Shown in pieces: positions 1 through 64,000 of a DNA stretch of 64,000 bases (positions are counted from its first letter, which is position 1; each line of letters starts with the position of its first letter). This stretch comes from Streptomyces sp. NBC_00448 (lineage in GTDB: Bacteria > Actinomycetota > Actinomycetes > Streptomycetales > Streptomycetaceae). The stretch covers positions 434,001-498,000 of the forward strand of contig NZ_CP107913.1 in assembly GCF_036014115.1 (NCBI RefSeq), given 5' to 3'. A program made the position numbers and the translations under genes. The notes under the pieces were generated by a model. It ran no database searches. It worked only from the letters and a program-made list of their open reading frames with translations, and was not told the DNA's origin.

Positions 1-186
1 GACGAAGTGGTTGGGCTAGCGCCTGGCTTGGGCGGGCCCCCGGCTACCCCGTACTGTCGGCTCAGGACCGATCCCCCGGTGGGGGGCTTGCCGCGCCCCT
101 TGATCGGGCACCCGGGCGCACTTTGCCGGGTCTGTGTGGGTGCGGGTGGGCGGGGGCTGGTTGATCATGGGGGGTGAGGTGTTCCG

Positions 187-1551
187 ATGATCGAAACGCT
201 CCTGGTGGCGGTGGCGCTGCTGCTCACGTTCGTGTGCGGTGTGTTCGTCGCCGCGGAGTTCTCGTTGACGACCGTCGAGCGCGGCGAGCTGGAGCGCGCG
301 GCGGCGGGCGGGGAGCGCGGGGCGGCGGCCGCGCTGGCCGCGGTCCGTTCGCTGACCGTGCAGTTGTCCGGTGCGCAGCTCGGCATCACCGTCACCGGGC
401 TGATCATCGGCATGTTGGCCGAGTCGTCGGTCGCGAAGCTGCTGCGCGGGCCGCTGCGGGCGGCGGGGTTGCCCACGTCCGGGGCGGCGTCGCTGGCGCT
501 GGTGCTGGGCACCGCGCTGTCCACGGTGGCGCTGATGGTCATCGGCGAGCTGGTGCCGAAGAACTGGGCGATCTCGCGGCCGCTGGAAGTAGCGAAGGCG
601 GTCGCGACGCCGCAGCGCGCGTTCAGCACAGCGTTCGGGCCGCTGATCCGGCACCTGAACAACACCGCCAACCGGGTGCTGCGCCGGATGGGCCTGGAGC
701 CGGCCGAGGAGCTGGCCTCCGCGCGCGGCCCGCAGGAGCTGCGCGCGCTGGCCCGGCACTCCGCGAAGGCGGGCGCGTTGGAGCCGGACACCGCCGAGCT
801 GTTCGTCCGGACCATCGGCCTGGCCGACCTGACCGCCCAGAACGTGATGACGCCCCGGGTGCAGGTCACCGCCCTGGAGGCGCGCGCCACCGCCGAGGAC
901 GTCGCGAACGCCACCCGCGCCACCGGGCTGTCCCGCTTCCCGGTCTACCGCGGCACCCTCGACGCGGTGATCGGCACCGTGCACATCAAGGACGTTCTGG
1001 CGGTCCCCGCCGACCGCAGGCCCCGGGTGCCGGTCACCGAGCTGCTGCGCGAGCCGCTGCTGGTCCCGCACTCCCTGGCCGTGGACCGACTGCTGGACCG
1101 GTTCTCCGCCCGCCGCTCGATGGCCGTGGTGATCGACGAGTACGGCGGCACCGCGGGCGTCGCCACGCTGGAGGACATCGTGGAGGAGGTGGTCGGCGAG
1201 GTGCGGGACGAGCACGACCCGCTCGAAGCGCCCGACCTGCTCTTCCTGCGCGAGGACCCGCTGGGCCGCCGGATCTACGACGCGGACGGCGCGGCCCGTA
1301 CCGAGGACCGGCTGGAGCGGATCGGGCTGCACGCGCCCGACGGGCCGTACGAGACGCTGGCCGGGCTGGTCGCCCAGCGGCTCGGGCGGATTCCGGAGCG
1401 CGGTGACGTGGTCGAGGTGGAGGGCTGGCGGATCGAGGTGACCGACGCGAGCGGGCGGCGCGCGGCGCGGGCCCGGCTGGTGTCCCCGCCGAGCGGGCCC
1501 GGCAGCGACGCCGCCGGTACGGCCGCCGACGGGACGGGGGCCGCGCGGTGA
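187..1551 (+). CDS. CNNM/CorC-family membrane protein with CBS pair (hemolysin family)
   Basis: Polytopic membrane protein of the CNNM/HlyC-CorC family, whose members are linked to Mg2+/Co2+ efflux. The 454 residues hold an N-terminal DUF21/CNNM membrane domain of about four hydrophobic segments (about 1-190), a CBS pair (about 205-330, with FPVYRGTLD and EYGGTAGVATLEDIVEE), and a C-terminal CorC_HlyC domain (about 345-435, GDVVEVEGWRIEVTD). The ATG start has GTGAGG 7 nt upstream. Its TGA overlaps the GTG of the next gene by 4 bp, so the two are almost certainly co-translated and may form a heteromer. The last 30 residues are a low-complexity Gly/Ala tail. Ion specificity is inferred from the family only. 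Confidence 0.93.
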   Translation: MIETLLVAVALLLTFVCGVFVAAEFSLTTVERGELERAAAGGERGAAAALAAVRSLTVQLSGAQLGITVTGLIIGMLAESSVAKLLRGPLRAAGLPTSGAASLALVLGTALSTVALMVIGELVPKNWAISRPLEVAKAVATPQRAFSTAFGPLIRHLNNTANRVLRRMGLEPAEELASARGPQELRALARHSAKAGALEPDTAELFVRTIGLADLTAQNVMTPRVQVTALEARATAEDVANATRATGLSRFPVYRGTLDAVIGTVHIKDVLAVPADRRPRVPVTELLREPLLVPHSLAVDRLLDRFSARRSMAVVIDEYGGTAGVATLEDIVEEVVGEVRDEHDPLEAPDLLFLREDPLGRRIYDADGAARTEDRLERIGLHAPDGPYETLAGLVAQRLGRIPERGDVVEVEGWRIEVTDASGRRAARARLVSPPSGPGSDAAGTAADGTGAAR

Positions 1552-2564
1552 CCGCCGTCCAGCTGGTGGTGGGCCTGCTCACCATCGTGGTGAACGCCTT
1601 CTTCGTCGGCGCCGAGTTCTCGATGATCTCGGTGCGCCGCGACCAGATCGAGCCGCGCGCCGAGGCGGGCGACCGGCGGGCGCGGCGGGTGCTGTGGGGC
1701 CTCGAACACGTCTCACCGCTGCTGGCCGCCGCCCAGCTCGGCGTCACCGCCTGCACGCTGGTGCTCGGCATCGTCGCGGAGCCGGCCATCGAGCACCTGC
1801 TGGAGCCGCTCTTCCATGCCGCGCACGTGCCGGACGGCGCGGCGCACCCGGTGTCGTTCGTGATCGCGCTGGCGGTGGCGACCTATCTGCACATGCTCTT
1901 CGGGGAGATGGTGCCGAAGAACATCACGCTCGCCGACCCCGTGCGGTCCGCCCTGCTGCTGGGCCCGCCCCTGGTCGCGCTCACCCGGGCGCTTCGTCCG
2001 CTGATCTTCGCGATCAACGCCCTCGCCAACGTCGGGCTGAAGCTGGCGCGGGTGGAACCGCGCACCGAGATCGCCGCGGTGTTCTCCGACGACGAGCTGT
2101 CGCGGATGGTGGTGGACGCGGGCGCCGCCGGGCTGCTGGACGAACGGGCCGCCGAGCGGCTGCGGGACGCGCTGGAGCTCGGGCGGCGGCCCGTCGGCGA
2201 GATCGTGGTGCCGCCGGAGCGGGTGGTGCGCGCCCGGCTCGGCATCACCGCGGAAGAGCTGGAGGCCCTGAGTGCCCGGTCCGGCTTCTCCCGTTTCCCG
2301 GTCGCCGACGACGACGGGCGCGTCCTCGGCTACCTCCACGTCAAGGACGCCCTCGACGCCGAGCCGCGCGACGAGCCCTTCCCCCGGTCGGCGCTGCGCC
2401 GGATCACCCGCGTCGGCGCGGCCACCCCGCTCGACGACGTCCTCACCGCGATGCGCGCCGGCCGCGCCCACCTCGCCGCCGTCGTGGACGCCGACGGGCA
2501 CGGGGTCGGCCTGGTCACCATGGAGGACGTCCTCAAGGAGCTGGTGGGGCGGGGCCGGCCCTGA
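1548..2564 (+). CDS. Second CNNM/CBS membrane protein lacking the CorC domain
   Basis: Paralogue of the preceding gene. It has a DUF21/CNNM membrane domain (about 1-185; GAEFSMISVRRDQIE, FGEMVPKNITLADP) and a CBS pair (about 200-335; SGFSRFPVADDDGR, VVDADGHGVGLVTMEDVLKEL). The protein stops directly after the second CBS motif, so the C-terminal CorC_HlyC domain of its partner is absent. The GTG start lies inside the stop codon of the upstream gene (4 bp overlap), which indicates translational coupling. Pairs of one long and one short member of this family are usual in actinomycetes. Probable role: partner subunit in divalent-cation export (family inference). Confidence 0.92.
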   Translation: MTAVQLVVGLLTIVVNAFFVGAEFSMISVRRDQIEPRAEAGDRRARRVLWGLEHVSPLLAAAQLGVTACTLVLGIVAEPAIEHLLEPLFHAAHVPDGAAHPVSFVIALAVATYLHMLFGEMVPKNITLADPVRSALLLGPPLVALTRALRPLIFAINALANVGLKLARVEPRTEIAAVFSDDELSRMVVDAGAAGLLDERAAERLRDALELGRRPVGEIVVPPERVVRARLGITAEELEALSARSGFSRFPVADDDGRVLGYLHVKDALDAEPRDEPFPRSALRRITRVGAATPLDDVLTAMRAGRAHLAAVVDADGHGVGLVTMEDVLKELVGRGRP

Positions 2565-2757
2565 CCCTCGGGCACCCGACCGGCGCGCACGGCAGTTCCG
2601 GCGTGCCGCGCAATGCGCATTCCCGACTTTCGATCTACCCGACTATTGATCAACCCGGCTGACCTGTCGGCGAGGCCGCTTCGGAAAAGGCCTGGTGGAT
2701 TGCCATTCTTCCACTACGGCCGATGACCGGCCGGCGTCGATTGCGGGGAGTGATGAA

Positions 2758-4488
2758 GTGACGGCTGGCAGCACCGCGGAGCCGGTCGGCGTCGACGATT
2801 CGTACGAGGACGAGGTGCCGGCCAGGCGGAAGCGCCCGGGCAGCGTGTTCGTGAGTTGGGCGACCACCACCGATCACAAGACCATCGGCACGATGTACCT
2901 GGTGACGACGTTCGCCTTCTTCCTCATCGGCGGCATCATGGCACTGCTGATGCGGGCCGAACTCGCCCGCCCCGGCCTTCAGTTCCTGTCCGCGGAACAG
3001 TACAACCAGGCGTTCACGATGCACGGTACCGTGATGCTGCTGCTGTTCGCGACACCGCTGTTCTCGGGATTCACCAACTGGATCATGCCGCTGCAGATCG
3101 GCGCGCCCGATGTGGCGTTCCCGCGGCTGAACATGCTCGCCTACTGGCTCTACCTCTTCGGCTCGCTGATCGCGGTCGGCGGATTCGTCACCCCGCAGGG
3201 CGCGGCCGACTTCGGCTGGTTCGCGTACTCGCCGCTGTCCAACGCGATCAACTCGCCCGGCATCGGTGCCGACATGTGGATCATGGGCCTGGTGATGACG
3301 GGCTTCAGCACGATCTTCGGCGCCGTCAACTTCATCACCACGATCATCTGCATGCGCGCCCCTGGCATGACGATGTTCCGGATGCCGATCTTCTGCTGGA
3401 ACGTGGTGCTCACCTCGCTGCTGGTCCTCTTCGCCTTCCCGGTGCTGGCCGCCGCGCTGCTGTGCCTGGAGGCCGACCGGAAGTTCGGGGCACACGTCTT
3501 CGACGCGGCCAACGGCGGCGCGATCCTGTGGCAGCACCTCTTCTGGTTCTTCGGCCACCCCGAGGTCTACATCATCGCGTTGCCGTTCTTCGGGATCATC
3601 ACCGAGATCATCCCGGTCTTCTCCCGCAAGCCGATCTTCGGATATCTGGGGCTGGTCGCGGCGACGATCGCCATCGCCGGCCTCTCGGTGACGGTGTGGG
3701 CGCACCACATGTACGTCACCGACTCGGTGCTGCTGCCGTTCTTCTCGTTCATGACCTTCCTGATCGCGGTGCCGACCGGTGTGAAGTTCTTCAACTGGAT
3801 CGGCACGATGTGGAGGGGATCACTGAGTTTCGAGACGCCGATGCTGTGGTCCATCGGCTTCCTGATCACGTTTCTCTTCGGCGGGCTGACCGGTGTCATC
3901 CTGGCGTCGCCTCCGCTGGACTTCCACGTCTCGGACTCCTATTTCGTGGTCGCGCACTTCCACTACGTCGTCTTCGGCACCGTGGTGTTCTCGATGTTCG
4001 CCGGATTCCATTTCTGGTGGCCGAAGATGACCGGCAAGATGCTCGACGAACGGCTCGGGAAAATCACCTTCTGGACGCTGTTCTTCGGCTTCCACGGGAC
4101 TTTCCTGGTCCAGCACTGGCTGGGTGTCATCGGAATGCCGCGCCGCTACGCGGACTACCTCGCGGCGGACGGCTTCACCACGCTGAACACGGTCTCCACG
4201 ATCAGCTCGTTCCTGCTCGGCATGTCGATGCTGCCGTTCCTCTACAACGTGTGGAAGACGGCGAAGTACGGCAAGAAGGTCGGGGTCGACGACCCGTGGG
4301 GCTACGGCCGTTCGCTGGAGTGGGCGACCTCCTGCCCGCCGCCGCGGCACAACTTCGTCACGCTGCCCCGGATTCGCTCCGAGTCCCCCGCGTTCGACCT
4401 GCACCACCCGGAGATCTCGACCCTCGACGACGCCTCGCACCGGCCCGACCGGTCCATCACCGTGCCGCGGGGCGACACCCACCAGTAG
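2758..4488 (+). CDS. ctaD: Cytochrome c oxidase subunit I (aa3-type), stand-alone copy
   Basis: Catalytic subunit of haem-copper oxidase, reducing O2 to water and pumping protons across the plasma membrane. About 576 residues with 12 predicted membrane helices. The catalytic signatures are present: haem-a His in [12 protein letters not shown], the HPEVY motif holding a CuB His, the D-channel Glu and the cross-linked Tyr, the CuB His pair in WAHHMYVTD, the K-channel Lys in [11 protein letters not shown], and [11 protein letters not shown] with the haem a3 and haem a His ligands. I chose GTG 2758 because GGGGAG lies 7 nt upstream; an ATG at 2695 in frame has no clear ribosome site. No subunit II, III or bc1 genes are adjacent, so this is probably a second ctaD outside the main respiratory cluster. 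Confidence 0.95.
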
Positions 4489-4515
4489 CTGCCGACGACC
4501 GGACGGGACCAACGC

Positions 4516-4857
4516 GTGGGCGCGGACAGGAACGACCACTCAGGGCTCGACCGGATCGAGGGCTACCTGCTGTGGAACGCCGAGCTGGCGCAGGCGCGCC
4601 GCGAGGCTGCCGGTTTCACCGCCCATCTGCCCTGGCTGACCACCGCGCAGCGCGAGGAGGTCGAACGGGTCTATGTCGCCGACCGGGTGCGGCTGTCCCG
4701 CCAGACGCTGCGGCGCGTCATCGACCGCGCCGCGGAGCTGCGCGGCGAGTACAGCGAGCGCTACGCGTACCTCAGAAGGCGCTGCGTGGCGGCCGCCGTG
4801 GTCGGCGCCGGGGCGACGGCCGGCGCCCTGGGCGCCGCCGCGTACCTGACCCGCTGA
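4516..4857 (+). CDS. Small hypothetical membrane-anchored protein
   Basis: 113 residues starting at GTG, 27 nt after ctaD and on the same strand, so probably co-transcribed. The body is charged and helical (Arg/Glu-rich, about 1-85). The C-terminus is one hydrophobic Ala/Gly/Val segment (about 88-108) ending in TR, which would make it a tail-anchored cytoplasmic protein. I recognise no domain. Proteins of this size follow the orphan ctaD in related actinomycetes, so a role linked to oxidase assembly or stability is possible, but this is a guess from context. Confidence 0.7.
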   Translation: MGADRNDHSGLDRIEGYLLWNAELAQARREAAGFTAHLPWLTTAQREEVERVYVADRVRLSRQTLRRVIDRAAELRGEYSERYAYLRRRCVAAAVVGAGATAGALGAAAYLTR

Positions 4858-4909
4858 CGGCACACGCCGGCGGCGCCGGGGGCGCCGCCACCACCGCGTT
4901 TCCCGCCGG

Positions 4910-4915
4910 TAGGAT
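4910..4915 (+). promoter_or_regulatory. -10 hexamer TAGGAT of a probable leaderless SGNH hydrolase mRNA
   Basis: TAGGAT ends 9 nt before the ATG at 4925, so transcription would begin at or next to the start codon. No Shine-Dalgarno sequence lies between them. Confidence 0.5.
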
Positions 4916-4924
4916 CTGCGTGCC

Positions 4925-5767
4925 ATGCAGACGCCAGCCACGTACTCCAGCCTCGTCGCCGTCGGGGACTCCTTCACCGAGGGCATGTCGGATCTGCTGC
5001 CCGACGGTTCGTACCGCGGGTGGGCGGACCTGCTCGCGGCGCGGCTGGCGGCCGCGTCCCGGGAAGCGGGCGGCGAGGGCGTGCGGTACGCCAACCTCGC
5101 GGTACGCGGCAAGCTGATCCGGCAGATCTCCGACGAGCAGGTGGACGCGGCGGCCGCGATGCGCCCGGACGTGATCACACTGGTCGGCGGGCTCAACGAC
5201 GTCCTGCGGCCCGGCTGCGACGTGGCGGCGGTGTGCGAGGTGCTGGAGAGCTGCGTACAGCGCCTCGCCCCCGCCTGCGACCGCCTGGTGCTGATGCGCA
5301 GCCCGATCAGGCGGGGCCCGGTGGCGACGCGGTTCCTGCCGCGGATGGTGGAGCTGTTCGACTTCGTGGAGTCGCTGGCGGCCGCGCACGGCGCGGTCGT
5401 CGTCGACCTGTACGGGGCACAGGTGCTGGGCGACGCACGGATGTGGGCCGAGGACCGGCTGCATCTGACCGCGGAGGGCCACGAGCGGGTCGCCGAGGCG
5501 GTCTGGCAGGCGCTCGGCCTGCCCGAGCAGGCGGAGTGGACCCGCCCGCTGCCGCCGGAGGTGCGCGCCGGCTGGACCGCCCGCCGCGTGTCCGACCTGC
5601 GCTTCACCCGCGCCCACCTGCTGCCGTGGATCGGCCGTCGCCTGACCGGGCGGTCCAGCGGCGACGGCCGCAGCCCCAAGCGCGCCGAGTTGCTGCCGTA
5701 CGACCTGCCCGGCGCCGCGCCGTACGCCCCGCGCGCCGCGCGCACGGTCCCGAGCGGCGAGGGCTGA
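4925..5767 (+). CDS. SGNH/GDSL-family hydrolase
   Basis: Probable esterase or lipase of the SGNH superfamily, 280 residues. Catalytic blocks are visible: block I GDSFTEG near residue 17 with the nucleophile Ser, block III GGLNDVLRP with the oxyanion Asn, and block V EDRLHLTAEGH with the Asp/His pair. No signal peptide is seen, so it is probably cytoplasmic. The last 50 residues are basic and Pro/Ala-rich. It lies 67 nt after the small protein and 40 nt before purB on the same strand, but has its own -10-like hexamer. Substrate unknown. Confidence 0.9.
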   Translation: MQTPATYSSLVAVGDSFTEGMSDLLPDGSYRGWADLLAARLAAASREAGGEGVRYANLAVRGKLIRQISDEQVDAAAAMRPDVITLVGGLNDVLRPGCDVAAVCEVLESCVQRLAPACDRLVLMRSPIRRGPVATRFLPRMVELFDFVESLAAAHGAVVVDLYGAQVLGDARMWAEDRLHLTAEGHERVAEAVWQALGLPEQAEWTRPLPPEVRAGWTARRVSDLRFTRAHLLPWIGRRLTGRSSGDGRSPKRAELLPYDLPGAAPYAPRAARTVPSGEG

Positions 5768-5793
5768 CCGTACGGGACACCCCGCGCGACCAG

Positions 5794-5799
5794 TAGAAT
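5794..5799 (+). promoter_or_regulatory. -10 hexamer TAGAAT of a probable leaderless purB mRNA
   Basis: TAGAAT ends 8 nt before the purB GTG at 5808. Only a C-rich spacer without a ribosome site lies between, consistent with a transcript starting at the GTG. A weak -35 candidate, TACGGG, lies 17 nt upstream at 5771-5776. Confidence 0.55.
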
Positions 5800-5807
5800 C
5801 TCCCCAC

Positions 5808-7241
5808 GTGACAGCCAAGCCGCGTATCCCGAATGTCCTCGCCGGTCGCTATGCCTCCGCGGAGCTGGCCGCGCTGTGGTCGCCCGAGCAGAAAGTGGTG
5901 CTGGAGCGCCGGCTGTGGCTGGCGGTGCTGCGTGCCCAGGCGGACCTGGGCATCGAGGTGCCGCCGGGGGCGATCGAGGACTACGAGCGGGTGCTGCAGC
6001 AGGTCGACCTCGACTCGATCGCGGAGCGCGAGAAGGTCACCCGGCACGACGTGAAGGCCCGGATCGAGGAGTTCAACGCGCTCGCCGGGCACGAGCAGGT
6101 GCACAAGGGCATGACCTCGCGCGACCTGACCGAGAACGTCGAACAGCTGCAGATCCGGCTGTCCCTGGAGCACGCGCGGGACCGCACGGTCGCGGTGCTC
6201 GCCCGGCTCGGCCAGCTCGCCGGGCAGTACGGCGAGCTGGTGATGGCGGGCCGCTCGCACAACGTCGCGGCGCAGGCGACCACGCTCGGCAAGCGGTTCG
6301 CCACGGCGGCCGACGAGCTGCTGGTGGCGTTCGGGCGGGTCGAGGAGCTGCTGGCGCGGTATCCGCTGCGCGGCGTGAAGGGCCCGGTCGGCACCGCGCA
6401 GGACATGCTGGACCTGCTCGGCGGGGACAGCGGCAGGCTCGCCGAGCTGGAGCACCGGGTCGCCGAACACCTGGGCTTCTCGCGGGCGTTCAGCTCCGTC
6501 GGCCAGGTCTACCCGCGCTCGCTGGACTACGAGGCGGTGACCGCGCTGGTGCAACTGGCAGCGGCGCCCTCGTCGCTGGCCAAGACGATCCGGCTGATGG
6601 CCGGGCACGAACTGGTCACCGAGGGCTTCAAGCCCGGCCAGGTCGGCTCCTCGGCGATGCCGCACAAGATGAACACCCGCTCCTGCGAGCGGGTCAACGG
6701 CCTGATGGTGGTGCTGCGCGGCTACGCCTCGATGACCGGTGAGCTCTCCGGCGACCAGTGGAACGAAGGCGACGTGTCCTGCTCGGTGGTGCGCCGGGTG
6801 GCGCTGCCGGACGCGTTCTTCGCGTTCGACGGGCTGCTGGAGACGTTCTTGACGGTGCTCGACGAGTTCGGGGCGTTCCCGGCGGTCGTCTCGCGGGAAC
6901 TGGACCGCTACCTGCCGTTCCTGGCCACCACGAAGGTGCTGATGGGCGCGGTGCGGGCCGGGGTGGGCCGGGAGGCCGCGCACGAGGCGATCAAGGAGAA
7001 CGCGGTCGCGTCGGCGCTGGCCATGCGCGAGCAGGGCACCGAGCGCAACGAACTGCTGGACCGGCTCGCCGCCGACCCGCGTATCCCGCTGGACCGGGCC
7101 GCGCTGGACGCGCTGATGGCCGACCGGCTGTCGTTCACCGGCGCCGCCGGCGATCAGGTCGCGGAGGTCGCTCGCCGGGTCGAGGAGGTCGTCAAGGCGT
7201 ACCCGCGCGCGGCGGCGTACCGGCCGGGGGCGATCCTCTGA
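5808..7241 (+). CDS. purB: Adenylosuccinate lyase
   Basis: Acts twice in purine synthesis: it splits SAICAR to AICAR plus fumarate, and adenylosuccinate to AMP plus fumarate. 477 residues, cytoplasmic homotetramer by family. The fumarase/aspartase signature loop GSSAMPHKMNTR is present (about 283-294), along with the TSRDLTEN substrate motif and an active-site His region (AGRSHNVAAQATTLGKR). The start is GTG 5808, just downstream of TAGAAT. The stop overlaps the CTG that appears to start the next gene, suggesting the glycosylase is translated by coupling. Confidence 0.97.
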   Translation: MTAKPRIPNVLAGRYASAELAALWSPEQKVVLERRLWLAVLRAQADLGIEVPPGAIEDYERVLQQVDLDSIAEREKVTRHDVKARIEEFNALAGHEQVHKGMTSRDLTENVEQLQIRLSLEHARDRTVAVLARLGQLAGQYGELVMAGRSHNVAAQATTLGKRFATAADELLVAFGRVEELLARYPLRGVKGPVGTAQDMLDLLGGDSGRLAELEHRVAEHLGFSRAFSSVGQVYPRSLDYEAVTALVQLAAAPSSLAKTIRLMAGHELVTEGFKPGQVGSSAMPHKMNTRSCERVNGLMVVLRGYASMTGELSGDQWNEGDVSCSVVRRVALPDAFFAFDGLLETFLTVLDEFGAFPAVVSRELDRYLPFLATTKVLMGAVRAGVGREAAHEAIKENAVASALAMREQGTERNELLDRLAADPRIPLDRAALDALMADRLSFTGAAGDQVAEVARRVEEVVKAYPRAAAYRPGAIL

Positions 7242-7861
7242 CGCCGGGGGAACTGGCGCAGGCCCGCACCCGCACGCTGCGGGACGTGGTCGGGCCGGGG
7301 TTGCACGTGCTGTTCTGCGGGATCAACCCGGGGTTGATGTCGGCGTACCGGGGCGAGCACTTCGCCCGGCCGGGCAACCGGTTCTGGCCGGCGCTGCACG
7401 CCTCGGGTTTCACCCCGCGCCGGTACGCGCCCGCCGAGCAGGAGGACGTGCTCGCGCTCGGCTTCGGGCTCACGAACGTGGCGCCGCGGGCGACCGCGCG
7501 GGCCGACGAGCTGACCGCGGAGGAACTGGTCGCGGGCGGCCGGGCGCTGACCGCGAAGGTGGCCCGGCACCGGCCGCGATGGCTCGCGGTGCTCGGTGTC
7601 ACCGCGTACCGGGTCGCGTTCGCCGACAAGCGCGCCGTGGTCGGGCCGCAGGAGCGCACGCTGGGCGCCACCCGGGTCTGGGTGCTGCCCAGCCCCAGCG
7701 GCCTGAACGCGCACTGGACGCCGGCGGCCCTGGCCGAGGAGTTCGCCCGGCTGCGCGTGGCGGCCTTCGCCGAGGGCCCGGCGGACACGACCCCGGAGCC
7801 GGACACGGACGCGGGCGCCGCTGCGGCGGTGGCACCCGGGGCCCGGCTCAGGAGCCGCTGA
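7238..7861 (+). CDS. mug: G/U mismatch-specific DNA glycosylase (MUG family), apparent CTG start
   Basis: Removes uracil (and ethenocytosine) from mismatched DNA by family role. About 207 residues. MUG/TDG motifs are seen: FCGINPGLMS with the catalytic Asn, FARPGNRFWPALHASGF, and PSPSGLNAHW. The family N-terminus normally reads M-T-P-x-E-L; here it reads L-T-P-G-E-L, encoded by CTG at 7238. GGGGG lies 7 nt upstream, and the CTG overlaps the purB stop as CTGA. No ATG or GTG exists between there and the conserved core except a GTG at residue 17, which would remove the first helix. The C-terminal 35 residues are low-complexity. The 3' end overlaps the LysR remnant on the other strand by 14 bp. 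Confidence 0.85.
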   Translation: MTPGELAQARTRTLRDVVGPGLHVLFCGINPGLMSAYRGEHFARPGNRFWPALHASGFTPRRYAPAEQEDVLALGFGLTNVAPRATARADELTAEELVAGGRALTAKVARHRPRWLAVLGVTAYRVAFADKRAVVGPQERTLGATRVWVLPSPSGLNAHWTPAALAEEFARLRVAAFAEGPADTTPEPDTDAGAAAAVAPGARLRSR

Positions 7862-8580
7862 ACTCCCCCCGCGGGGGCCGGAGCAGGCGGTCCGCCGCCT
7901 CCCGGAAGCCGGCCACCAGCGGGCTGCGGTCACCGGCCCGGGTGGCGACGACCACCTGGCACGGCTCGATGCCGTCGACCGGCACCACCGCGAGGTCGTC
8001 CCGGTCGGCGCAGCGGCGGTCGTAGGCGGGCACCGGGGCGACGGAGCGCCCGTCCGCGACGCCTTCGAGCTTGTCCTCGAAGGTCTCGGCGGGCAGCGGG
8101 CCGAGCGGGGCCGAACCGCCCTCCGGATGCGGGTTCAGCCGCCAGAAGACGGTCCAGGCCGCGGCCATGCCCGCGCAGGCGATGAGGGGCTCCCCCGCGA
8201 AGTCGTCCGGGCCGACCGACTCCTTGCCGGCCAGGCGGTGGTCCGCGGGCACCAGCAGCGCGCGCGGCTCGTCGTAGAGCACGCTCACGCTCAGGCCGTC
8301 GTCCGGGATGGGCAGCGGGGTGCGGGCGACGAGCACGTCGACCTTGCGGTCGGGCAGGGCGCGCGTCTCGTTCCAGTCCAGGTGCCGGGTGCGGACGTGG
8401 GCCTCGGGGAACCGGCGGCGCAGCTCTCGCACCGCGGCGGTGACGACGAGGTCCTCGACGTATCCGACGGTGACGGTGTGGGCCCGTGCCGCGGAGCGGG
8501 CGGTGCGCGTCGCCTGGCCCGCGGCGAGGACGATCGATCGCGCGAAGTTCGGCGGCCGTCCACGCCCGCACGCCGCCGCC
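7848..8580 (-). pseudogene. LysR-type regulator remnant lacking the DNA-binding domain
   Basis: The readable part is a LysR effector-binding domain: VTVGYVEDLVVTAAVRELRR, then VDVLVARTPLPIPDDGLSVS, LVPADHRLAGKESVG and a normal C-terminus (about 240 residues). The same frame continues upstream (about to 8580) with a few residues resembling the end of the dimerisation helix (FARSIVLAAGQ), then enters unrelated sequence and meets the stop codon of the hydrolase gene. No winged-helix and no good start codon exist. The only in-frame start is a GTG at 8432 inside the effector domain. The 5' third has been deleted, so it cannot act as a DNA-binding regulator. Confidence 0.8.
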
Positions 8581-8597
8581 CCCTTCCGGGTGCGCCG

Positions 8598-9543
8598 TCA
8601 CGCCGCCACGGTCTCGGGCGCCTTGAGCGCCTCGGCGAAGAACCCGGTGAGCTTCTCGACGGCTGGGGTGACGGTACTCGTCGCGGTCGTAGAGGTCGAC
8701 GTGGTCGGCGCCGTCGATCCAGAACAGCTCCTTGGGCTCGCGCGCCTGCTCGATCGCTCCGACGGTGAAGTGGTCGGAGACGGCCTCGGTGCCGGCGATC
8801 ATCAGCAGCGGGCGCGGCGCGATGAGCGCGACCAGCCGGAACGCGTCGAACTGGGTGAGCAGGTCCAGGCTGCGCGCCGCGAACCAGTTCTCGGTGCGGG
8901 GGTGATGGGCCCGCTCGGTGCGGTAGTAGTCCCAGCCCTCGTGGATGTGGCGGGTGATGCTCTTCTTCACCTCGCCGCGCTCGGGCTCGTCCTCGGGGTG
9001 GATCTGCTGCCTGCGGACCTCGCCGTCGCGTGCCTCGCCGGTACGGGCGGCGGCGGACAGGTCCAGCATCGCCGCGAGTTCGTCGGGCGTCCGGGTGCCG
9101 CCGAGCCCGTCGCGGAACCAGCTCCCCTCGTCGGCCGCGCTGACGGTGCCGACGGCCCTGATCCGGTGATCGGTCGCGGCCGCCGCGGCGACGTACCCGC
9201 CCGAGGCGCAGATGCCGAGCGCGCCGATCCGCTCGGGGTCGACCTCGTCGCGGACGCTGAGGAAGGTGACGGCGCTCTTGATGTCCTCGACCCGCTGCGC
9301 GGGGTCCTCCAGGAAGCGCGGCAGGCCCTGGCTGTCGCCCCAGTGGGCCGCGTCGAAGGCGAGGGCCACGAAGCCGGCCCGGGCCAGCCGCGCCGCGTAG
9401 AGGCCGGCGGTCTGCTCCTTCACGCCGGTCATCGGGTGCGACACGACGATCGCCGGACGCGGCCCGGCGGCAGCGGTGTCGGGGGTGAAGAGGTGCCCGG
9501 CCAGGGTGAGACCGGCGCTGTCGAACGTCACATCGATACGCAT
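8598..9543 (-). pseudogene. Dienelactone-hydrolase-like alpha/beta hydrolase with late frameshift
   Basis: Alpha/beta hydrolase of about 315 residues when corrected. Starts MRIDVTFDSAGLTL. The nucleophile elbow is GICASGGY, and the catalytic His lies in DGADHVDLYDRDEY near the C-terminus. Just after that motif one extra base (around 8671-8674, minus-strand reading TACCGTCACC) shifts the frame. The expected ending VTPAVEKLTGFFAEALK and its stop at 8598 lie in another frame, and the shifted frame runs on for more than 200 nonsense codons. All catalytic residues precede the shift. It is either a true mutation or a sequencing error. It is divergent from an XRE regulator, a usual pairing for this family. 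Confidence 0.78.
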
Positions 9544-9717
9544 GGGGTGGTGCTCCACATCCCTTGGCGAAACGGGACCGCGGCGACCCGCGGAGCCCGG
9601 TGGCCGTCGTGGCCACACGCTCCACCGTCACGCCGCGGGATGCCCGGTGCCAGGGAGGGGTGTGCCTAGGGAGTCCGGTACCAGGCACCCCGACGCGTCC
9701 GGGAGGAGAGTGGCGGT

Positions 9718-10599
9718 ATGGACCGCCACCACGAACCCGGAGACGGCAACGAGCTGGGCGGGTTCCTGCGCGCCCGCCGTGCCGCCCTCGATCCGCGCCG
9801 GGCCGGGCTGCCGCACCACGGCGGGCTGCGCCGCGTGCCGGGACTGCGCCGGGAGGAGCTGGCGCAGCTCGCCCACGTGAGCTTCGACTACGTCGTCCGG
9901 CTCGAACAGGGGCGTACCCGCAAGGTCTCCCGCGCCGTCCTGGACGCCCTGGCGGACGCGCTGCAGATGACGCCGGACGAGCGCGACTACCTCTTCGGCC
10001 TCGCCGACATCTCCCCGCGCAAGGCCGCCCGTGCCCCGGGGCTGCCGGACGTGGCCCCGCGCCTGCGGCAGCTCCTGGACGACATGCACGACGTCCCGGC
10101 GATGGTCATCCACCGGCGGATGGACGTCCTGGCCTGGAACCGCGCGGCGGCCGCCCTGCTCACCGACTTCGCCGCGCTGCCCCCGGCCCGGCGCAACATC
10201 ATCCGCCTGACCTTCCTCGACGACGCCTTCCGCGCGCAGTACGTGGACTGGCCCGTGGTGGCCCGCGAGTGCGTCGCGGTGCTGCGCATGGAGTCCGGCC
10301 GGCACCCCGACGACCCGGACCTCGGCGCCCTGATCGCCGAGCTGAACGAGAAGGACGCGGACTTCCGCGCCTGGTGGGCCGACTACCGCGTGGCCGGGCC
10401 CCGGCAGTTGACCAAGCGCATCCGCCACCCCACCGCCGGCGAGCTGACCCTGGACGTCCAGCAGTTGTCCGTCGACACCGACGCCGACCAGTTGCTGGCC
10501 GCCTACACCGCCCACGACGCGAAGTCCCGTGACGCGCTGGACTTCCTCCTGCGGTGGTCCGGCGGACCCCGCCCCGCGCGCGCCTCGTCGCAACCCTGA
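9718..10599 (+). CDS. XRE-family regulator with MmyB-like ligand-binding domain
   Basis: 293 residues. N-terminal helix-turn-helix (about 8-85: GGLRRVPGLRREELAQLAHVS, DYVVRLEQGR) and a C-terminal MmyB/PAS-like domain (about 110-275: MDVLAWNRAAAALL, TKRIRHPTAGELTLDVQQLS), known to bind fatty-acid-like ligands in the family. ATG 9718 has GGGAGGAGAG about 7 nt upstream. It is divergent from the frameshifted alpha/beta hydrolase with a 174-bp spacer, so the hydrolase was probably its target. It looks intact even though the target is damaged. Confidence 0.92.
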   Translation: MDRHHEPGDGNELGGFLRARRAALDPRRAGLPHHGGLRRVPGLRREELAQLAHVSFDYVVRLEQGRTRKVSRAVLDALADALQMTPDERDYLFGLADISPRKAARAPGLPDVAPRLRQLLDDMHDVPAMVIHRRMDVLAWNRAAAALLTDFAALPPARRNIIRLTFLDDAFRAQYVDWPVVARECVAVLRMESGRHPDDPDLGALIAELNEKDADFRAWWADYRVAGPRQLTKRIRHPTAGELTLDVQQLSVDTDADQLLAAYTAHDAKSRDALDFLLRWSGGPRPARASSQP

Positions 10600-10630
10600 T
10601 AACTTCGCCGCGCGGACACCGACGCGACCC

Positions 10631-10646
10631 GATGCCGGCCGGCATC
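10631..10646. repeat. 16-bp perfect palindrome GATGCCGGCCGGCATC
   Basis: Lies 32 nt after the XRE gene stop and 188 nt before the ROK gene start. It could be a short terminator stem or a dimeric operator. Nothing else is recognised in the 234-bp gap. Confidence 0.4.
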
Positions 10647-10833
10647 CGGGCTCCGCTGCGCCGGCGTCCCAGCAGGTCGTACGGTGTGCGGCGGTGGCAC
10701 GCGGCAGGCCGGTGCGGGGCCGGCCGGGCGTGGTCGGGCGCAGTCGGGCGGAAGGGTGCCCGGCGGCACTCGCCGGGTGGCTCCGCGCCGGGTACGATCC
10801 GCCACACACAGGTACAGGCTGGGAGGACACACC

Positions 10834-11991
10834 TTGGAGCGCCTCACCGGTGGGGACCCGTCCCTGCTCCGGCGGATCAACTCCGCGGTCGTCCTCCACG
10901 CGTTGCGCGGAGCGCAGACCCCCACGCTCACCGAGCTGGTGCACACCACCGGGCTGTCCCGCCCGACGGTCGAGGGCGTCATCGAGGGACTGACCGAGTC
11001 GGACCTGGTGGTCGAGGTCGCCCCGGAGCCGGGCGACACCCGCAAGCAGGGCCGGCCGGCCCGCCGGTTCCGCTTCCACGCCGAGGCCGGGCACCTGCTG
11101 GGTGTCGAGATCGGCGCGCACCAGGTGCGCGCGGTGCTGTCCGACCTCAGCGGCCAGGTGCTGGACACGCTCGGCCACGACGTGGCGGAGGCGGCCGGCG
11201 CCGACGACCGGATCGACCGGGTCCGCGGCACCGTCGCCGACCTGCTGCGCAAGGCCGGCGTGGCGCGCAGCACGCTGTGGGCGGTGGGGGTGGGCAGTCC
11301 GGGCATCGTGGAGGCGGGCGGCGAGGTGCGGCTGGGCACGGCGCTGCCGGGCTGGACCGGGCTGGCGCTCGGCGAGCGGCTGCAACGCTCCTTCCGCTGC
11401 CCGGTGCTGGTGGAGAACGACGCGAACCTGGCCGCGGTCGCCGAGCACTGGAAGGGCGCCGCGGTCGGCACGGACGACGTGGTGTTCGTGCTGGCCGGGC
11501 TGAGCCCGGGCGCCGGTTCGCTGATCGGGGGGCGGCTGCACCGCGGTTTCGGTGGCGCGGCCGGGGAGATCGGCGCGCTGCACCTGCTGGGGCGCGAGGT
11601 GACCCCCGAGCACCTGCTGTCGACCACCGGGACCCCGCTGCACCCGCTGGACGAGCCCGCCGTGGAGCGGGTGTTCGCGCTGGCCCGCGAGGGCGACGTG
11701 CAGGCGAAGGACGCGCTGGACCGGTTCCTGCGCCGGCTGGTGCACGACGTGGCCGCGCTGGTGCTGGCGATCGACCCGGAACTGGTGGTGGTCGGCGGCT
11801 GGGCGGCCGGTCTCGACGGCGTACTGGAGCCGCTGCGCGCGGAGTTGGCGCGTTACTGCCTGCGGCCGCCGAACGTGGTGCTGTCCGCGCTGGGCCAGGA
11901 GGCGATCGCCACGGGGGCGCTGCGGCTGGCGCTGGACCACGTGGAGGAGCAGTTGTTCGCGGTCGAGCAGACGTCGCTGCCCCGGCACTGA
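10834..11991 (+). CDS. ROK-family transcriptional regulator
   Basis: About 385 residues. N-terminal winged-helix (about 15-75: TELVHTTGLSRPTVEGVIEGL), then an actin-like ROK sugar-binding domain (VGVGSPGIVEAGG, VLVENDANLAAVAEHWKG, LHRGFGGAAGEIGALHLLG). The ROK zinc site C-x-C-G-x2-G-C is absent and the usual GH after AGE is GA, so it is probably a regulator and not a sugar kinase. The start is TTG 10834, because GGGAGG lies 7 nt upstream; a GTG 150 nt further up adds low-complexity sequence. Sugar ligand and targets are unknown; no sugar transporter is adjacent. Confidence 0.9.
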   Translation: MERLTGGDPSLLRRINSAVVLHALRGAQTPTLTELVHTTGLSRPTVEGVIEGLTESDLVVEVAPEPGDTRKQGRPARRFRFHAEAGHLLGVEIGAHQVRAVLSDLSGQVLDTLGHDVAEAAGADDRIDRVRGTVADLLRKAGVARSTLWAVGVGSPGIVEAGGEVRLGTALPGWTGLALGERLQRSFRCPVLVENDANLAAVAEHWKGAAVGTDDVVFVLAGLSPGAGSLIGGRLHRGFGGAAGEIGALHLLGREVTPEHLLSTTGTPLHPLDEPAVERVFALAREGDVQAKDALDRFLRRLVHDVAALVLAIDPELVVVGGWAAGLDGVLEPLRAELARYCLRPPNVVLSALGQEAIATGALRLALDHVEEQLFAVEQTSLPRH

Positions 11992-12116
11992 GCGGACTCG
12001 GCCGGTCGGGGCGGACTGACGGCCGGCCAGGGTCGGTTACGGCGTATTGCGCGCGGCGTCCTGCGCAGGGCGCCGGTACGGGCCCGGGACGCGCGGCGCC
12101 GTACGCGCACGACCGC

Positions 12117-12147
12117 GGCCCGCTCCCGTGGTTCACGGAAGCGGGCC
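12117..12147. terminator. Hairpin between convergent ROK and GntR genes
   Basis: GGCCCGCT pairs with AGCGGGCC, and an inner CCGTG pairs with CACGG around a GTT loop. Only one small mismatch lies between the two stems. It lies in the 195-bp convergent gap and probably terminates both genes. Confidence 0.6.
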
Positions 12148-12186
12148 GGGGGTGGAGCGCGGGCGGGCCGGGTACGGGCCCGGCCG

Positions 12187-12951
12187 TCAGGACGCCTGGC
12201 GGCGGCTGCCGGGCTGGTCGTGCAGCACTTCCAGCGCGCCGGAGTCGCCGAAGGTGAGCCGGCAGGTGTCGGCGCGGTACGTCGCGACGGAGGCGGCGGC
12301 GACACGGCCGGCCGCGTAGTAGCGGGTGGTGACCACCAGGACGGGCGCACCGGGCAACCGGTCGAGCTGCTTGGCGTCCTCGGCGCGGGCCGAGCCCAGC
12401 TCGACGGAGCGGTCCTCGCCCTCCAGCTCCAGGACGTGCAGTTCGCGCAGCACCGCGGGGCCGTGCTCGGCCGGGGTGAGCAGCGTCGACAGCCCGGGCA
12501 CGGACGCGGACGGCACGTAGAGCAGTTCGGTGGCGACCGGCTGGCCCTGGGTGACCCGCTCGCGGCGGACGGTGTGCACCGCCTCCTCGCGGTCGGTGCC
12601 GAGCAGCGCGGCGATCGCGGCGGGGGCGGCGGCCTCGACACAGCCCACGGTGTTCCAGGCGTCGCGCACGGCACCGGGCCACACGTTCGCCGACGGGCCG
12701 ACGGCCACGCCGATCCTGGGCGGCGCCACGGTGGTGCCCACGCCGCGCCTGCGCTGGAGCCGGCCTTCCAGCTCGAGCTGTTCGAGCGCCTGGCGGAGCG
12801 TGGCCCGCGCGACGCCGAAGCGCGCGGCGAGGTCACGCTCGTTGGGCAGGATCTCGCCGACCTCGAACTCCGAGTCGAGGGCGTCGTTCAGCACGGTCTT
12901 GAGGTGCCAGTACTTCGGCTCCTGCACCGCTTCGAGCTGCGTGGTCCCCAC
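12187..12951 (-). CDS. GntR-family regulator, HutC/UTRA type (DasR-like)
   Basis: About 254 residues. N-terminal winged-helix (about 10-75: PKYWHLKTVLNDAL, ILPNERDLAARFGVARATLRQALEQLELEGRLQRRRGVGT) followed by a UTRA effector domain (about 95-240: VRRERVTQGQPVATELLYVPS, LTFGDSGALEVLHDQPG). The layout matches DasR and NagR-type sensors of phosphorylated amino sugars, but the ligand cannot be read. I chose GTG 12951 because GAGG lies 5 nt upstream; a GTG at 13002 is the next alternative and has poorer spacing. Divergent from the SDR gene at 13318, across a spacer holding a DasR-like palindrome and three tandem 10-bp repeats. Confidence 0.9.
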   Translation of the reverse strand: MGTTQLEAVQEPKYWHLKTVLNDALDSEFEVGEILPNERDLAARFGVARATLRQALEQLELEGRLQRRRGVGTTVAPPRIGVAVGPSANVWPGAVRDAWNTVGCVEAAAPAAIAALLGTDREEAVHTVRRERVTQGQPVATELLYVPSASVPGLSTLLTPAEHGPAVLRELHVLELEGEDRSVELGSARAEDAKQLDRLPGAPVLVVTTRYYAAGRVAAASVATYRADTCRLTFGDSGALEVLHDQPGSRRQAS

Positions 12952-13000
12952 CCTGTCCTCGCAATCGCCGTGGTCGTGGCCGCCGGACCCTGCCGGGGTC

Positions 13001-13030
13001 ACACCTTGTTACGCCTTGTTAAGCCTTGTT
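13001..13030. repeat. Three tandem 10-bp repeats, AxxCCTTGTT
   Basis: ACACCTTGTT, ACGCCTTGTT and AAGCCTTGTT follow each other without gaps. The period is one helical turn, so the three copies lie on one DNA face. They sit just upstream of the GntR-type gene and may be an operator array. Confidence 0.55.
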
Positions 13031-13052
13031 TCCGAACCAGTGTTTATTAAAG

Positions 13053-13071
13053 GTCCTTGCACTACTAGGAC
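13053..13071. promoter_or_regulatory. Inverted repeat GTCCT-N9-AGGAC
   Basis: Five-bp arms separated by 9 bp in the GntR/SDR divergent spacer. A possible second operator half-site pair; weak on its own. Confidence 0.3.
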
Positions 13072-13091
13072 GATAGAGGCGCGTCGCAAAC

Positions 13092-13105
13092 TTGGTCAAG
13101 ACCAA
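13092..13105. promoter_or_regulatory. DasR-like operator TTGGTCAAGACCAA
   Basis: Arms TTGGTC and GACCAA are perfect inverted repeats around AA. The core TGGTC-AA-GACCA differs from the DasR-responsive element core TGGTC-TA-GACCA only in the central dinucleotide. It lies between a DasR-like regulator and a divergent SDR gene, so the regulator (or DasR itself) probably binds here. Confidence 0.55.
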
Positions 13106-13317
13106 TCCTCGAACCCACCCATGCGTGGCGGAACCGGATACATGTGACGTTCATACGATGTTGACGGTGTGCTGCAATAGCGTTCGTGATCTCCGCGGGA
13201 CAGAGCGGGGACGGTGTACGGCCGGGCGGAGTGGGCGCCGAGGGCACGACGCCGCACGGCACGGACACAGCACGAACACAGCGCGACATGACGAACGGCA
13301 CAGCGAGGAGCAGGGCG

Positions 13318-14064
13318 ATGGTTCAGGTCACCGTGGTCACGGGTGGCAGCCGCGGCATCGGGGCGGCGGTGGCGCTGCGGCTGGCCGCCGCCGGCCACCA
13401 GGTCGCGATCGGCTACGAGCGGGCCAAGGACGCCGCGGAGGACGTGGCCCGGCAGATCCGCGCGGGCGGCGGCACCTGCCTGGTGCACCAGGTCGACACC
13501 AGCGACGAGCAGCAGGTCGACACGTTCTTCGGCGCGGTGCGCGACGAACTCGGCCCCGCCACCGGCCTGGTGAACAACGCGGGCATCACCGGCCCGCTCG
13601 GCCGGTTCGCGGAGACCCCGGTCGAGGTGATGCGCCGGGTCGTCGACGTCAACGTGATGGGCGCGCTGATCTGCGCCCGCCGCGCGGTGCTGGACATGTC
13701 CACGCGGTACGGCGGGGAGGGCGGCGCGATCGTGAACATCTCCTCGGGCGGGGCCACGTTGGGCAGCCCCGGCGAGTACGTGCACTACGCGGCGAGCAAG
13801 TCGGCGGTCGACGCGATGACGGTCGGCCTGTCGAAGGAACTGGCCGAGGAGGGCGTGCGGGTCAACTCGGTGCAGCCCGGGATGATCGTGACCGACATCC
13901 ACGCGGCGATGGGCGACGCGCAGCGACCGTGGCGCAAGAGCGACCGCATCCCGATGCGGCGCCCCGGACAGCCGGAGGAGGTGGCCGGCGCGGTGGCGTG
14001 GCTGCTCTCGCCCGACGCGTCGTACACCACGGGTGCGGTCCTGCGGGTGACGGGCGGGCTGTAG
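13318..14064 (+). CDS. SDR-family oxidoreductase
   Basis: NAD(P)-dependent classical short-chain dehydrogenase, 248 residues. Rossmann motif VTGGSRGIGAAVA (about 6-18), NNAG motif in GLVNNAGITG, catalytic Ser in NISSGGATLG, and YxxxK in YVHYAASKSAVDAM. The insert pattern (EGVRVNSVQPGMIVTDIH) fits sugar or acyl dehydrogenases of the FabG type. ATG 13318 is chosen because GAGGAG lies 7 nt upstream. It is divergent from the GntR/UTRA regulator and probably controlled by it. Substrate unknown. Confidence 0.92.
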   Translation: MVQVTVVTGGSRGIGAAVALRLAAAGHQVAIGYERAKDAAEDVARQIRAGGGTCLVHQVDTSDEQQVDTFFGAVRDELGPATGLVNNAGITGPLGRFAETPVEVMRRVVDVNVMGALICARRAVLDMSTRYGGEGGAIVNISSGGATLGSPGEYVHYAASKSAVDAMTVGLSKELAEEGVRVNSVQPGMIVTDIHAAMGDAQRPWRKSDRIPMRRPGQPEEVAGAVAWLLSPDASYTTGAVLRVTGGL

Positions 14065-14368
14065 CCACCGGGGGCGGCGGACCGAGCGGGCGGCACCGGC
14101 GGCGGGCGGCCCGGGCGGCGGCGTATCGGGCGGCGTACGGACCGGGCGGTGTACTGACCGGGCGGCGGGGCAACCCACCCGCTCCGTACGCCTCCCCCAC
14201 CGCGTCGAGCCGCTTCCACGGTGATCTTTCCGCGGCACAAGTGTTGACCTGAGCATGGCCGAAACCCGACGGTGATACGGGGTAACCCGGGGGTAACCCG
14301 CGCGGCGCTTCGCGGGGGCACAATCCGGTTGCCCCGCAACCGACTTCGGACAACTTCAGAGGAGCACC
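14065..14368. other. 304-bp intergenic region with iterated CCGGGCGG units
   Basis: No gene is seen. The first half is a low-complexity stretch in which CGGGCGG recurs at least six times (about 14089-14168). The second half carries two copies of GGGTAACCC and the ribosome site of the permease gene. Confidence 0.5.
14280..14299. promoter_or_regulatory. Two tandem GGGTAACCC palindromes
   Basis: Two identical 9-bp palindromes (14280-14288 and 14291-14299), 11 bp centre to centre, 70-90 bp before the permease ATG. The spacing of one helical turn suggests cooperative binding of a regulator on one DNA face. Confidence 0.45.
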
Positions 14369-15847
14369 ATGCCCGGTTCCGTCGCCGACGACGCCGTGAA
14401 GCCCGCACCCGCGCCGCCGCCGGCCAACCACCTCCTGGAACGGTGGTTCCGGATATCCCAGCGGGGTTCCACGCCCGGGCGGGAGGTGCGGGGCGGGCTC
14501 GCGACCTTCTTCGCGATGGCCTACATCCTGGTGCTCAACCCGATCATCCTCAGCGGCAGCAAAGCCCACCCGGTGCTGGACAAGTACGGCCACAGCCTCT
14601 CCCCGGGGCAGGTGCTGACCGTCACCGCGCTCGTGGCCGCGGTGATGACGGTGATCATGGGCGTGGGCGGCAACCTGCCGCTGGCCATCGCCACCGGGCT
14701 CGGCCTCAACGCCGTGGTGGCCTACCAGCTGGCACCCAAGATGAGCTGGCCGGACGCGATGGGCCTGGTCGTCCTGGAGGGCCTGCTGATCTGCGTGCTG
14801 GTCGTCACCGGCCTGCGGCAGGCGATCATGGAAGCCATCCCGCAGGCGATCAAGAAGGCGATCGCCGTCGGCATCGGCATGTTCATCGCCTTCATCGGCC
14901 TGGTCGACGCCGGGTTCGTCACCCGCATCCCGGACGCGGCCAGTACCACCACCCCGGTGCAGCTCGGCGGCACCGGCACCCTCACCGGCTGGCCGGTCCT
15001 GGTCTTCTGCGTCGGCGTCCTGCTCACCATCTCCCTGGTCGCGCGCCGGATGCGCGGCGCGATCCTGATCAGCATCGTGGTCATGACGATCGTGGCGCTC
15101 ATCGTCAACAAGATCGCGGACATCCCCGACCTGGCCTGGGGGCTCAACCCGCCGACCGTCCCGCACAAGGCCGTCGCCACCCCGGACTTCGGACTGGTCG
15201 GCCACTTCAGTCTGTTCGGCGGGTTCCGCGACGCCGGTGTGGTGACCTGCGTGCTGTCGGTGTTCACGCTGGTGCTGTCGGACTTCTTCGACGCGATGGG
15301 CACGATCGTCGGCATCTCCAGCGAGGCGGGTCTGCTCGACAAGGAGGGCCGGGTGCCGAACATCGGCCGGGTGCTGTTCATCGACGGCGCGGCGGCGGTC
15401 GCCGGCGGCATGGCGTCGTCGTCCTCCAACACCGCGTACGTCGAGTCGGCGGCGGGCGTCGGCGAGGGGGCCCGCACCGGGCTGGCGAGCGTGGTCACCG
15501 GGGTGCTGTTCGCGCTGGCGCTCTTCCTGTCGCCGCTGGCCGGGGTGGTGCCCTCGCAGGCGGCGGCGCCGGCGCTGGTCGCGGTCGGCTTCCTGCTGAT
15601 GGCGCAGGTGCGCACCATCGACTGGACCGAGTACGACACCGCCATCCCGGCGTTCCTGACCATCGCGGTGATGCCCTTCACCTACAGCATCACCAACGGC
15701 ATCGGCGCCGGCTTCCTGTCCTACGTCGTGCTCAAGACGGCGCTCGGCAAGATCCGCGAGGTGCACCCGCTGGTGTGGTGCGTGTCGCTCTTCTTCCTCG
15801 CCTACTTCGCGATCGACCCGCTCCAGCAGGCGTTCGGCGTCAAGTAG
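14369..15847 (+). CDS. NCS2/AzgA-type purine (adenine/guanine/hypoxanthine) permease
   Basis: Purine:H+ symporter, 492 residues with about 13-14 membrane segments. Family motifs: GLATFFAMAYILVLNPIIL near residue 38, GNLPLAIATGLGLNAVVAY, VLSDFFDAMGTIVG, and SSSNTAYVESAAGVGEGARTG. These place it with AzgA-like carriers and not with the uracil/xanthine branch. ATG 14369 has GAGGAG about 6 nt upstream. The upstream repeats suggest regulation, probably by purine supply or stringent signals, though no purine riboswitch pattern was found. Confidence 0.93.
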   Translation: MPGSVADDAVKPAPAPPPANHLLERWFRISQRGSTPGREVRGGLATFFAMAYILVLNPIILSGSKAHPVLDKYGHSLSPGQVLTVTALVAAVMTVIMGVGGNLPLAIATGLGLNAVVAYQLAPKMSWPDAMGLVVLEGLLICVLVVTGLRQAIMEAIPQAIKKAIAVGIGMFIAFIGLVDAGFVTRIPDAASTTTPVQLGGTGTLTGWPVLVFCVGVLLTISLVARRMRGAILISIVVMTIVALIVNKIADIPDLAWGLNPPTVPHKAVATPDFGLVGHFSLFGGFRDAGVVTCVLSVFTLVLSDFFDAMGTIVGISSEAGLLDKEGRVPNIGRVLFIDGAAAVAGGMASSSSNTAYVESAAGVGEGARTGLASVVTGVLFALALFLSPLAGVVPSQAAAPALVAVGFLLMAQVRTIDWTEYDTAIPAFLTIAVMPFTYSITNGIGAGFLSYVVLKTALGKIREVHPLVWCVSLFFLAYFAIDPLQQAFGVK

Positions 15848-16008
15848 CCCGGCCCCGGCGGGCGGTCCGGCCGGAACCGCGGTCCTGCGGACGAGCGGCC
15901 CGACGGCCGTACGGAACCCGGCATGCCCGCCGGGCCCGCGCCCTCCCCCGCGCGCCGTCCGCGGTCCGCCGGAGGAGGGGGCCGGCAGACACGCGGACGG
16001 CCTTCGAA

Positions 16009-16041
16009 GCTCCGACCGGGACGGGGGCGCCCGGTCGGAGC
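16009..16041. terminator. Hairpin with 12-bp perfect stem after the purine permease
   Basis: GCTCCGACCGGG pairs with CCCGGTCGGAGC around a 9-nt loop. It lies in the 373-bp convergent gap 15848-16220, which holds no gene. Confidence 0.7.
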
Positions 16042-16049
16042 CGCTGGCC

Positions 16050-16071
16050 GGGCCGGTGCGCGCACCGGCCC
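16050..16071. terminator. Perfect 22-bp palindrome next to the previous hairpin
   Basis: Eleven-bp arms starting GGGCCGGTGCG with no loop, 8 nt after the first hairpin. The tandem pair probably terminates both the NCS2 gene and the opposing EamA gene. Confidence 0.55.
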
Positions 16072-16220
16072 GTACTGAGACAACTCCCCCCATCCCGGCG
16101 GAGTTCCCGCCCCGCGCGCATAAATGCGAACTGGGTTTCCGACCTGTGCGCCGCGCCGTTCCCGCACCGCTCCGCCGCACCCGCGACCGGCCCTCCCGAG
16201 CCGCCCCGGCCCGCCCCCGG

Positions 16221-17207
16221 TCAGCGCCGACGCGCCGCCGGAACCGGCTCCTCCCCGCCCGCAGGCCCGTCCACCGCCGTACCGGGGGCCTCCCGCAGCG
16301 CCGAGCCGCCGCCGGAACCGTACGCCCGCCCGCGTACCCCGCGTACCCCGCGCAGCGCGCCCGAGCCGACCGCCACGCCCGCCGCGACCAGCGCGCTGCC
16401 GGCCAACTGGCCCACCCCCAGCGTCCCGACCGAGACCACCGGCGCGGTCAGCGCCGCCGAGACCGGGATCAGCCCGGAGAAGAGCGCGGCCCGCTCGGTG
16501 CCCAGCCGCTGGAACCCGGCATACCAGCACACGAACCCGATCACGGTCGCGACGACCGCCTGCCAGCCCAGCGCCAGCGCCTCGGGTCCGGTCGGGGTAC
16601 GGAACCCGTCGCCGACCGCGGCGAGCACCGCGGCCTCCACCGCGGCGAACCCGCAGACGCAGGTGGACAGCAGCAGCGGGCCCAGCGGCCGTACCAGCGG
16701 CGCCGCCAGCAGCGCGAAGCCCACCTCGCCGCCCAGCGCCGCCACCGACCAGGCCAGGCCCCGCCCGTCCGTGCCGCCCCAGCCCTGCACGGCGAACGCG
16801 CCCGCCGCCACCAGCACCGCTCCCCCGGTGACGGCCGTGCCCGGCCGGCGTCCCGCGGCCAGCGGGACCAGCACGGCCACCACCACGGGCGCACAGCCCA
16901 CCAGCACGCCGGGCACCGCCGGTTGCGCGGTGCGCTCCGCCGCGAGCACCGACAGGTTGAAGCCGACCATGCCGACCGCGGCGACGGCCGCGACCAGCGC
17001 CCACTGGCGTACGCCGAGCGCGCGCAGCCGGCCGCTCCCACCGCGGCACGCCGGGCCGGCCAGCAGCAGGAACGCGGCGCCGTAGCGCAGTGCCTGGCCG
17101 CCGGCGTGCGGGTAGTGGACGAGCGCGCCGCCGGCGGTGAAGGACGCGCCCACCAGGACGCAGGCGACCGCGGCGAAGAGCGCGCCGCTGCGGGAGGAGG
17201 AGTTCAT
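16221..17207 (-). CDS. EamA/DMT-family transporter
   Basis: 328 residues with about ten hydrophobic helices in two EamA repeats (about 15-145 and 165-295). Family role: export of metabolites or amino acids. Starts at ATG 17207, and a short Ser-rich N-terminus (MNSSSRSGALFAA) precedes helix 1. Divergent from a MocR-type regulator with only 47 bp between, a common arrangement in which the MocR protein controls the exporter. The substrate may therefore be linked to PLP or an amino acid, which is inference from context. Confidence 0.9.
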   Translation of the reverse strand: MNSSSRSGALFAAVACVLVGASFTAGGALVHYPHAGGQALRYGAAFLLLAGPACRGGSGRLRALGVRQWALVAAVAAVGMVGFNLSVLAAERTAQPAVPGVLVGCAPVVVAVLVPLAAGRRPGTAVTGGAVLVAAGAFAVQGWGGTDGRGLAWSVAALGGEVGFALLAAPLVRPLGPLLLSTCVCGFAAVEAAVLAAVGDGFRTPTGPEALALGWQAVVATVIGFVCWYAGFQRLGTERAALFSGLIPVSAALTAPVVSVGTLGVGQLAGSALVAAGVAVGSGALRGVRGVRGRAYGSGGGSALREAPGTAVDGPAGGEEPVPAARRR

Positions 17208-17254
17208 ACCCGGACCGTACGGACGCGAGGCGGTCTGCTTTAAGGTCCACTTTC

Positions 17255-18835
17255 ATGGGAAGTAGGGGGACCACTTCACCGGCGGGCGGTGGGTCCGGCG
17301 ATGCGGCGGGCGATGCGCCGGCCGATCCGCCGGGCGCGCGTCCCGAGGGCATGGCCGCGTGGGAGGTGCTGCTGCCGTCGCTGGACGTCGCCCCGCGCGG
17401 GCGCGGCCGGGCGCTGCAGTCGGCGCTGCGGGAGGAGGTGCGCTCCGGGCGCCTGGCGGCCGGGGTGCGGATGCCGTCGAGCCGGGCACTGGCCGCCGAT
17501 CTGGGCGTGTCGCGGGGCGTGGTGACCGACGCCTACGAGCAGTTGACCGCCGAGGGCTATCTGACCGGCCGGCAGGGGGCGGGCACCTGGGTGGCGCGGA
17601 CCTCCGCCGGCCCCGCGGTGCCCGTGGCGAGCGGCTTCGCCGAGGACGACCGGGGCGGCCCCGCGGACCTGCGGCCGGGCCTGCCGGACCTCTCGCTCTT
17701 CCCGCGGGCGGCGTGGTCGGCCGCGCACCGCAGGATCGTGGCCCGGCTGCCGCACTCCGCGTTCGGCTACCCCGATCCGCGCGGCCTGCCGGAGCTGCGC
17801 CAGGCGCTGGCCGAACTGCTCGTACGGCGCCGGTGCGTGGCCGCGGAGCCGGACCAGGTGATGGTGGTCTCCGGGGTGGCGCAAGCGCACACCCTGCTCG
17901 GTATGGTACTGCGGGCCCGTGGCCACCGGGCGGTCGCGGTGGAGGACCCGGGCAGCCCGGAACTGCGCGAACTGCTGGCCGCGGTCGGCCTGTCGGCGGT
18001 GCCGGTACCGGTCGATCCCGACGGGCTGCGGGTCGACGCGCTGGCCGCCACGGGTGTGCGCGCCGCGATCGTGACGCCCTGCCACCAGTTCCCCTCCGGG
18101 GTGGCGTACTCCGCGCCCCGGCGCGCCGAACTGGCCGGCTGGGCGCGGTCGGTGGACGGCCTGGTGGTCGAGGACGACTACGACGGGGACTTCCGCTACG
18201 ACCGGGCGCCGGTCGGCGCGCTCCAGGGACTCGCGCCCGGCCGTGTCGCGTACACCGGGTCGGTGAGCAAGTCCCTCGCGCCGGGGCTGCGGTTGGGCTG
18301 GCTGGTGGCACCGCCGGACGTGGTCGCGGAGGCGGCGGCGCGCAAGCGGACCATGGACCTGGGCAACCCCGTCACCGAGCAGGCCGTCCTCGCGCACTTC
18401 CTCACCACCGGGCAGTACGACCGGCAGTTGCGCCGTTGCCAGCGGCTCTACCGGCCGCGGCGGGACGCCCTCGTCACCGCCCTGGCCGAGCACCTGCCGG
18501 GCGCCCGGGTCGGCGGCATCGCCGCCGGGCTGCACGCGATCGTCACGCTGCCGGCCGTTTACGGGCCGCAGGAGCGCTTCCTCGCGCGGGCCGCGGCGGC
18601 CGGTATCCGGCTGCGCCCGCTGTCGGACTACCGCGCGGCGCCCGCCCGGGACGCGGCCACGGCGGACGCGCCGACCGCGCCGGCCCCGGACGAGGTCGCC
18701 CTCGTGGTCGGCTACGCGCACCTGTCACCGGAGGCGATCAGCCGGGCGGTGCGGGCGCTGGGCACCTGCGACGGCGGCCGGGGCGCCGGCGCCCGGCGCG
18801 GGAACCCGAAGGCGGCGAAGCGGTTCATACGATGA
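17255..18835 (+). CDS. MocR-family regulator (GntR winged-helix fused to aminotransferase)
   Basis: 526 residues. Winged-helix GntR domain (about 45-110: MPSSRALAADLGVSRGVVTDAYEQL) and a fold-type I PLP aminotransferase domain (about 130-490). The PLP site is intact: VVEDDYDGDFRYD, and the Schiff-base Lys in GSVSKSLAPGLRLGW. The start is uncertain: ATG 17255 has AAGG 9 nt upstream, while an in-frame ATG at 17351 (MAAWEVLLPSLDVAP) is closer to the family N-terminus but lacks good spacing. Divergent from the EamA exporter, its probable target; PLP or an amino-PLP adduct would be the signal. Confidence 0.92.
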   Translation: MGSRGTTSPAGGGSGDAAGDAPADPPGARPEGMAAWEVLLPSLDVAPRGRGRALQSALREEVRSGRLAAGVRMPSSRALAADLGVSRGVVTDAYEQLTAEGYLTGRQGAGTWVARTSAGPAVPVASGFAEDDRGGPADLRPGLPDLSLFPRAAWSAAHRRIVARLPHSAFGYPDPRGLPELRQALAELLVRRRCVAAEPDQVMVVSGVAQAHTLLGMVLRARGHRAVAVEDPGSPELRELLAAVGLSAVPVPVDPDGLRVDALAATGVRAAIVTPCHQFPSGVAYSAPRRAELAGWARSVDGLVVEDDYDGDFRYDRAPVGALQGLAPGRVAYTGSVSKSLAPGLRLGWLVAPPDVVAEAAARKRTMDLGNPVTEQAVLAHFLTTGQYDRQLRRCQRLYRPRRDALVTALAEHLPGARVGGIAAGLHAIVTLPAVYGPQERFLARAAAAGIRLRPLSDYRAAPARDAATADAPTAPAPDEVALVVGYAHLSPEAISRAVRALGTCDGGRGAGARRGNPKAAKRFIR

Positions 18836-18916
18836 GTTAACCGAAAAGAGCACCCCTTTACCGTCCGGTCACGGTGTGTTCGTGATCGCGCAACACGCGT
18901 TCGGCATGGTTGCCGT

Positions 18917-20380
18917 ATGCCGCATCCGACCTCCTCTGCCTCCGCACGGCGCCGTCACAGGGGCCGTGAACTCGCTTTCGTGGCCGCGTTGTCGGCCTTG
19001 ACGGCCGCCGCGGGCCCCGTGGCCGACATGGTGGGCGCCGGCCCGGAGGGGAGAGCGCTGGCGATCGCCTCGGCGGGCGGGCTGCTGGTCGCCGCCGGCC
19101 TGGGCACGTGGTGGCGCGGCCGCGGCTTCGTACGGCTTGCGCCCGGCGCGCCCGCCCCGGCCGGCGCCTCCCCCGCCCCCGCCACGGACACAGCCGCGGA
19201 CCCTGCCTCGGACTCCGCCCCTGCCGCGACCGCGCTGTGGCGGATGCGCACGACCGTGCGCGACGCCCCCGGCACGCTCGGCGCGGTGTGCACGGCCCTG
19301 GCCCGCCACCGGGTGGACATCGTCACCCTCCAGACGCACCCGCTGGCCGACGGCACCGTGGACGAGTTCCTGCTGCGGGCGCCGGCCGCGCTCCCGGCGG
19401 CCGCCCTCGCCGCATCCGTCGCGGACGCCGGAGGCACCGACACCTGGATGGAGCGGGCCGACGCCCACGACCTGGTGGACACGCCGACCCGGATGCTCAC
19501 CCTGGCCACCCGCACCGCGCTGGACGCCGCCGAACTGCCGCTGGCGCTGCGCCAGCTCTTCGGCCGCTGCACGATCAGCTCGACGCCCGCCGGGCAGCTC
19601 GACGAGCGCATCGACACGCGGATCGACGGGCAGGAAGTGCGCGAGGAGCCGGCGGAGCAGGACGGACGGACCGCGGCCGCCCGCTCCGGCGAGGACGCGC
19701 CGACGGTGATGCGGCTGCGCGACCCGTCCGGTGGCGTGATCACCGTGCGCCGCGAGCACCTGCCGTTCACGCCCACCGAATTCGCCCGGGCACGCGCCCT
19801 GGTGGAGCTGGACGCCCGGCTCGGCGTGCGCGTGCCGCACCGCCGCGACGTCCTCACCCTCCCCGCAGGCCAGGAGATCAGCCTGCGCCGGGCCCACCCC
19901 GAGGACCTGGACGCGGCGCTCGCGATGCACGAACGCTGCTCGCCCGGCACCCTCGCCCAGCGCTACCACGGCCCCGTCGGCGACGCGGACCGCTACCTCA
20001 CCCACCTGCTCAGCCCGCGCTTCGGCCAGTCGCTCGCGGTCGAGACCGCCGCCGGCCGGCTGGTCGCCCTCGGCCATCTGCTGTGGGACGGCGAGGAGAG
20101 CGAGGTCGCGCTGCTCGTCGAGGACGCGTGGCAGCGCCGCGGCATCGGCGCCGCGCTGCTGCGCAGGCTCGTCGAACTCGCCGCGCAGGCGGGCCGTGAG
20201 AGTGTCTACGCGGTCACCCGCTCCACCAACACCGGGATGACCGCGGCGATGCGGGAACTGGACCTGCCGCAGGACTACCAGGTCGAGGACGGCACCCTCG
20301 TGATCACCGCCACGCTGCCCGCCTCGGCCGACGGCACGCCCGCGCCGCTGCCCTGGACGGCGATCGACCGCCCGGTGTGA
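18917..20380 (+). CDS. ACT-domain plus GNAT acetyltransferase, possibly membrane-attached
   Basis: 487 residues. Residues 15-75 contain two short hydrophobic stretches, then an acidic Ala/Pro/Asp linker. An ACT-like domain follows (about 108-175: MRTTVRDAPGTLGAVCTALA, HRVDIVTLQTHPLADGTVDEFLL). A C-terminal GNAT domain (about 320-470) has the acetyl-CoA loop EDAWQRRGIGAALLRRLVELA. ACT plus GNAT proteins of actinomycetes act as amino-acid-regulated lysine acetyltransferases, so it may acetylate metabolic enzymes. The start is uncertain; ATG 18917 lacks a clear ribosome site and internal starts near the ACT domain are possible. Confidence 0.82.
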   Translation: MPHPTSSASARRRHRGRELAFVAALSALTAAAGPVADMVGAGPEGRALAIASAGGLLVAAGLGTWWRGRGFVRLAPGAPAPAGASPAPATDTAADPASDSAPAATALWRMRTTVRDAPGTLGAVCTALARHRVDIVTLQTHPLADGTVDEFLLRAPAALPAAALAASVADAGGTDTWMERADAHDLVDTPTRMLTLATRTALDAAELPLALRQLFGRCTISSTPAGQLDERIDTRIDGQEVREEPAEQDGRTAAARSGEDAPTVMRLRDPSGGVITVRREHLPFTPTEFARARALVELDARLGVRVPHRRDVLTLPAGQEISLRRAHPEDLDAALAMHERCSPGTLAQRYHGPVGDADRYLTHLLSPRFGQSLAVETAAGRLVALGHLLWDGEESEVALLVEDAWQRRGIGAALLRRLVELAAQAGRESVYAVTRSTNTGMTAAMRELDLPQDYQVEDGTLVITATLPASADGTPAPLPWTAIDRPV

Positions 20381-20597
20381 CGCGTACCGCGGCAGCGGAC
20401 ACCCGCGTACGAGGCGGCCGGTGGCCGCGGCGACGCCGTGCGCACACCCGCCAGGAGCCGCCGGGCGGCGGGGAGTCGGTGAATCCGCCCGCCGCCGGGC
20501 GGATCACCTGCCGTCATGAGCAGGCGAAGCGACAGCGCCCGGTACCGCGCGACCAACCCAGGTGACGCCGCGCCACCCGGCATACGAAGATGGCCGC

Positions 20598-22286
20598 ATG
20601 TCGACTCTCACCAGCAGCCCACTGCCCCGCCAGGTCGCCGACGCCTACGTCGACGACCTGGTCGCCCTCGACCCGTCCCTCGGTACGTACATCGGCGCGC
20701 CGGGCAGCGCCCGCCGGCTGCCCGACCACTCGCCCGCCGGCTCGCAGGCGCTGGCCGACCTGGCGCGGGAGACGCTGGCCCGGCTGGCCGAGGCCGAGGC
20801 GCGGCCCGGCGGCGACAGCCCGCAGGAGCGGCGCTGCGCGCGCCTGCTCCGGGACCGGCTCTCCGCCGACATCGAGATCCACGAGGCCGGTGAGCACCTG
20901 CGCGCGGTCAGCAACATCAACTCCCCGCTGCACGCCATCCGCGAGACCTTCACCTTGATGCCGACGGCGACGGCGGAGGACCACGCCGACCTCGCCGCGC
21001 GGCTGCGCGCGGTGCCCGCCTCGGTGGCCGGTTACCGCGCGTCGCTGGAGGAAGGGCTGGCCCGCGACCTGCACGGCGGTCCCAAGCAGGTGGAGACCGT
21101 CATCGAGCAGCTCGGCACCTGGGTCGGCGACGGCGCGGCGGGAAGCTGGTTCGCCCAGCTCACCGCCGACGGCCCGGCCGAGCTGCGGGCCGAGTTGGAC
21201 GCCGCGGCGGGCGAGGCCACGGCTGCCTTCACGCAGATCCGCGACTGGCTGCGCGACACGTACGCGCCGGCCGTCCAGGACGCCTCCGACACCGTGGGCC
21301 GCGAGCGCTACGCCCGCTGGTCCCGCTACTGGAACGGCGCCGACCTGGACCTGGAAGAGGCGTACGCGTACGGCTGGTCGGAGTTCCACCGGCTGATCGC
21401 CGAGATGCGCGCGGAAGCGGGCAAGATCCTGCCGGACACCGACCCGTGGCAGGTGATGCGCCACCTCGACACGCACGGCACCGTCATCGAGGGCGTGGAG
21501 GAGGTGCGCGAGTGGCTGCAAGGCCTGATGGACGAGGCGATCCGCGCGCTGGACGGCACCCACTTCGAACTCGCCGAGCGGGTCAAGCGGGTGGAGGCGC
21601 ACATCGCCCCGCCCGGCGGCGCCTCGGCGCCCTACTACACCGCGCCCACCGAGGACTTCAGCCGCCCGGGCCGCACCTGGCTGCCGACGATGGGCCACAC
21701 CCGCTTCCCGATCTACGACCTGGTCTCCACCTGGTACCACGAGGGCGTGCCGGGCCACCACCTCCAGCTGGCCCAGTGGGCGCACATCGCCGACAGCCTC
21801 TCCCGCTACCAGGCCACCATCGGCATCGTCAGCGCGAACGCCGAGGGCTGGGCGCTGTACGCGGAGCGGCTGATGGACGAACTCGGCTTCCTCACCGACC
21901 CGGAGCGGCGGCTGGGCTACCTCGACAAGCAGATGATGCGGGCGGTGCGGGTGATCATCGACATCGGCATGCACCTGGAGCTGGCCATCCCCGACGACTC
22001 GCCCTTCCACCCCGGCGAGCGCTGGACGCCGGAGCTCGGCCACGCCTTCTTCGCCGCCCACAACGGCAGCCCCGCGGAGATGATCGACAGCGAGGTGATC
22101 CGCTACCTCGGCATGCCCGCGCAGGCGATCGGCTACAAGATGGGCGAGCGCACCTGGCTGGCCGGACGGGCCGCCGCCCGGGCCGCCCACGGCGACGCGT
22201 TCGACCTCAAGGCATGGCACATGGCCGCGCTTTCGCTGGGTTCGCTGGGCCTGGACGACCTCCTCGCGGAGCTGTCCGTGCTCTGA
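20598..22286 (+). CDS. DUF885-family probable metallopeptidase
   Basis: About 562 residues, almost entirely the DUF885 domain. The zinc-binding motif is clear in STWYHEGVPGHHLQLAQ (about 378-394; HExxxxH-like, HEGVPGHH), followed by the Glu-containing ANAEGWALYAERLMDELGF. Family structures are M32/M3-like helical metallopeptidases. No signal peptide is present, so it is cytoplasmic. I chose ATG 20598 (MSTLTSSPL); GTG 20562 would add 12 residues. Physiological substrate unknown. Confidence 0.88.
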   Translation: MSTLTSSPLPRQVADAYVDDLVALDPSLGTYIGAPGSARRLPDHSPAGSQALADLARETLARLAEAEARPGGDSPQERRCARLLRDRLSADIEIHEAGEHLRAVSNINSPLHAIRETFTLMPTATAEDHADLAARLRAVPASVAGYRASLEEGLARDLHGGPKQVETVIEQLGTWVGDGAAGSWFAQLTADGPAELRAELDAAAGEATAAFTQIRDWLRDTYAPAVQDASDTVGRERYARWSRYWNGADLDLEEAYAYGWSEFHRLIAEMRAEAGKILPDTDPWQVMRHLDTHGTVIEGVEEVREWLQGLMDEAIRALDGTHFELAERVKRVEAHIAPPGGASAPYYTAPTEDFSRPGRTWLPTMGHTRFPIYDLVSTWYHEGVPGHHLQLAQWAHIADSLSRYQATIGIVSANAEGWALYAERLMDELGFLTDPERRLGYLDKQMMRAVRVIIDIGMHLELAIPDDSPFHPGERWTPELGHAFFAAHNGSPAEMIDSEVIRYLGMPAQAIGYKMGERTWLAGRAAARAAHGDAFDLKAWHMAALSLGSLGLDDLLAELSVL

Positions 22287-22522
22287 ACCCGTACGGCGCG
22301 GGCGGGTGCGGGCGGGTGCGGCGGTCCATGATCGGCGGGGCCGCCGCACCCGCCCCGCCGGGGTGCCGGCACCGTTGCGCGAGAGGCCCTGCCGGGGCGG
22401 GTGACCAGGGCGTAGGGTGCCTGGGAGGGGGTCATCACGTTCTTCGCGCACACCTTCCGCGGTCCGTGTGCGCGGGTGCCGGCTCCCGCTTCCTTCCGTT
22501 GGCGACAAGGCGGTTCGGCCCG

Positions 22523-23047
22523 ATGACTCTGCACGCTTCCCACGACGCCGGCAGCCTGGTGCTCACCCAGGGCCGGCTCATCCTGCGCGAGCAGCTTCCC
22601 GGGGAGGCCGCACTGCTGGCCGACGGCAAGCCCGGCACGCTCACCTGGATCGACGGGGTGCCGGGCGAGGGCACGATGAGCGCGGCCTCGATGACGGTCG
22701 CCGCGGCGAGCGCGGGGGTCTACCGGCCCGGCTGGGGGCTGTTCGCGATCCAGCGCGCCGACGACCTGATCGCGGTCGGCGGTGTCGGCTTCCACGGCCC
22801 GCCGGACCGCGGCTCGGTCGAGATCGGCTACGACCTGTCGGAGTCCGGCCGGGGCCAGGGATGGGCCACGGACGCGGCCCGCGCCCTGTGCCAGTGGGCG
22901 CTCGGGCAGCCGGACGTGGTGCTCGTGCTGGCCACCACCGAGCCCGGCAACCGGGCCTCGCAGGCGGTCCTGGAACGCATCGGGTTCGTCCGGGTCGCGA
23001 ACCGCGGGGACCTGTGGGCGTACGAACTCCGGTTGATGCCGGTGTGA
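22523..23047 (+). CDS. GNAT-family N-acetyltransferase (RimJ/RimL-like)
   Basis: 174 residues covering one GNAT fold. Motif A, GRGQGWATDAARALCQWALGQ, binds acetyl-CoA. The C-terminal NRASQAVLERIGFVRVANRGDLWAYEL matches the RimJ-type acetyltransferase_3 family. ATG 22523 has only a distant AAGG (11 nt). The substrate could be a protein N-terminus or a small amine; nothing nearby decides this. Confidence 0.88.
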   Translation: MTLHASHDAGSLVLTQGRLILREQLPGEAALLADGKPGTLTWIDGVPGEGTMSAASMTVAAASAGVYRPGWGLFAIQRADDLIAVGGVGFHGPPDRGSVEIGYDLSESGRGQGWATDAARALCQWALGQPDVVLVLATTEPGNRASQAVLERIGFVRVANRGDLWAYELRLMPV

Positions 23048-23085
23048 CGGCGCTGAAGTGACGGCGCCGGTGCGGCCGGACGGGC

Positions 23086-23604
23086 TCAGCAGCCGCAGGC
23101 GCCGGCGGCCAAGGGCGCGGTGAGCGGATCGGCGTCGCGCCGGGCAGGGCCGGCGGCGGTCTCGTAGCCAAGGCCCTCGCGGGTCCAGTACTCCATGCCG
23201 CCGAGCATCTCCTTGACCTGGTAGCCGAGTCGGGCCAGCGCGAGCGCGGCACGGGCGGCGCCGTTGCAGCCCGGGCCCCAGCAGTACACGACGACGGGCC
23301 GGGCCGGGTCGAGGAGGTCCGCGGCGAGCCGCGGGATCTGCGCGGTGGGCAGGTGCACGGCGCCGGGGACATGGCCCTGGTCCCATGCCGCGGTGCTGCG
23401 GGTGTCGACGAGGGTGAAGCCGGGGTCGCCGCCGTCGGTGAGCGCGGCGGCGACGTCGGAGACGTCCGTGTGGAAGGCGAGGCTCGCGGCGAAGTGGGCG
23501 GCGGCGTCGGCGGGCGCGGCCGGGGGCACACCCAGCACAGGACTTGCGGCGGGGGCGGGAGCGAGGACGGGGGCGGGGGCGGGGGTGTCCGTGGTTGCGG
23601 TCAT
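23086..23604 (-). CDS. Rhodanese-domain protein
   Basis: 172 residues. Residues 1-35 are Ala/Pro-rich. The rhodanese domain (about 45-155) carries VDTRSTAAWDQGHVPGAVHLP and the active loop VVYCWGPGCNGAARAALAL with the presumed catalytic Cys. The C-terminus ends GACGC, a possible extra thiol pair. It acts in sulfur transfer or thiol redox by family. The AATCTA at 23612-23617 (TAGATT on the coding strand) lies 7 nt before the ATG, so the mRNA is probably leaderless. Divergent from an Lrp-type regulator, which may control it. Confidence 0.88.
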   Translation of the reverse strand: MTATTDTPAPAPVLAPAPAASPVLGVPPAAPADAAAHFAASLAFHTDVSDVAAALTDGGDPGFTLVDTRSTAAWDQGHVPGAVHLPTAQIPRLAADLLDPARPVVVYCWGPGCNGAARAALALARLGYQVKEMLGGMEYWTREGLGYETAAGPARRDADPLTAPLAAGACGC

Positions 23605-23697
23605 ACCGGGAAATCTACGGTCCGCGGCCCGCCCGCTGAAGGCGGAATCCCCGGTGCTCTCGTTGATCGGCCGGGCTTTCCCTGGTAGTTCTGGGGC

Positions 23698-24144
23698 ATG
23701 ACCACGATTTCCCTGGACGCGACGGACTGGCGGCTGCTGGCGGCCCTGCAGCAGGACGGCCGGGCGAGTTACGCGGAGCTGGCCCGTATCGTCTCGATGT
23801 CGCCGAGCGCGGTCACCGAGCGGGTGCGGCGGCTGGAGGAGGCCGGGGTGATCTCCGGGTACGCCGCGGTCGTCGACCACGAGCGGGTCGGGCTGCCGGT
23901 GCTGGCGATGGTCCGACTGCGCTACCCGACCGGCAACTACAAGCCGTTCCACGACCTGCTCGACACCACCCCCGAGGTGCTGGAGGCGCACCACGTCACC
24001 GGCGACGACTGCTTCGTGATGAAGGTCGCGGCGCGGTCGATGCGTCACCTGGAGGAGGTGACCGGGCGGATCTCCGGGCTCGGCGCGATCACCACGAGCG
24101 TGGTGTACTCCTCACCGCTGGCCCGCCGTCCGCTGGTGCTGTGA
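23698..24144 (+). CDS. Lrp/AsnC-family regulator
   Basis: 148 residues. AsnC-type helix-turn-helix at the N-terminus (about 5-60: DWRLLAALQQDGRASYAELARIVSMSPSAVTERVRRLEEAG) and a RAM effector domain (about 70-145: HHVTGDDCFVMKVAARSMRHLEEVT). Divergent from the rhodanese gene across 93 bp, so that gene is its likely target. The effector, usually an amino acid, is unknown. Confidence 0.92.
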   Translation: MTTISLDATDWRLLAALQQDGRASYAELARIVSMSPSAVTERVRRLEEAGVISGYAAVVDHERVGLPVLAMVRLRYPTGNYKPFHDLLDTTPEVLEAHHVTGDDCFVMKVAARSMRHLEEVTGRISGLGAITTSVVYSSPLARRPLVL

Positions 24145-24189
24145 CGGCGCCGGGTCCGTGTGGGGCGGCGCGGCTCACTCGCGGTCGGC

Positions 24190-24903
24190 TCACCCGCGGT
24201 CGGGTCCGCCGGGTCCGGCCGGGCGGAGGGCGTAACCGGTGAGCAGGGCGGTCAGGATGTCGGTCAGCCTCGGTTCGACGTCGACGATGGAGTGGGACAG
24301 CTCGGGGTCGGTCTCGTAGAAGGCACGCAGCCGGGTGCCGGGGGCGGCCATCTGCCACAGGGCTCCGGCCATCGAGGTGGCGGTCGTCACCACGCCGCGC
24401 GCCTGGTCCGCGTCGAGCCCTGCGAGGGCGCGGAGCTTGGCGCCGACGTTCTCGACCTCCGCGACGGCGCGCGTCTTGAACGTCCGGACGGTGTCGGTGG
24501 AGACGTTGCGCTCCAGGTTGAGCGGGGTGTGCGCCAGCAGGTCGCAGAAGAGCGGGCGGGCCACCAGCGAACCGGCCAGCGCGCCGGCGATCGAGCGGGC
24601 CGTCTCGTCCCACTGCGGCGCGCCGGCGTCGGGACAGGGCGCGATGGCGTCGAGGAGGTCGCGCACCGCGGCCGACCAGTCGCGCCAGGCGGTGCCCGCC
24701 AGCCGCAGGAAGATGTCCTCGCGTGTCTCGAAGTAGCGGAGCATCGCGGACTTGTGCATGCCGACCTCGTCGGCGATGGCGGTCATGGTCACCTCCCTGA
24801 CGCTCTTGAGCAGGGCGAGGCGCGACGCGGCAGCGAGGATCTCGCTCTCGCGGGCGGCCTTGGCCTCGGGGCTGCGCGCGCGCAGGAAGTCGGCTCTGGT
24901 CAT
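24190..24903 (-). CDS. TetR-family regulator
   Basis: About 237 residues. N-terminal TetR helix-turn-helix (about 18-65: ILAAASRLALLKSVREVTMTAIADEVGMHKSAMLRYFETREDIFL) and a ligand-binding C-terminal domain. Starts at ATG 24903 with GAGGAGGG about 5 nt upstream; an in-frame upstream extension to 25014 has no ribosome site. Divergent from two overlapping SDR genes, and the 147-bp spacer carries three similar operator-like elements. It probably represses the SDR pair and itself. Confidence 0.93.
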   Translation of the reverse strand: MTRADFLRARSPEAKAARESEILAAASRLALLKSVREVTMTAIADEVGMHKSAMLRYFETREDIFLRLAGTAWRDWSAAVRDLLDAIAPCPDAGAPQWDETARSIAGALAGSLVARPLFCDLLAHTPLNLERNVSTDTVRTFKTRAVAEVENVGAKLRALAGLDADQARGVVTTATSMAGALWQMAAPGTRLRAFYETDPELSHSIVDVEPRLTDILTALLTGYALRPAGPGGPDRG

Positions 24904-24938
24904 GAATCCCTCCTCGTGGCCATGGCCCATCGTAACGA

Positions 24939-25046
24939 AACCAGGTTTCAGTAATATCACATTTCTGGGACCAGGCAGCCAGGACGACGACCTCAGGAGA
25001 ATTACCACAACCAAGTTGCACTAATAGCGCAACCGTGTTTCGGTAG
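24939..25046. promoter_or_regulatory. Three operator-like elements, AACCxxGTTxCxxTA
   Basis: Copies at 24939-24958, 25009-25028 and 25031-25046. The first two match at 16 of 20 positions. The first contains the perfect palindrome GAAACC-A-GGTTTC (24937-24949). The third overlaps the region just before the SDR start. They are probable TetR binding sites. Confidence 0.55.
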
Positions 25047-25050
25047 AGGT

Positions 25051-25938
25051 ATGGATACACACACCGACACCTGGTTCATCACTGGTTCCTCGCGCGGCTT
25101 CGGCCGTCAGCTCGCGCTCGCCGCGCTGGCCGCGGGCGACAATGTCGTCGCCACGGCTCGCAGGCCGGAGCAACTGGACGATCTCGTACGGCAGTACGGC
25201 GACCGTGTGCTGCCCGTCGCGCTCGACGTCACCGACCGGTCGGCCGCGGTGGCCGGCCTGCGGGCGGCGGTCGACCGGTTCGGCAGGGTCGACGTCGTCG
25301 TGAACAACGCCGGATACGCCAACACCTCGGCGGTCGAGACCACGCCCGAGGACGACTTCCGCCGTCAGTTCGACACCAACTTCTGGGGCGTCTACAACGT
25401 CTCCACCGCCGCGCTGCCGCTGCTGCGGGCGCAGGGAGGCGGCACGGTCGTGCAGTTCTCCTCGATCGGCGGCCGGGTCGGCAGCACTCCCGGTCTCGGG
25501 TCCTACCAGGCGGCCAAGTTCGCCGTGGACGGCTTCACCCGGGTGCTCGCGGCGGAGACCGCGCCGTTCGGCATCAGGTACCTCGTGGTGGAGCCCGGCG
25601 GCTTCGCGACCGACTGGGCCGGTGCCTCGATGCAGGTCCCGGACGTCCCACCGGAGTACGACGCGACCGTGGGCGAGATGGTGCGCCTGTTCAGCGGTTC
25701 TGTGGCCCAAGAGGGCGACCCCAAGCGCGCCGGTGAGCTCCTGGTCCGCGTCGTCAAGCACCCCACCCCGCCCTCCCACCTCGTCCTCGGCGCCACTGCC
25801 GTCCAGATGGCACAGGACTACTCCCGCGGGCAGCTGGAGGAGGTCGCCACGTGGGAAGCGGCCAGCCGGTCGGCCGACTTCGACCAGGACCCGGTCGAAC
25901 TGCCCGCCCCCGCACAGGAGACGGAGGACCGGTCATGA
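25051..25938 (+). CDS. SDR-family oxidoreductase (first of pair)
   Basis: 295 residues. Rossmann motif TGSSRGFGRQLALAAL, VNNAGYAN, catalytic Ser in FSSIGGRVGS, and YQAAKFAV with Tyr and Lys. It belongs to the extended-tail SDRs (EEVATWEAASRSADF near the end). First gene of a two-gene unit divergent from the TetR regulator; its TGA overlaps the next ATG by 4 bp (ATGA). It probably reduces or oxidises a small carbonyl compound sensed by the regulator. Confidence 0.92.
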   Translation: MDTHTDTWFITGSSRGFGRQLALAALAAGDNVVATARRPEQLDDLVRQYGDRVLPVALDVTDRSAAVAGLRAAVDRFGRVDVVVNNAGYANTSAVETTPEDDFRRQFDTNFWGVYNVSTAALPLLRAQGGGTVVQFSSIGGRVGSTPGLGSYQAAKFAVDGFTRVLAAETAPFGIRYLVVEPGGFATDWAGASMQVPDVPPEYDATVGEMVRLFSGSVAQEGDPKRAGELLVRVVKHPTPPSHLVLGATAVQMAQDYSRGQLEEVATWEAASRSADFDQDPVELPAPAQETEDRS

Positions 25939-26678
25939 CGCGGTTCCCGGACAAGGTCGCGCTCGTCACCTGCGCCGGAACCGGCATGGGCGCGGCGACG
26001 GCACGGCTGCTCGCCGCCCGCGGCGCGGCCGTCACCCTCGTCGGCCGGCGCGCCGACAAGCTCGAGGACGTCGCCCGGCAGATCAAGGAGGCCGGCGGAC
26101 AGGCGCTCCCCGTCACCGGCGACGTCAGCAACGCCGAGGACGTCGAGCGGGCGGTCGCCCGGACCGTGGACTCGTTCGGCGCGCCGCACTACGCCGTCAA
26201 CAACGCCGGGGTGACCGGCAACTTCATCCCCACCGCCGACATGCCCCTGGACGCCTGGCACAACGTCGTCGCGATCAACCTGGACGGCCTCTTCTACGGC
26301 CTCAAGTACCAGATTCCGGCGATCCTCGACGCCGGCGGCGGCGCGATCGTCAACGTCTCCAGCGTGTTCGCCGACCGCGGCGGCCCGACCGTCGAGTACT
26401 CCGCCGCCAAGCACGCCATCCGCGGTCTGACCCGCACCGCGGCCCAGGAGTACGCGGCCCGGGGAGTGCGCATCAACGAACTCCAGCCCGGCGTCATCGA
26501 CACCGAGATGACCCAGGCCGACCCGGACGGCACCCAGCAGGTGGCCGAGCGCGGCATCCCCATGCGGCGCATCGGGCGCGGCGAGGAGATCGCCACCGCC
26601 GTCGCCTTCCTGCTCTCCGACGACGCGTCCTACATCACCGGAGCCCACCTCGCGGTCGACGGGGGGTTCCTCGCGTAG
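25935..26678 (+). CDS. SDR-family oxidoreductase (second of pair)
   Basis: 247 residues. N-terminus begins MTRFPDKVALVTCAGTGMG; the glycine-rich loop is CAGTGMGAAT (the first Gly of the classical TGxxxGxG is Cys-Ala here). NNAG is in AVNNAGVTGN, the Ser in NVSSVFADRGG, and YSAAKHAI gives Tyr/Lys. It resembles glucose/levodione-dehydrogenase-like SDRs. Start overlaps the previous stop (ATGA), so the two are translationally coupled and co-regulated. Confidence 0.92.
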   Translation: MTRFPDKVALVTCAGTGMGAATARLLAARGAAVTLVGRRADKLEDVARQIKEAGGQALPVTGDVSNAEDVERAVARTVDSFGAPHYAVNNAGVTGNFIPTADMPLDAWHNVVAINLDGLFYGLKYQIPAILDAGGGAIVNVSSVFADRGGPTVEYSAAKHAIRGLTRTAAQEYAARGVRINELQPGVIDTEMTQADPDGTQQVAERGIPMRRIGRGEEIATAVAFLLSDDASYITGAHLAVDGGFLA

Positions 26679-26700
26679 CCGGCACCCGGCGCGCTCCCCA

Positions 26701-26732
26701 GGCGGCCCGCCCGCTCCGCGCGGCGGGCCGCC
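26701..26732. terminator. Hairpin with 11-bp stem between SDR pair and sbcC
   Basis: GGCGGCCCGCC pairs with GGCGGGCCGCC around a 10-nt loop in the 219-bp convergent gap. Confidence 0.6.
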
Positions 26733-26897
26733 CGCCCACGGCCCGCGCCTCCGGCACCGTCGCGCAGCATCTTCTCCTCAACCGCCATGACGGGCCGGAT
26801 GGGAGACCTGACCGCACGGCTGGCCGATAGGTCACGCGGCCAAGGCAGCCTGCCATCGGCCCGCTGGGCGTTCACACGGGCGGCCCGACGGCCCGGG

Positions 26898-29800
26898 TCA
26901 GCTCGCGGTGGTGTGCAGCCGGACGCTGGAGCCGTCGCGGTCCTTGACCACCCGGAGCTGGACGGGGATACGGTGCCGCAGGTCGGCCACGTGGCTGACG
27001 ATGCCGACGGCCCGGTCCCGTTCGCGCAGCCCGTCCAGCACGTCCAGGACCTCGTCGAGGGTCTGCTCGTCGAGGCTGCCGAAGCCCTCGTCGATGAAGA
27101 GGGTGTCCAGTCGCATGCCGCCCGCCTCGTCGGTGACGACGTCGGCCAAGCCCAGCGCCAGCGCCAGCGACGCGAAGAACGTCTCGCCGCCGGAGAGCGT
27201 CGCGGTGTCCCGTTCGGTGCCGGTCCAGGCGTCCACCACCATCAGGCCGAGGCCGGACTTGGCCCGGTTACCCGCGCGGGCGTCGCTGTGCGCGAGCGTG
27301 TAGCGGCCCGCCGACATCCGCTGGAGCCGTACGCCCGCGGCGGCGGCGACCTGCTCCAGCCGCGCCGCCAGGACGTAGGTCTCCAGCTCCATCCGGTACC
27401 GGTTCTCCGCCGAGTTGCCCGCCGCGAGGTCCGCCAACCGCTTCAGCCGGTCGAACTCCGCCCGGGCCGGGGCGAGTTCGCGGACCCGCGCGGTGGCGAT
27501 CCCGGTCAGCCGGTCGAGTTCCCGGCACCGGGTGGCGGCGGCGGACTCCGCGGACGAGGCGTCCCGCAGCCGGCGGTGCGCCTCGTCCGCGATCCGCTGC
27601 GCGCGCTCGGGGTCGGCGGCCGGCAGCGCCGCGGCCGCGGCCGGTTCGGGAGCCGCCAGGGCCGCCTCGATCGCGGCCTCCTCCCGCTGCCAGGCGGCCA
27701 CATCCCGCTCGGTACGGGCCAGTTCGGCCGGCGCGAGCAGCGCCGACGCGGCCTCCGCCGGCGACCCGAACCCGGCCGCGGCAGCGGCCTCGCTCACCGC
27801 GGACTCTGCCTCGGCCAGCCGCCGCTCGCCGTCGGCGCGCTCCCTCGCCGCGTCGACGGCCCGGTCCAGTACGGCGATCCGCGCGCTCAGCCGCGCGTGC
27901 CGGGCCCGTACGGTGGCGTGGCCGGCCCGGGCCTTGGCCAGCTCGGCGGTCAACCGCCGGTGCTGCTCGTCGAGTTCCTCGCGCCGGGAGGTGCGGGCCG
28001 CGGTGCGGCTGAGCGCCTCCTCGCGCTGCGCGGTCCGCCGGTCGCGCTCCTCCTCCGCGCGGGCGAGCGCGCGTCGCGCCTCGGCGAGGTCACCGGCACC
28101 GCGCACCGCCGCGGCGTGCTCGGCCGCGGACTCCGCGTAGGCGGCGGCGAGTTCGGCGTGCGGCGCGGCTCCGGCGGCGGCGTCGGCCGCGTCGAGTGCC
28201 GCACGCAGCCGGGCCGTTGCCTCGCCGGCCGCCGCATACGCCGAACGGCGCCGCTCGTAGGCCGCGTTCGCCGCGTCCTCGTCGGCCGAGGTGACCCGCA
28301 ACCCCGCTTCGGGCCGCGCCGGGGCGGGGTGCTCCTGGGCGCCGCACACCCGGCAGGGCTCCCCGTCGACCAGGCCGTCGGCCAACTCGGCCGCGATACC
28401 GGCGATCCGCGCCTCCCGCGCGTCCTGCCACGCCTCGCGGGCCTCGGCGGCCCGGTCCCGTGCCTCGCGCGCGGCCTCCTCGGCCCGGGCCGACTCCCGT
28501 GCCAGCCGGTCCCGTTCGGATGCGGCGTCCCGGCGCGCCCGCGCCGCCTCGACCCTCCCCGCCAGCCCTTCCGCCCGCGCGGCCGCCTCCGCCGCCGCCT
28601 CCACCCGCGCCTGGAGCCCGCCGCGCTCCCCCGCCCAACGCTCCAGCCACGCCTGCGCCTCGCGCACGGCCCCTTCGTCCGCCCGCTCCTCCCGCGCCAG
28701 CATCTCCCGGCGCCGCCCGATCTCCTCCAAACGGGCCTCGGCCTCCCCCGCTCCGGCCAGCCCGCCCAGTTCCTCCCGCAACTCCCCCACCCTGCGGGTC
28801 ATCACCTCGACCGAAAGCCGTGCGCCCGCCGGCGCTCCCTGGGCGCCAAGCGCCCCGCCAGGCCGCTGTTCTCCCACGCCGCCGCCGTGCCGGGCCGGAT
28901 CGGACCTGAGCCCCTCATCAGCGGCCGACGTCCGCCCACTTGTCCCCGAGCTGCCTCGCGTCGCCCCCGCACCGACCCAATCGACGCCCGACCCCGACTC
29001 TCCTGGACTACCGGGCCGAACGGGCGCGGCGCCGCCTCTCTGAGTGGGAAAGGCGTCCGAGCCGCCGCCTCGGGGCAGCTCAGCGTCCGGTTCCGCCGAC
29101 GAGACGTCCACGGGCTCGACCAGGAGCTCTCCCGCGGCGGCGAGTTCGGCGGCGGCCGCGCGTTCCGCGGTGAGGGCGTCTTCGTACTGGGCGGCGGCCT
29201 TGTCGTGGAGCCCGAGTGCGGGGTCGACGGTGAGGGCGCTCCGGGCGCGGTCGAGGCGGCCGCGGACTGCGGTGCGGACCGGACGTTGCCTGGCAGCGGC
29301 CGACTCGTGGTCGAGGGCTTCCCGGTGGCGGCGTTGCAGGGCGGCCAACTCGCGTGCCGCGGTGGCCGCTTCGGCGGCGGAGCGATGCGCGTCCTCGCTG
29401 AGGAGTACGGCCGTGCGCGCGATGGCGTGCCGCTCGCGGGCGTCGCACCGCGCGAGGGCGGCGTCGGTCAACACCCCCGCGCCGAGACCGGGTTCGGAAC
29501 CGGAGTCGGCACCGGGCCCGGGTTCGGCGTCGCCGTACCCCGCCGCCTGCCGCATCCGCGCGGCGAGTTGCCGCAGTCCGTCGTCGCCGGCGGCGAGCCG
29601 CCGGTCCGCCTCGTTCCTGCGGTCGCGCAGCCACTGCTCGACCGCCTTGAACCGGCGGGTGTCGAAGAGCCGTCCGAGCAGCGCGGCCCGCTCCACCGCG
29701 CCCGCCCGCAGGAACGTCGCGAACTCGCCCTGCGGCAGCAGCACCACCTGGCAGAACTGCTCGCAGCTCATCCCGACGAGTTGCCGGACCTCCTCGCCGA

Positions 29801-30200
29801 TCTCCTGGTGCGACTTGGAGACGCCCTGCCACGCGCCGCCGATGTGCTCGCGCAGCAGCGTGACCGCCTTGTCGACGGTGGTGCCGGTGCCGCGCTTCTT
29901 CGCCCGCACCTGCTCCGGTCGCCGGGTGATCTCCAACCGGCGCTCGCCGAGAGTGAGTTCGAGCACCACCTCGGTCGCGGTGCCGGAAGCGGCGTGGTCG
30001 CTGCGCAGCCGGTTCGCGGGCCGGGCGCCGGGCACCTGCCCGTACAGCGCGTAGCAGACGGCGTCCAGGACGGAGGTCTTGCCCGCGCCGGTTGGGCCGT
30101 GCAGCAGGAACAGCCCGGCGGCGGACAGCTCGTCGAAGTCGACCTGCTGGGTGCCGGCGAAGGGGCCGAACGCGGTCAGTTCGAGGCGGTGCAGGCGCAT
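26898..30200 (-). CDS. sbcC: Exonuclease SbcC (Rad50-like ATPase)
   Basis: ATPase subunit of the SbcCD nuclease that opens hairpins and processes double-strand-break ends. About 1100 residues. Walker A GPTGAGKTSVLDAVCYALYG lies near residue 40, the zinc-hook CxxC in GEPCRVCGAQEHPAPA near 610, the ABC signature LSGGETFFASLALALGLADV, and Walker B TLFIDEGFGSLDEQ near the C-terminus. Two long Ala/Glu/Arg coiled-coil arms flank the hook. The N-terminal arm is broken at about 370-465 by a Gly/Ser/Pro-rich stretch with no coil character. The ATG overlaps the sbcD stop (TGATG), so the pair is coupled. Confidence 0.96.
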   Translation of the reverse strand: MRLHRLELTAFGPFAGTQQVDFDELSAAGLFLLHGPTGAGKTSVLDAVCYALYGQVPGARPANRLRSDHAASGTATEVVLELTLGERRLEITRRPEQVRAKKRGTGTTVDKAVTLLREHIGGAWQGVSKSHQEIGEEVRQLVGMSCEQFCQVVLLPQGEFATFLRAGAVERAALLGRLFDTRRFKAVEQWLRDRRNEADRRLAAGDDGLRQLAARMRQAAGYGDAEPGPGADSGSEPGLGAGVLTDAALARCDARERHAIARTAVLLSEDAHRSAAEAATAARELAALQRRHREALDHESAAARQRPVRTAVRGRLDRARSALTVDPALGLHDKAAAQYEDALTAERAAAAELAAAGELLVEPVDVSSAEPDAELPRGGGSDAFPTQRGGAAPVRPGSPGESGSGVDWVGAGATRGSSGTSGRTSAADEGLRSDPARHGGGVGEQRPGGALGAQGAPAGARLSVEVMTRRVGELREELGGLAGAGEAEARLEEIGRRREMLAREERADEGAVREAQAWLERWAGERGGLQARVEAAAEAAARAEGLAGRVEAARARRDAASERDRLARESARAEEAAREARDRAAEAREAWQDAREARIAGIAAELADGLVDGEPCRVCGAQEHPAPARPEAGLRVTSADEDAANAAYERRRSAYAAAGEATARLRAALDAADAAAGAAPHAELAAAYAESAAEHAAAVRGAGDLAEARRALARAEEERDRRTAQREEALSRTAARTSRREELDEQHRRLTAELAKARAGHATVRARHARLSARIAVLDRAVDAARERADGERRLAEAESAVSEAAAAAGFGSPAEAASALLAPAELARTERDVAAWQREEAAIEAALAAPEPAAAAALPAADPERAQRIADEAHRRLRDASSAESAAATRCRELDRLTGIATARVRELAPARAEFDRLKRLADLAAGNSAENRYRMELETYVLAARLEQVAAAAGVRLQRMSAGRYTLAHSDARAGNRAKSGLGLMVVDAWTGTERDTATLSGGETFFASLALALGLADVVTDEAGGMRLDTLFIDEGFGSLDEQTLDEVLDVLDGLRERDRAVGIVSHVADLRHRIPVQLRVVKDRDGSSVRLHTTAS

Positions 30201-31363
30201 CAGTCGCGCTCCGCCTGTACGGCGTCGGCCCGTACCGCGTCGAACGCGGCCCGCAGCACGGCGCGTTCGGCCCGGTCGGGGGCGGTGCCGCGGACGTGTG
30301 CGACGAAGTCCTCGGCGATCTGCTGGTCGGTGCGCCCGCGCAGCCTGCGGGCGTAGGAGGCGAGCGGGTCTTCGGTGTCGCGGTCGGGGTCGAAGGCGAG
30401 CGCGAGGATGTACGGGAAGCGCTTGGCGAGCGCGGCCATCGGCTCGTGCGGGCGGTACGGGTCGGTGAGGGTGGCCTCGACCCAGGACCCGGTGTGCGGT
30501 TCGAGCGCGGGGTCGGCGAGCAGGTCGTCCAGGCGGCCGCGCAGGCGGGCGAGCGGGCGCGGCACCGGAGTGTCGAGGCGCCGCGCGGTGACGGCGCCGT
30601 CGGGATCGAGATCGACCAGCCACATGCTCTTGTGGTGGTGCTGCTCGGAGAAGGAGTAGGCGAGCGGCGAACCGGAGTACCGCACACGGTCGTTGATCGT
30701 CTGGCAGCCGTGCAGGTGGCCGAGCGCGACGTAGTGCGCGCCGTCGAACAGCTCGGCGGGCACCGCCTCGACGCCGCCGGCGGTGATGTCGCGCTCGCTG
30801 TCGCAAGGGGCGGCGCCGGTGACGAAGGCGTGCGCGACGACAACGGCGCGGGTGCCGGCCGGGCGGGTGGCGAGATCGCCCCGCACCCGGTCCATGGCGG
30901 CGCCGAGCACCGCGGTGTGGTCGGCCCGCTCGGCGCCGAACTCGGCACGGACCAGGGCGGGTTCGAGGTAGGGCAGGCCGTAGACCGCCACGTCGCCGTG
31001 TGGCGGGTCGGGCAGCAGCACCGGGTGGTGGCAGGTCGCGGGATCGGTGCGCAGGTGGACGCCGGCGCGGTCGATCAGCCCGGCGCCGACGCCGAGCCGC
31101 CGGGCCGAGTCGTGGTTGCCCGAGGTCAGTACCGTCGGCACGCCGAGGTCGGCGAGGGCGTGCAGGGCCTCGTCGTACAGCTCGATCGCGGCCAGCGGCG
31201 GCACGGCCCGGTCGTAGACGTCACCGGCCACGATCACGGCGTCGACCTGCTCGGTGCGCGCGGTGGCCACCAGGTGGTCGAGGAAGGTCCGCTGGGCGTC
31301 GAGCATGCTCACCCGGTGGAAGGACCGGCCGAGGTGCCAGTCCGAGGTGTGCAGGAATCTCAC
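30200..31363 (-). CDS. sbcD: Exonuclease SbcD (Mre11-like nuclease)
   Basis: Nuclease subunit of SbcCD, 387 residues. Metallophosphoesterase motifs: HTSDWHLGRSF (D/H ligands) at the N-terminus, IVAGDVYDRAVPP, LTSGNHDSARRLG, and VVAHAFVTG and VALGHLHGCQ for the last His ligands. GTG start giving VRFLHTSDWHLG. Its TGA shares one base with the sbcC ATG. The C-terminal cap and SbcC-binding region (about 270-380) follows the usual pattern. Confidence 0.96.
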   Translation of the reverse strand: MRFLHTSDWHLGRSFHRVSMLDAQRTFLDHLVATARTEQVDAVIVAGDVYDRAVPPLAAIELYDEALHALADLGVPTVLTSGNHDSARRLGVGAGLIDRAGVHLRTDPATCHHPVLLPDPPHGDVAVYGLPYLEPALVRAEFGAERADHTAVLGAAMDRVRGDLATRPAGTRAVVVAHAFVTGAAPCDSERDITAGGVEAVPAELFDGAHYVALGHLHGCQTINDRVRYSGSPLAYSFSEQHHHKSMWLVDLDPDGAVTARRLDTPVPRPLARLRGRLDDLLADPALEPHTGSWVEATLTDPYRPHEPMAALAKRFPYILALAFDPDRDTEDPLASYARRLRGRTDQQIAEDFVAHVRGTAPDRAERAVLRAAFDAVRADAVQAERD

Positions 31364-31523
31364 GCCACCGCTCCGAACCGCACCCGTCCCCCTCACCGTC
31401 CCGGGCGTCCGCCCGCAGACCAGCACCGTACTACCGATCACTCCCGCCCCCGGACGGCACACCCCGATCGGCCCGGATCGCGCCGCGCCGACGCTTCCGC
31501 GCCGCCCGCTTACGCCCCGCCGG

Positions 31524-32153
31524 TCAGCGGACGTCCACGTACGCGCTGCCCTCGGTGGCGCAGGTGGAGGTGCCGGACGTGGCGTCGGCCAGCCAGGAGC
31601 GGAAGGCGGCGACATCGGGTTCGGGGACGCCGAGGTGGAAGGTGACGGCGGCGCCGTAGACGACCTCGCGCACCGCGTGGCCGGCGGCGCGCAACTCGTT
31701 CTCCAGCCGCCCGGCGCGCTGGTGGTCGGCGGTGACGGTGAGCAGCGCGAGCAGGCGCCGTTCGACGGTGCCGGTCGCGTCGAGCGCCGCGGAGACCGCG
31801 CCGCCGTACGCGCGGGCCAGGCCGCCGGCGCCGAGCTGGACGCCGCCGTAGTAGCGGGTCACGACCGCGACGGTGTCGCGGACCTCGCGGCCGAGCAGCA
31901 CCTGGAGCATCGGGGTGCCCGCGGTGCCGCCGGGCTCTCCGTCGTCGCTCGCCCGGTGCAGGCGGCCGTCGGGGCCGATGACGTACGCGAAGCAGTTGTG
32001 CGTGGCGCCCGGGTGCTCCTTGCGGACGGCCCGGACGAACTCCTCGGCGGCCTCCTGGCTGCCGGCCGGGGCCAGCGCGCAGCGGAACCGCGAGCGTTTG
32101 ATCTCACTTTCGTACACGCCCGGGCGCGCCACCGTCAGATACCGATCTACCAC
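31524..32153 (-). CDS. YigZ/IMPACT-family protein
   Basis: 209 residues of the UPF0029/IMPACT family. The N-terminal domain (about 15-125) has the family core FVRAVRKEHPGATHNCFAYVIG and DDGEPGGTAGTPMLQVLL. The C-terminal DUF1949 ferredoxin-like domain (about 135-195) follows. Biochemical role is unsettled; eukaryotic IMPACT links to translation control. Convergent with nothing; it sits between sbcD (same strand) and a divergent CoA-binding protein. Confidence 0.92.
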   Translation of the reverse strand: MVDRYLTVARPGVYESEIKRSRFRCALAPAGSQEAAEEFVRAVRKEHPGATHNCFAYVIGPDGRLHRASDDGEPGGTAGTPMLQVLLGREVRDTVAVVTRYYGGVQLGAGGLARAYGGAVSAALDATGTVERRLLALLTVTADHQRAGRLENELRAAGHAVREVVYGAAVTFHLGVPEPDVAAFRSWLADATSGTSTCATEGSAYVDVR

Positions 32154-32261
32154 CCGTTCAGCCTAGTGCGGGGGGAATCATGGTGCCGGGTGGGGCGTTG
32201 ATCTGGCAGGACGTGCGGGGAAGCGTGCGGGCGGGCTGAGGCGAGGGGTTGGTGAGCGGGG

Positions 32262-32666
32262 ATGTACGGGGACGCGGAGACGGTGCGGAAGATCCTGACC
32301 GACAGCGGTGACACCTGGGCGGTCGTCGGGCTGTCGAACAACACGTCGCGCGCGGCGTACGGCGTGGCGGCGGTGCTGCAGCGGTTCGGCAAGCGGGTGG
32401 TGCCGGTGCATCCGAAGGCCGAGACGGTGCACGGCGAGCAGGGGTACGCCAAGCTGGCGGACATCCCCTTCCCCGTCGACGTGGTGGACGTCTTCGTGCA
32501 CTCCGCGTGGGCCGGTGCGGTGGCCGACGACGCGGTGGCGGCCGGCGCGAAGGCGGTCTGGTTCCAGCTCGACGTGATCGACGAGAAGGCGTACGAACGG
32601 GTGCGGGCCGCGGGCCTTGACATGGTCATGGACCGATGCCCGGCGATCGAGATACCGCAGTTGTGA
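32262..32666 (+). CDS. CoA-binding domain protein (YccU-like)
   Basis: 134 residues forming one Rossmann-like CoA-binding domain of the YccU family: WAVVGLSNNTSRAAYGVAAVLQ with the nucleotide loop, then VVPVHPKAETVHGEQGYAKLADIP and WFQLDVIDEKAYERV. ATG 32262 follows a GGGG-rich ribosome site. Function unknown beyond CoA binding. Confidence 0.92.
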   Translation: MYGDAETVRKILTDSGDTWAVVGLSNNTSRAAYGVAAVLQRFGKRVVPVHPKAETVHGEQGYAKLADIPFPVDVVDVFVHSAWAGAVADDAVAAGAKAVWFQLDVIDEKAYERVRAAGLDMVMDRCPAIEIPQL

Positions 32667-32669
32667 CAG

Positions 32670-32688
32670 GGCCCTCGGTGAGAGGGCC
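32670..32688. terminator. Short hairpin between convergent genes
   Basis: GGCCCTC pairs with GAGGGCC around GGTGA, directly after the CoA-binding gene stop. Confidence 0.5.
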
Positions 32689-32712
32689 TGCGACCACGAC
32701 CCCTGGCCCGGT

Positions 32713-33243
32713 TCAGCCGCCCAGGCCGTCGAGCACCACCGCGCCGGGCAGCGACGCCAGCACCTTGCCGGGCACGATGAGCTTGCCGCGCCTGGCCCCG
32801 CTGCCGATCACCAGATAGGGCGCCTCCGCGACGGCGGAGTCGATGAGCAGCGGCCAGTGCGCGGGCAGCCCGACCGGGGTGATCCCGCCGTACTCCATGC
32901 CCGTCTCGCTCACGGCCGTGTCCATCGGGGCGAAGGACGCCTTGCGGGCGCCGAGGTGGCGGCGGACCGTGCCGTTGACGTCGACCCGGGTGGTGGAGAG
33001 CACCACGCACGCGGCCAGCGTCAGCTCGGTGCCGCGCTTGCCCGCGACCACCACGCAGTTGGCGGACTGGTCCAGCAGGTCCTGGCCGTAGGCGGCGACG
33101 AAGTCCGCGGTGTCGGCCTTGTCGGGGTCGGTGTCCACATGCACCATCTGCGCGGTCACCGCCGCGGCGACCGGCGGGGGCAGCAACTCCCGTCGCTCTG
33201 TGGCGGGATGGGCGTCCTCGAATGAGCCGATCGGTGCGCGCAT
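32713..33243 (-). CDS. YbaK/EbsC-family aminoacyl-tRNA deacylase-like protein
   Basis: 176 residues covering the YbaK domain. Family features: QSANCVVVAGKRGTELTLAACVV with the conserved Lys, then GARKASFAPMDTAVSETGMEYGGITPVGLP. Family members hydrolyse mischarged tRNAs or act as proofreading factors in trans. TAGATT on the coding strand (33250-33255) lies 6 nt before the ATG, so translation is probably leaderless. Confidence 0.92.
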   Translation of the reverse strand: MRAPIGSFEDAHPATERRELLPPPVAAAVTAQMVHVDTDPDKADTADFVAAYGQDLLDQSANCVVVAGKRGTELTLAACVVLSTTRVDVNGTVRRHLGARKASFAPMDTAVSETGMEYGGITPVGLPAHWPLLIDSAVAEAPYLVIGSGARRGKLIVPGKVLASLPGAVVLDGLGG

Positions 33244-33309
33244 ACGGGCAATCTAGCAAGGCCCGCGCGGCGGTCGTGGGCGCGTGTTCACGGGCGGAGG
33301 GCGGGCGGT

Positions 33310-33445
33310 GGCGGCGGGCGGTGCCGTCGGCCACGGCTGGGCGGCGCGCAACGGGCCTCGGGCGGTGCGGTCGCCGATGGGCGGGCCCCGGGCGGTGCGA
33401 GCGAACAGGGAGACCACGGGCGGCGGCGGGCGGTGCCGTCGGCCA
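33310..33445. repeat. Direct 24-bp repeat within a GGGCGGTGC-iterated intergenic region
   Basis: Positions 33310-33333 and 33422-33445 are identical over 24 bp, and the shared unit GGGCGGTGC recurs at least twice more between them. The whole gap 33244-33642 (399 bp) is this G-rich low-complexity DNA, and I see no gene in it. Confidence 0.55.
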
Positions 33446-33642
33446 TGGGCAGGCGGCGGGCCACGGGCGACGGAGTCGGCTACCGGCGGGCGGCGGGCAA
33501 CGGGCGGGCGGCGGTGCGTTCCGATGTGGCGGGTCCGGCGGGCCCGGCGGGCCCGCGGGTCGGCGATCAGGCGCGGGCGGGTGCTCGGGGGCCGGCCGGC
33601 CGCTGAGCGACGGTACGTGCCGACCGGTCACCGAGCTGGCGT

Positions 33643-34404
33643 TCAGGTGCCGGCGGGGGCTTCGAGGCCGGGGAGGTCGAGGCGTTGCTCGGGCGGCACC
33701 CCGTCCGGGAGCGGTGACGGTGCGGGGGTGCGCAGGGGCGGTTGCCAGCCGGTGTCGGGTGCCCAGCGCCGGACGATCCTGGCCGGGGCGCCGGCCACCA
33801 CCGCGTGGTCGGGGATCTCGCCGCGGACGACGGAGCCGGCGGCCACGACGACGTTGCGGCCGAGCCGGGCGCCGGGCAGCACCACGCTGTCCACGCCGAG
33901 CCAGCTGCCGGAGCCGATCTCGACCGGCGCGGAGCTGGGCCACTGCTCGCCGATCGCCTGGTCGGGGTCGTGGTAGGAGTGGTTGGTGCTGGTCACGTAG
34001 ACGTTGGGGCCGCAGTAGACCTTGTCGCCGATGATGATCGGGGCCATCGCGACGATGTGGCTGTCGCGGCCGATGACGACGCCGTCGCCGATGCGGATGA
34101 CCGGGTCCGGGCCGTAGTCGATGTCGGCGGGGGCCAGGCCGACGGTGAGGGTGACCTGCTCGCCGATGATGCAGCACGCGCCGAGGTGAATCCAGGGTTC
34201 GCCGAAGACGGTGCCCTGCGGGAAGGCGAGCCGGGTGCCCCAGCCGATCCGGCCGAAGCGCAGCAGCCCGGGGCGCTCCGCGGTGACCGCGCCCGCGTTC
34301 TGCACGCGGTGCCAGGCGCGGTGCACCAGCCGCGTGGTGGCGCGCCGGCGCCAGGCAGCGGCACCGGACAGCAGGGAGAAGAACACGTTCTCGTTCTCGG
34401 GCAC
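33643..34404 (-). CDS. Left-handed beta-helix acyltransferase
   Basis: 253 residues. The N-terminal 60 residues are basic. The rest is hexapeptide-repeat left-handed beta-helix (RIGDGVVIGRDSHIVAM, IIGDKVYCGPNVYVTSTNHSYHDPDQAIG, IGSGSWLGVDSVVLPGARLGRNVVVAAGSVV) typical of WbbJ/CysE-type O-acetyltransferases. The catalytic His lies in TSTNHSYHD. Probably acetylates a sugar or envelope glycan. GTG start 34404 lies 8 nt after TATACG. Confidence 0.9.
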   Translation of the reverse strand: MPENENVFFSLLSGAAAWRRRATTRLVHRAWHRVQNAGAVTAERPGLLRFGRIGWGTRLAFPQGTVFGEPWIHLGACCIIGEQVTLTVGLAPADIDYGPDPVIRIGDGVVIGRDSHIVAMAPIIIGDKVYCGPNVYVTSTNHSYHDPDQAIGEQWPSSAPVEIGSGSWLGVDSVVLPGARLGRNVVVAAGSVVRGEIPDHAVVAGAPARIVRRWAPDTGWQPPLRTPAPSPLPDGVPPEQRLDLPGLEAPAGT

Positions 34405-34409
34405 ACGGC

Positions 34410-34423
34410 CACCGTATACGGTG
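34410..34423. promoter_or_regulatory. 14-bp palindrome CACCGTATACGGTG over the acyltransferase promoter
   Basis: A perfect palindrome whose centre TATACG serves as the -10 of the minus-strand acyltransferase gene. It could be an operator for that gene or the gamma carbonic anhydrase gene 45 bp away. Confidence 0.4.
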
Positions 34424-34467
34424 CCGCTGGACAGTGGTGGAGCGGCGCGGGATCGGACGGAGCGGGG

Positions 34468-35094
34468 ATGAGCGAGTCGGTGGAGCAGGCGGGCGCGGCG
34501 GATTCAGGGGGTGCGGCAGGCGGACAGCGTGGAACGGCCGGCGGGCCGGGCGAGGGCGCGCCGGTCGGCGGTGCCGGAGCGCTGGTCGCGGGCGTTCTCG
34601 GCCGGGAGCCGCGGCTGGACCCGACCGCGTACACCGCGCCGACCTCGGTGGTGCTGGGCGATGTGCAGCTGGGCGCGCGGGCGAGCATCTGGTACCACGC
34701 GGTGCTGCGTGGCGACGCCGAGGAGATCCGGATCGGCGCCGGCTCCAACATCCAGGACAACTGCACGGTGCACGCCGATCCCGGCTTCCCGGCGGTCGTC
34801 GGCGCGGGCGTCACGGTGGGGCACAACGCGGTGCTGCACGGGTGCGTGGTCGAGGACGGCGTACTGGTGGGGATGGGCGCGACAGTGCTCAACGGGGCGC
34901 GGATCGGCACGGGTTCGCTGGTGGCGGCCGCGGCTCTGGTGCCGCAGGGCATGCAGGTGCCGCCGCACTCGCTGGTGGCCGGGGTGCCCGCGAGGGTCAA
35001 GCGGGAGCTGACCGGGGAGGAGCAGGAGGCGCTGCGGATGAGCGCGGAGCACTATGTGGCGCTCGCCGAGGCGCATCGGGAGGCCCTGGGCTGA
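34468..35094 (+). CDS. Gamma carbonic anhydrase family protein
   Basis: 208 residues. After a 45-residue Gly/Ala-rich N-terminus comes a left-handed beta-helix. Zinc ligands are recognisable as H in CTVHADPGF and the pair in TVGHNAVLHGC; the conserved RGDAEEIRIGAGSNIQDN is present. Family role: reversible CO2 hydration, or a related acyltransferase-like scaffold. ATG 34468 follows GAGCGGGG. Divergent from another beta-helix protein. Confidence 0.92.
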   Translation: MSESVEQAGAADSGGAAGGQRGTAGGPGEGAPVGGAGALVAGVLGREPRLDPTAYTAPTSVVLGDVQLGARASIWYHAVLRGDAEEIRIGAGSNIQDNCTVHADPGFPAVVGAGVTVGHNAVLHGCVVEDGVLVGMGATVLNGARIGTGSLVAAAALVPQGMQVPPHSLVAGVPARVKRELTGEEQEALRMSAEHYVALAEAHREALG

Positions 35095-35199
35095 GCGGCG
35101 CCCCCGGACGCGGAGCCCGGTCGAGTCCCGGTCGGAGCCGCTCGGCTTCCGGTCGGCACTCCGGCGCTCCCCGTACGGCGCCGCCCATCGCGCGGGCGG

Positions 35200-35856
35200 C
35201 TACTCGCCGGACTGGGCGACGGCGACCTCGCGTTCGGTGTCCGTCTCCTGCTCGGCGTGCGCCTTGGCGGCGCGGCGCCGGACGTAGAGGAAGGAGCCGA
35301 TGCCGAAGAGGACCGCGATGCCGAGGCCGACGTAGCCGAAGCGGGTGAGCCAGGGCTCGGCGACCACGCCGACGTAGTAGATGATCGCGGTGATGCCGCC
35401 GGCCCAGACGATGCCGCCGAGGGCGTTGGCGATGAGGAACTTGTGGTACGGCATCTTCAGGACGCCGGCGAGCGGCCCGGCGAAGATCCGCAGCAGGGCC
35501 ACGAAACGGCCGAAGAAGACCGCCCACATACCCCAGCGGTGGAAGGAGCGTTCGGCGGTGGCGATGTTGGCCGGCGAGAAATGGCTCGGGAAGCGGCGGC
35601 CGAGCCAGTCCAGCAGCGGTCTGCCGCCCTTGTGCCCGATGGCGTAGCCGATGGAGTCGCCGACGACCGCGCCGAAGATCGCGCAGGCGCCGACCACCCA
35701 GGGGCTGACGTGGCCCTGCGAGGACAGCAGCGCCGCCGTCATCAGTACGATCTCGCCGGGCAGCGGGATGCCGAGGCTCTCCACCCCCACCACGAGACCG
35801 ACCATCAGATAGACGGCGATCGGCGGAATGCCGTCCAGCCAGTCCTGCACGTGCAC
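35200..35856 (-). CDS. DedA-family membrane protein
   Basis: 218 residues with about five hydrophobic segments. Motifs GIPLPGEIVLMTAALLSSQG and FFGRFVALLRIFAGPLAGVLKM mark the SNARE-associated DedA domain, a family of lipid scramblases/undecaprenyl-phosphate flippases. I chose GTG 35856 (VHVQDWLDGIPP) because GGAGGG lies 7 nt upstream. The C-terminus is charged and cytoplasmic. Confidence 0.92.
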   Translation of the reverse strand: MHVQDWLDGIPPIAVYLMVGLVVGVESLGIPLPGEIVLMTAALLSSQGHVSPWVVGACAIFGAVVGDSIGYAIGHKGGRPLLDWLGRRFPSHFSPANIATAERSFHRWGMWAVFFGRFVALLRIFAGPLAGVLKMPYHKFLIANALGGIVWAGGITAIIYYVGVVAEPWLTRFGYVGLGIAVLFGIGSFLYVRRRAAKAHAEQETDTEREVAVAQSGE

Positions 35857-36169
35857 AGCAGGTCCCTCCCCGGGGTGACGGTCGAACGCGCGCCCGCAGC
35901 GCGCTCCTGTGAAGCGTAACCGACCGAAAGGACATGCTGTCCGCTCAGCGGTGTGCCCCCGGCCACCGATCCCCGGCCACGCGACCACCGATCACCGTCC
36001 GCCCGGCCCCGCCGAACCCCCCCCGCCCCCGGGCCGCCGAACACCCGGGCTCCGCACCGCCGGACCCGTGGACGGACCCCGGACGCACCCCGAACCCGTG
36101 GACCTACCCCTCGGCGAATCGCCGCCGCCGGACCCGAGTCACCCCACCGGCCCCCGGGCCGGCGGGCTC
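35857..36169. other. 313-bp intergenic region with poly-C tracts
   Basis: Upstream region of the DedA gene. On the + strand it is strongly C-rich, with an 8-nt C run near 36019-36026. No gene is seen. Confidence 0.5.
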
Positions 36170-36622
36170 TCAGCGGTTGGGGCGCAGGGTCCAGATGACG
36201 GTCATCCGGCCGGTCTCGGCGCCGTCCTCGCGGGTGAGCACGACCTCGACCGGGAACTCGGGGCGCTGTCCGGCGTCGAGTTCGGCGACGACCTCGGCGG
36301 CGGGCCGGCCGAGCGTGGCGGTCGCGCGCACCTCGCCCCGGGCGATCTTGGCGTAGGTGACCTCGACCCGCACCGGGAGCGGGACGGCGCGGCCGAGTTG
36401 GTCGCCGAACGCGCCGATCACGACGGCGCCGGACGCGGACTCGCCGACGGTGAACATCGCGCCCGCGTGCGGCCCGCCGACGTGGTTGCGGTAGTCGGGG
36501 TGGTCGGGCAGCGACACGACGGCGCGCTCGGCCGTGGTCTCGATGTACCGGAGGTCCAGGGTGCGGACCATCGGCACGGTGGACGTGAGGAGTTCGCCTA
36601 TGTTGGGCAACGTGTCGGACAT
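36170..36622 (-). CDS. Hot-dog thioesterase-like protein (DUF4442/PaaI-like)
   Basis: 150 residues of one hot-dog fold: HPDYRNHVGGPHAGAMFTVGESASGAV holds the usual HxGA-type active-site loop and helix, followed by VEVTYAKIARGEVRATATLG. Probable acyl-CoA thioesterase. TAACAT on the coding strand (36629-36634) ends 6 nt before the ATG, so the mRNA is probably leaderless. Confidence 0.88.
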   Translation of the reverse strand: MSDTLPNIGELLTSTVPMVRTLDLRYIETTAERAVVSLPDHPDYRNHVGGPHAGAMFTVGESASGAVVIGAFGDQLGRAVPLPVRVEVTYAKIARGEVRATATLGRPAAEVVAELDAGQRPEFPVEVVLTREDGAETGRMTVIWTLRPNR

Positions 36623-36680
36623 GGACCGATGTTACCAGCCAGTATCGCGGTCCGCCGTGGAACCCGCGGGCCCGCTCCCC

Positions 36681-36686
36681 TAGTGT
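36681..36686 (+). promoter_or_regulatory. -10 hexamer TAGTGT, probable leaderless start
   Basis: Ends 8 nt before the ATG at 36695, with no ribosome site between. Confidence 0.45.
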
Positions 36687-36694
36687 TTCCAGCC

Positions 36695-37903
36695 ATGTGG
36701 CCAGGAGACCAGCAGCACGGGGGACAGCAGTACCCGCAGGGCAACCCCCCTCAGAATCCGCAGCAACCGCAGCCCTCCCAGGGACCGTACGGGCAACCGC
36801 CCAACCCGTACGCGCAGCCCGGGTACCAGCAGCCGGGTTACCAGCAGCCCCAGCAACCTCCGCAGCAGCCCTCCCAGCAACCCCCGCAGCCCGGCTACCA
36901 GCAGCCGCCGCCGACCCCGCCGTACGGTCAGCCCGCACCCCCGAACCCGTATGCGCAGCCCGGCTACCCGCAGCCCCAGCAGCCCGGACAGCCGCCCGCC
37001 GGCGGCTACCCGACTCCGCAGGCGTGGGGCCCGGGCGGGCCCGGCGCCCCCGGAGGCCCGGGCGGGCCCGGCGGGCAGCCGCCGGAGAAGGACAACCGGA
37101 AGCTGACCATAGGCATCGCCATCACCGCCTCGCTCGCGGTCATCGCTGCCGTGACGGTCGGCGCCGTCTACCTCACCGGCAAGCACGACAAGAAGGACGA
37201 CGCGAAGGGGCCCGCCACGCCCACCGCGACGACGCCGGCGAAGCCCACCGCCACCCCCAGCCCCTCCGACAGCGCGACCGACGGCACCGACGACGACAAC
37301 CCGCGCAACGGCGGCGCCGAGGTGAAACCGGTCATCCCCGGCTGGAAGGTGGTCCGCCGCGACCAGCGCAACGTCGCCTTCGACGTGCCGCCGGACTGGA
37401 AGGTCGACACCCAGGGCATGAGCCTGATCTTCACCGACGACAAGGGTGCCGCGCAGGAGGCGATGGGGGCGCCCGCCCACTACAAGTACGACTGGTGCAC
37501 GTCGGGCCACGACAGCGCCGACCGCGCGACCGTCGGCACCAAGGGCGGCAACGGTGCGAAGAGCCTGAAGAACGCCGCCGACAACGAGGCCGAGGCGTGG
37601 GCGTACTGGGTCTACCAGACCAAGGGCAAGGGCACCTTCTCCAAGGCGAAGGACAGCAAGGCGTTCAAGAACGACCACGGCATCACCGGCTGGCAGTCCG
37701 AGGCCACGGCCACCAACGTGGTCAAGGCCGACAAGTGCACGCCGCCCAGCGGCATCGCCTACACCGTCGCCTGGCTGGACCCCTCCCAGAAGACCCCGAC
37801 ACCGGTGGTGTGGGTGCTCTACGCCGACACCGGCGTCCCCGACCAGCTCTCGCAGTCCATCGTGGACAAGATCAAGAGCACCATCCGCCCGCTGAAGCAG
37901 TAG
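36695..37903 (+). CDS. Single-pass membrane protein with Pro/Gln-rich cytoplasmic region
   Basis: 402 residues. Residues 1-130 are Pro/Gln/Gly/Tyr-rich with repeated YQQP, QPGY and NPYAQPGYP units. One membrane helix follows (about 137-158: LTIGIAITASLAVIAAVTVG), then a Thr/Pro/Ser linker (about 165-200) and an extracellular domain (about 205-402: KPVIPGWKVVRRDQRNVAF, FTDDKGAAQEAMGAP). The domain is of a type common in actinomycete surface proteins and has no known activity. Type II orientation is likely. ATG 36695 lies 8 nt after TAGTGT. Confidence 0.85.
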   Translation: MWPGDQQHGGQQYPQGNPPQNPQQPQPSQGPYGQPPNPYAQPGYQQPGYQQPQQPPQQPSQQPPQPGYQQPPPTPPYGQPAPPNPYAQPGYPQPQQPGQPPAGGYPTPQAWGPGGPGAPGGPGGPGGQPPEKDNRKLTIGIAITASLAVIAAVTVGAVYLTGKHDKKDDAKGPATPTATTPAKPTATPSPSDSATDGTDDDNPRNGGAEVKPVIPGWKVVRRDQRNVAFDVPPDWKVDTQGMSLIFTDDKGAAQEAMGAPAHYKYDWCTSGHDSADRATVGTKGGNGAKSLKNAADNEAEAWAYWVYQTKGKGTFSKAKDSKAFKNDHGITGWQSEATATNVVKADKCTPPSGIAYTVAWLDPSQKTPTPVVWVLYADTGVPDQLSQSIVDKIKSTIRPLKQ

Positions 37904-38085
37904 AAGCAGGAGAAGACGGAGGAGACGGAAGCAGGCGAGACCGGCCCGGCGCGGCAGCGGCGGGGCGGAGTGGCACCAGGGCGGCGGGGCGGCGGCGGCA
38001 CGGCCTGCGGGGTGGGCGCGGCACGGGAGCGCCCGCCGGCGATAACCGCTGGCGCGCCACCCGGGCGTTCCTGGATAGTGCCCGG

Positions 38086-39486
38086 GTGAAGCGCACCGGC
38101 CCCCGCCCCCGCCCCGGCACTCCCCGTGCCCTGCTCGGCAGGCTGCCGGCACTCCCCCAACCGCCCTCCTGGGCCGGCCGGGACTTCCGGCTGCTGGTCG
38201 GCGCGTCGTTCATCGCCAACCTCGGCAACTCCGGCGCCACCATCGCCGCCGCCTACGCGGTCATCGTGCAGGGCGGCAGCGCCACCGACGTCGGCCTGGT
38301 GATCGCCGCCCGCACGCTGGCCCTGGTCGTCTTCCTGCTGGTCGGCGGCGCCATCGCGGACCGGCTGCCCCGGCACCGGGTGATGGTCAGCGCGAACCTG
38401 GTCAACGCCACCTCCCAGGCCGCGTTCGCGGTGCTGGTGCTCACCGGGTCTCCGTCGCTGTGGATGATGGCCGCGCTGGCCGCCGTGGGCGGCACCGGAC
38501 AGGCGTTCTTCTCGCCCGCTTCCGAGGGCATGCTCCTGTCCACGGTGGACCCCGGGCACGCGGGCAAGGCGTTCTCGGTCTTCCGGCTGTCGATGAACGG
38601 CGCGAGCATCGGCGGCGCGGCCCTCGGCGGCGCGCTGGTGGCGGCGGTCGGCCCGGGCTGGGTGCTCGCCGTCGATGCCACCGGCTTCGCGATCGCCGCG
38701 GCCATGCGCGCGAAGCTGCGCACCCCCGTGGTGGAACGGCCCGCCGAGTCCGGCGGGATCGTCCGTGAACTGCGCGAGGGCTGGCACGAGTTCGCCTCCC
38801 GCCCGTGGCTGTGGGGCATCGTGCTCCAGTTCGGGGTCGTCAACGGCTTGGAAACCGCCTCCGAGTCGGTCTACGGTCCGCTGGTCGCCCGCGAGCACCT
38901 CGGCGGCGCCGGACCCTGGGGACTCGCGATCGCCGCGGGTGGTGTCGGCACGGTCTGCGGCGGCGTGCTGATGATCCGCTGGCGCCCGCGCCGGATGCTG
39001 CTCGCCGGCACCCTCGGCGTCTTCCCGCTGGCGCTGCCCGCCGCCGCCCTCGCGATCGCCGCACCGCTCCCGCTGCTGTCGGCCGCCACCTTCACCGCCG
39101 GTCTCGCGGTGGAGGTCTTCGCGGTCGGCTGGATGCTGGCCCTGCACCAGGAGATCCCCGAGGACAAGATGTCGCGCGTGTCGGCCTACGACTGGCTCGG
39201 CTCGGTCTCCCTGACCCCCGTCGCCACCGCGCTCGCCGGCCCGGCCGCGATCACCTTCGGCCGGACCCAGTCGCTGTGGGGCTCCGCCGCGCTGATCGTG
39301 CTGCTCACCGGCGCGGTCCTGCTGCTGCCGGACGTACGGCGGCTGGAACGGCGTACGAAGGTCACGTCGGCACCGGTCGACCACCCCGTCGACGACCTGC
39401 CCGCAGCCGAGCCGCTTCCGTTCCCGCTTCCGGCCGGCGCCAAGCCCGTCGCGGAGAGCGTGGACGGGCTCCCCGACGCGACCTGA
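38086..39486 (+). CDS. MFS transporter (enterobactin-exporter-like group)
   Basis: 466 residues with about 12 membrane helices (about 30-430). Motif A-like GGAIADRLPRHRVMV follows helix 2. A charged C-terminal tail of about 40 residues ends the protein. Probable drug or siderophore exporter by family. I chose GTG 38086 (VKRTGPRPRPG); it follows GATAGT by about 7 nt, so it may also be leaderless. Not linked to a biosynthetic cluster here. Confidence 0.9.
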   Translation: MKRTGPRPRPGTPRALLGRLPALPQPPSWAGRDFRLLVGASFIANLGNSGATIAAAYAVIVQGGSATDVGLVIAARTLALVVFLLVGGAIADRLPRHRVMVSANLVNATSQAAFAVLVLTGSPSLWMMAALAAVGGTGQAFFSPASEGMLLSTVDPGHAGKAFSVFRLSMNGASIGGAALGGALVAAVGPGWVLAVDATGFAIAAAMRAKLRTPVVERPAESGGIVRELREGWHEFASRPWLWGIVLQFGVVNGLETASESVYGPLVAREHLGGAGPWGLAIAAGGVGTVCGGVLMIRWRPRRMLLAGTLGVFPLALPAAALAIAAPLPLLSAATFTAGLAVEVFAVGWMLALHQEIPEDKMSRVSAYDWLGSVSLTPVATALAGPAAITFGRTQSLWGSAALIVLLTGAVLLLPDVRRLERRTKVTSAPVDHPVDDLPAAEPLPFPLPAGAKPVAESVDGLPDAT

Positions 39487-39578
39487 TCCGTCCACGACAC
39501 CACCGCACACCGCGCCGTGCGGCCCTGCCGCCCCCGCCACCCCCGAGCCGGCCTTCGCGGGCGGAACACGCTCCCGGG

Positions 39579-40433
39579 TCAGCCGATCGTGAAGGCGCCG
39601 CCGGGCGGCTCGGGCGAGTCGGCCGCCTCCGCGTCGTGCACCGGCGCGCCCGGAAACGCCCGTACCGCCTCCTCCGTCCCCAACACCCGTGCCGGGAACG
39701 GGTCCGCGGCGCACCGCCGTGCGACCACGTCCGCCGGCAGCGGGCCGCGGGCGACCGCGAGCACCGCGTTGCCGTACCGGCGCCCGCGCAGCACCCCCGG
39801 CTCCACCAGCACGCACACCTCCGTGTCCGGGCCGAACGCCGCGCGTACGGTGGCCAGTTGCGAGCCGAGGAAGGCGAACGGCGCGGCGTCGGCGAGGTTC
39901 GCCACGTACAGGCCGCCCGGGCGCAGCACCCGTGCCGCCTCCGTCGCGCACTCGACCGTGGTCAGGTGCGCGGGGACCCGCGACCCGCCGAACACGTCCA
40001 CCACCAGCACGTCGGCGCTCGCGTCCGCCCGCCCGGCCAGCCACTCCCGGGCGTCCGCGACATGGGTACGGACCTCCGGCGCGTCCCACGGCAGGTACTC
40101 CGCGACCAGCCCGGCAAGGCCGCGGTCCGCCTCCACCACGTCCTGCACCGCCCCCGGCACGGTCCGCGCGAACCTGCGCGGCAGGGTCAGCGCCCCACCG
40201 CCGAGGTGCACGATCCCCACCGGCGCCTCCCGCGTGTCGCACACCGCCTCCACGACATACGCGACACGCCGTACGTACTCGAACTCCAGGTGCTCCGGGT
40301 CCGCCAGATCGACGTACGACTGTGGCGCGCCGTCCACCGTCAGCAGCCACGCCCGCGCGCGGTCCACATCCGGCAGCAGCTTCGCCTCCCCGAAGTCCAC
40401 GGCCCGCAGCACCGGAATCGCTTCACCTTCCAC
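39579..40433 (-). CDS. Spermidine-synthase-like methyltransferase-fold protein
   Basis: 284 residues. SAM-binding core GIVHLGGGALTLPRRFA and VEADRGLAGLVAEYL; VLVVDVFGGSRVP and LRPGGLYVANLADAAPF complete the Rossmann fold. It resembles fused-type SpeE homologues of actinomycetes, many of which are not true polyamine synthases, so activity is uncertain. GTG 40433 is favoured by AGAGG 8 nt upstream. Downstream of tuf3 on the same strand but separated by a strong hairpin. Confidence 0.85.
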   Translation of the reverse strand: MEGEAIPVLRAVDFGEAKLLPDVDRARAWLLTVDGAPQSYVDLADPEHLEFEYVRRVAYVVEAVCDTREAPVGIVHLGGGALTLPRRFARTVPGAVQDVVEADRGLAGLVAEYLPWDAPEVRTHVADAREWLAGRADASADVLVVDVFGGSRVPAHLTTVECATEAARVLRPGGLYVANLADAAPFAFLGSQLATVRAAFGPDTEVCVLVEPGVLRGRRYGNAVLAVARGPLPADVVARRCAADPFPARVLGTEEAVRAFPGAPVHDAEAADSPEPPGGAFTIG

Positions 40434-40511
40434 CGGCCCATCCTCTCCCACCCCCGGGGCCCGCGGGGACGCGGGGAACCGCGCGGCAGCCCCCGCCGAC
40501 CGGACAGGGCA

Positions 40512-40549
40512 GGACGGGGCCGGGCGGGCGGACCCGCCCGGCCCCGTCC
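40512..40549 (-). terminator. tuf3 terminator, 17-bp perfect stem
   Basis: GGACGGGGCCGGGCGGG pairs fully with its complement around a 4-nt loop (TCCG on the minus strand), 10 nt after the tuf3 stop. Confidence 0.75.
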
Positions 40550-40558
40550 GGGGACCGG

Positions 40559-41737
<1,179 letters not shown>

Positions 41738-41828
41738 GGGAAGACTCTTCCTCGACGGTCGCCGCGTGCCACGCGGTGACCGGAAGGGGGAAGGCGGTGA
41801 GCCGCCTCACGGACCCCGGGCCGTACCG

Positions 41829-41874
41829 ACCCTCCCCCTGCGGGGTCCGCCGGATACGTCGTACCGGGGAGGGT
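41829..41874 (-). promoter_or_regulatory. Inverted repeat in the tuf3 leader (ACCCTCCCC / GGGGAGGGT)
   Basis: Nine-bp arms lie 28 bp apart, about 90 nt upstream of the tuf3 start. On the minus strand a small CCCC-GCA-GGGG hairpin inside uses the same GGGG, so two exclusive foldings are possible. The rest of the 581-bp tuf3/MFS divergent gap (41738-42318) holds no gene I can support. Confidence 0.4.
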
Positions 41875-42152
41875 CAGCTTCGTGCGCCGTCGAATGCGCC
41901 GTCGAGGAGTGCCGGCCGTGCGGCGGCCGCGGCCTGTGCGACCGCTGCGACCGATGCGTTCCGGGCAGCCTCCAGCGCGACCGCTGCTGCGGTGGCGTCT
42001 GCGAGGAAGGCGGGCCGGAACATGCGACGATCATGCGCCGCGGGACCGCCGTCCGTCGAACGGTTTTCCGCCCCGCGCCCGCCTGTTGGGCCGCCCGTCC
42101 CGGCGCCGCCGCCTCAGTCTCCTCCCACCTGCGTGAACCGCCGGGTGACGCA

Positions 42153-42166
42153 ACCGTCAACGGTTC
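42153..42166. promoter_or_regulatory. Perfect palindrome AACCGTCAACGGTT
   Basis: Six-bp arms around CA, 153 bp before the MFS gene start. A candidate operator for the exporter gene; no regulator is adjacent. Confidence 0.4.
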
Positions 42167-42318
42167 TTCATCCGCTGGTGACGTACGGGAATTCGCAGCG
42201 TGGGACACTTTGTTCCGTTGATGAACTTAACCTGCGTCTCCCCGCCCCACCCGTCCCCGCCCCGTCCTGCCCACCCCGTCCTGCCCCACCCCGTTCCGCT
42301 CCCGTAAAGGACCCCTCC

Positions 42319-43533
42319 ATGCCCCTGGCCATCCTCGCCCTCGCGGTGAGCGCCTTCGGCATCGGCACCACGGAGTTCGTGATGATGGGCCTGCTGCCCA
42401 ACGTCGCGGGCGACCTCGGTACCTCCGTGCCCACCGCCGGCTACCTCGTCTCCGCCTACGCGCTCGGCGTCGTCGTCGGCGCCCCGCTGCTCACCGCGCT
42501 CGGCTCCCGTATCCCGCGCAAGCGCATGCTGCTCCTGCTGATGGGGCTGTTCACCGTCGGCAACCTCGCCTCCGCCGTCGCGCCGGGCTACTGGACGCTG
42601 CTCGGCGGCCGGTTCCTCGCCGGGCTGCCGCACGGCGCGTTCTTCGGGGTCGGCGCGGTCGTCGCCTCGCGGATGGTCGCCGAGGAGCGCCGGGCCCGCG
42701 CGGTGGCCGCGATGTTCCTCGGGCTGACCGTCGCCAACATCGTCGGCGTGCCCGCCGCGACCGCGCTCGGCCAGCACCTCGGCTGGCGCGCGACCTTCGT
42801 CGTGGTCTCCGCCATCGGCCTCGTCGGGCTCGCCTCGCTCGCGCTGCTGGTCCCGCGGCTGCCCGCCGAGGAGCACGTCGGCGTGGGCCAGGAGATCCGG
42901 GCGCTGCGCGAACCCCAGGTCGTACTCGGCCTGCTCACCGCGGTGTTCGGGTTCGCCGGGGTGTTCGCCGTCTACAGCTACCTCGCCTCGATGATGACCG
43001 AGGTCACCGGGTTCGCCGACTCCTCGGTCACCCTCCTGCTCGCGCTGTTCGGCATCGGCATGACGCTGGGCGCCCTCGCCGCCGGCCCGCTCACCGACCG
43101 CGCGCTGCGCCCCACCCTCTACGGTTCGCTCGCCGCCCTCGCCGTCGTCCTGGTCGGCTTCCACTTCGCGGCCCACTCCAAGGTCGCCGCGCCGATCGCG
43201 GTCGTCGTCCTCGGCGCGGTCGGCTTCATGACCACCACGCCGCTGCAGATGCTGGTCATGAACAAGGCCCGGCACGCCCCGACCATCGCCTCCGCCTCCA
43301 ACCACTCCGCGTTCAACCTCGCGAACGCCGGCGGCGCCTGGCTCGGCGGCGTGGCCATCTCGGCCGGCTGGGGCTGGACGTCGCCCACCCTGGTCGGCGC
43401 CGTCCTCGCGGTGGCCGGGCTCGGTATCGCCGTGACCGCGGGTCTGCTCGACCGCCGTGCGGAGGTGACGGCGTCGGAGGTGATCGCGGAAGGGGGGCCG
43501 CGGGCGCTGCGGGAGGTGGAGGAGCCGGCCTGA
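42319..43533 (+). CDS. MFS exporter (AraJ/CmlR-like, DHA1)
   Basis: 404 residues with 12 membrane helices. N-terminus MPLAILALAVSAFGIGTTEFVMMGLLPNVA and motif A-like GSRIPRKRMLLLLM match the AraJ/YdhP/chloramphenicol-exporter group. ATG 42319 has AAAGGA 7 nt upstream. Family members export chloramphenicol, sugars or purine analogues. Divergent from tuf3 with a 581-bp spacer that holds a palindrome near this gene. Confidence 0.92.
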   Translation: MPLAILALAVSAFGIGTTEFVMMGLLPNVAGDLGTSVPTAGYLVSAYALGVVVGAPLLTALGSRIPRKRMLLLLMGLFTVGNLASAVAPGYWTLLGGRFLAGLPHGAFFGVGAVVASRMVAEERRARAVAAMFLGLTVANIVGVPAATALGQHLGWRATFVVVSAIGLVGLASLALLVPRLPAEEHVGVGQEIRALREPQVVLGLLTAVFGFAGVFAVYSYLASMMTEVTGFADSSVTLLLALFGIGMTLGALAAGPLTDRALRPTLYGSLAALAVVLVGFHFAAHSKVAAPIAVVVLGAVGFMTTTPLQMLVMNKARHAPTIASASNHSAFNLANAGGAWLGGVAISAGWGWTSPTLVGAVLAVAGLGIAVTAGLLDRRAEVTASEVIAEGGPRALREVEEPA

Positions 43534-43572
43534 CCCGGCACTCCGGGGGCAATGGCCGGCCCCCACCTCGGT

Positions 43573-43578
43573 TAGGCT
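43573..43578 (+). promoter_or_regulatory. -10 hexamer TAGGCT, probable leaderless start
   Basis: Ends 6 nt before the ATG at 43585; no ribosome site between. Confidence 0.45.
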
Positions 43579-43584
43579 CGGCAA

Positions 43585-44541
43585 ATGGCAGAAGCCGAGC
43601 CGGACTTCACGCCCGCGCCCTCCGGACCAGATGTCCGCGACGCCCGCGAGGCCCGCGACGCCCGCGATGTGCGGGGTGGGCGGGGTGTACGGGGTGTACG
43701 GAGAGCCGCGGCGCGGGCCGTGGTGCGCTGCTCGCGGCTGATGCTCTCGCCCTGGGCGCGGTTCGGCGTGCTGGTCGCGGTGCTGGCCGTCGGGATCGCG
43801 CTGGCCGTCGCGTGGCAGCCGCAGCGGCTGCTGACCAGGGGCTGGCCACCCCAGACCTCGGGCACTTCCGCGGTGCTGGTCTTCGCGCTGGCCTACGGTG
43901 TCGCCACGGTCGTCTTCGTCCCGCGCCCTTTGCTCAACGCCGCCGCCGGCGCGCTCTACGGCATCCACGCCGGGCTGCCCGCGGCGATCGGCGGCACCGT
44001 GCTCGGCGCCGGACTGGCCTTCCTGCTCGGCCGTTTCCTCGGGCGCGACGCCGTACGGCCGTTGCTGCGCGGGCGGTTCGTGCTGTCGCTGGACCGCCAG
44101 CTCAGCAAGCACGGTTTCCGGAGCACTCTCGCGCTGCGGCTCTTCCCGGGCGTGCCGTTCGCCGCCGCGAACTACGCGGCGGCGCTGTCCCGTATCCGCC
44201 TGACGCCCTTCCTGACCGCCACCGCCGCGGGCAGCGCCGCCAACACCGCCGCGTACGTGATCGCGGGCGCCCGGGCCGCGTCGCCCACCTCGCCGACGTT
44301 CCTGCTCGCGCTCGGGTTCCTCGGGGTGACCGGGGTGGCGGCGACGGCCTACGCCCGGCGCCGTACCCGCAGGACGGCGACCGGCCCCGGTGCGGCGGTC
44401 GTACGCGCCGAAGGCGGCGGGGCCGACGTACCTCTCGCGCCCGATACGGCCGGTGTGACCAGTACGACCGGTACGACCGGCACGCCCTCCGCCGTCAACG
44501 ACCCAGCGGGTTCGGCCACTCCGCCAGCGGAATCCGCTTGA
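43585..44541 (+). CDS. TVP38/TMEM64-family membrane protein
   Basis: 318 residues. Residues 1-45 are an Asp/Ala/Arg-rich cytoplasmic head. The VTT domain (about 55-245) has FVPRPLLNAAAGALYGIHAGLPAAIGGTVLGAGLAFLLGR and ALRLFPGVPFAAANYAAALSRI. The C-terminal tail is Thr/Gly-rich. The family is related to DedA scramblases. Its 3' end overlaps the convergent flavin reductase gene by 47 bp. Confidence 0.88.
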   Translation: MAEAEPDFTPAPSGPDVRDAREARDARDVRGGRGVRGVRRAAARAVVRCSRLMLSPWARFGVLVAVLAVGIALAVAWQPQRLLTRGWPPQTSGTSAVLVFALAYGVATVVFVPRPLLNAAAGALYGIHAGLPAAIGGTVLGAGLAFLLGRFLGRDAVRPLLRGRFVLSLDRQLSKHGFRSTLALRLFPGVPFAAANYAAALSRIRLTPFLTATAAGSAANTAAYVIAGARAASPTSPTFLLALGFLGVTGVAATAYARRRTRRTATGPGAAVVRAEGGGADVPLAPDTAGVTSTTGTTGTPSAVNDPAGSATPPAESA

Positions 44542-45112
44542 TCTCCAGTACCTCGCCGAGCGTGCCCCACTCGTCCTTCCCCAGCCGCGTCAACGGCCGC
44601 AGCGCGTGGACGTCCGGCAGCCCGTCCACCATCACGGCCTCCGACACCACCGCGTACACCACCCGCCCGAACACCACGGTCGAGTCCCCCAGCCGGAGCG
44701 TGCTGTGCAGCTCGCACTCCAGCGCCACCGGCGACGCCGCCACCCGCGGCGGCTTCACCCGCGCGCTGGGCTCCCGGGCGATCCCCACCGCGTCGAACTC
44801 GCTCACCCCGTGCGGAAAGTCCGTCGCCGTCGCGTTGATCTGCTCGAACAGGTGCTCCGGCGCCAGGTTCACCACGAACTGCCCGGTCTCCTCCACATTC
44901 CGCACCGAGTCCTTCCGCCCCACCGACGTGAACTGCACGATCGGCGGGCTCACACACGACACCGTGAAGAAGCTGTGCGGTGCGAGGTTGTCAGAAACCC
45001 CGTCTCGGTCGGTCGTCGACACCCACGCGATCGGCCGGGGCACGACCACCGAGGTCAGAAGCCGGTAGAACGCGTTGCGGTCCTGCTGGGCGGGATCGAA
45101 GTCGATACGCAT
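44495..45112 (-). CDS. Flavin reductase-like FMN-binding protein
   Basis: 205 residues, flavin-reductase-like split barrel. Seen: VVVPRPIAWVSTTDRDGVSDNLAPHSFFTVSCVSPPIV with the FMN loop, ETGQFVVNLAPE, and SPVALECELHSTLRLGDSTVVFGRVV. It may reduce FMN or FAD for a monooxygenase, none of which is adjacent. ATG 45112 lies 6 nt after GATACT on the coding strand (AGTATC 45119-45124), suggesting a leaderless mRNA. Confidence 0.9.
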   Translation of the reverse strand: MRIDFDPAQQDRNAFYRLLTSVVVPRPIAWVSTTDRDGVSDNLAPHSFFTVSCVSPPIVQFTSVGRKDSVRNVEETGQFVVNLAPEHLFEQINATATDFPHGVSEFDAVGIAREPSARVKPPRVAASPVALECELHSTLRLGDSTVVFGRVVYAVVSEAVMVDGLPDVHALRPLTRLGKDEWGTLGEVLEIKRIPLAEWPNPLGR

Positions 45113-45230
45113 GGGCCCAGTATCCACGCGCCCACCTCCGCCCCCACCAGGGGATCGCGGCCTGACCAAACCTGTGCTTCTCCGGAAGGTGCCCGGTATC
45201 GGACGACCGACGCACCGAAAGCCGAGCCCC

Positions 45231-45776
45231 ATGTCCACGACCACCCCGTCCCCGTGGGACGACCTCACCATCCCCCCGCACGCCCGCAAGCGGGGCATCA
45301 CCCTCAACCTCTACGACCAGCTCTCCGCCTACGTGCCCCAACGTCCCGGCGCCTACCTGCGGATCTCCAGCGACCGTTTCGGCCTGGAAGCCGGCGTGGA
45401 ACGCCAGAACGACGACGCCGAAGACACCCGCGCCCGACTCGGCTGGGCCCCGTTCGCGAAGGTCTACCTGATCGACAACGTCGCCTACGGTCTGGAGCTC
45501 GCCGGACGCGGTAAGAAGGAGCGGCTGCGCATCGCGGCCGACCTACTCGCGCTGACCGGGCTCAAGGGTTTCGAGGGCTTCTACCCCGATCAGCTCTCCG
45601 CCGGCATGAAGCAACGGTTCATCATCGCGCGCGCCCTGGCCGCGGACCCCGACATCCTGCTCCTGGACAAACCGTTCTCCGGTCTCGACGGGCAGACACG
45701 CGAGAGCATGCGGGCCGAACGGCTCAAGATCTGGGAGGTCGTGCGGGCCCGGAAGGCTCCTGGCGACGAGCAGTGA
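45231..45776 (+). pseudogene. Chimeric ORF: serine-recombinase N-terminus joined to ABC-ATPase fragment
   Basis: 181 residues from two unrelated families. Residues 1-73 match the start of a large serine recombinase (PGAYLRISSDRFGLEAGVERQ, including the presumed nucleophile Ser, then DTRARLGW). From about 74 on it is the second half of a NitT/TauT- or ProV-type ABC ATPase (NVAYGLELAGRGKKER, signature LSAGMKQRFIIARAL, Walker B ILLLDKPFSGLD). Walker A and Q-loop are absent, the Walker B catalytic Glu is Lys, LSGGM is LSAGM, and it stops before the H-loop. It cannot work as an ATPase or recombinase as it stands. Probably a recombination scar, though the frame is open throughout and no internal stop is seen. 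Confidence 0.75.
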
Positions 45777-45785
45777 CCTGAGCCG

Positions 45786-45830
45786 GTCGGCTGCTTCCCC
45801 TCCTCGCGCAGACGAAGGGAAGCAGCCGAC
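45786..45830. terminator. Hairpin with 14-bp perfect stem between convergent genes
   Basis: GTCGGCTGCTTCCC pairs with GGGAAGCAGCCGAC around a 17-nt loop. It separates the chimeric ORF from the 3' end of the large minus-strand cluster and probably ends that cluster's transcript. Confidence 0.75.
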
Positions 45831-45862
45831 GGGCTTCTACCGCGGGTTGTCACGGCACGAGG

Positions 45863-47935
45863 TCACCTGCCGCCGCGGCCCCCGCTGCCGCCCTGGCCGC
45901 CGGACCGGCCGCCGCTTTGACCCTGGCCTCCGCTCTGGCCCTGACCGCCGGACTGGCCCTGGCCGCCACTCTGCCCGCCGGACTGGCCCTGGCCGCCGCC
46001 GGTGAGAACGGCCTGCGGGAGGTACAGCGGCATCGAGTCCTCCCACTGGCTGTCGGTCAGCATCGTCTTGCCGGAGCCGTCGGCGTTCATGACCATGACC
46101 ATGCCGTACGGCTGGAAGGTGTTGTCGTACAGCGCGGCCTCCTCCCGGAAGCCGTACATCCCGGTGTTGTAGAGGATGCGTCCGTCCGGGTTCCAGACCG
46201 CGTGGCCGTCGTTCGCGCCGCTGCTGGTCAGGACGGTCAGGCCGGTGCCGTCGGGCTTGATGGTGCAGACGTCGAAGTTGGTCGGCGCGGTCTTGCGGGT
46301 GAACAGGATGAGGCTGTCGTCCGGGGACCAGTCGGGCAGGTTGTCGGACTCGGTGGTGAGGACGGTGGTCGTCATGGTGGTGAGGTCGAGGACGCGCAGG
46401 CCGTTCTGCGCGCCCCACACCCGGTAGACGAGCTTGGTCCCGTCGGCCGAGTAGCTCGGGAAGCCGGAGTTGGTGGAGTTGTCGGTGAGCGCCTGCGCGC
46501 CGGTGCCGTCGCTGCGGACCCGCCAGATCGCGGCCGTCATGACGGCGCGCTCCTGGAACCAGCCGCCCAGGCCGAACGCGAGCCACTCGCCGTCCGGCGA
46601 CCAGGTCGGCCGGAACGCGCCGGCCAGGCCCTCGGCGACCAGCGTCTGGTCCAGGCCCGAGGTGGTGGTGTCGAAGACCACCTTCTGGTCGGTGCCGTCC
46701 GGGTTCATGGTGACGACATCGGACATGGCCGCGCCGAGTTGCTTCTGGGTGATCGCCAACTTGCCCTGGAGCGACAGGGCCGGGAAGACGTCGCAGAAGC
46801 GGTAGTCCCAGTCCGCGTCCCAGCTGTAGAGGGTCTCGTCGAGGGGTCGGACGGTGAAGTCCTGCTTCTCGTAGATCACCGACTTCCCGTCCGGTGACCA
46901 GCACGGTGAACGTACCCCGGCGCGGGTGAGGTTGGGGATCGAGCCATTGACGTAGACCAGGCCCTCGTCCGCGCCGTTCTTGAGCAGGTAGCCGATCTCG
47001 GTGTTGGTGACGTACTGCGGCGAGACCTTCAGGTTGGCGCCGGAGGTGTGCTCGACGCGGTCGGTGCCGGTGGCGAGGTCGACCGAGACGATCTGCGACT
47101 CGGCGATCCCGATGTCCTCCGGGCGGTGAGCGTCCCAGGTGTTCTGCACCGTCATCTCGTAGTAGACGATCCGCTGCCCGTCCGGGGACCACTTGGGCGA
47201 GCCGAGGCAGTAGCCGGGCTTGGTCGCCAGCTGCCGGAACCCGGTGCCGTCGGGCTTGATGACATAGATGCTCAGTTCCTGGGTGTGCTCCCAGCCGGTG
47301 CCGTTGTCGTGGCCCATCCACTGCGTGTTGCGGTCGCTGGAGAACGCGATCCACTGGCCGTCGGGCGACCAGACCGGGCGGAAGTGGCCGTCGGGGCTGC
47401 TGGGGTCGCCGGCCAGCGCCGCGGTGCCGCTGAGGTTGGTGAGCGCGCCGGTCTTGGTGTCCATCAACCAGATCTGCGACAGGTGGTCCGCGGAGCGGGT
47501 GGAGGAGAAGGCCAGGGTCCGCTTGTCCGGGGACAGGGTGGCGCTGTCGTACACCGCGGGGCCACCGATCACGGAGGTGACACCGACGCCTTGGCCCGAG
47601 CCGTTCAGGCTCGCGGAGTAGATGTTCGCGTTGCCGTCCCCGGACCGCTCCGAGGTGAAGTAGATCGTCTTGCCGTCGGGCGAGTAGTTGGCGTGCCGGT
47701 CGAACGCCGCGTCGGTGCCCGACAGCAGCTGGCGCTCGTTCGACCCGTCGGCGTTCGCGATGTACAGGGTCGACTTCGACGGCGCGATGCGGTTCATCAG
47801 CATCACACCCTTCTTGCCGCTACTGGCTGCCGCCACGGCGAAGGACGGCTTGGGCAGCAGCACGGCGCCGGCGGTGGCCGCGCTCGCGGCCAGGAACGCG
47901 CGACGCCCTATACCCTTTTTCTCGGATGATCCCAT
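45863..47935 (-). CDS. Tat-exported TolB-like beta-propeller (PD40 repeats)
   Basis: 690 residues. N-terminal Tat signal KGIGRRAFLAASAATAGAV with cleavage near residue 33. The body is a series of PD40/TolB blades (WSPDGQWIAFSSDR, LSPDKRTLAFSSTRSADH, WSPDDSLILFTRK), enough for one or two propellers. The last 45 residues are a Gly/Gln/Ser tail of repeated GGQGQS units. No catalytic motif is seen, so it is probably a secreted binding or enzyme protein. Last gene of the minus-strand cluster; the 514-bp gap upstream gives it a chance of its own promoter. Confidence 0.88.
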   Translation of the reverse strand: MGSSEKKGIGRRAFLAASAATAGAVLLPKPSFAVAAASSGKKGVMLMNRIAPSKSTLYIANADGSNERQLLSGTDAAFDRHANYSPDGKTIYFTSERSGDGNANIYSASLNGSGQGVGVTSVIGGPAVYDSATLSPDKRTLAFSSTRSADHLSQIWLMDTKTGALTNLSGTAALAGDPSSPDGHFRPVWSPDGQWIAFSSDRNTQWMGHDNGTGWEHTQELSIYVIKPDGTGFRQLATKPGYCLGSPKWSPDGQRIVYYEMTVQNTWDAHRPEDIGIAESQIVSVDLATGTDRVEHTSGANLKVSPQYVTNTEIGYLLKNGADEGLVYVNGSIPNLTRAGVRSPCWSPDGKSVIYEKQDFTVRPLDETLYSWDADWDYRFCDVFPALSLQGKLAITQKQLGAAMSDVVTMNPDGTDQKVVFDTTTSGLDQTLVAEGLAGAFRPTWSPDGEWLAFGLGGWFQERAVMTAAIWRVRSDGTGAQALTDNSTNSGFPSYSADGTKLVYRVWGAQNGLRVLDLTTMTTTVLTTESDNLPDWSPDDSLILFTRKTAPTNFDVCTIKPDGTGLTVLTSSGANDGHAVWNPDGRILYNTGMYGFREEAALYDNTFQPYGMVMVMNADGSGKTMLTDSQWEDSMPLYLPQAVLTGGGQGQSGGQSGGQGQSGGQGQSGGQGQSGGRSGGQGGSGGRGGR

Positions 47936-48449
47936 TTCTCTTCCAGCTTCCGTCGATTGAATGATCGGGCTTCACCTTGAGTGGACATGCCGGGGCAAGA
48001 GAGGATCTGCCGAATCCGGCATGACCGCCGGACCATGAGAGACCGCCGGAATACGGGTGGCCCTTTCCCTGGGCCGGCGGCCAACCACTCGCTACCAGAA
48101 CCGGGTTGACCCGTGTTTTCCTGGAGGCCGTGCGGGACGCTACTCCGCACCTGAATCACCGTCAATGAAACGGTCGGATTTATTGCGCCGGGCGAACCAT
48201 CCACAGGTTTTCACACGGACATGCGGAAAACCGCTCGGGACCACTTCGTGAGCGTGATTCGAGCAGGCGGAAGGAAATTACTTTCTTGGTTCAGGAAAGG
48301 CGAATGGCCGACAGGGACGAATGCACCCGAACGTTTCGGCGCCACTCCCTCGCCGGCACCGCAGCTGCAGCGACCGCGGGAACCCCTGCACGGCGGGCGC
48401 GCTTCCGGGGTGCCCGCGCAGTGACGCGCGAGCACCCGGGAAAGCGGTG
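47936..48449. other. 514-bp intergenic region without a supported gene
   Basis: Contains the promoter region of the PD40 gene and is less GC-rich near 48150-48290. On the + strand, 48304 onward could encode RRHSLAGTAAAATAG, which resembles a Tat signal, but it runs antisense into the lactonase gene and is not followed by a domain; at best a relic. Confidence 0.4.
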
Positions 48450-49736
48450 TCAGGGGCGGAAGAAGGTGATGGAGTCCGGGTTGGGCACGGCCAGAGAGGT
48501 GCCGGTGTCCGTGAGCCTCCCGGAGTGCTGGTCGATGCCGAACACGTTGACGGTGCTGCTCGCCTCGTTGGCAACGAGCAGCCACCGCCCGCTCGGATGG
48601 ACCGTGAAGCCCCAGGGCGTGGTGCCTCCGCAGGGGACGCTCTGGAGCGTGCTGAGCAGGTCGGTCCGCGGGGCGACGGCAAAGACCATGAGCGAGTTCT
48701 CGCCCCGGTTGCCGGCGTAGACGAAGCGGCCGTCGGCGCTGATCGCCAGGTCGGAGGCGCTCTTCGCGCCGGTGAAGTCGGGGCCGTCGAGGGCGACTGT
48801 CTGACGTTGCGTCAACTCACCGCTGGCCGGGTTCCACTGGAGGGTCTGGAGGTCCGAGCTGAGTTCGCTCAGCAGGTAGACGGTGCGGCCGTCGGGGTGG
48901 AAGGCGACCCGGCGCGGACCGGAGCCGGCCGCCGTCGCGTAGGCGTACGGGCCGGCCGGGCCGCCCGTGGACAGGGTGCGGGTCTCCCGGTCGAAGCGGT
49001 AGACGAAGACGCGGTCGGCGCCGAAGTCCGCGACCAGGGCGAACCTGCCGCTCGGATCGACCTCCGCGTGGTGCGGATGCGGGCCGGCCTGCCGGGGGTT
49101 GGGGCCGGAGCCGGTGTCCTGCGCGAGCGAGGCGGGCGGGGCCAGCTCGCCGGTCCGGGAGATCGGCACGGCGGCGGTGAAGCCGTCCTCGAAGTTCGTG
49201 GCCAGCAGGGTGTTGGACGGCTGGTCGATGCCGATGTACGACACCCCGCCGCCGTTCAGGCCGGTGCCGCCGGTGGACAGCTCACCGGTCTTCGTCAGGG
49301 CGCCGCTCGCCGGGTCGATCCGGAAGGTGTCGACGACGCCGCCGACCGCCATGGTCGCCACGTACAGGATCGGCAGCGTCGGGTGCGTGACCGCCCAGTC
49401 GGCGTTGGCGTCGCCCACCGGCCCGATCGGCGTCAGGTCGCCGCAGCCGGGGTCGAACCAGGCCCCGTAGATCTGGGTGCCCTTCCAGGTGTTGAAGTAG
49501 ACGAGTTCCCGCGTGGCGCTCCTGGGCGCCGCCGCTCGCCTGGCCGGAGCCGCTGCCGCGGAGGGCATCGCGCCGAGCAGCGGCACAGCCGCGGCGGCAC
49601 TGACGGTGGCCGCCAGCGATCCCAGGACGAAGCGGCGGGAAGGACCTCCGGATCTGCCGGCGACCGGGTCGGCCGGAGTGGGGCGGCCGGAGTGGGGCGT
49701 GGAAACGTCTGTCGAGTCAGGTCTGGAACCAGACAT
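48450..49736 (-). CDS. Tat-exported lactonase-family seven-bladed beta-propeller
   Basis: About 428 residues of the lactonase/3-carboxymuconate-cyclase family (PF10282 type). Tat signal in the N-terminal 70 residues: PSRRFVLGSLAATVSAAAAV. Blades follow (VTHPTLPILYVATM, HPHHAEVDPSGRFALVADFGADRVFVYRFD, FHPDGRTVYLLSELSSDL, WGFTVHPSGRWLLVANEASSTVNVFGID). Family members hydrolyse sugar-acid lactones such as 6-phosphogluconolactone. I chose ATG 49736 because AAGGAG lies 10 nt upstream; ATG 49757 is the alternative. It may process an extracellular lactone for the adjacent importer. Confidence 0.88.
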   Translation of the reverse strand: MSGSRPDSTDVSTPHSGRPTPADPVAGRSGGPSRRFVLGSLAATVSAAAAVPLLGAMPSAAAAPARRAAAPRSATRELVYFNTWKGTQIYGAWFDPGCGDLTPIGPVGDANADWAVTHPTLPILYVATMAVGGVVDTFRIDPASGALTKTGELSTGGTGLNGGGVSYIGIDQPSNTLLATNFEDGFTAAVPISRTGELAPPASLAQDTGSGPNPRQAGPHPHHAEVDPSGRFALVADFGADRVFVYRFDRETRTLSTGGPAGPYAYATAAGSGPRRVAFHPDGRTVYLLSELSSDLQTLQWNPASGELTQRQTVALDGPDFTGAKSASDLAISADGRFVYAGNRGENSLMVFAVAPRTDLLSTLQSVPCGGTTPWGFTVHPSGRWLLVANEASSTVNVFGIDQHSGRLTDTGTSLAVPNPDSITFFRP

Positions 49737-49842
49737 GTCGAGAGTGCTCCTTTGCATCTCGAATGCACGTGAAGGGAATGCTCGGCAGCCCGGGGGCCGC
49801 TGATTGACAGGCGGGAAGTCGTCGTGACAAGGGACCTTGGTG

Positions 49843-50715
49843 TTACGGGCGCGGGCCCGACGCGTGGCGGGTGGCCAGGCCGAGCCGCTTGAGGGCGTAC
49901 TTGTCCAACTGGCCCAGGATGCCGTTGAGGATCAACGTGATCGCCATCAGGACGATCAACCCGGCGAACTCGGTCGCGGCGTCCAGGTTCATCGCGGAGG
50001 TGAACAGCTCGTGGCCCACCCCTTCGGACGAGGCGATGAACTCCCCGCCGATGACGCCGAGGATGGCCAGCGGACCGCCGGTCTTGAGCGCGGCGAAGAA
50101 CGGCGCGGCCAGCGTCGGGACGGTCACGTAGCTGAGCACGTGGTGCTTGCGGCCGCCCATCACCTGAATGATCTCCACGAGTTCGCGCTCCCGCAGCCGC
50201 AGCCCCAAGTAGAGGTTGTAGAAGACCACGAAGGCCACACCGGTGGCGGCGATGTAGATCTTCGACCAGGAGCCGATCCCGAAGAACAGCACGAACAGCG
50301 GGGCCAGCGCGATCTTGGGGACGCCGTTGACGGCCGCGACCAGCGGCTCCATCACCCGCCCGGCGAGCGGGAAGGAGCCCAGCACCAGGCCCATCACGGT
50401 GCCGATCGCCACGCCGATGCCGAACCCGACCACCACCTCGAACGAGGTCGTCTTGATGTCGGTCCACCCCTGCGACGAGCCGAGCAGGTGGTGAAGCGCC
50501 GTCCACACGTCGGTCGGTTTGCTCACCGCGTACTCCGGGATCACCGGACCGCTCATCACCTGCCACAGGATCAGGCAGAGCGCGATCACGGCGAGGCGCA
50601 GCACCACCACCAGGACGGTGCCCCGCCACCGGCCGGCCTCCTTCTTGCCGGTTGCCGCCGGAACCTTCGTCCCGACCTTCTTTTCCGCTATCTCACGGGT
50701 AGCAGTCACCACCAT
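49843..50715 (-). CDS. ABC transporter permease, NitT/TauT (SsuC) type
   Basis: 290 residues with about six membrane helices. The EAA cytoplasmic loop reads AAVNGVPKIALAPLFVLFFGIGSWSKI. N-terminal 30 residues are charged. AAGGAG lies just before ATG/GTG/GTG, so the exact start may be 3-6 nt downstream. It would dimerise and pair with the binding lipoprotein directly upstream and the ATPase at 62364. This family imports sulfonates, taurine, nitrate, pyrimidine precursors, riboflavin or phthalates. Confidence 0.92.
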   Translation of the reverse strand: MVVTATREIAEKKVGTKVPAATGKKEAGRWRGTVLVVVLRLAVIALCLILWQVMSGPVIPEYAVSKPTDVWTALHHLLGSSQGWTDIKTTSFEVVVGFGIGVAIGTVMGLVLGSFPLAGRVMEPLVAAVNGVPKIALAPLFVLFFGIGSWSKIYIAATGVAFVVFYNLYLGLRLRERELVEIIQVMGGRKHHVLSYVTVPTLAAPFFAALKTGGPLAILGVIGGEFIASSEGVGHELFTSAMNLDAATEFAGLIVLMAITLILNGILGQLDKYALKRLGLATRHASGPRP

Positions 50716-50753
50716 CTGCTCCTTCCAGTCTCTTCAGCCGCCAGCGGGCAGTG

Positions 50754-51863
50754 CTACGGCAGGTACTTGTTGGTCCAGTTGTCGGAAGTGACCTTCGCCT
50801 CCTGGGTCAGTGCCCCCAGCGAGTTGACGAACGTCACTGTCTTGGTCCAGTCGGCGGCCGTCATCGTGTCGCTCTTGGGCCACCCGACCTGGGGGAGGCT
50901 GGCCTTGATGACCGCCGCCGGCACGCCGGGCAGCGCCTTCTGTGCCACGGTCTGCACGGTGGCCGAGTCGATGTTGGCGTTCATGTAGGCCGTCGCCTGC
51001 TGCACCGCGGTGGCGAACTTCTTGGCGATGTCGGCGTGCTGGGAGAGGTAGCTGTTACGGCCGACCACGACCTGTCCGTACCCGGCCTCTTGCTCGGACC
51101 AGGCCGTCACCTTGATGGAGTCGGCCACCACGACACCGTCGCCGGTGCCCTGGATGGCCAGCGGAGTCGGCTGCGAGGTGACGAACCAGTCGATCTGGTT
51201 GCTCTTCAAGGCGGCCTTGTCGGCGGCCGGGCTGGGCAGCGACACCCACTTCACCTTGCCGGCGTCGACGCCGTACGCCTTGAGGAAGACGCTCGCCTCG
51301 CCCTTGGTGTTCGCCGAGCTGGAACCGCCGGTCGAGCCGTCCAGGGCCTTGGCGACCTGGGCCGCCGGAGTGTCGGCGGTCAGCCCGTGCGCCTTGGCGA
51401 ACTTGGTGCTGACGATCAGGCCGAGCGGGTTGCCGCCGCCGTCTGCCGCGATCGCGGTCTCCGGGACTTTCTTGCCGATCGCCGACACGAAGTCGGTGGG
51501 GCTGTCGTTGAGGAACTGGATCGAGCCCGATTCCAGCGCGGAAGTTCCGGTGGCGGCGGTCGTGGTGACGTACTTGACCTTCAGCTTCTGCTTGCTGAAG
51601 TAGCCGTTGGCCTCGGCCAGACGGATCGGCATGTCGAAGATGTTGCCCGCGACCCCGACGGTGACCGTGGTGGTCCCGTCGGAGTTCTTGGAGGTACCGC
51701 CGCCTCCGCACGCGGTGAGTGCCACCGCGCAGAGCACCACGGCGCTGCCCGCCGCGACAAACCGGGCGCCGGCCCGGGCCCTGGTGCGCGTGGGCCCCGC
51801 GCTGCCGTGCTCCGCCCGCCCGGTGGTTCTTGCGGTGGGGCTTTCCGCGTCGTGCTGGGTCAT
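50754..51863 (-). CDS. ABC transporter solute-binding lipoprotein (NMT1/SsuA type)
   Basis: 369 residues. A lipoprotein signal with lipobox LTAC at about residue 51 follows a long hydrophilic N-terminus (AAGSAVVLCAVALTACGGGG). The mature part is a type-II binding fold (VGVAGNIFDMPIRLAEANGYF, SGSIQFLNDSPTDFVSAIG) of the NMT1/THI5/SsuA family. ATG 51863 follows AGGAG. It lies 38 nt before the permease gene. Ligand unknown; aromatic carboxylates and sulfonates fit the family. An inverted repeat and an FCD-like operator precede it. Confidence 0.92.
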   Translation of the reverse strand: MTQHDAESPTARTTGRAEHGSAGPTRTRARAGARFVAAGSAVVLCAVALTACGGGGTSKNSDGTTTVTVGVAGNIFDMPIRLAEANGYFSKQKLKVKYVTTTAATGTSALESGSIQFLNDSPTDFVSAIGKKVPETAIAADGGGNPLGLIVSTKFAKAHGLTADTPAAQVAKALDGSTGGSSSANTKGEASVFLKAYGVDAGKVKWVSLPSPAADKAALKSNQIDWFVTSQPTPLAIQGTGDGVVVADSIKVTAWSEQEAGYGQVVVGRNSYLSQHADIAKKFATAVQQATAYMNANIDSATVQTVAQKALPGVPAAVIKASLPQVGWPKSDTMTAADWTKTVTFVNSLGALTQEAKVTSDNWTNKYLP

Positions 51864-51884
51864 GAGATCTCCTGTCACCGTGAT

Positions 51885-51895
51885 TGTCTGACGTG
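51885..51895. promoter_or_regulatory. Near-match to FCD/FadR operator, TTGTCTGACGT
   Basis: Matches TNGTNNNACNA at all but the last position. It lies 22 bp upstream of the binding-protein start and 149 bp downstream of the FCD regulator stop. Confidence 0.4.
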
Positions 51896-51911
51896 GAAGA
51901 AGCGCTTCCAC
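51893..51911. promoter_or_regulatory. Inverted repeat GTGGAAG-N5-CTTCCAC
   Basis: Seven-bp perfect arms, 30 bp before the binding-protein ATG. It overlaps the FCD-like motif by 3 bp. Confidence 0.45.
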
Positions 51912-52043
51912 TACGCGAGTCGGATCGGGTGCGCCACGGGGATCAACCCGGAACGCGTTCCGTCCGACGAGCCCACCGTCGCGTTTCGCTTGACCGCCAT
52001 TGCGCATGATGCTCTTTCGGTTATCGGATAGCTGAACTCGTCG

Positions 52044-52712
52044 CTAGCCGAGGACGAGTGCGTGCCGAGCGGTGGCGACGTGGTGGCGCATCGCTGCGGT
52101 GGCTGCCTCGGGGTTTCGGGTCACGATGCCGAGAAGAATGGTCTGGTGTTCTTCGACCGACCCGGTCCTGGGATGTTGGGCGGAGACATTGCGATATTGG
52201 CGCATCACGAGGGGGTAGAGCAGGGTGTCGTAGGCGCGGGACAGTGTCATCTGATGGGCGGCGGCCTTTACCTGCTGGTGGAATCGGCGATTTCCCTGCG
52301 AATACGCTGCCTGGTCGCCTCGCGCCCGGGCGTCCGTCATTCCCTCCAGGGTGGCCCGCAGTTCGCGGATCTCGTCCTGGGTGGCCCGCTCCGCGGCTTT
52401 TCCGGCCAGCGCGGATTCGAGGGTCTCGCGCGCCTCCAGAATGTCCTTCGCCTCTTCAGGGGAGAAGATCCTGGTGCGAACACCGCGGTTGACCTCGCTG
52501 GTGAGGTATCCCTCCTGCGCCAAGCGGACGAGAACGGCCCGCATGGTCCCTCGCGAGACGTTGCACATCCTGGTCAGGTCGGCTTCGGTCAGTCGCGTGT
52601 TGGGCTCGATGCTGCCTGACAGCAGCAGCGAGCGCAGTTCGTCGTACGCCTGGCTGTACCGGGTCGCGGATGCCCTGGTGTCGTGGGTGATGCCGTTGTC
52701 GCTCTGCACCAT
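52044..52712 (-). CDS. GntR-family regulator, FCD (FadR) type
   Basis: 222 residues. Winged-helix (about 20-85: AYDELRSLLLSGSIEPNTRLTEADLTRMCNVSRGTMRAVLVRLAQEGYL) and an all-helical FCD domain (about 92-218) with metal-ligand positions visible in AYSQGNRRFHQQVKAAAHQ and EEHQTILLGIVTRN (Asp/Asn, His, His). FCD regulators sense carboxylic acids or aromatic acids. It sits inside the cluster, between catabolic enzymes and the ABC importer, and is the likely local controller. Confidence 0.93.
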   Translation of the reverse strand: MVQSDNGITHDTRASATRYSQAYDELRSLLLSGSIEPNTRLTEADLTRMCNVSRGTMRAVLVRLAQEGYLTSEVNRGVRTRIFSPEEAKDILEARETLESALAGKAAERATQDEIRELRATLEGMTDARARGDQAAYSQGNRRFHQQVKAAAHQMTLSRAYDTLLYPLVMRQYRNVSAQHPRTGSVEEHQTILLGIVTRNPEAATAAMRHHVATARHALVLG

Positions 52713-52789
52713 GATCGCCTACGTGTCTAGAAGGGGAGAGGCGCCCGTATCCGGTCCGGTGAGTGGCGGGACGCCCGCGTGCCAGGCGG

Positions 52790-53650
52790 TCAGTCGTGGA
52801 CCACGCCGAGGCCGGGGTAGAGGCGGCGGGCCGTGCCGGCGAAGATGTCGGCCCGTGCCTGTTCTGGCAGGTCGGCCAGCACGGTCTCGGCGAGCTTGCG
52901 AAGTTCGGGCAACGACTGCTCCGCCGCAGGGCAGTTGGAGCCCCAGGCGATCCGGTCTGCGCCGAAGGAGTCGATGACCGGCTGGAGGAAGTCAGCGGCC
53001 TTGTCACCGGCGTCGTGGAGCCGTTCGAGGTTCCGGTGGGTCAGCTTCAGGTGCAGGCCGGGGTTCTTCGCGAGAGCGGCGATCTCCCGGCCGGCCTCCG
53101 CGGGTGAGGAGGCGATATCGGGGTAGCCCATGTGGTCCAGCAGGACGCGCACCCCGGGGAACCGCACCAGCACCGAGATCAGGTGCTTCGTCGCGGGCCC
53201 GTGCCGCATCTGGAGGCAGACGGTGACGCCCAGTTCCTCGGCCGACCGCCAGAAGTCGTACGTCTCCGGTGTCGCGAACCACTGTCCCTGCTCGGGTACG
53301 GTGCTGCCGCTGGTGAACAGCCGGACCCCGGCGAGACCCCCGTCTCCGACCAGGTCCGCCAGGCGCGCGCCGGCCCCGGGCTTGAGCGGGTCGAAGGTGC
53401 CCACGGCGACGAACCGGCCGGGCCACCGCTTGCGGCTGTCCAGGACGTAGGAGTTGTCGTACCCGTAGGCGGTGGTGGCCTGCACCAGGACGGCCTGGCG
53501 TATGCCGGTGTCGTCCATCCGGGAGACCATCTCCTCCGCGGTGACCGGCCTGGAGGCAGCCCACTCGGACTGCTTGCCGCCGATCGGCGCCCGCGGGTAG
53601 ACCGCCAGGTCCTGCGAGATGATGTGACAGTGCGTGTCGACGATATCCAT
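52790..53650 (-). CDS. Amidohydrolase-2 family protein (LigI/PDC-lactonase-like)
   Basis: 286 residues, TIM-barrel amidohydrolase. HxH in DTHCHIISQ (residues 7-9), RQAVLVQATTAYGYDNSYVLD as in pyrone-dicarboxylate lactonase, LQMRHGP, LLDHMGYPD, and a strand-8 motif IAWGSNCP where most relatives have GSDxP (Asn near residue 239). LigI-type enzymes hydrolyse 2-pyrone-4,6-dicarboxylate without metal, so an aromatic-acid lactone is a reasonable substrate; amide or decarboxylase activity is also possible. 77 bp from the regulator gene, same strand. Confidence 0.85.
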   Translation of the reverse strand: MDIVDTHCHIISQDLAVYPRAPIGGKQSEWAASRPVTAEEMVSRMDDTGIRQAVLVQATTAYGYDNSYVLDSRKRWPGRFVAVGTFDPLKPGAGARLADLVGDGGLAGVRLFTSGSTVPEQGQWFATPETYDFWRSAEELGVTVCLQMRHGPATKHLISVLVRFPGVRVLLDHMGYPDIASSPAEAGREIAALAKNPGLHLKLTHRNLERLHDAGDKAADFLQPVIDSFGADRIAWGSNCPAAEQSLPELRKLAETVLADLPEQARADIFAGTARRLYPGLGVVHD

Positions 53651-53731
53651 GTTCGTCCGATTTCCTTCGCCTTGGGATGTGCTGGCAGTCGCGGTACGCG
53701 GCCCCGGGCCGGTGTCCGGGGCGGCGTCGGC

Positions 53732-54742
53732 TCAGGCGCCGGGGTAGTCGCCTTCGGCGAACAGCCGGCGGGGTTCGCTGGGGAAGTCCGCTTCGAGCAG
53801 ACCCTGTTCCCGCGAGTAGCGCACCAGGGCCTGGAGGGTGGCCTTGTTCGCTTCGAAGCCGTAGGGGATCGGGTCGCCGCCGACCTGCCGGGCCTGCCGG
53901 CCCAGCCGCGGCAGTTCCGTCCACTCCGGGTCAGCGGCGACCTGTCGCCGCTTGCTGTCGGCCAGCGCCGCGTAGAGCGCCGTGGGCAGGTCAGGATCGT
54001 CCTTGACGAGATCGGACCGGAGCGCGACGACCGAGTGCAGCGGGTAGATCCCGGTGCGCAGGTACCAGTCGGCACCGAGCACGTCGGCGTCGGCGAACAG
54101 CGGATACGGGCCCTCGTCGGCGGCCGCGTCACCGGAGGCGGTGGCTTCGGTGGCGGTGGGTTCGGCCGTGGCGGTCCAGCCGGCCTTGGGCGCGCCGGCC
54201 CGCCCGGTACCGGCGTTGCCGGTGAACGCGGCGTCGATCTCGCCGGCGCGCAGCAACTCGCCCAGTGAGCGGCCGTCGGTGACCCGTTCGACGTTCGCCG
54301 GTGCCCGCCCCTCAATATGGTCGTCGTCGTCGACCACCCAGGTGATCTTGTCGACGTCCACGCCGTACTCGTTGCTCAGGACCCCGCGCACCCACACGCC
54401 GGTGCTCACGGTGTAGGCGCGCACCCCGACCCGGCGTCCCTCCAGGTCCTTCGGGACGCGGATGCCCGAGTCGGCGGCGCACTGGATGTCGCCGTGGTGG
54501 AAGCGGCGGTTGAGGAAGACCGGCACCGCGGTGAGCGGCACGTCCTCCTGGAGGGCCATCAGGTAGGAGACCGGGGCGAGTTCGCACACGTCGAACTCCA
54601 GGTCCCTGATCATCCGCCGGTAGGCGCCGATGATCGGCCTGACCCGTACCTCCTCGACGTCGTAGCCGTTCACCGGGATGCTGCCGTCGACCAGCGCCTG
54701 GGCGTGCCGGTAGTTTCCGAGGGCCACCGAGAGCTTTGCCAT
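53732..54742 (-). CDS. 4,5-dihydroxyphthalate-decarboxylase-like protein, paralogue 1
   Basis: 336 residues with a periplasmic-binding-like fold but no signal peptide (MAKLSVALGNYRHAQALVDG). It matches 4,5-dihydroxyphthalate decarboxylase (Pht5) features: MIRDLEFDVCELAPVSYLMA, PVFLNRRFHHGDIQC, RRVGVRAYTVSTGVWVRGVL. A Thr/Ala-rich insert (about 185-210) is unique to this copy. By family it would decarboxylate an aromatic or enolic dicarboxylate in the cytoplasm, although automatic pipelines often call it a substrate-binding protein. First of three paralogues in 4.1 kb. Confidence 0.82.
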   Translation of the reverse strand: MAKLSVALGNYRHAQALVDGSIPVNGYDVEEVRVRPIIGAYRRMIRDLEFDVCELAPVSYLMALQEDVPLTAVPVFLNRRFHHGDIQCAADSGIRVPKDLEGRRVGVRAYTVSTGVWVRGVLSNEYGVDVDKITWVVDDDDHIEGRAPANVERVTDGRSLGELLRAGEIDAAFTGNAGTGRAGAPKAGWTATAEPTATEATASGDAAADEGPYPLFADADVLGADWYLRTGIYPLHSVVALRSDLVKDDPDLPTALYAALADSKRRQVAADPEWTELPRLGRQARQVGGDPIPYGFEANKATLQALVRYSREQGLLEADFPSEPRRLFAEGDYPGA

Positions 54743-54795
54743 GACCTGCCTTCCAATCGGATAGGTGCGTGCGAACGTGGTGCCGGGGTGCTTCT

Positions 54796-55662
54796 TCAGC
54801 CGCCCAGGCGCGCGGGGGTGACGCCGAGGGCGACGCAGGACTGCTCCAGCAGCTCCTCGAAGTCCACCGGTCGCGGGAGCACTTCCTGTTCCAGCGCGTA
54901 CCGGGCGGCCAGGCTGACCGGCCCGCGCAGCGCCTCGAAGCCCACTGGGTTCGTCCCGCCCGGGTCCTTCGCAGCTGTCTCGCGCATCGCGTCGTACATG
55001 GCGACGATCGCCGCGGAGTGCTCCGAGGCCGCTTCCGCGGTCACGCCGATCACGTGGTTGAGGGGGAGGAATCCCCGGTCCGCGGTCCACTGCGCGCCGA
55101 CGTCGAGCGCGTCCGGGACGGCCGTGCGGATACGGTCGTCGGCCGGGAGCTCGTTGCCCATGACCCCGTAGTCGAGGCGGCCGTCGAGGAAGTCCGCCTG
55201 CAGCTTGGCCCCTTCCGGCGCCCGCCGCACCCACGACGGGTCCTGGTAGGAGTCGACGTGCCCGGACTCGTACACCGTCCAGTCCACCTTGCGCAGGTCC
55301 ACGCCGTACTGCTCGGTGAGGAAGCCGCGCACCCACACTCCGGTCGTCTGGCTCCAGGAGCGGACGCCGACGCTGCGGCCCTCGATGTCTTTCACCGACA
55401 GGTTGCCCATGGTGACCAGGGTCTGGTGCTGGGTGCGGCCGAGCGTGGTGACCGGAAGCAGTACCACCGGCTTGTCGTAGGCGACGGCCTGCAGCAGCGT
55501 CACCACTGCCAGTTCGCACACGTCGACCGCCTGGTCGTTCACGAAACCCCGGGATGCCTTGTGCACCGGCTTCACGTTCTGGCGCTCGATGTCCGCCCCA
55601 CGTTCCCGGGCCGCGCCCAGCGCTGCCGCCGCGAGGTCGTCCCGGCCCACAACCAACTTCAT
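54796..55662 (-). CDS. 4,5-dihydroxyphthalate-decarboxylase-like protein, paralogue 2
   Basis: 288 residues; the shortest of the three, missing the first beta-strand DYxxTxxLxDG loop and part of the N-terminal lobe. It keeps QAVDVCELAVVTLLQA, GRSVGVRSWSQTTGVWVRGF and LNHVIGVTAEAASEHSA. No signal peptide. AAGGAG lies 6 nt before ATG 55662. The reduced N-terminus suggests it may be a partner or regulatory subunit of the other two copies (inference). Lies between paralogue 1 and the DUF3500 gene. Confidence 0.8.
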   Translation of the reverse strand: MKLVVGRDDLAAAALGAARERGADIERQNVKPVHKASRGFVNDQAVDVCELAVVTLLQAVAYDKPVVLLPVTTLGRTQHQTLVTMGNLSVKDIEGRSVGVRSWSQTTGVWVRGFLTEQYGVDLRKVDWTVYESGHVDSYQDPSWVRRAPEGAKLQADFLDGRLDYGVMGNELPADDRIRTAVPDALDVGAQWTADRGFLPLNHVIGVTAEAASEHSAAIVAMYDAMRETAAKDPGGTNPVGFEALRGPVSLAARYALEQEVLPRPVDFEELLEQSCVALGVTPARLGG

Positions 55663-55679
55663 CTTCGACTCCTTCTGCT

Positions 55680-56894
55680 TCACGTCTGGTCCGCCTCGGT
55701 GCCGTGTCGGTCCTGCTGCCCGTGCCCGTCGCCATGCCCGTGCCGGTGGTGCCGCTCGTGGTGCTGGCGCAGCAGGTCGGCTCCGTAGTCGTTGCCGTTC
55801 GGGGTACGGACCACGGTGTGGATGTGCCGCCGGGTCGGCACGTCGTTGTCGAACATCACGCCGGCCTGGTGCTCGAACTCGATGAGGATCACCGGGCTGT
55901 GCACGCGGTAGTAGAAGGCGCTGTCCGGGCCGCCGTCGCCGATCCAGGAGAAGTAGGTCTCCTCCCGGCGGGCGAGCACCTCCTCCATCCGGCCCCGGGC
56001 GTGGCCGCTGCCGGCGCGGCCGACGTACAAACCGACCATCTCGGCGGCCAACTCGGCTTGCCGGCCATTGAGGTCGCTGAAGAGCAGCCCCTGATAGTTG
56101 AGTTCGTAGTTGTCCCGGAAGGCACCGACGAACAGGTCGGGCGGCAGCACCTCGCCGGTCACGGCCTGCTCGCGCTGGCGCCCGGTCAGGCTGTCGAACA
56201 GCTCCTGCCCGATGGTCTCCTCGCGCCGGAAGACATGCGTGCCGGCGTACTTTCCTGAGGTGGCGTGGACCGGTTCCGCGCCGAGGAAGGTCGGGGTGAG
56301 CACCATCTGGTCGCCGACGAAGGCGCAGTTGACGTTGACGTGGTGGCCGTCGAGCTGCCAGCCCCACGGCTCGGAGCCCTTGCCGGGGTCGCCGTAGACG
56401 GTGAACCAGTACAGCCACTCGTTGAGCAGGTCCTCCTCGCCGCGCAGCTCGCCGATCGTCAGGTTCAGGTGCATCAGGTCGAGGACCTGTGCGAAGCCGG
56501 AGTCGCTGAGGCTGAACCGGATGACGTCGAGCGCCAGCCGCCTGCCCTGGTCGTCGAGTTCCTCCAGGCACACGCCGTGCCGCAGGAAGTAGCGGGCGCC
56601 GTTGGCCCAGTGCCGCCAGGTCACGTCGTCCATCGGCCGCCGGCCCTCGGCCAGCTGGTCCGGCTTGAGGGCGGCGAGATAGTCCCCTCCCGCGCGGCGC
56701 ACTCCGCTGACGTCCACGCCGGTGGTGTGCAGCGGGAACAGGCCGGGGCGTACGCCGGACACGTCGGCGACGCCGCGGAAGGGCTCGTCGGCCGCGCGCC
56801 TGCGCCACTCCACGCGTTCCAGCAGGTCCGGTGTCCAGACCTCGGGTTTGCGCGTGGGCGCCTTCGGCCGGTACCGCAGTCCGTCCGTGTTCAC
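55680..56894 (-). CDS. DUF3500-family protein with His-rich C-terminus
   Basis: 404 residues, most of it DUF3500 (about 50-385): GKGSEPWGWQLDGHHVNVNCAF and FSWIGDGGPDSAFYYRVHSPVILIEFEHQAGV are conserved blocks, with repeated His and Asp residues that suggest a metal site. The last 35 residues form a His/Gly/Asp tail (HHERHHRHGHGDGHG) likely to bind metal. No signal peptide. Function of the family is unknown. GTG 56894 has GGAG 5 nt upstream. It is embedded between decarboxylase-like paralogues, 17 and 45 bp from its neighbours, so it belongs to the pathway. Confidence 0.88.
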   Translation of the reverse strand: MNTDGLRYRPKAPTRKPEVWTPDLLERVEWRRRAADEPFRGVADVSGVRPGLFPLHTTGVDVSGVRRAGGDYLAALKPDQLAEGRRPMDDVTWRHWANGARYFLRHGVCLEELDDQGRRLALDVIRFSLSDSGFAQVLDLMHLNLTIGELRGEEDLLNEWLYWFTVYGDPGKGSEPWGWQLDGHHVNVNCAFVGDQMVLTPTFLGAEPVHATSGKYAGTHVFRREETIGQELFDSLTGRQREQAVTGEVLPPDLFVGAFRDNYELNYQGLLFSDLNGRQAELAAEMVGLYVGRAGSGHARGRMEEVLARREETYFSWIGDGGPDSAFYYRVHSPVILIEFEHQAGVMFDNDVPTRRHIHTVVRTPNGNDYGADLLRQHHERHHRHGHGDGHGQQDRHGTEADQT

Positions 56895-56939
56895 TGCTGC
56901 TCCATCTCGTCTCCGTGGCCGCTCGTTGCTTCGGCTGCG

Positions 56940-57833
56940 TCACGCGTCAAGGAACGGGGCCTCCTTCTCGATCCGGTCGACGTCGATCCCCGAGCGCACG
57001 ACCTGCTGCTCCAGGGCGTAGCGGGCGCCGATCTCGACGGCCGTCCGTAGCGGCTCGCTCCAGCCGGCGGCGACCACGCGGCCGGCCGGTGAGTCGTCGC
57101 GCTCGTCCGCGGTCAGCCGGATCGTCTCGCGCAGCGCCCGCACCAGTGCGGCGACCGCTTCGGGGTGCCGCTTGGCGACTTCGTTGCGCACCACGACCAT
57201 GTGGTTCACCGGCACGGTGCGGTGCCGGTCGATCCACGCCTGCGCGGCGGCCGGCGCGTCCGGCAGAACCGGGACGAGTTCGACGCCCTGGGTGCCGATG
57301 GCGCGCGGGCCGAGCACCGCCGCGGCCACGTCGCCCTCGCGCAGCAGGTCGGCGACCTTGGCCGCCTTCGACCGCTGGACGTTGTCCGGCTCGCGGTACT
57401 GCGCGACGTGCGGCTCCTCGGTGGTGACCCAGGTGACGTCCGACGGCTGCACGCCGTAGTCCTCGCGCAGCACGCCGCGCACCCACAGGCCGGTGGTCTG
57501 GCTGTAGGAGCGCACCCCGACCCGGGCGCCGGCCAGTTGCCGCGGGGAGAGCGCCGGCCCGTCCGGCAGGCGGGTGAGCGAGGCGTGGTGGGTGCCGCCG
57601 ATCATCGCCACCGGCAGCAGTGTGATCGGCACGCCGGCCTCCCTGGCCTGGAAGTACGTCGCCAGCGCCATCTCGCAGACGTCGTACTCCAGGTTCCTGA
57701 CCATCCGGGCGAAGGCGGAGTACAGCGGCGACGCGGTCACGTAGTCGCACTCCACCCCGGGGACCGGGACGGTGCCGTCCTTCAGCGGCCGGGTGTGCGG
57801 GTAGTCCCCCAGCAGGACCGACAGGGAGGTCAT
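56940..57833 (-). CDS. 4,5-dihydroxyphthalate-decarboxylase-like protein, paralogue 3
   Basis: 297 residues, closest to the canonical family layout: SVLLGDYPHTRPLKDGTVPVPGV, MVRNLEYDVCEMALATYFQA, GARVGVRSYSQTTGLWVRGVL and VPVNHMVVVRNEVAKRHPEA. No signal peptide. The ATG overlaps the stop of the TPP-enzyme gene by one base (TGATG), so the two are translationally coupled and may act on consecutive intermediates. Confidence 0.83.
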   Translation of the reverse strand: MTSLSVLLGDYPHTRPLKDGTVPVPGVECDYVTASPLYSAFARMVRNLEYDVCEMALATYFQAREAGVPITLLPVAMIGGTHHASLTRLPDGPALSPRQLAGARVGVRSYSQTTGLWVRGVLREDYGVQPSDVTWVTTEEPHVAQYREPDNVQRSKAAKVADLLREGDVAAAVLGPRAIGTQGVELVPVLPDAPAAAQAWIDRHRTVPVNHMVVVRNEVAKRHPEAVAALVRALRETIRLTADERDDSPAGRVVAAGWSEPLRTAVEIGARYALEQQVVRSGIDVDRIEKEAPFLDA

Positions 57834-59485
57834 CACACGTCCTCGCCGTACTGCAGCCGCCGGTAGGGCACGCTCAGCACGTTCCGGGTGATCCGCACGT
57901 CGACCACGGTCGGGCGCGGGTCGCGGACGAACTCCGCGAGCGCGTCGCGCAGTTCGCCGGCGGTACGGACGGTGGCGCCGGCGCCGCCGAGCGCGATCGC
58001 TACCGGGCCGAGGTCCGGGTTCGGGATCACCGCGAGCTGCGGGTCCAGGCCCTTCGCCTTCGCCTTGTGGAACTCCGCGCCCAGGCCCTCGTCGTTCATC
58101 ACCACCACCAGCACCGGGATGCCGTACCGGCAGGCGGTCTCGAACTCCGACAGGTGCATCAGGAAGCTGGCGTCGCCCTCCACCACGAAGGCCGGGCGGC
58201 CGCCGTCGGCCACGATCGAGCCGATGGTCAGCAGCGGGGCCTGGCCGATCGCGCCGAACATGCCGTAGTTCGACAGCACCTCGCGGGAGCGCTGGAAGAG
58301 CATCGTGCCGAAGTCGGTCTGGTGACCGCTGCCGAGCACCAGCCCGATCTCGCGCGGCAGCGCGGCGTCCAGCACGCGGATCGCCTCGCGCGGGTCGAGC
58401 CGGCCCGGCTCGGTCTCGTAGCCGGACGGCTCCGCCAGCGCGTCGGCGAGCCGGCGCCGCACGTCGTCGGTGTGGAAGCCCTCCACCTGCAGTGAGCGCT
58501 GCTCCAGAGCCTGGTTCAGCTCGGCGAGCGCGGTGCGCGCGTCGGCCCGTACATAGCACTCGGCGGCCCGGCCGTTGCCCATCACCACGTTCTGCGCGGT
58601 GTCGATCTGCACGTAGGTGGCGTCGGGGAAGAGCAGGCCGTGCTCGGTGGTGTAGTGGTTCAGGCTGGCACCGACCGCGATCACGCAATCCGCCTCCTGG
58701 AGCAGTTCCATCGCGACCTTGTTGCCGTAAAGCCCGGAGATCCCGACGTGGAACTCGGTCGCGTCGCACAGCCAGTTCTTCGCCTGAAGCGTGGTGGCCA
58801 GCAGCGCCCCGGTCCGCCGCTGGAAGCTCAGCAGTTCCTCGCCGGACTCCGAGGAGCGCGCGCCGCGTCCGGCGATGACCACGATCCGCTTGGCCGCCTG
58901 GACGATCGCCGCGGCCTGCTCCACGCGGCCCGGGTCCGGCAGCAGCCGCGCGGTGTCGATGAGTTCGGTGGACGGGACGTACGGGCCCGCCTCCTCGTAC
59001 TCCATGACCTGCACGTCGATCGGGGCGCTGAGCATGATCGGCCGGGACTCGGTCCTGGCCAGGTAGAAGGCACGCTGCACGGCCTCCTCGGCGAGTTCGG
59101 GCCGAGAGACGTGGACGAAGCCGCACTCGATGGCGGCGGCGAATCGGCGCTGGTCCAGGTACTGCACGGCCGACTCGTCGCCCACCGGCGTCTCGCCGCA
59201 GAACGCGACCAGCGGGGTACGGGCCCGGGCCGCCACAATCATCGAGGTGGCCAGCTGCGCGGTGCCCGGGCCGCTGGTGGTGGTGACCACCCCGGGCCGG
59301 CCCGCGGTGCGCGCCCAGCCGTCGGCCATGCCCAGGCCGGAGCCCTCGTGCCGCACCTCGTACAGCTTCACGCCGCGGTCGTGCAGGGCGTTCATCCAGT
59401 GCATGTTGGCGTCGCCCATCATGCCGAAGACGTCGCTCGCGCCCTCGTTGACGAACGCCTCGGCGAGCGCCTCGTAGACCTTCAC
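57833..59485 (-). CDS. TPP-dependent enzyme (acetolactate synthase/decarboxylase family)
   Basis: 550 residues. N-terminal PYR domain with the catalytic Glu in VKLYEVRHEGSGLGMADGWAR and GVVTTTSGPGTAQLATSM; a central domain (about 195-325); and a C-terminal PP domain with the TPP motif GDASFLMHLSEFETACRYG followed by VMNDEGLG. It resembles 2-oxo-acid decarboxylases and acetolactate synthases without a regulatory subunit. In the cluster it could decarboxylate a 2-oxo acid or perform carboligation. Overlaps both neighbours: GTGA with the upstream hydratase gene, TGATG with paralogue 3. Confidence 0.9.
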   Translation of the reverse strand: MKVYEALAEAFVNEGASDVFGMMGDANMHWMNALHDRGVKLYEVRHEGSGLGMADGWARTAGRPGVVTTTSGPGTAQLATSMIVAARARTPLVAFCGETPVGDESAVQYLDQRRFAAAIECGFVHVSRPELAEEAVQRAFYLARTESRPIMLSAPIDVQVMEYEEAGPYVPSTELIDTARLLPDPGRVEQAAAIVQAAKRIVVIAGRGARSSESGEELLSFQRRTGALLATTLQAKNWLCDATEFHVGISGLYGNKVAMELLQEADCVIAVGASLNHYTTEHGLLFPDATYVQIDTAQNVVMGNGRAAECYVRADARTALAELNQALEQRSLQVEGFHTDDVRRRLADALAEPSGYETEPGRLDPREAIRVLDAALPREIGLVLGSGHQTDFGTMLFQRSREVLSNYGMFGAIGQAPLLTIGSIVADGGRPAFVVEGDASFLMHLSEFETACRYGIPVLVVVMNDEGLGAEFHKAKAKGLDPQLAVIPNPDLGPVAIALGGAGATVRTAGELRDALAEFVRDPRPTVVDVRITRNVLSVPYRRLQYGEDV

Positions 59486-60621
59486 TTGCCGGACTCCTTC
59501 GCGGTGGTGGCGGACGTGCCGGCCGGGCCCGAGCCGGTGGGCACGGGGGACGGGGCGGACGCGGGGGTGGGGGCCGGGGCAGTGATGCCCCTGGCGGCCA
59601 AGACGGCGGGCAGCCGGGAGAACACCCGCAGCGCGTTGCCCGCGAAGATCGCCTGTCGGTCCGGCTCGCTCAGCGACTCCAGCGAGTCCAGCAGGTAGCC
59701 GGTGTCGTCGAACCGGTGCCCGGTCTCCGGGTCCACCCCGCGGACGGCGCCGATCATCTCCGAGGCGAAGAGGATGTTCTGCGCGGGGACGACATCCACC
59801 AGGAGCTGCATGCCGCGCTGGTGGTACACACAGGTGTCGAAGAAGACGTTCCGCAGCACCGCCTCCTCCAGCGGCGGCCGCCCCTGGTCCTGCATGAACC
59901 CGCGGTAGCGGCCCCAGTGGTAGGGAACGGCACCTCCGCCGTGCGGGATGACGAGCTTGAGCGTCGGGAAGTCCTTGAACAGGTCCGACTGGCACAGCTG
60001 CATGAACGCCGTGGTGTCGCCGCCGAGGTAGTGCGCGCAGGTGCCCTGGATCGCGGAGTTGCGCGACATCGCGACGTGCACCATCGCGGGGACGTCCAGC
60101 TCCACCATCTTCTCGTAGAGCGGGTAGTAGACCTTGTCGGTCAGCGGCGGCGCCTGCCAGTAGCCGTCCGACGGGTCCGGGTTGAGCAGGCAACCGACGA
60201 AGCCCAGTTCCTCCACACAGCGCTGCAGTTCCACCGCGCTGCGGCGAACCGAGGAGGCGAGCGCCTCGCCCGGGGACTGCGGCAGCTGGCACACCCCGAC
60301 GAACCGGTCGGGGAAAAGCCCGCACACCCGGGCGATCAGGTCGTTGCTGACGTGCGACCAGGCCAGGCTGGTCTGCTCGTCGCCGTAGTGGTGCGCCATC
60401 TTGCCCGCGCCCGGCGAGAACAGCGCCAGGTCGGTGCCCCGCTCCTTCTGGAGCTTCAACTGCCCGTTCTCGATGGCCTCGGTGATCTCGTCATCGCTGA
60501 TGCGCAGTTCGGCGGGCGACACCCGCGCGCCCGATTCCTCGAACGCCCGGATCTGCCGCGTGCGCCACTCCCCCAACGCGGCCGGGGCCGTGGTGAAGTG
60601 GCCGTGACAGTCGATATGCAT
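59482..60621 (-). CDS. LigJ-like 4-oxalomesaconate hydratase (amidohydrolase fold)
   Basis: About 379 residues strongly resembling LigJ of the protocatechuate 4,5-cleavage pathway: MHIDCHGHFTTAPAALGEWR with the zinc HxH, TDLALFSPGAGKMAHHYGDE, LPQSPGEALASS, CLLNPDPSDGYWQAPPLTDK, LVIPHGGGAVPYHWGRYRG and FASEMIGAVRGVDPETGH. LigJ hydrates 4-oxalomesaconate to 4-carboxy-4-hydroxy-2-oxoadipate; the related ACMSD family are decarboxylases. A 35-residue Pro/Ala/Ser tail is unusual. ATG 60621 has GGAG 5 nt upstream. Stop overlaps the TPP-enzyme GTG by 4 bp. Confidence 0.87.
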   Translation of the reverse strand: MHIDCHGHFTTAPAALGEWRTRQIRAFEESGARVSPAELRISDDEITEAIENGQLKLQKERGTDLALFSPGAGKMAHHYGDEQTSLAWSHVSNDLIARVCGLFPDRFVGVCQLPQSPGEALASSVRRSAVELQRCVEELGFVGCLLNPDPSDGYWQAPPLTDKVYYPLYEKMVELDVPAMVHVAMSRNSAIQGTCAHYLGGDTTAFMQLCQSDLFKDFPTLKLVIPHGGGAVPYHWGRYRGFMQDQGRPPLEEAVLRNVFFDTCVYHQRGMQLLVDVVPAQNILFASEMIGAVRGVDPETGHRFDDTGYLLDSLESLSEPDRQAIFAGNALRVFSRLPAVLAARGITAPAPTPASAPSPVPTGSGPAGTSATTAKESGK

Positions 60622-60745
60622 GGAAACTCCGAAACTCAACATGCCGAGCGCCTAACCGCGCGTACGGCGAGGGGCGGGACCGCGGGACACGGGACCGTGG
60701 ATGTGGAATGCGGCGCCGCCGGAACGCGGCGCGGGTACGTGCGGC

Positions 60746-61606
60746 TCAGTCGCGGCCGGTCAGCGTCCGACCCAGCTCCAGGCCGGGGTAGGTCCGTACC
60801 GGCATGGACATCAGGAACCGGTAGCCGTCGTCCAGTACCTGCTTGACGTTGTCGGCCGTCACATGGGGGTGGCCGACCGGGACTCCACGGGCGGCGCAGA
60901 TGTCGAGGATGCGGCGCTTGGACTCCCGCATCAGCGGGTGGTCGTACTGACGGGGGATGCCCAGCTCCTGGCTCATGTCACCCTCGCCGATGATGATCAG
61001 GCCGATACCCGGAACCTGGTCGAGGATGTCCGGCAGGTTCTCGATGGCGAGCTGGTCCTCGATCATGAGGGCCACCAGGATCTCGCCGTCCGGGTCGAGC
61101 GGCCAGACGTCCGCCTTCGCGTAGTACTCCGCGTTGGAGATGCCCCAGTAGCGGGCCGCGGCGGCCGGGCTGTCACCGCGCAAGCCCGCGGGTTCATGGC
61201 GGGGGCGGTCGGGCAGCCGCGGGTAGCGGCAGGCGGCGACCGCGTTGTACGCCTCCTCGACCGTGGAGATGTGCGGCCACACGATGCCGTACGCGCCCAG
61301 GTCGAGCGCCTGCTTGGCCTGCCACTGCCCCTTCTCGCCGCCGTTGACCGGTATCCGGACCAGCGGGGTGAGCGCGGGTGCCACGCTGTCGGCGCCGAAG
61401 ATCTGCCGCCGGTTCAGCAGGTACTGCAGGCTGTCGCGCAGCGCCGGGACGTCCCAGGGCTTGTGCTCGGTCTCGAACACCAGGGCGTCGTACCCGGTGG
61501 TGCCGAACTCCAGGGCGGCGGACGGGTCGGCCGCGGCGAACGACGCGAAGACGTGCTGCCCCGCTTCGAGGGCGCCGATCACCTTATTGAGCCGAGGCAT
61601 TGCCAC
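60746..61606 (-). CDS. HpcH/HpaI-family class II aldolase
   Basis: About 286 residues, metal-dependent pyruvate/oxo-acid aldolase fold. Family residues: LVFETEHKPWD (base region), TPLVRIPVNGGE with the substrate Arg, VALMIEDQLAIENLPDI with a metal Glu, and IIIGEGDMSQELG with the metal Asp. It would split a 4-hydroxy-2-oxo acid to pyruvate plus an aldehyde or oxo acid. GTG 61606 has GGAGG 6 nt upstream; ATG 61600 is the alternative. Overlaps the CoxG-like gene by 23 bp. It could follow the LigJ-like hydratase as the LigK/GalC aldolase does in gallate and protocatechuate pathways. Confidence 0.88.
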   Translation of the reverse strand: MAMPRLNKVIGALEAGQHVFASFAAADPSAALEFGTTGYDALVFETEHKPWDVPALRDSLQYLLNRRQIFGADSVAPALTPLVRIPVNGGEKGQWQAKQALDLGAYGIVWPHISTVEEAYNAVAACRYPRLPDRPRHEPAGLRGDSPAAAARYWGISNAEYYAKADVWPLDPDGEILVALMIEDQLAIENLPDILDQVPGIGLIIIGEGDMSQELGIPRQYDHPLMRESKRRILDICAARGVPVGHPHVTADNVKQVLDDGYRFLMSMPVRTYPGLELGRTLTGRD

Positions 61607-62354
61607 TGCCGACCTCCTCGGTCTGCGTCGTCTGCTGCGGTTGAGGGGATGGAGCGCCGGGGGCTTCCGTGCCGGAAGCCGACGGTCGCGCGGGCGGCGA
61701 CTGCGGTGACCGCGACGGCTTCTGCTTGCGGCCCAGCAACTTGCCGAACCAGGCACGCACCCTGCCCAGCCAGGTGCCGCTCGCCTCCTGGCCGGCGGGA
61801 GCGGCGGCGGGTGCGCCGACGGGGGCCGGAACGGTGGAGCCTTCCGGAGCACCGGAGCCGGCCGGTGCGGCAGCGACCGCGGCTTCGGCGGCCTCGGCAG
61901 CGGGCTCTCCGCACAGGGCGATGAGTTTGGCGGTGAAGTCCTTGGTCATCCGGGAGACCACGACGCCGGCGCCCGACTCGACCAGCGAGGCGAGCTTGCC
62001 GCTGAGGGTCACCTCGCCGTCCATGAGCACCCGCGCGCTGCCAGGCTCCGCACCGTCTACCACGCGGAAGGTCGCATCGCCGCGGAAGCGCGTCGCCCCC
62101 TGCCCGTCGCCCCCGCGGGCCGACAAACGGCCCTCGAACTCCCCCGGGTCCAGGTCCAGCGTGATCCGGGCCGCGAACTTCACCCGGATCGCCCCGAACT
62201 TGATCACCAGGGCCCCGTCGAACGACCCGTCGTCATGAGCCTCGCCGAGTTCGGCCCCGGCGATGCACGACACGACGTCCGAGGGGCTCGACACGACCTC
62301 CCAGACCCGGCTGCGCGGGCTCGGGACGTCGATCTCTTCCTTGATCGTTATCAC
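61584..62354 (-). CDS. CoxG-family SRPBCC protein with C-terminal amphipathic helix
   Basis: 256 residues. SRPBCC/START-like CoxG domain at 1-145 (VPSPRSRVWEVVSSPSDVVSCIAGAEL, VKFAARITLDLDPGEF, LVESGAGVVVSRMTKDFTAKL). Then an Ala/Pro/Gly linker and a basic amphipathic segment WLGRVRAWFGKLLGRKQ (about 194-210) fitted to membrane attachment. CoxG proteins tether or serve CO dehydrogenase and related molybdenum enzymes at the membrane, but no coxSML genes are in the window. It is 9 bp from the ABC ATPase gene and overlaps the aldolase gene. Confidence 0.88.
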   Translation of the reverse strand: MITIKEEIDVPSPRSRVWEVVSSPSDVVSCIAGAELGEAHDDGSFDGALVIKFGAIRVKFAARITLDLDPGEFEGRLSARGGDGQGATRFRGDATFRVVDGAEPGSARVLMDGEVTLSGKLASLVESGAGVVVSRMTKDFTAKLIALCGEPAAEAAEAAVAAAPAGSGAPEGSTVPAPVGAPAAAPAGQEASGTWLGRVRAWFGKLLGRKQKPSRSPQSPPARPSASGTEAPGAPSPQPQQTTQTEEVGSGNASAQ

Positions 62355-62363
62355 TGCGGTTCC

Positions 62364-63167
62364 TTACGCGGAGGCGCCGGACAGGTCGATCTCCGACTTG
62401 AACAGGCTCCACAGGTCGTTGTAGAGCTCGGAGAACTCACGCGACTCGACCAGGGAGCCGATGTCACGTGGCCGCTCGAAGGGCACGTCCAGGACACGGC
62501 GCACCGTCCCGGGCCCCTTGGACATCACGATCACCTGGTCGGCGAGGTAGAGCGCCTCGTTGAGGTCATGGGTGACGAAGACGAGCGTGCCTTCCTGCTC
62601 CTCCCACAGGTTGAGCAGATCCTGCTGGAGCTTGAGCCGGGTGATGGCGTCCAGCGGGCCGAACGGCTCGTCCATCAGCACGATGGACGGGTCGTAGATC
62701 AGCGCGCGGGCGATGGCGACACGTTTCTGCATGCCGCCGGACAGCTCGCGCGGGTAGTGGTCCTCGAACCCGGTGAGGCCGACCACCTTGATCCAGTGCG
62801 CGATCCGCTCATTCCGCTCGTCCTTGGGGACCCTCCGGAACTTCAGCGCCAGGCCGATGTTGGCCTTCACGCTGAGCCAGGGCAGCAAGTTGGCCTTCTG
62901 GGTCACGTACGCCGCTTCGGAGTTGACGCCGGTGACGGGTTCGCCGTTGAAGTGGACCTCGCCCCTGGTCGGGCCGAGCAGTCCGGCGGCCAGGTTGAGG
63001 ATCGTGCTCTTGCCGCACCCGCTCGGTCCGATCACCGCAACGAACTTGCGCCGCGCGACCCGGAACGAGACGTCCTCGATGGCCGGTTGGTGACTCCCGG
63101 GGAATTCCAGGGTCACGTCCTCGAAGCGGAGCGCCTCCGCACTGGGGTCTTGCTGGTTGGTCGACAA
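62364..63167 (-). CDS. ABC transporter ATP-binding protein, NitT/TauT (SsuB) type
   Basis: 267 residues, complete ATPase: Walker A GPSGCGKST (about 44-52), Q-loop VTQKANLLPW, signature LSGGMQKR, Walker B SIVLMDEPFG and H-loop VTHD. The start is a TTG with AAGGAG 6 nt upstream (positions 63165-63167). It is the first gene of the cluster, while the permease and binding protein lie 12 kb downstream, after the enzymes. No other ATPase in the cluster is complete, so it most likely energises that importer. Confidence 0.93.
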   Translation of the reverse strand: MSTNQQDPSAEALRFEDVTLEFPGSHQPAIEDVSFRVARRKFVAVIGPSGCGKSTILNLAAGLLGPTRGEVHFNGEPVTGVNSEAAYVTQKANLLPWLSVKANIGLALKFRRVPKDERNERIAHWIKVVGLTGFEDHYPRELSGGMQKRVAIARALIYDPSIVLMDEPFGPLDAITRLKLQQDLLNLWEEQEGTLVFVTHDLNEALYLADQVIVMSKGPGTVRRVLDVPFERPRDIGSLVESREFSELYNDLWSLFKSEIDLSGASA

Positions 63168-63332
63168 CTCTGTCTCCTTGACCGGCTACGGGAGAGGCGA
63201 TCCGGCACTCGTGTGTACGGCGTCCGAGCAGCCCCGGCGGTGGATGCCGCTGGCTGCGGCTCGGCTCCCTCACGGCAGTCCGGTGCGCGCGGCACCCACG
63301 CTGAAGTGGGAGCACGCAACCCGACTGACGGA

Positions 63333-63343
63333 TTGTCCAACAA
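63333..63343. promoter_or_regulatory. Exact FCD/FadR-type operator, TTGTCCAACAA
   Basis: Fits TNGTNNNACNA at every fixed position and is itself the inverted repeat TTGT-CCA-ACAA. It lies 166 bp before the ATPase start, and its minus strand contains a -35-like TTGGAC. Confidence 0.5.
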
Positions 63344-63905
63344 CTTGCGAGCGACCGTAACACCGCCGAATCGTCAGCTCAAGAAGGGTGCACGAAAATC
63401 CTTGGTTCGGATCATGCGGCCGCATCGGGGATGTTGCCTTCTGTTGAACAAAACGACGGGCCGTCCCTCCGCCGACTCCTCGCAACCGAATCCGCTCAAG
63501 GCGCCGCCCGCCGCGACGCACCGATCCGAGTCCTTCCGGAGACGAGGCAGCCTGGAAGCACCCCGCCCATCCGCCGGCTTCGACGTGGCGACGTCGGCCC
63601 CCGCACGCGACATCGTCGGGCAACGCCTCGGGCGGCTTCGTACGGAGCCGCCCGACCGCACGTTCACCGGCAGGCCCGAACGCATTCCTTGTACAGGCCA
63701 CTTGTGGCGGCATCGCGGCACCACTACGGTCGCTCACCGACTCGCCGACATCCGGACGCCCTCCGCGCCCACGCATCGCGTCCGTCACTCACGCCACACA
63801 CCTCATGACGCCGAGCCAGTACGGCAGTCCGTCGGCGACCGGAGTGGACGAATTCCTGCGACCGCCGAACATCCGCCGGCATTTCGCCAGCAGGAACCCG
63901 ACCCG

Positions 63906-63946
63906 CCGCCCCTGCTTCCGGGACGAGCTCCCGGAAGCAGGGGCGG
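63906..63946. terminator. Hairpin with 18-bp perfect stem
   Basis: Arms CCGCCCCTGCTTCCGGGA and its exact complement are separated by a 5-nt loop CGAGC. It is the strongest hairpin in the window and probably terminates a gene reading in from beyond 64000, insulating the cluster promoter. Confidence 0.75.
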
Positions 63947-64000
63947 GAGCTCTGCCACCCGCGGGCAGCAGACGCGGTCCTGGCGGGAGCCGGTCGTCGG

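Follow-up and report, generated by a model that had tools for sequence, protein, structure and literature searches.

A 181-residue open reading frame (ORF) in the window (the whole stretch of 64,000 nucleotides analysed, positions 434001-498000 of a genome assembled as one contig of 9.65 Mb and 99.97% complete) consists of the remnants of two genes, a large serine recombinase and an ABC ATPase, fused in frame at the edge between two synteny blocks (Table 1). In our reading it is an illegitimate junction of an ordinary kind, specific to one lineage and with decaying remnants of genes on both sides. An accessory catabolic block was very probably linked to the block on its left by an illegitimate join of the end-joining type, which fell in frame and was followed by decay of the resulting orphan ORF.

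Table 1. Features of the fused ORF and its surroundings (window coordinates; relatives are given by genome number)
Feature	Position	Strand	Remarks
Fused ORF, remnants of two genes	45231..45776	+	181 aa, frame open throughout
Large serine recombinase, 5' remnant	45231..45468	+	residues 1-79 and first base of codon 80; longer relatives 537-557 aa
TauB/ProV-type ABC ATPase, 3' remnant	45469..45776	+	lacks its first half and 192 bp internally
Single AGATCTGGGA left by the 192-bp deletion	45727..45736	+	two copies in G012 and G033, exactly 192 bp apart
Junction of the two synteny blocks	45468..45469	.	inside codon 80; no microhomology visible against G027/G015 and G012
Left block	1165..45468	.	colinear, with gaps, to G011 over 1165-45421; shorter stretches with G027, G005, G015 and G028
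Flavin reductase-like gene, divergent neighbour of the recombinase remnant	44498..45112	-	stop codon 44495-44497
Right block, catabolic cluster (NMT1/permease/ATPase transport genes, amidohydrolases)	45469..64000	.	G012 homology continues ~4.4 kb beyond the window
PD40 beta-propeller (TolB-like) gene beside the ATPase remnant	45863..47935	-	same neighbour in G012 and G033

The in-frame fusion had been claimed in an earlier analysis of the letters alone (hereafter the sequence-only reading), and it is real: in alignments the ORF begins where the recombinases of G027 and G011 begin, and ends where the ATPases of G012 and G033 end. The two-part make-up then proposed, a recombinase N-terminus followed by a TauB/ProV-type ATPase, likewise holds; the boundary placed at residue 73 does not, as the recombinase part comprises residues 1-79 and codon 80 (CTG) is a hybrid of both parents. 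The N-terminal part is 69-77% identical to six congeners over 59-79 residues and 82% identical to a seventh over 39 residues, and residues 80-171 are 82% identical to the 296-aa ATPase of G012. In the fused ORF, Pfam recognises just the last part of an ABC ATPase domain (residues 88-149, E 2.8e-8) and none of the Resolvase, Recombinase and zinc-ribbon domains of large serine recombinases; the best NCBIfam matches, TauB (residues 80-169) and ProV (residues 76-168), are both far under the cut-offs. Compared with the recombinase of G015 (537 aa, with the Resolvase, Recombinase and Zn ribbon domains all found by Pfam) and that of Streptomyces angustmyceticus plasmid p1, the ORF is homologous over its first 79 residues and has the same divergent flavin reductase neighbour, but keeps just the first part of the resolvase domain.

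The other portions of the two parent genes were then sought in this genome. The G015 recombinase as query gave a single match, confined to its residues 3-64, and the remaining recombinase portion was not found with it. The first half of the ATPase was not found either: queried with the first 130 residues of the G012 ATPase, the genome gave 129 matches, the best five of which are 37-49% identical, as ATPases in general are. The sole full-length match to the fused ORF in this genome is the ORF itself.

Homology to G027, G007, G005, G015 and G020 ends at 45467-45470 (that to G011 and G028, whose own recombinase stubs are shorter, ends earlier than 45467), and homology to G012 and G033 begins at 45469. 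On the left side (44515-45468) the DNA is 81% identical to G027 and 77-83% identical to G011, G007, G005 and G015; on the right side, from 45469, it is 87% identical to G033 and 83% identical to G012 over 268 bases. The parents compared (G027/G015 against G012) share 0 bp at the joint, in keeping with the little or no microhomology of an illegitimate junction, though they represent diverged species, so that the absence of microhomology is uncertain. The position at the border of the catabolic cluster, to which the sequence-only reading had drawn attention, was confirmed, the junction being the edge between two synteny blocks. It fixes the catabolic block edge to the base in one lineage, and is of use in two ways, marking a rearrangement precisely and drawing attention to a recombinase locus whose breaks differ from one species to another.

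Colinearity of the left block with G011 stops at 45421, 99 bases short of the G011 contig end. The catabolic block measures about 23 kb and begins inside an ABC ATPase gene, its far edge being defined solely as the end of G012 homology. The two relatives found with the block, G012 and G033, were reached via the ATPase match. In G012, the block and the 296-aa ATPase gene lie at C1:7119533-7147039, and the flavin reductase locus at C1:205279-206838 has no recombinase match and no block beside it; the DNA flanking the G012 block sits in the present genome at 8038659-8060942 and 8989306-8991965. In G033, 14 kb of other DNA precedes the block on contig C40, and the flavin reductase belongs to contig C22, which ends 7.7 kb away, with neither recombinase nor block beside it; the DNA upstream of the G033 ATPase (10.2 kb of 14.2 kb examined) maps to several scattered places in the present genome. 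For 518-538 kb of this genome, no single colinear counterpart was found in G012, G033 or G027. A large inversion between the chromosome ends, prompted by the DNA upstream of the G012 ATPase lying at 8.989 Mb here, was rejected as a simple account because the DNA flanking the G012 block on its other side likewise falls at the right end of this genome (8.04-8.06 Mb) in the same orientation. Identity to G012 and G033 is 83-89% for the main matches of the block and 81-92% for the left block; given this similarity, the block would seem more likely to have moved within the group, or to have been exchanged between closely related genomes, than to have been imported from afar.

Compared with the TauB/ProV-type importer ATPase of G012, the fused ORF is without Walker A, Q-loop, H-loop and the catalytic Glu. 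The first three had been listed as missing by the sequence-only reading and are indeed all absent, from different causes. The junction comes after both of what we take to be the Walker A and Q-loop motifs, the residues of which are visible in the G012 protein, and the H-loop was taken out by a separate, exact in-frame deletion of 192 bp between 10-bp direct repeats. The replacement of the Walker B catalytic Glu by Lys, also reported there, was borne out against 28 comparison ATPases, all of which have Glu. Moreover, the first Gly of the LSGG signature is Ala (LSAG) in the fused ORF and Gly in 28/28, and one Val, kept in 27/28, is replaced. Altogether, 3 of 18 conserved columns (those conserved in at least 90% of the 28 related ATPases, of which seven loci are from this genome and from which L001, L038, L039 and L045 were left out) are altered in the fused ORF, against 0/18 each in G012 and G033. 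Residue differences from the G012 ATPase are about equal in the present genome (G000, 13/88) and G033 (12/88), and pairwise dN/dS over the 88 codons of the remnant is 0.25 against G012 and 0.36 against G033, the G012-G033 pair giving 0.32. Signs of relaxed constraint on the remnant are limited to the choice of residues that changed, the dN/dS values being unremarkable. The G033 ATPase (L039 14059-14691), at the same catabolic block edge, is N-truncated elsewhere, its match starting from residue 108 of the G012 protein; the ATPase gene has therefore been cut more than once, and part of its truncation may predate the join.

That neither stop nor frameshift interrupts the fusion, a point stressed in the sequence-only reading, is true yet unsurprising. 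When 181-codon segments were drawn at random from the window, 33% of 20,000 had no stop (real coding frames included), and the proportion is 35% (793/2251) for segments in the non-coding frames of 39 genes, which were called with a simple and possibly fallible GC3 rule. Of 1446 stop-to-stop runs, 186 are at least 181 codons long, and 46 of the 1629 single-base changes of the fused ORF create a stop; two in-frame events would be expected by chance about 1 time in 9. The open frame needs no selection and is weak evidence of function in this window of 73% GC, and the ORF is a clean case of how poorly a long open frame in such DNA supports a gene. That it works as a gene is very unlikely, and we expect that an annotation pipeline might label it, misleadingly, an ABC transporter ATP-binding protein.

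A junction pattern searched with at most 3 mismatches matched 1 of 394 family genomes (a sample from a larger group), namely the present one, and the reversed-pattern control matched none of the 394. Among the matches listed in 35 congeners (the present genome included), none but its own spans both halves above 36-41% identity: the others cover one half each, give or take about ten residues at the joint, and those running well past residue 80 (such as 40-172) are 36-41% identical, as in other ATPase kinds. In a scan of genome contigs, from which near records may be missing, none of four loci had the fusion architecture, all matches lying within residues 72-173. None of 27 matching phage records covers 80% of the fused ORF; 18 of 1177 matching plasmid records do so, and the eight listed carry the annotation ABC ATPase, with matches that begin at residue 26. 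Among the family genomes searched, the present one is the sole carrier of the junction, which speaks against an established family of this architecture. The proposal of the sequence-only reading, that the fusion is a local scar of an event that brought in or trimmed neighbouring DNA, is supported by this rarity and by the border of two synteny blocks.

A recombinase or its remnant is found beside the divergent flavin reductase gene in 10 of the 13 genus genomes compared (own included, out of 35 congeners); in G012 and G033 the flavin reductase stands alone, and G013 has a distant recombinase alone. Numbered on a 557-aa relative, the recombinase match ends at ~38 in G028 (the shortest stub), ~63 in G011 (98 bases from its contig end), ~78 in the present genome, ~104 in G005 (frameshift at 72), ~122 in G007 (start codon changed) and ~208 in G020 (frameshift at 105, flavin reductase match partial). 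The short loci examined in G004 and G032 match 36-296 and 35-269, the latter with one TAG inside; the G027 recombinase has a frameshift at 213, and that of G015 keeps an open frame from 19 up to its end, with a flavin reductase match starting at residue 12. The flanks, followed for up to 12 kb after the flavin reductase, have little in common beyond the recombinase, except one 188-base match between G015 and G027. Across the genus loci (L040-L046, L101, L116, L117; 44498-45230 in the window), most recombinases of the pair carry a cut or a frameshift, at a point that varies between genomes, and are followed by unrelated DNA. We take the recombinase to be a gene decaying in the genus, and its site is possibly prone to breakage. 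Only tentatively, and with more doubt than belief, would we extend this to a recurrent break-and-capture site at which the recombinase is cut variously and joined to unrelated DNA, with the catabolic block as one such capture. Plasmid p1 has an annotated full-length recombinase in this divergent layout (L125 5207-7620; 59% identical to that of G015), and after it come NACHT-domain, DUF5655 and DNA methyltransferase genes (L125 8373-13508), which could, from their annotation, be defence cargo. In G028, a transposase pair with HTH_Tnp_1 and rve domains, presumably IS3-like by its layout, lies ~500 bp from the stub (L101 11987-13263).

The join itself may have been less direct. In a two-step variant of the best explanation, the block would first have lain further downstream, and a later deletion would have removed the recombinase 3' part, the intervening DNA and the ATPase 5' part. 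Such trimming is a sizeable possibility, if somewhat short of even: neither missing half was found in the genome, repeated deletions would give the different truncation points of the recombinase in relatives, and the ATPase is also cut, at another point, in G033. However, the intermediate state is present in none of the genomes compared, and the block and the flavin reductase locus lie far apart in G012 and on different contigs in G033, where each has other DNA beside it. Capture of the block by the recombinase itself, through site-specific recombination, could be suspected from a junction inside a recombinase gene and from the different DNA that follows the stub in relatives; it is nonetheless exceedingly improbable, as the break is within the enzyme's own coding sequence and at other points in other relatives, the joint is without shared bases, and a transposase pair sits beside the shortest stub.

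The fusion might instead encode a functional chimeric protein, in which the recombinase N-terminus and the ATPase fragment have a new role (e.g., dominant-negative or regulatory). The open ORF with its original start and stop, the pairwise dN/dS below 1 and the precedent of deletion-born fusions in a high-GC actinobacterium (PMC7671302, in the part considered) are consistent with this, but the losses and the altered signature in the ATPase part, a resolvase domain reduced to a fragment undetected by Pfam, the restriction of the junction to one genome and the frequency of chance open frames in the window make it highly improbable. An assembly artefact joining two unrelated loci would agree with a junction seen solely in this genome; against it stand the single, nearly complete contig and the missing halves, which were not found elsewhere in the assembly and which a simple mis-join would not explain, and we give it hardly any credence.

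On the preferred reading of an illegitimate join, the left break would have fallen inside the serine recombinase gene, next to that for the flavin reductase, and the right break inside the ABC ATPase gene at the catabolic block edge. End joining, as we infer, would have linked the two blocks, either directly or with later trimming, and landed in frame by chance (1 in 3), with the remainder of each gene gone; the orphan ORF would then have decayed through the deletion between short direct repeats and through replacements at conserved residues. By analogy, the junction would belong to the class of illegitimate-recombination events of Streptomyces chromosome arms, which are described as prone to rearrangement in the parts of two studies considered here (PMC8627663, PMC5124664), the second of which attributes circularisation and end fusions to illegitimate recombination. 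Like the events in those parts, it lies 479 kb from the contig end, with a break in coding DNA, no visible microhomology and an accessory gene block at the border; unlike them, being events in laboratory mutants, it is known from between-species comparison alone. The part considered of a study on Mycobacterium tuberculosis, also a high-GC actinobacterium, reports deletion-born gene fusions, one of them shown at the protein level (PMC7671302). There, as here, two gene parts were joined in frame by structural change; unlike in the fusion shown as protein, the ATPase half here is without catalytic motifs and nothing suggests its use. None of the titles found in a literature search concerns this locus, a statement about those titles and not about all that is in print.

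G012 has two copies of some parts of the catabolic block, namely its binding protein, regulator and beta-propeller regions (L096/L097, C1:7119533-7125683), and in the present genome the binding-protein and regulator regions occur again just beyond the window (L085 404-4384). Within the cluster, a DUF3500 protein (55683-56894, E 7e-90) is encoded near two Amidohydro_2 proteins.
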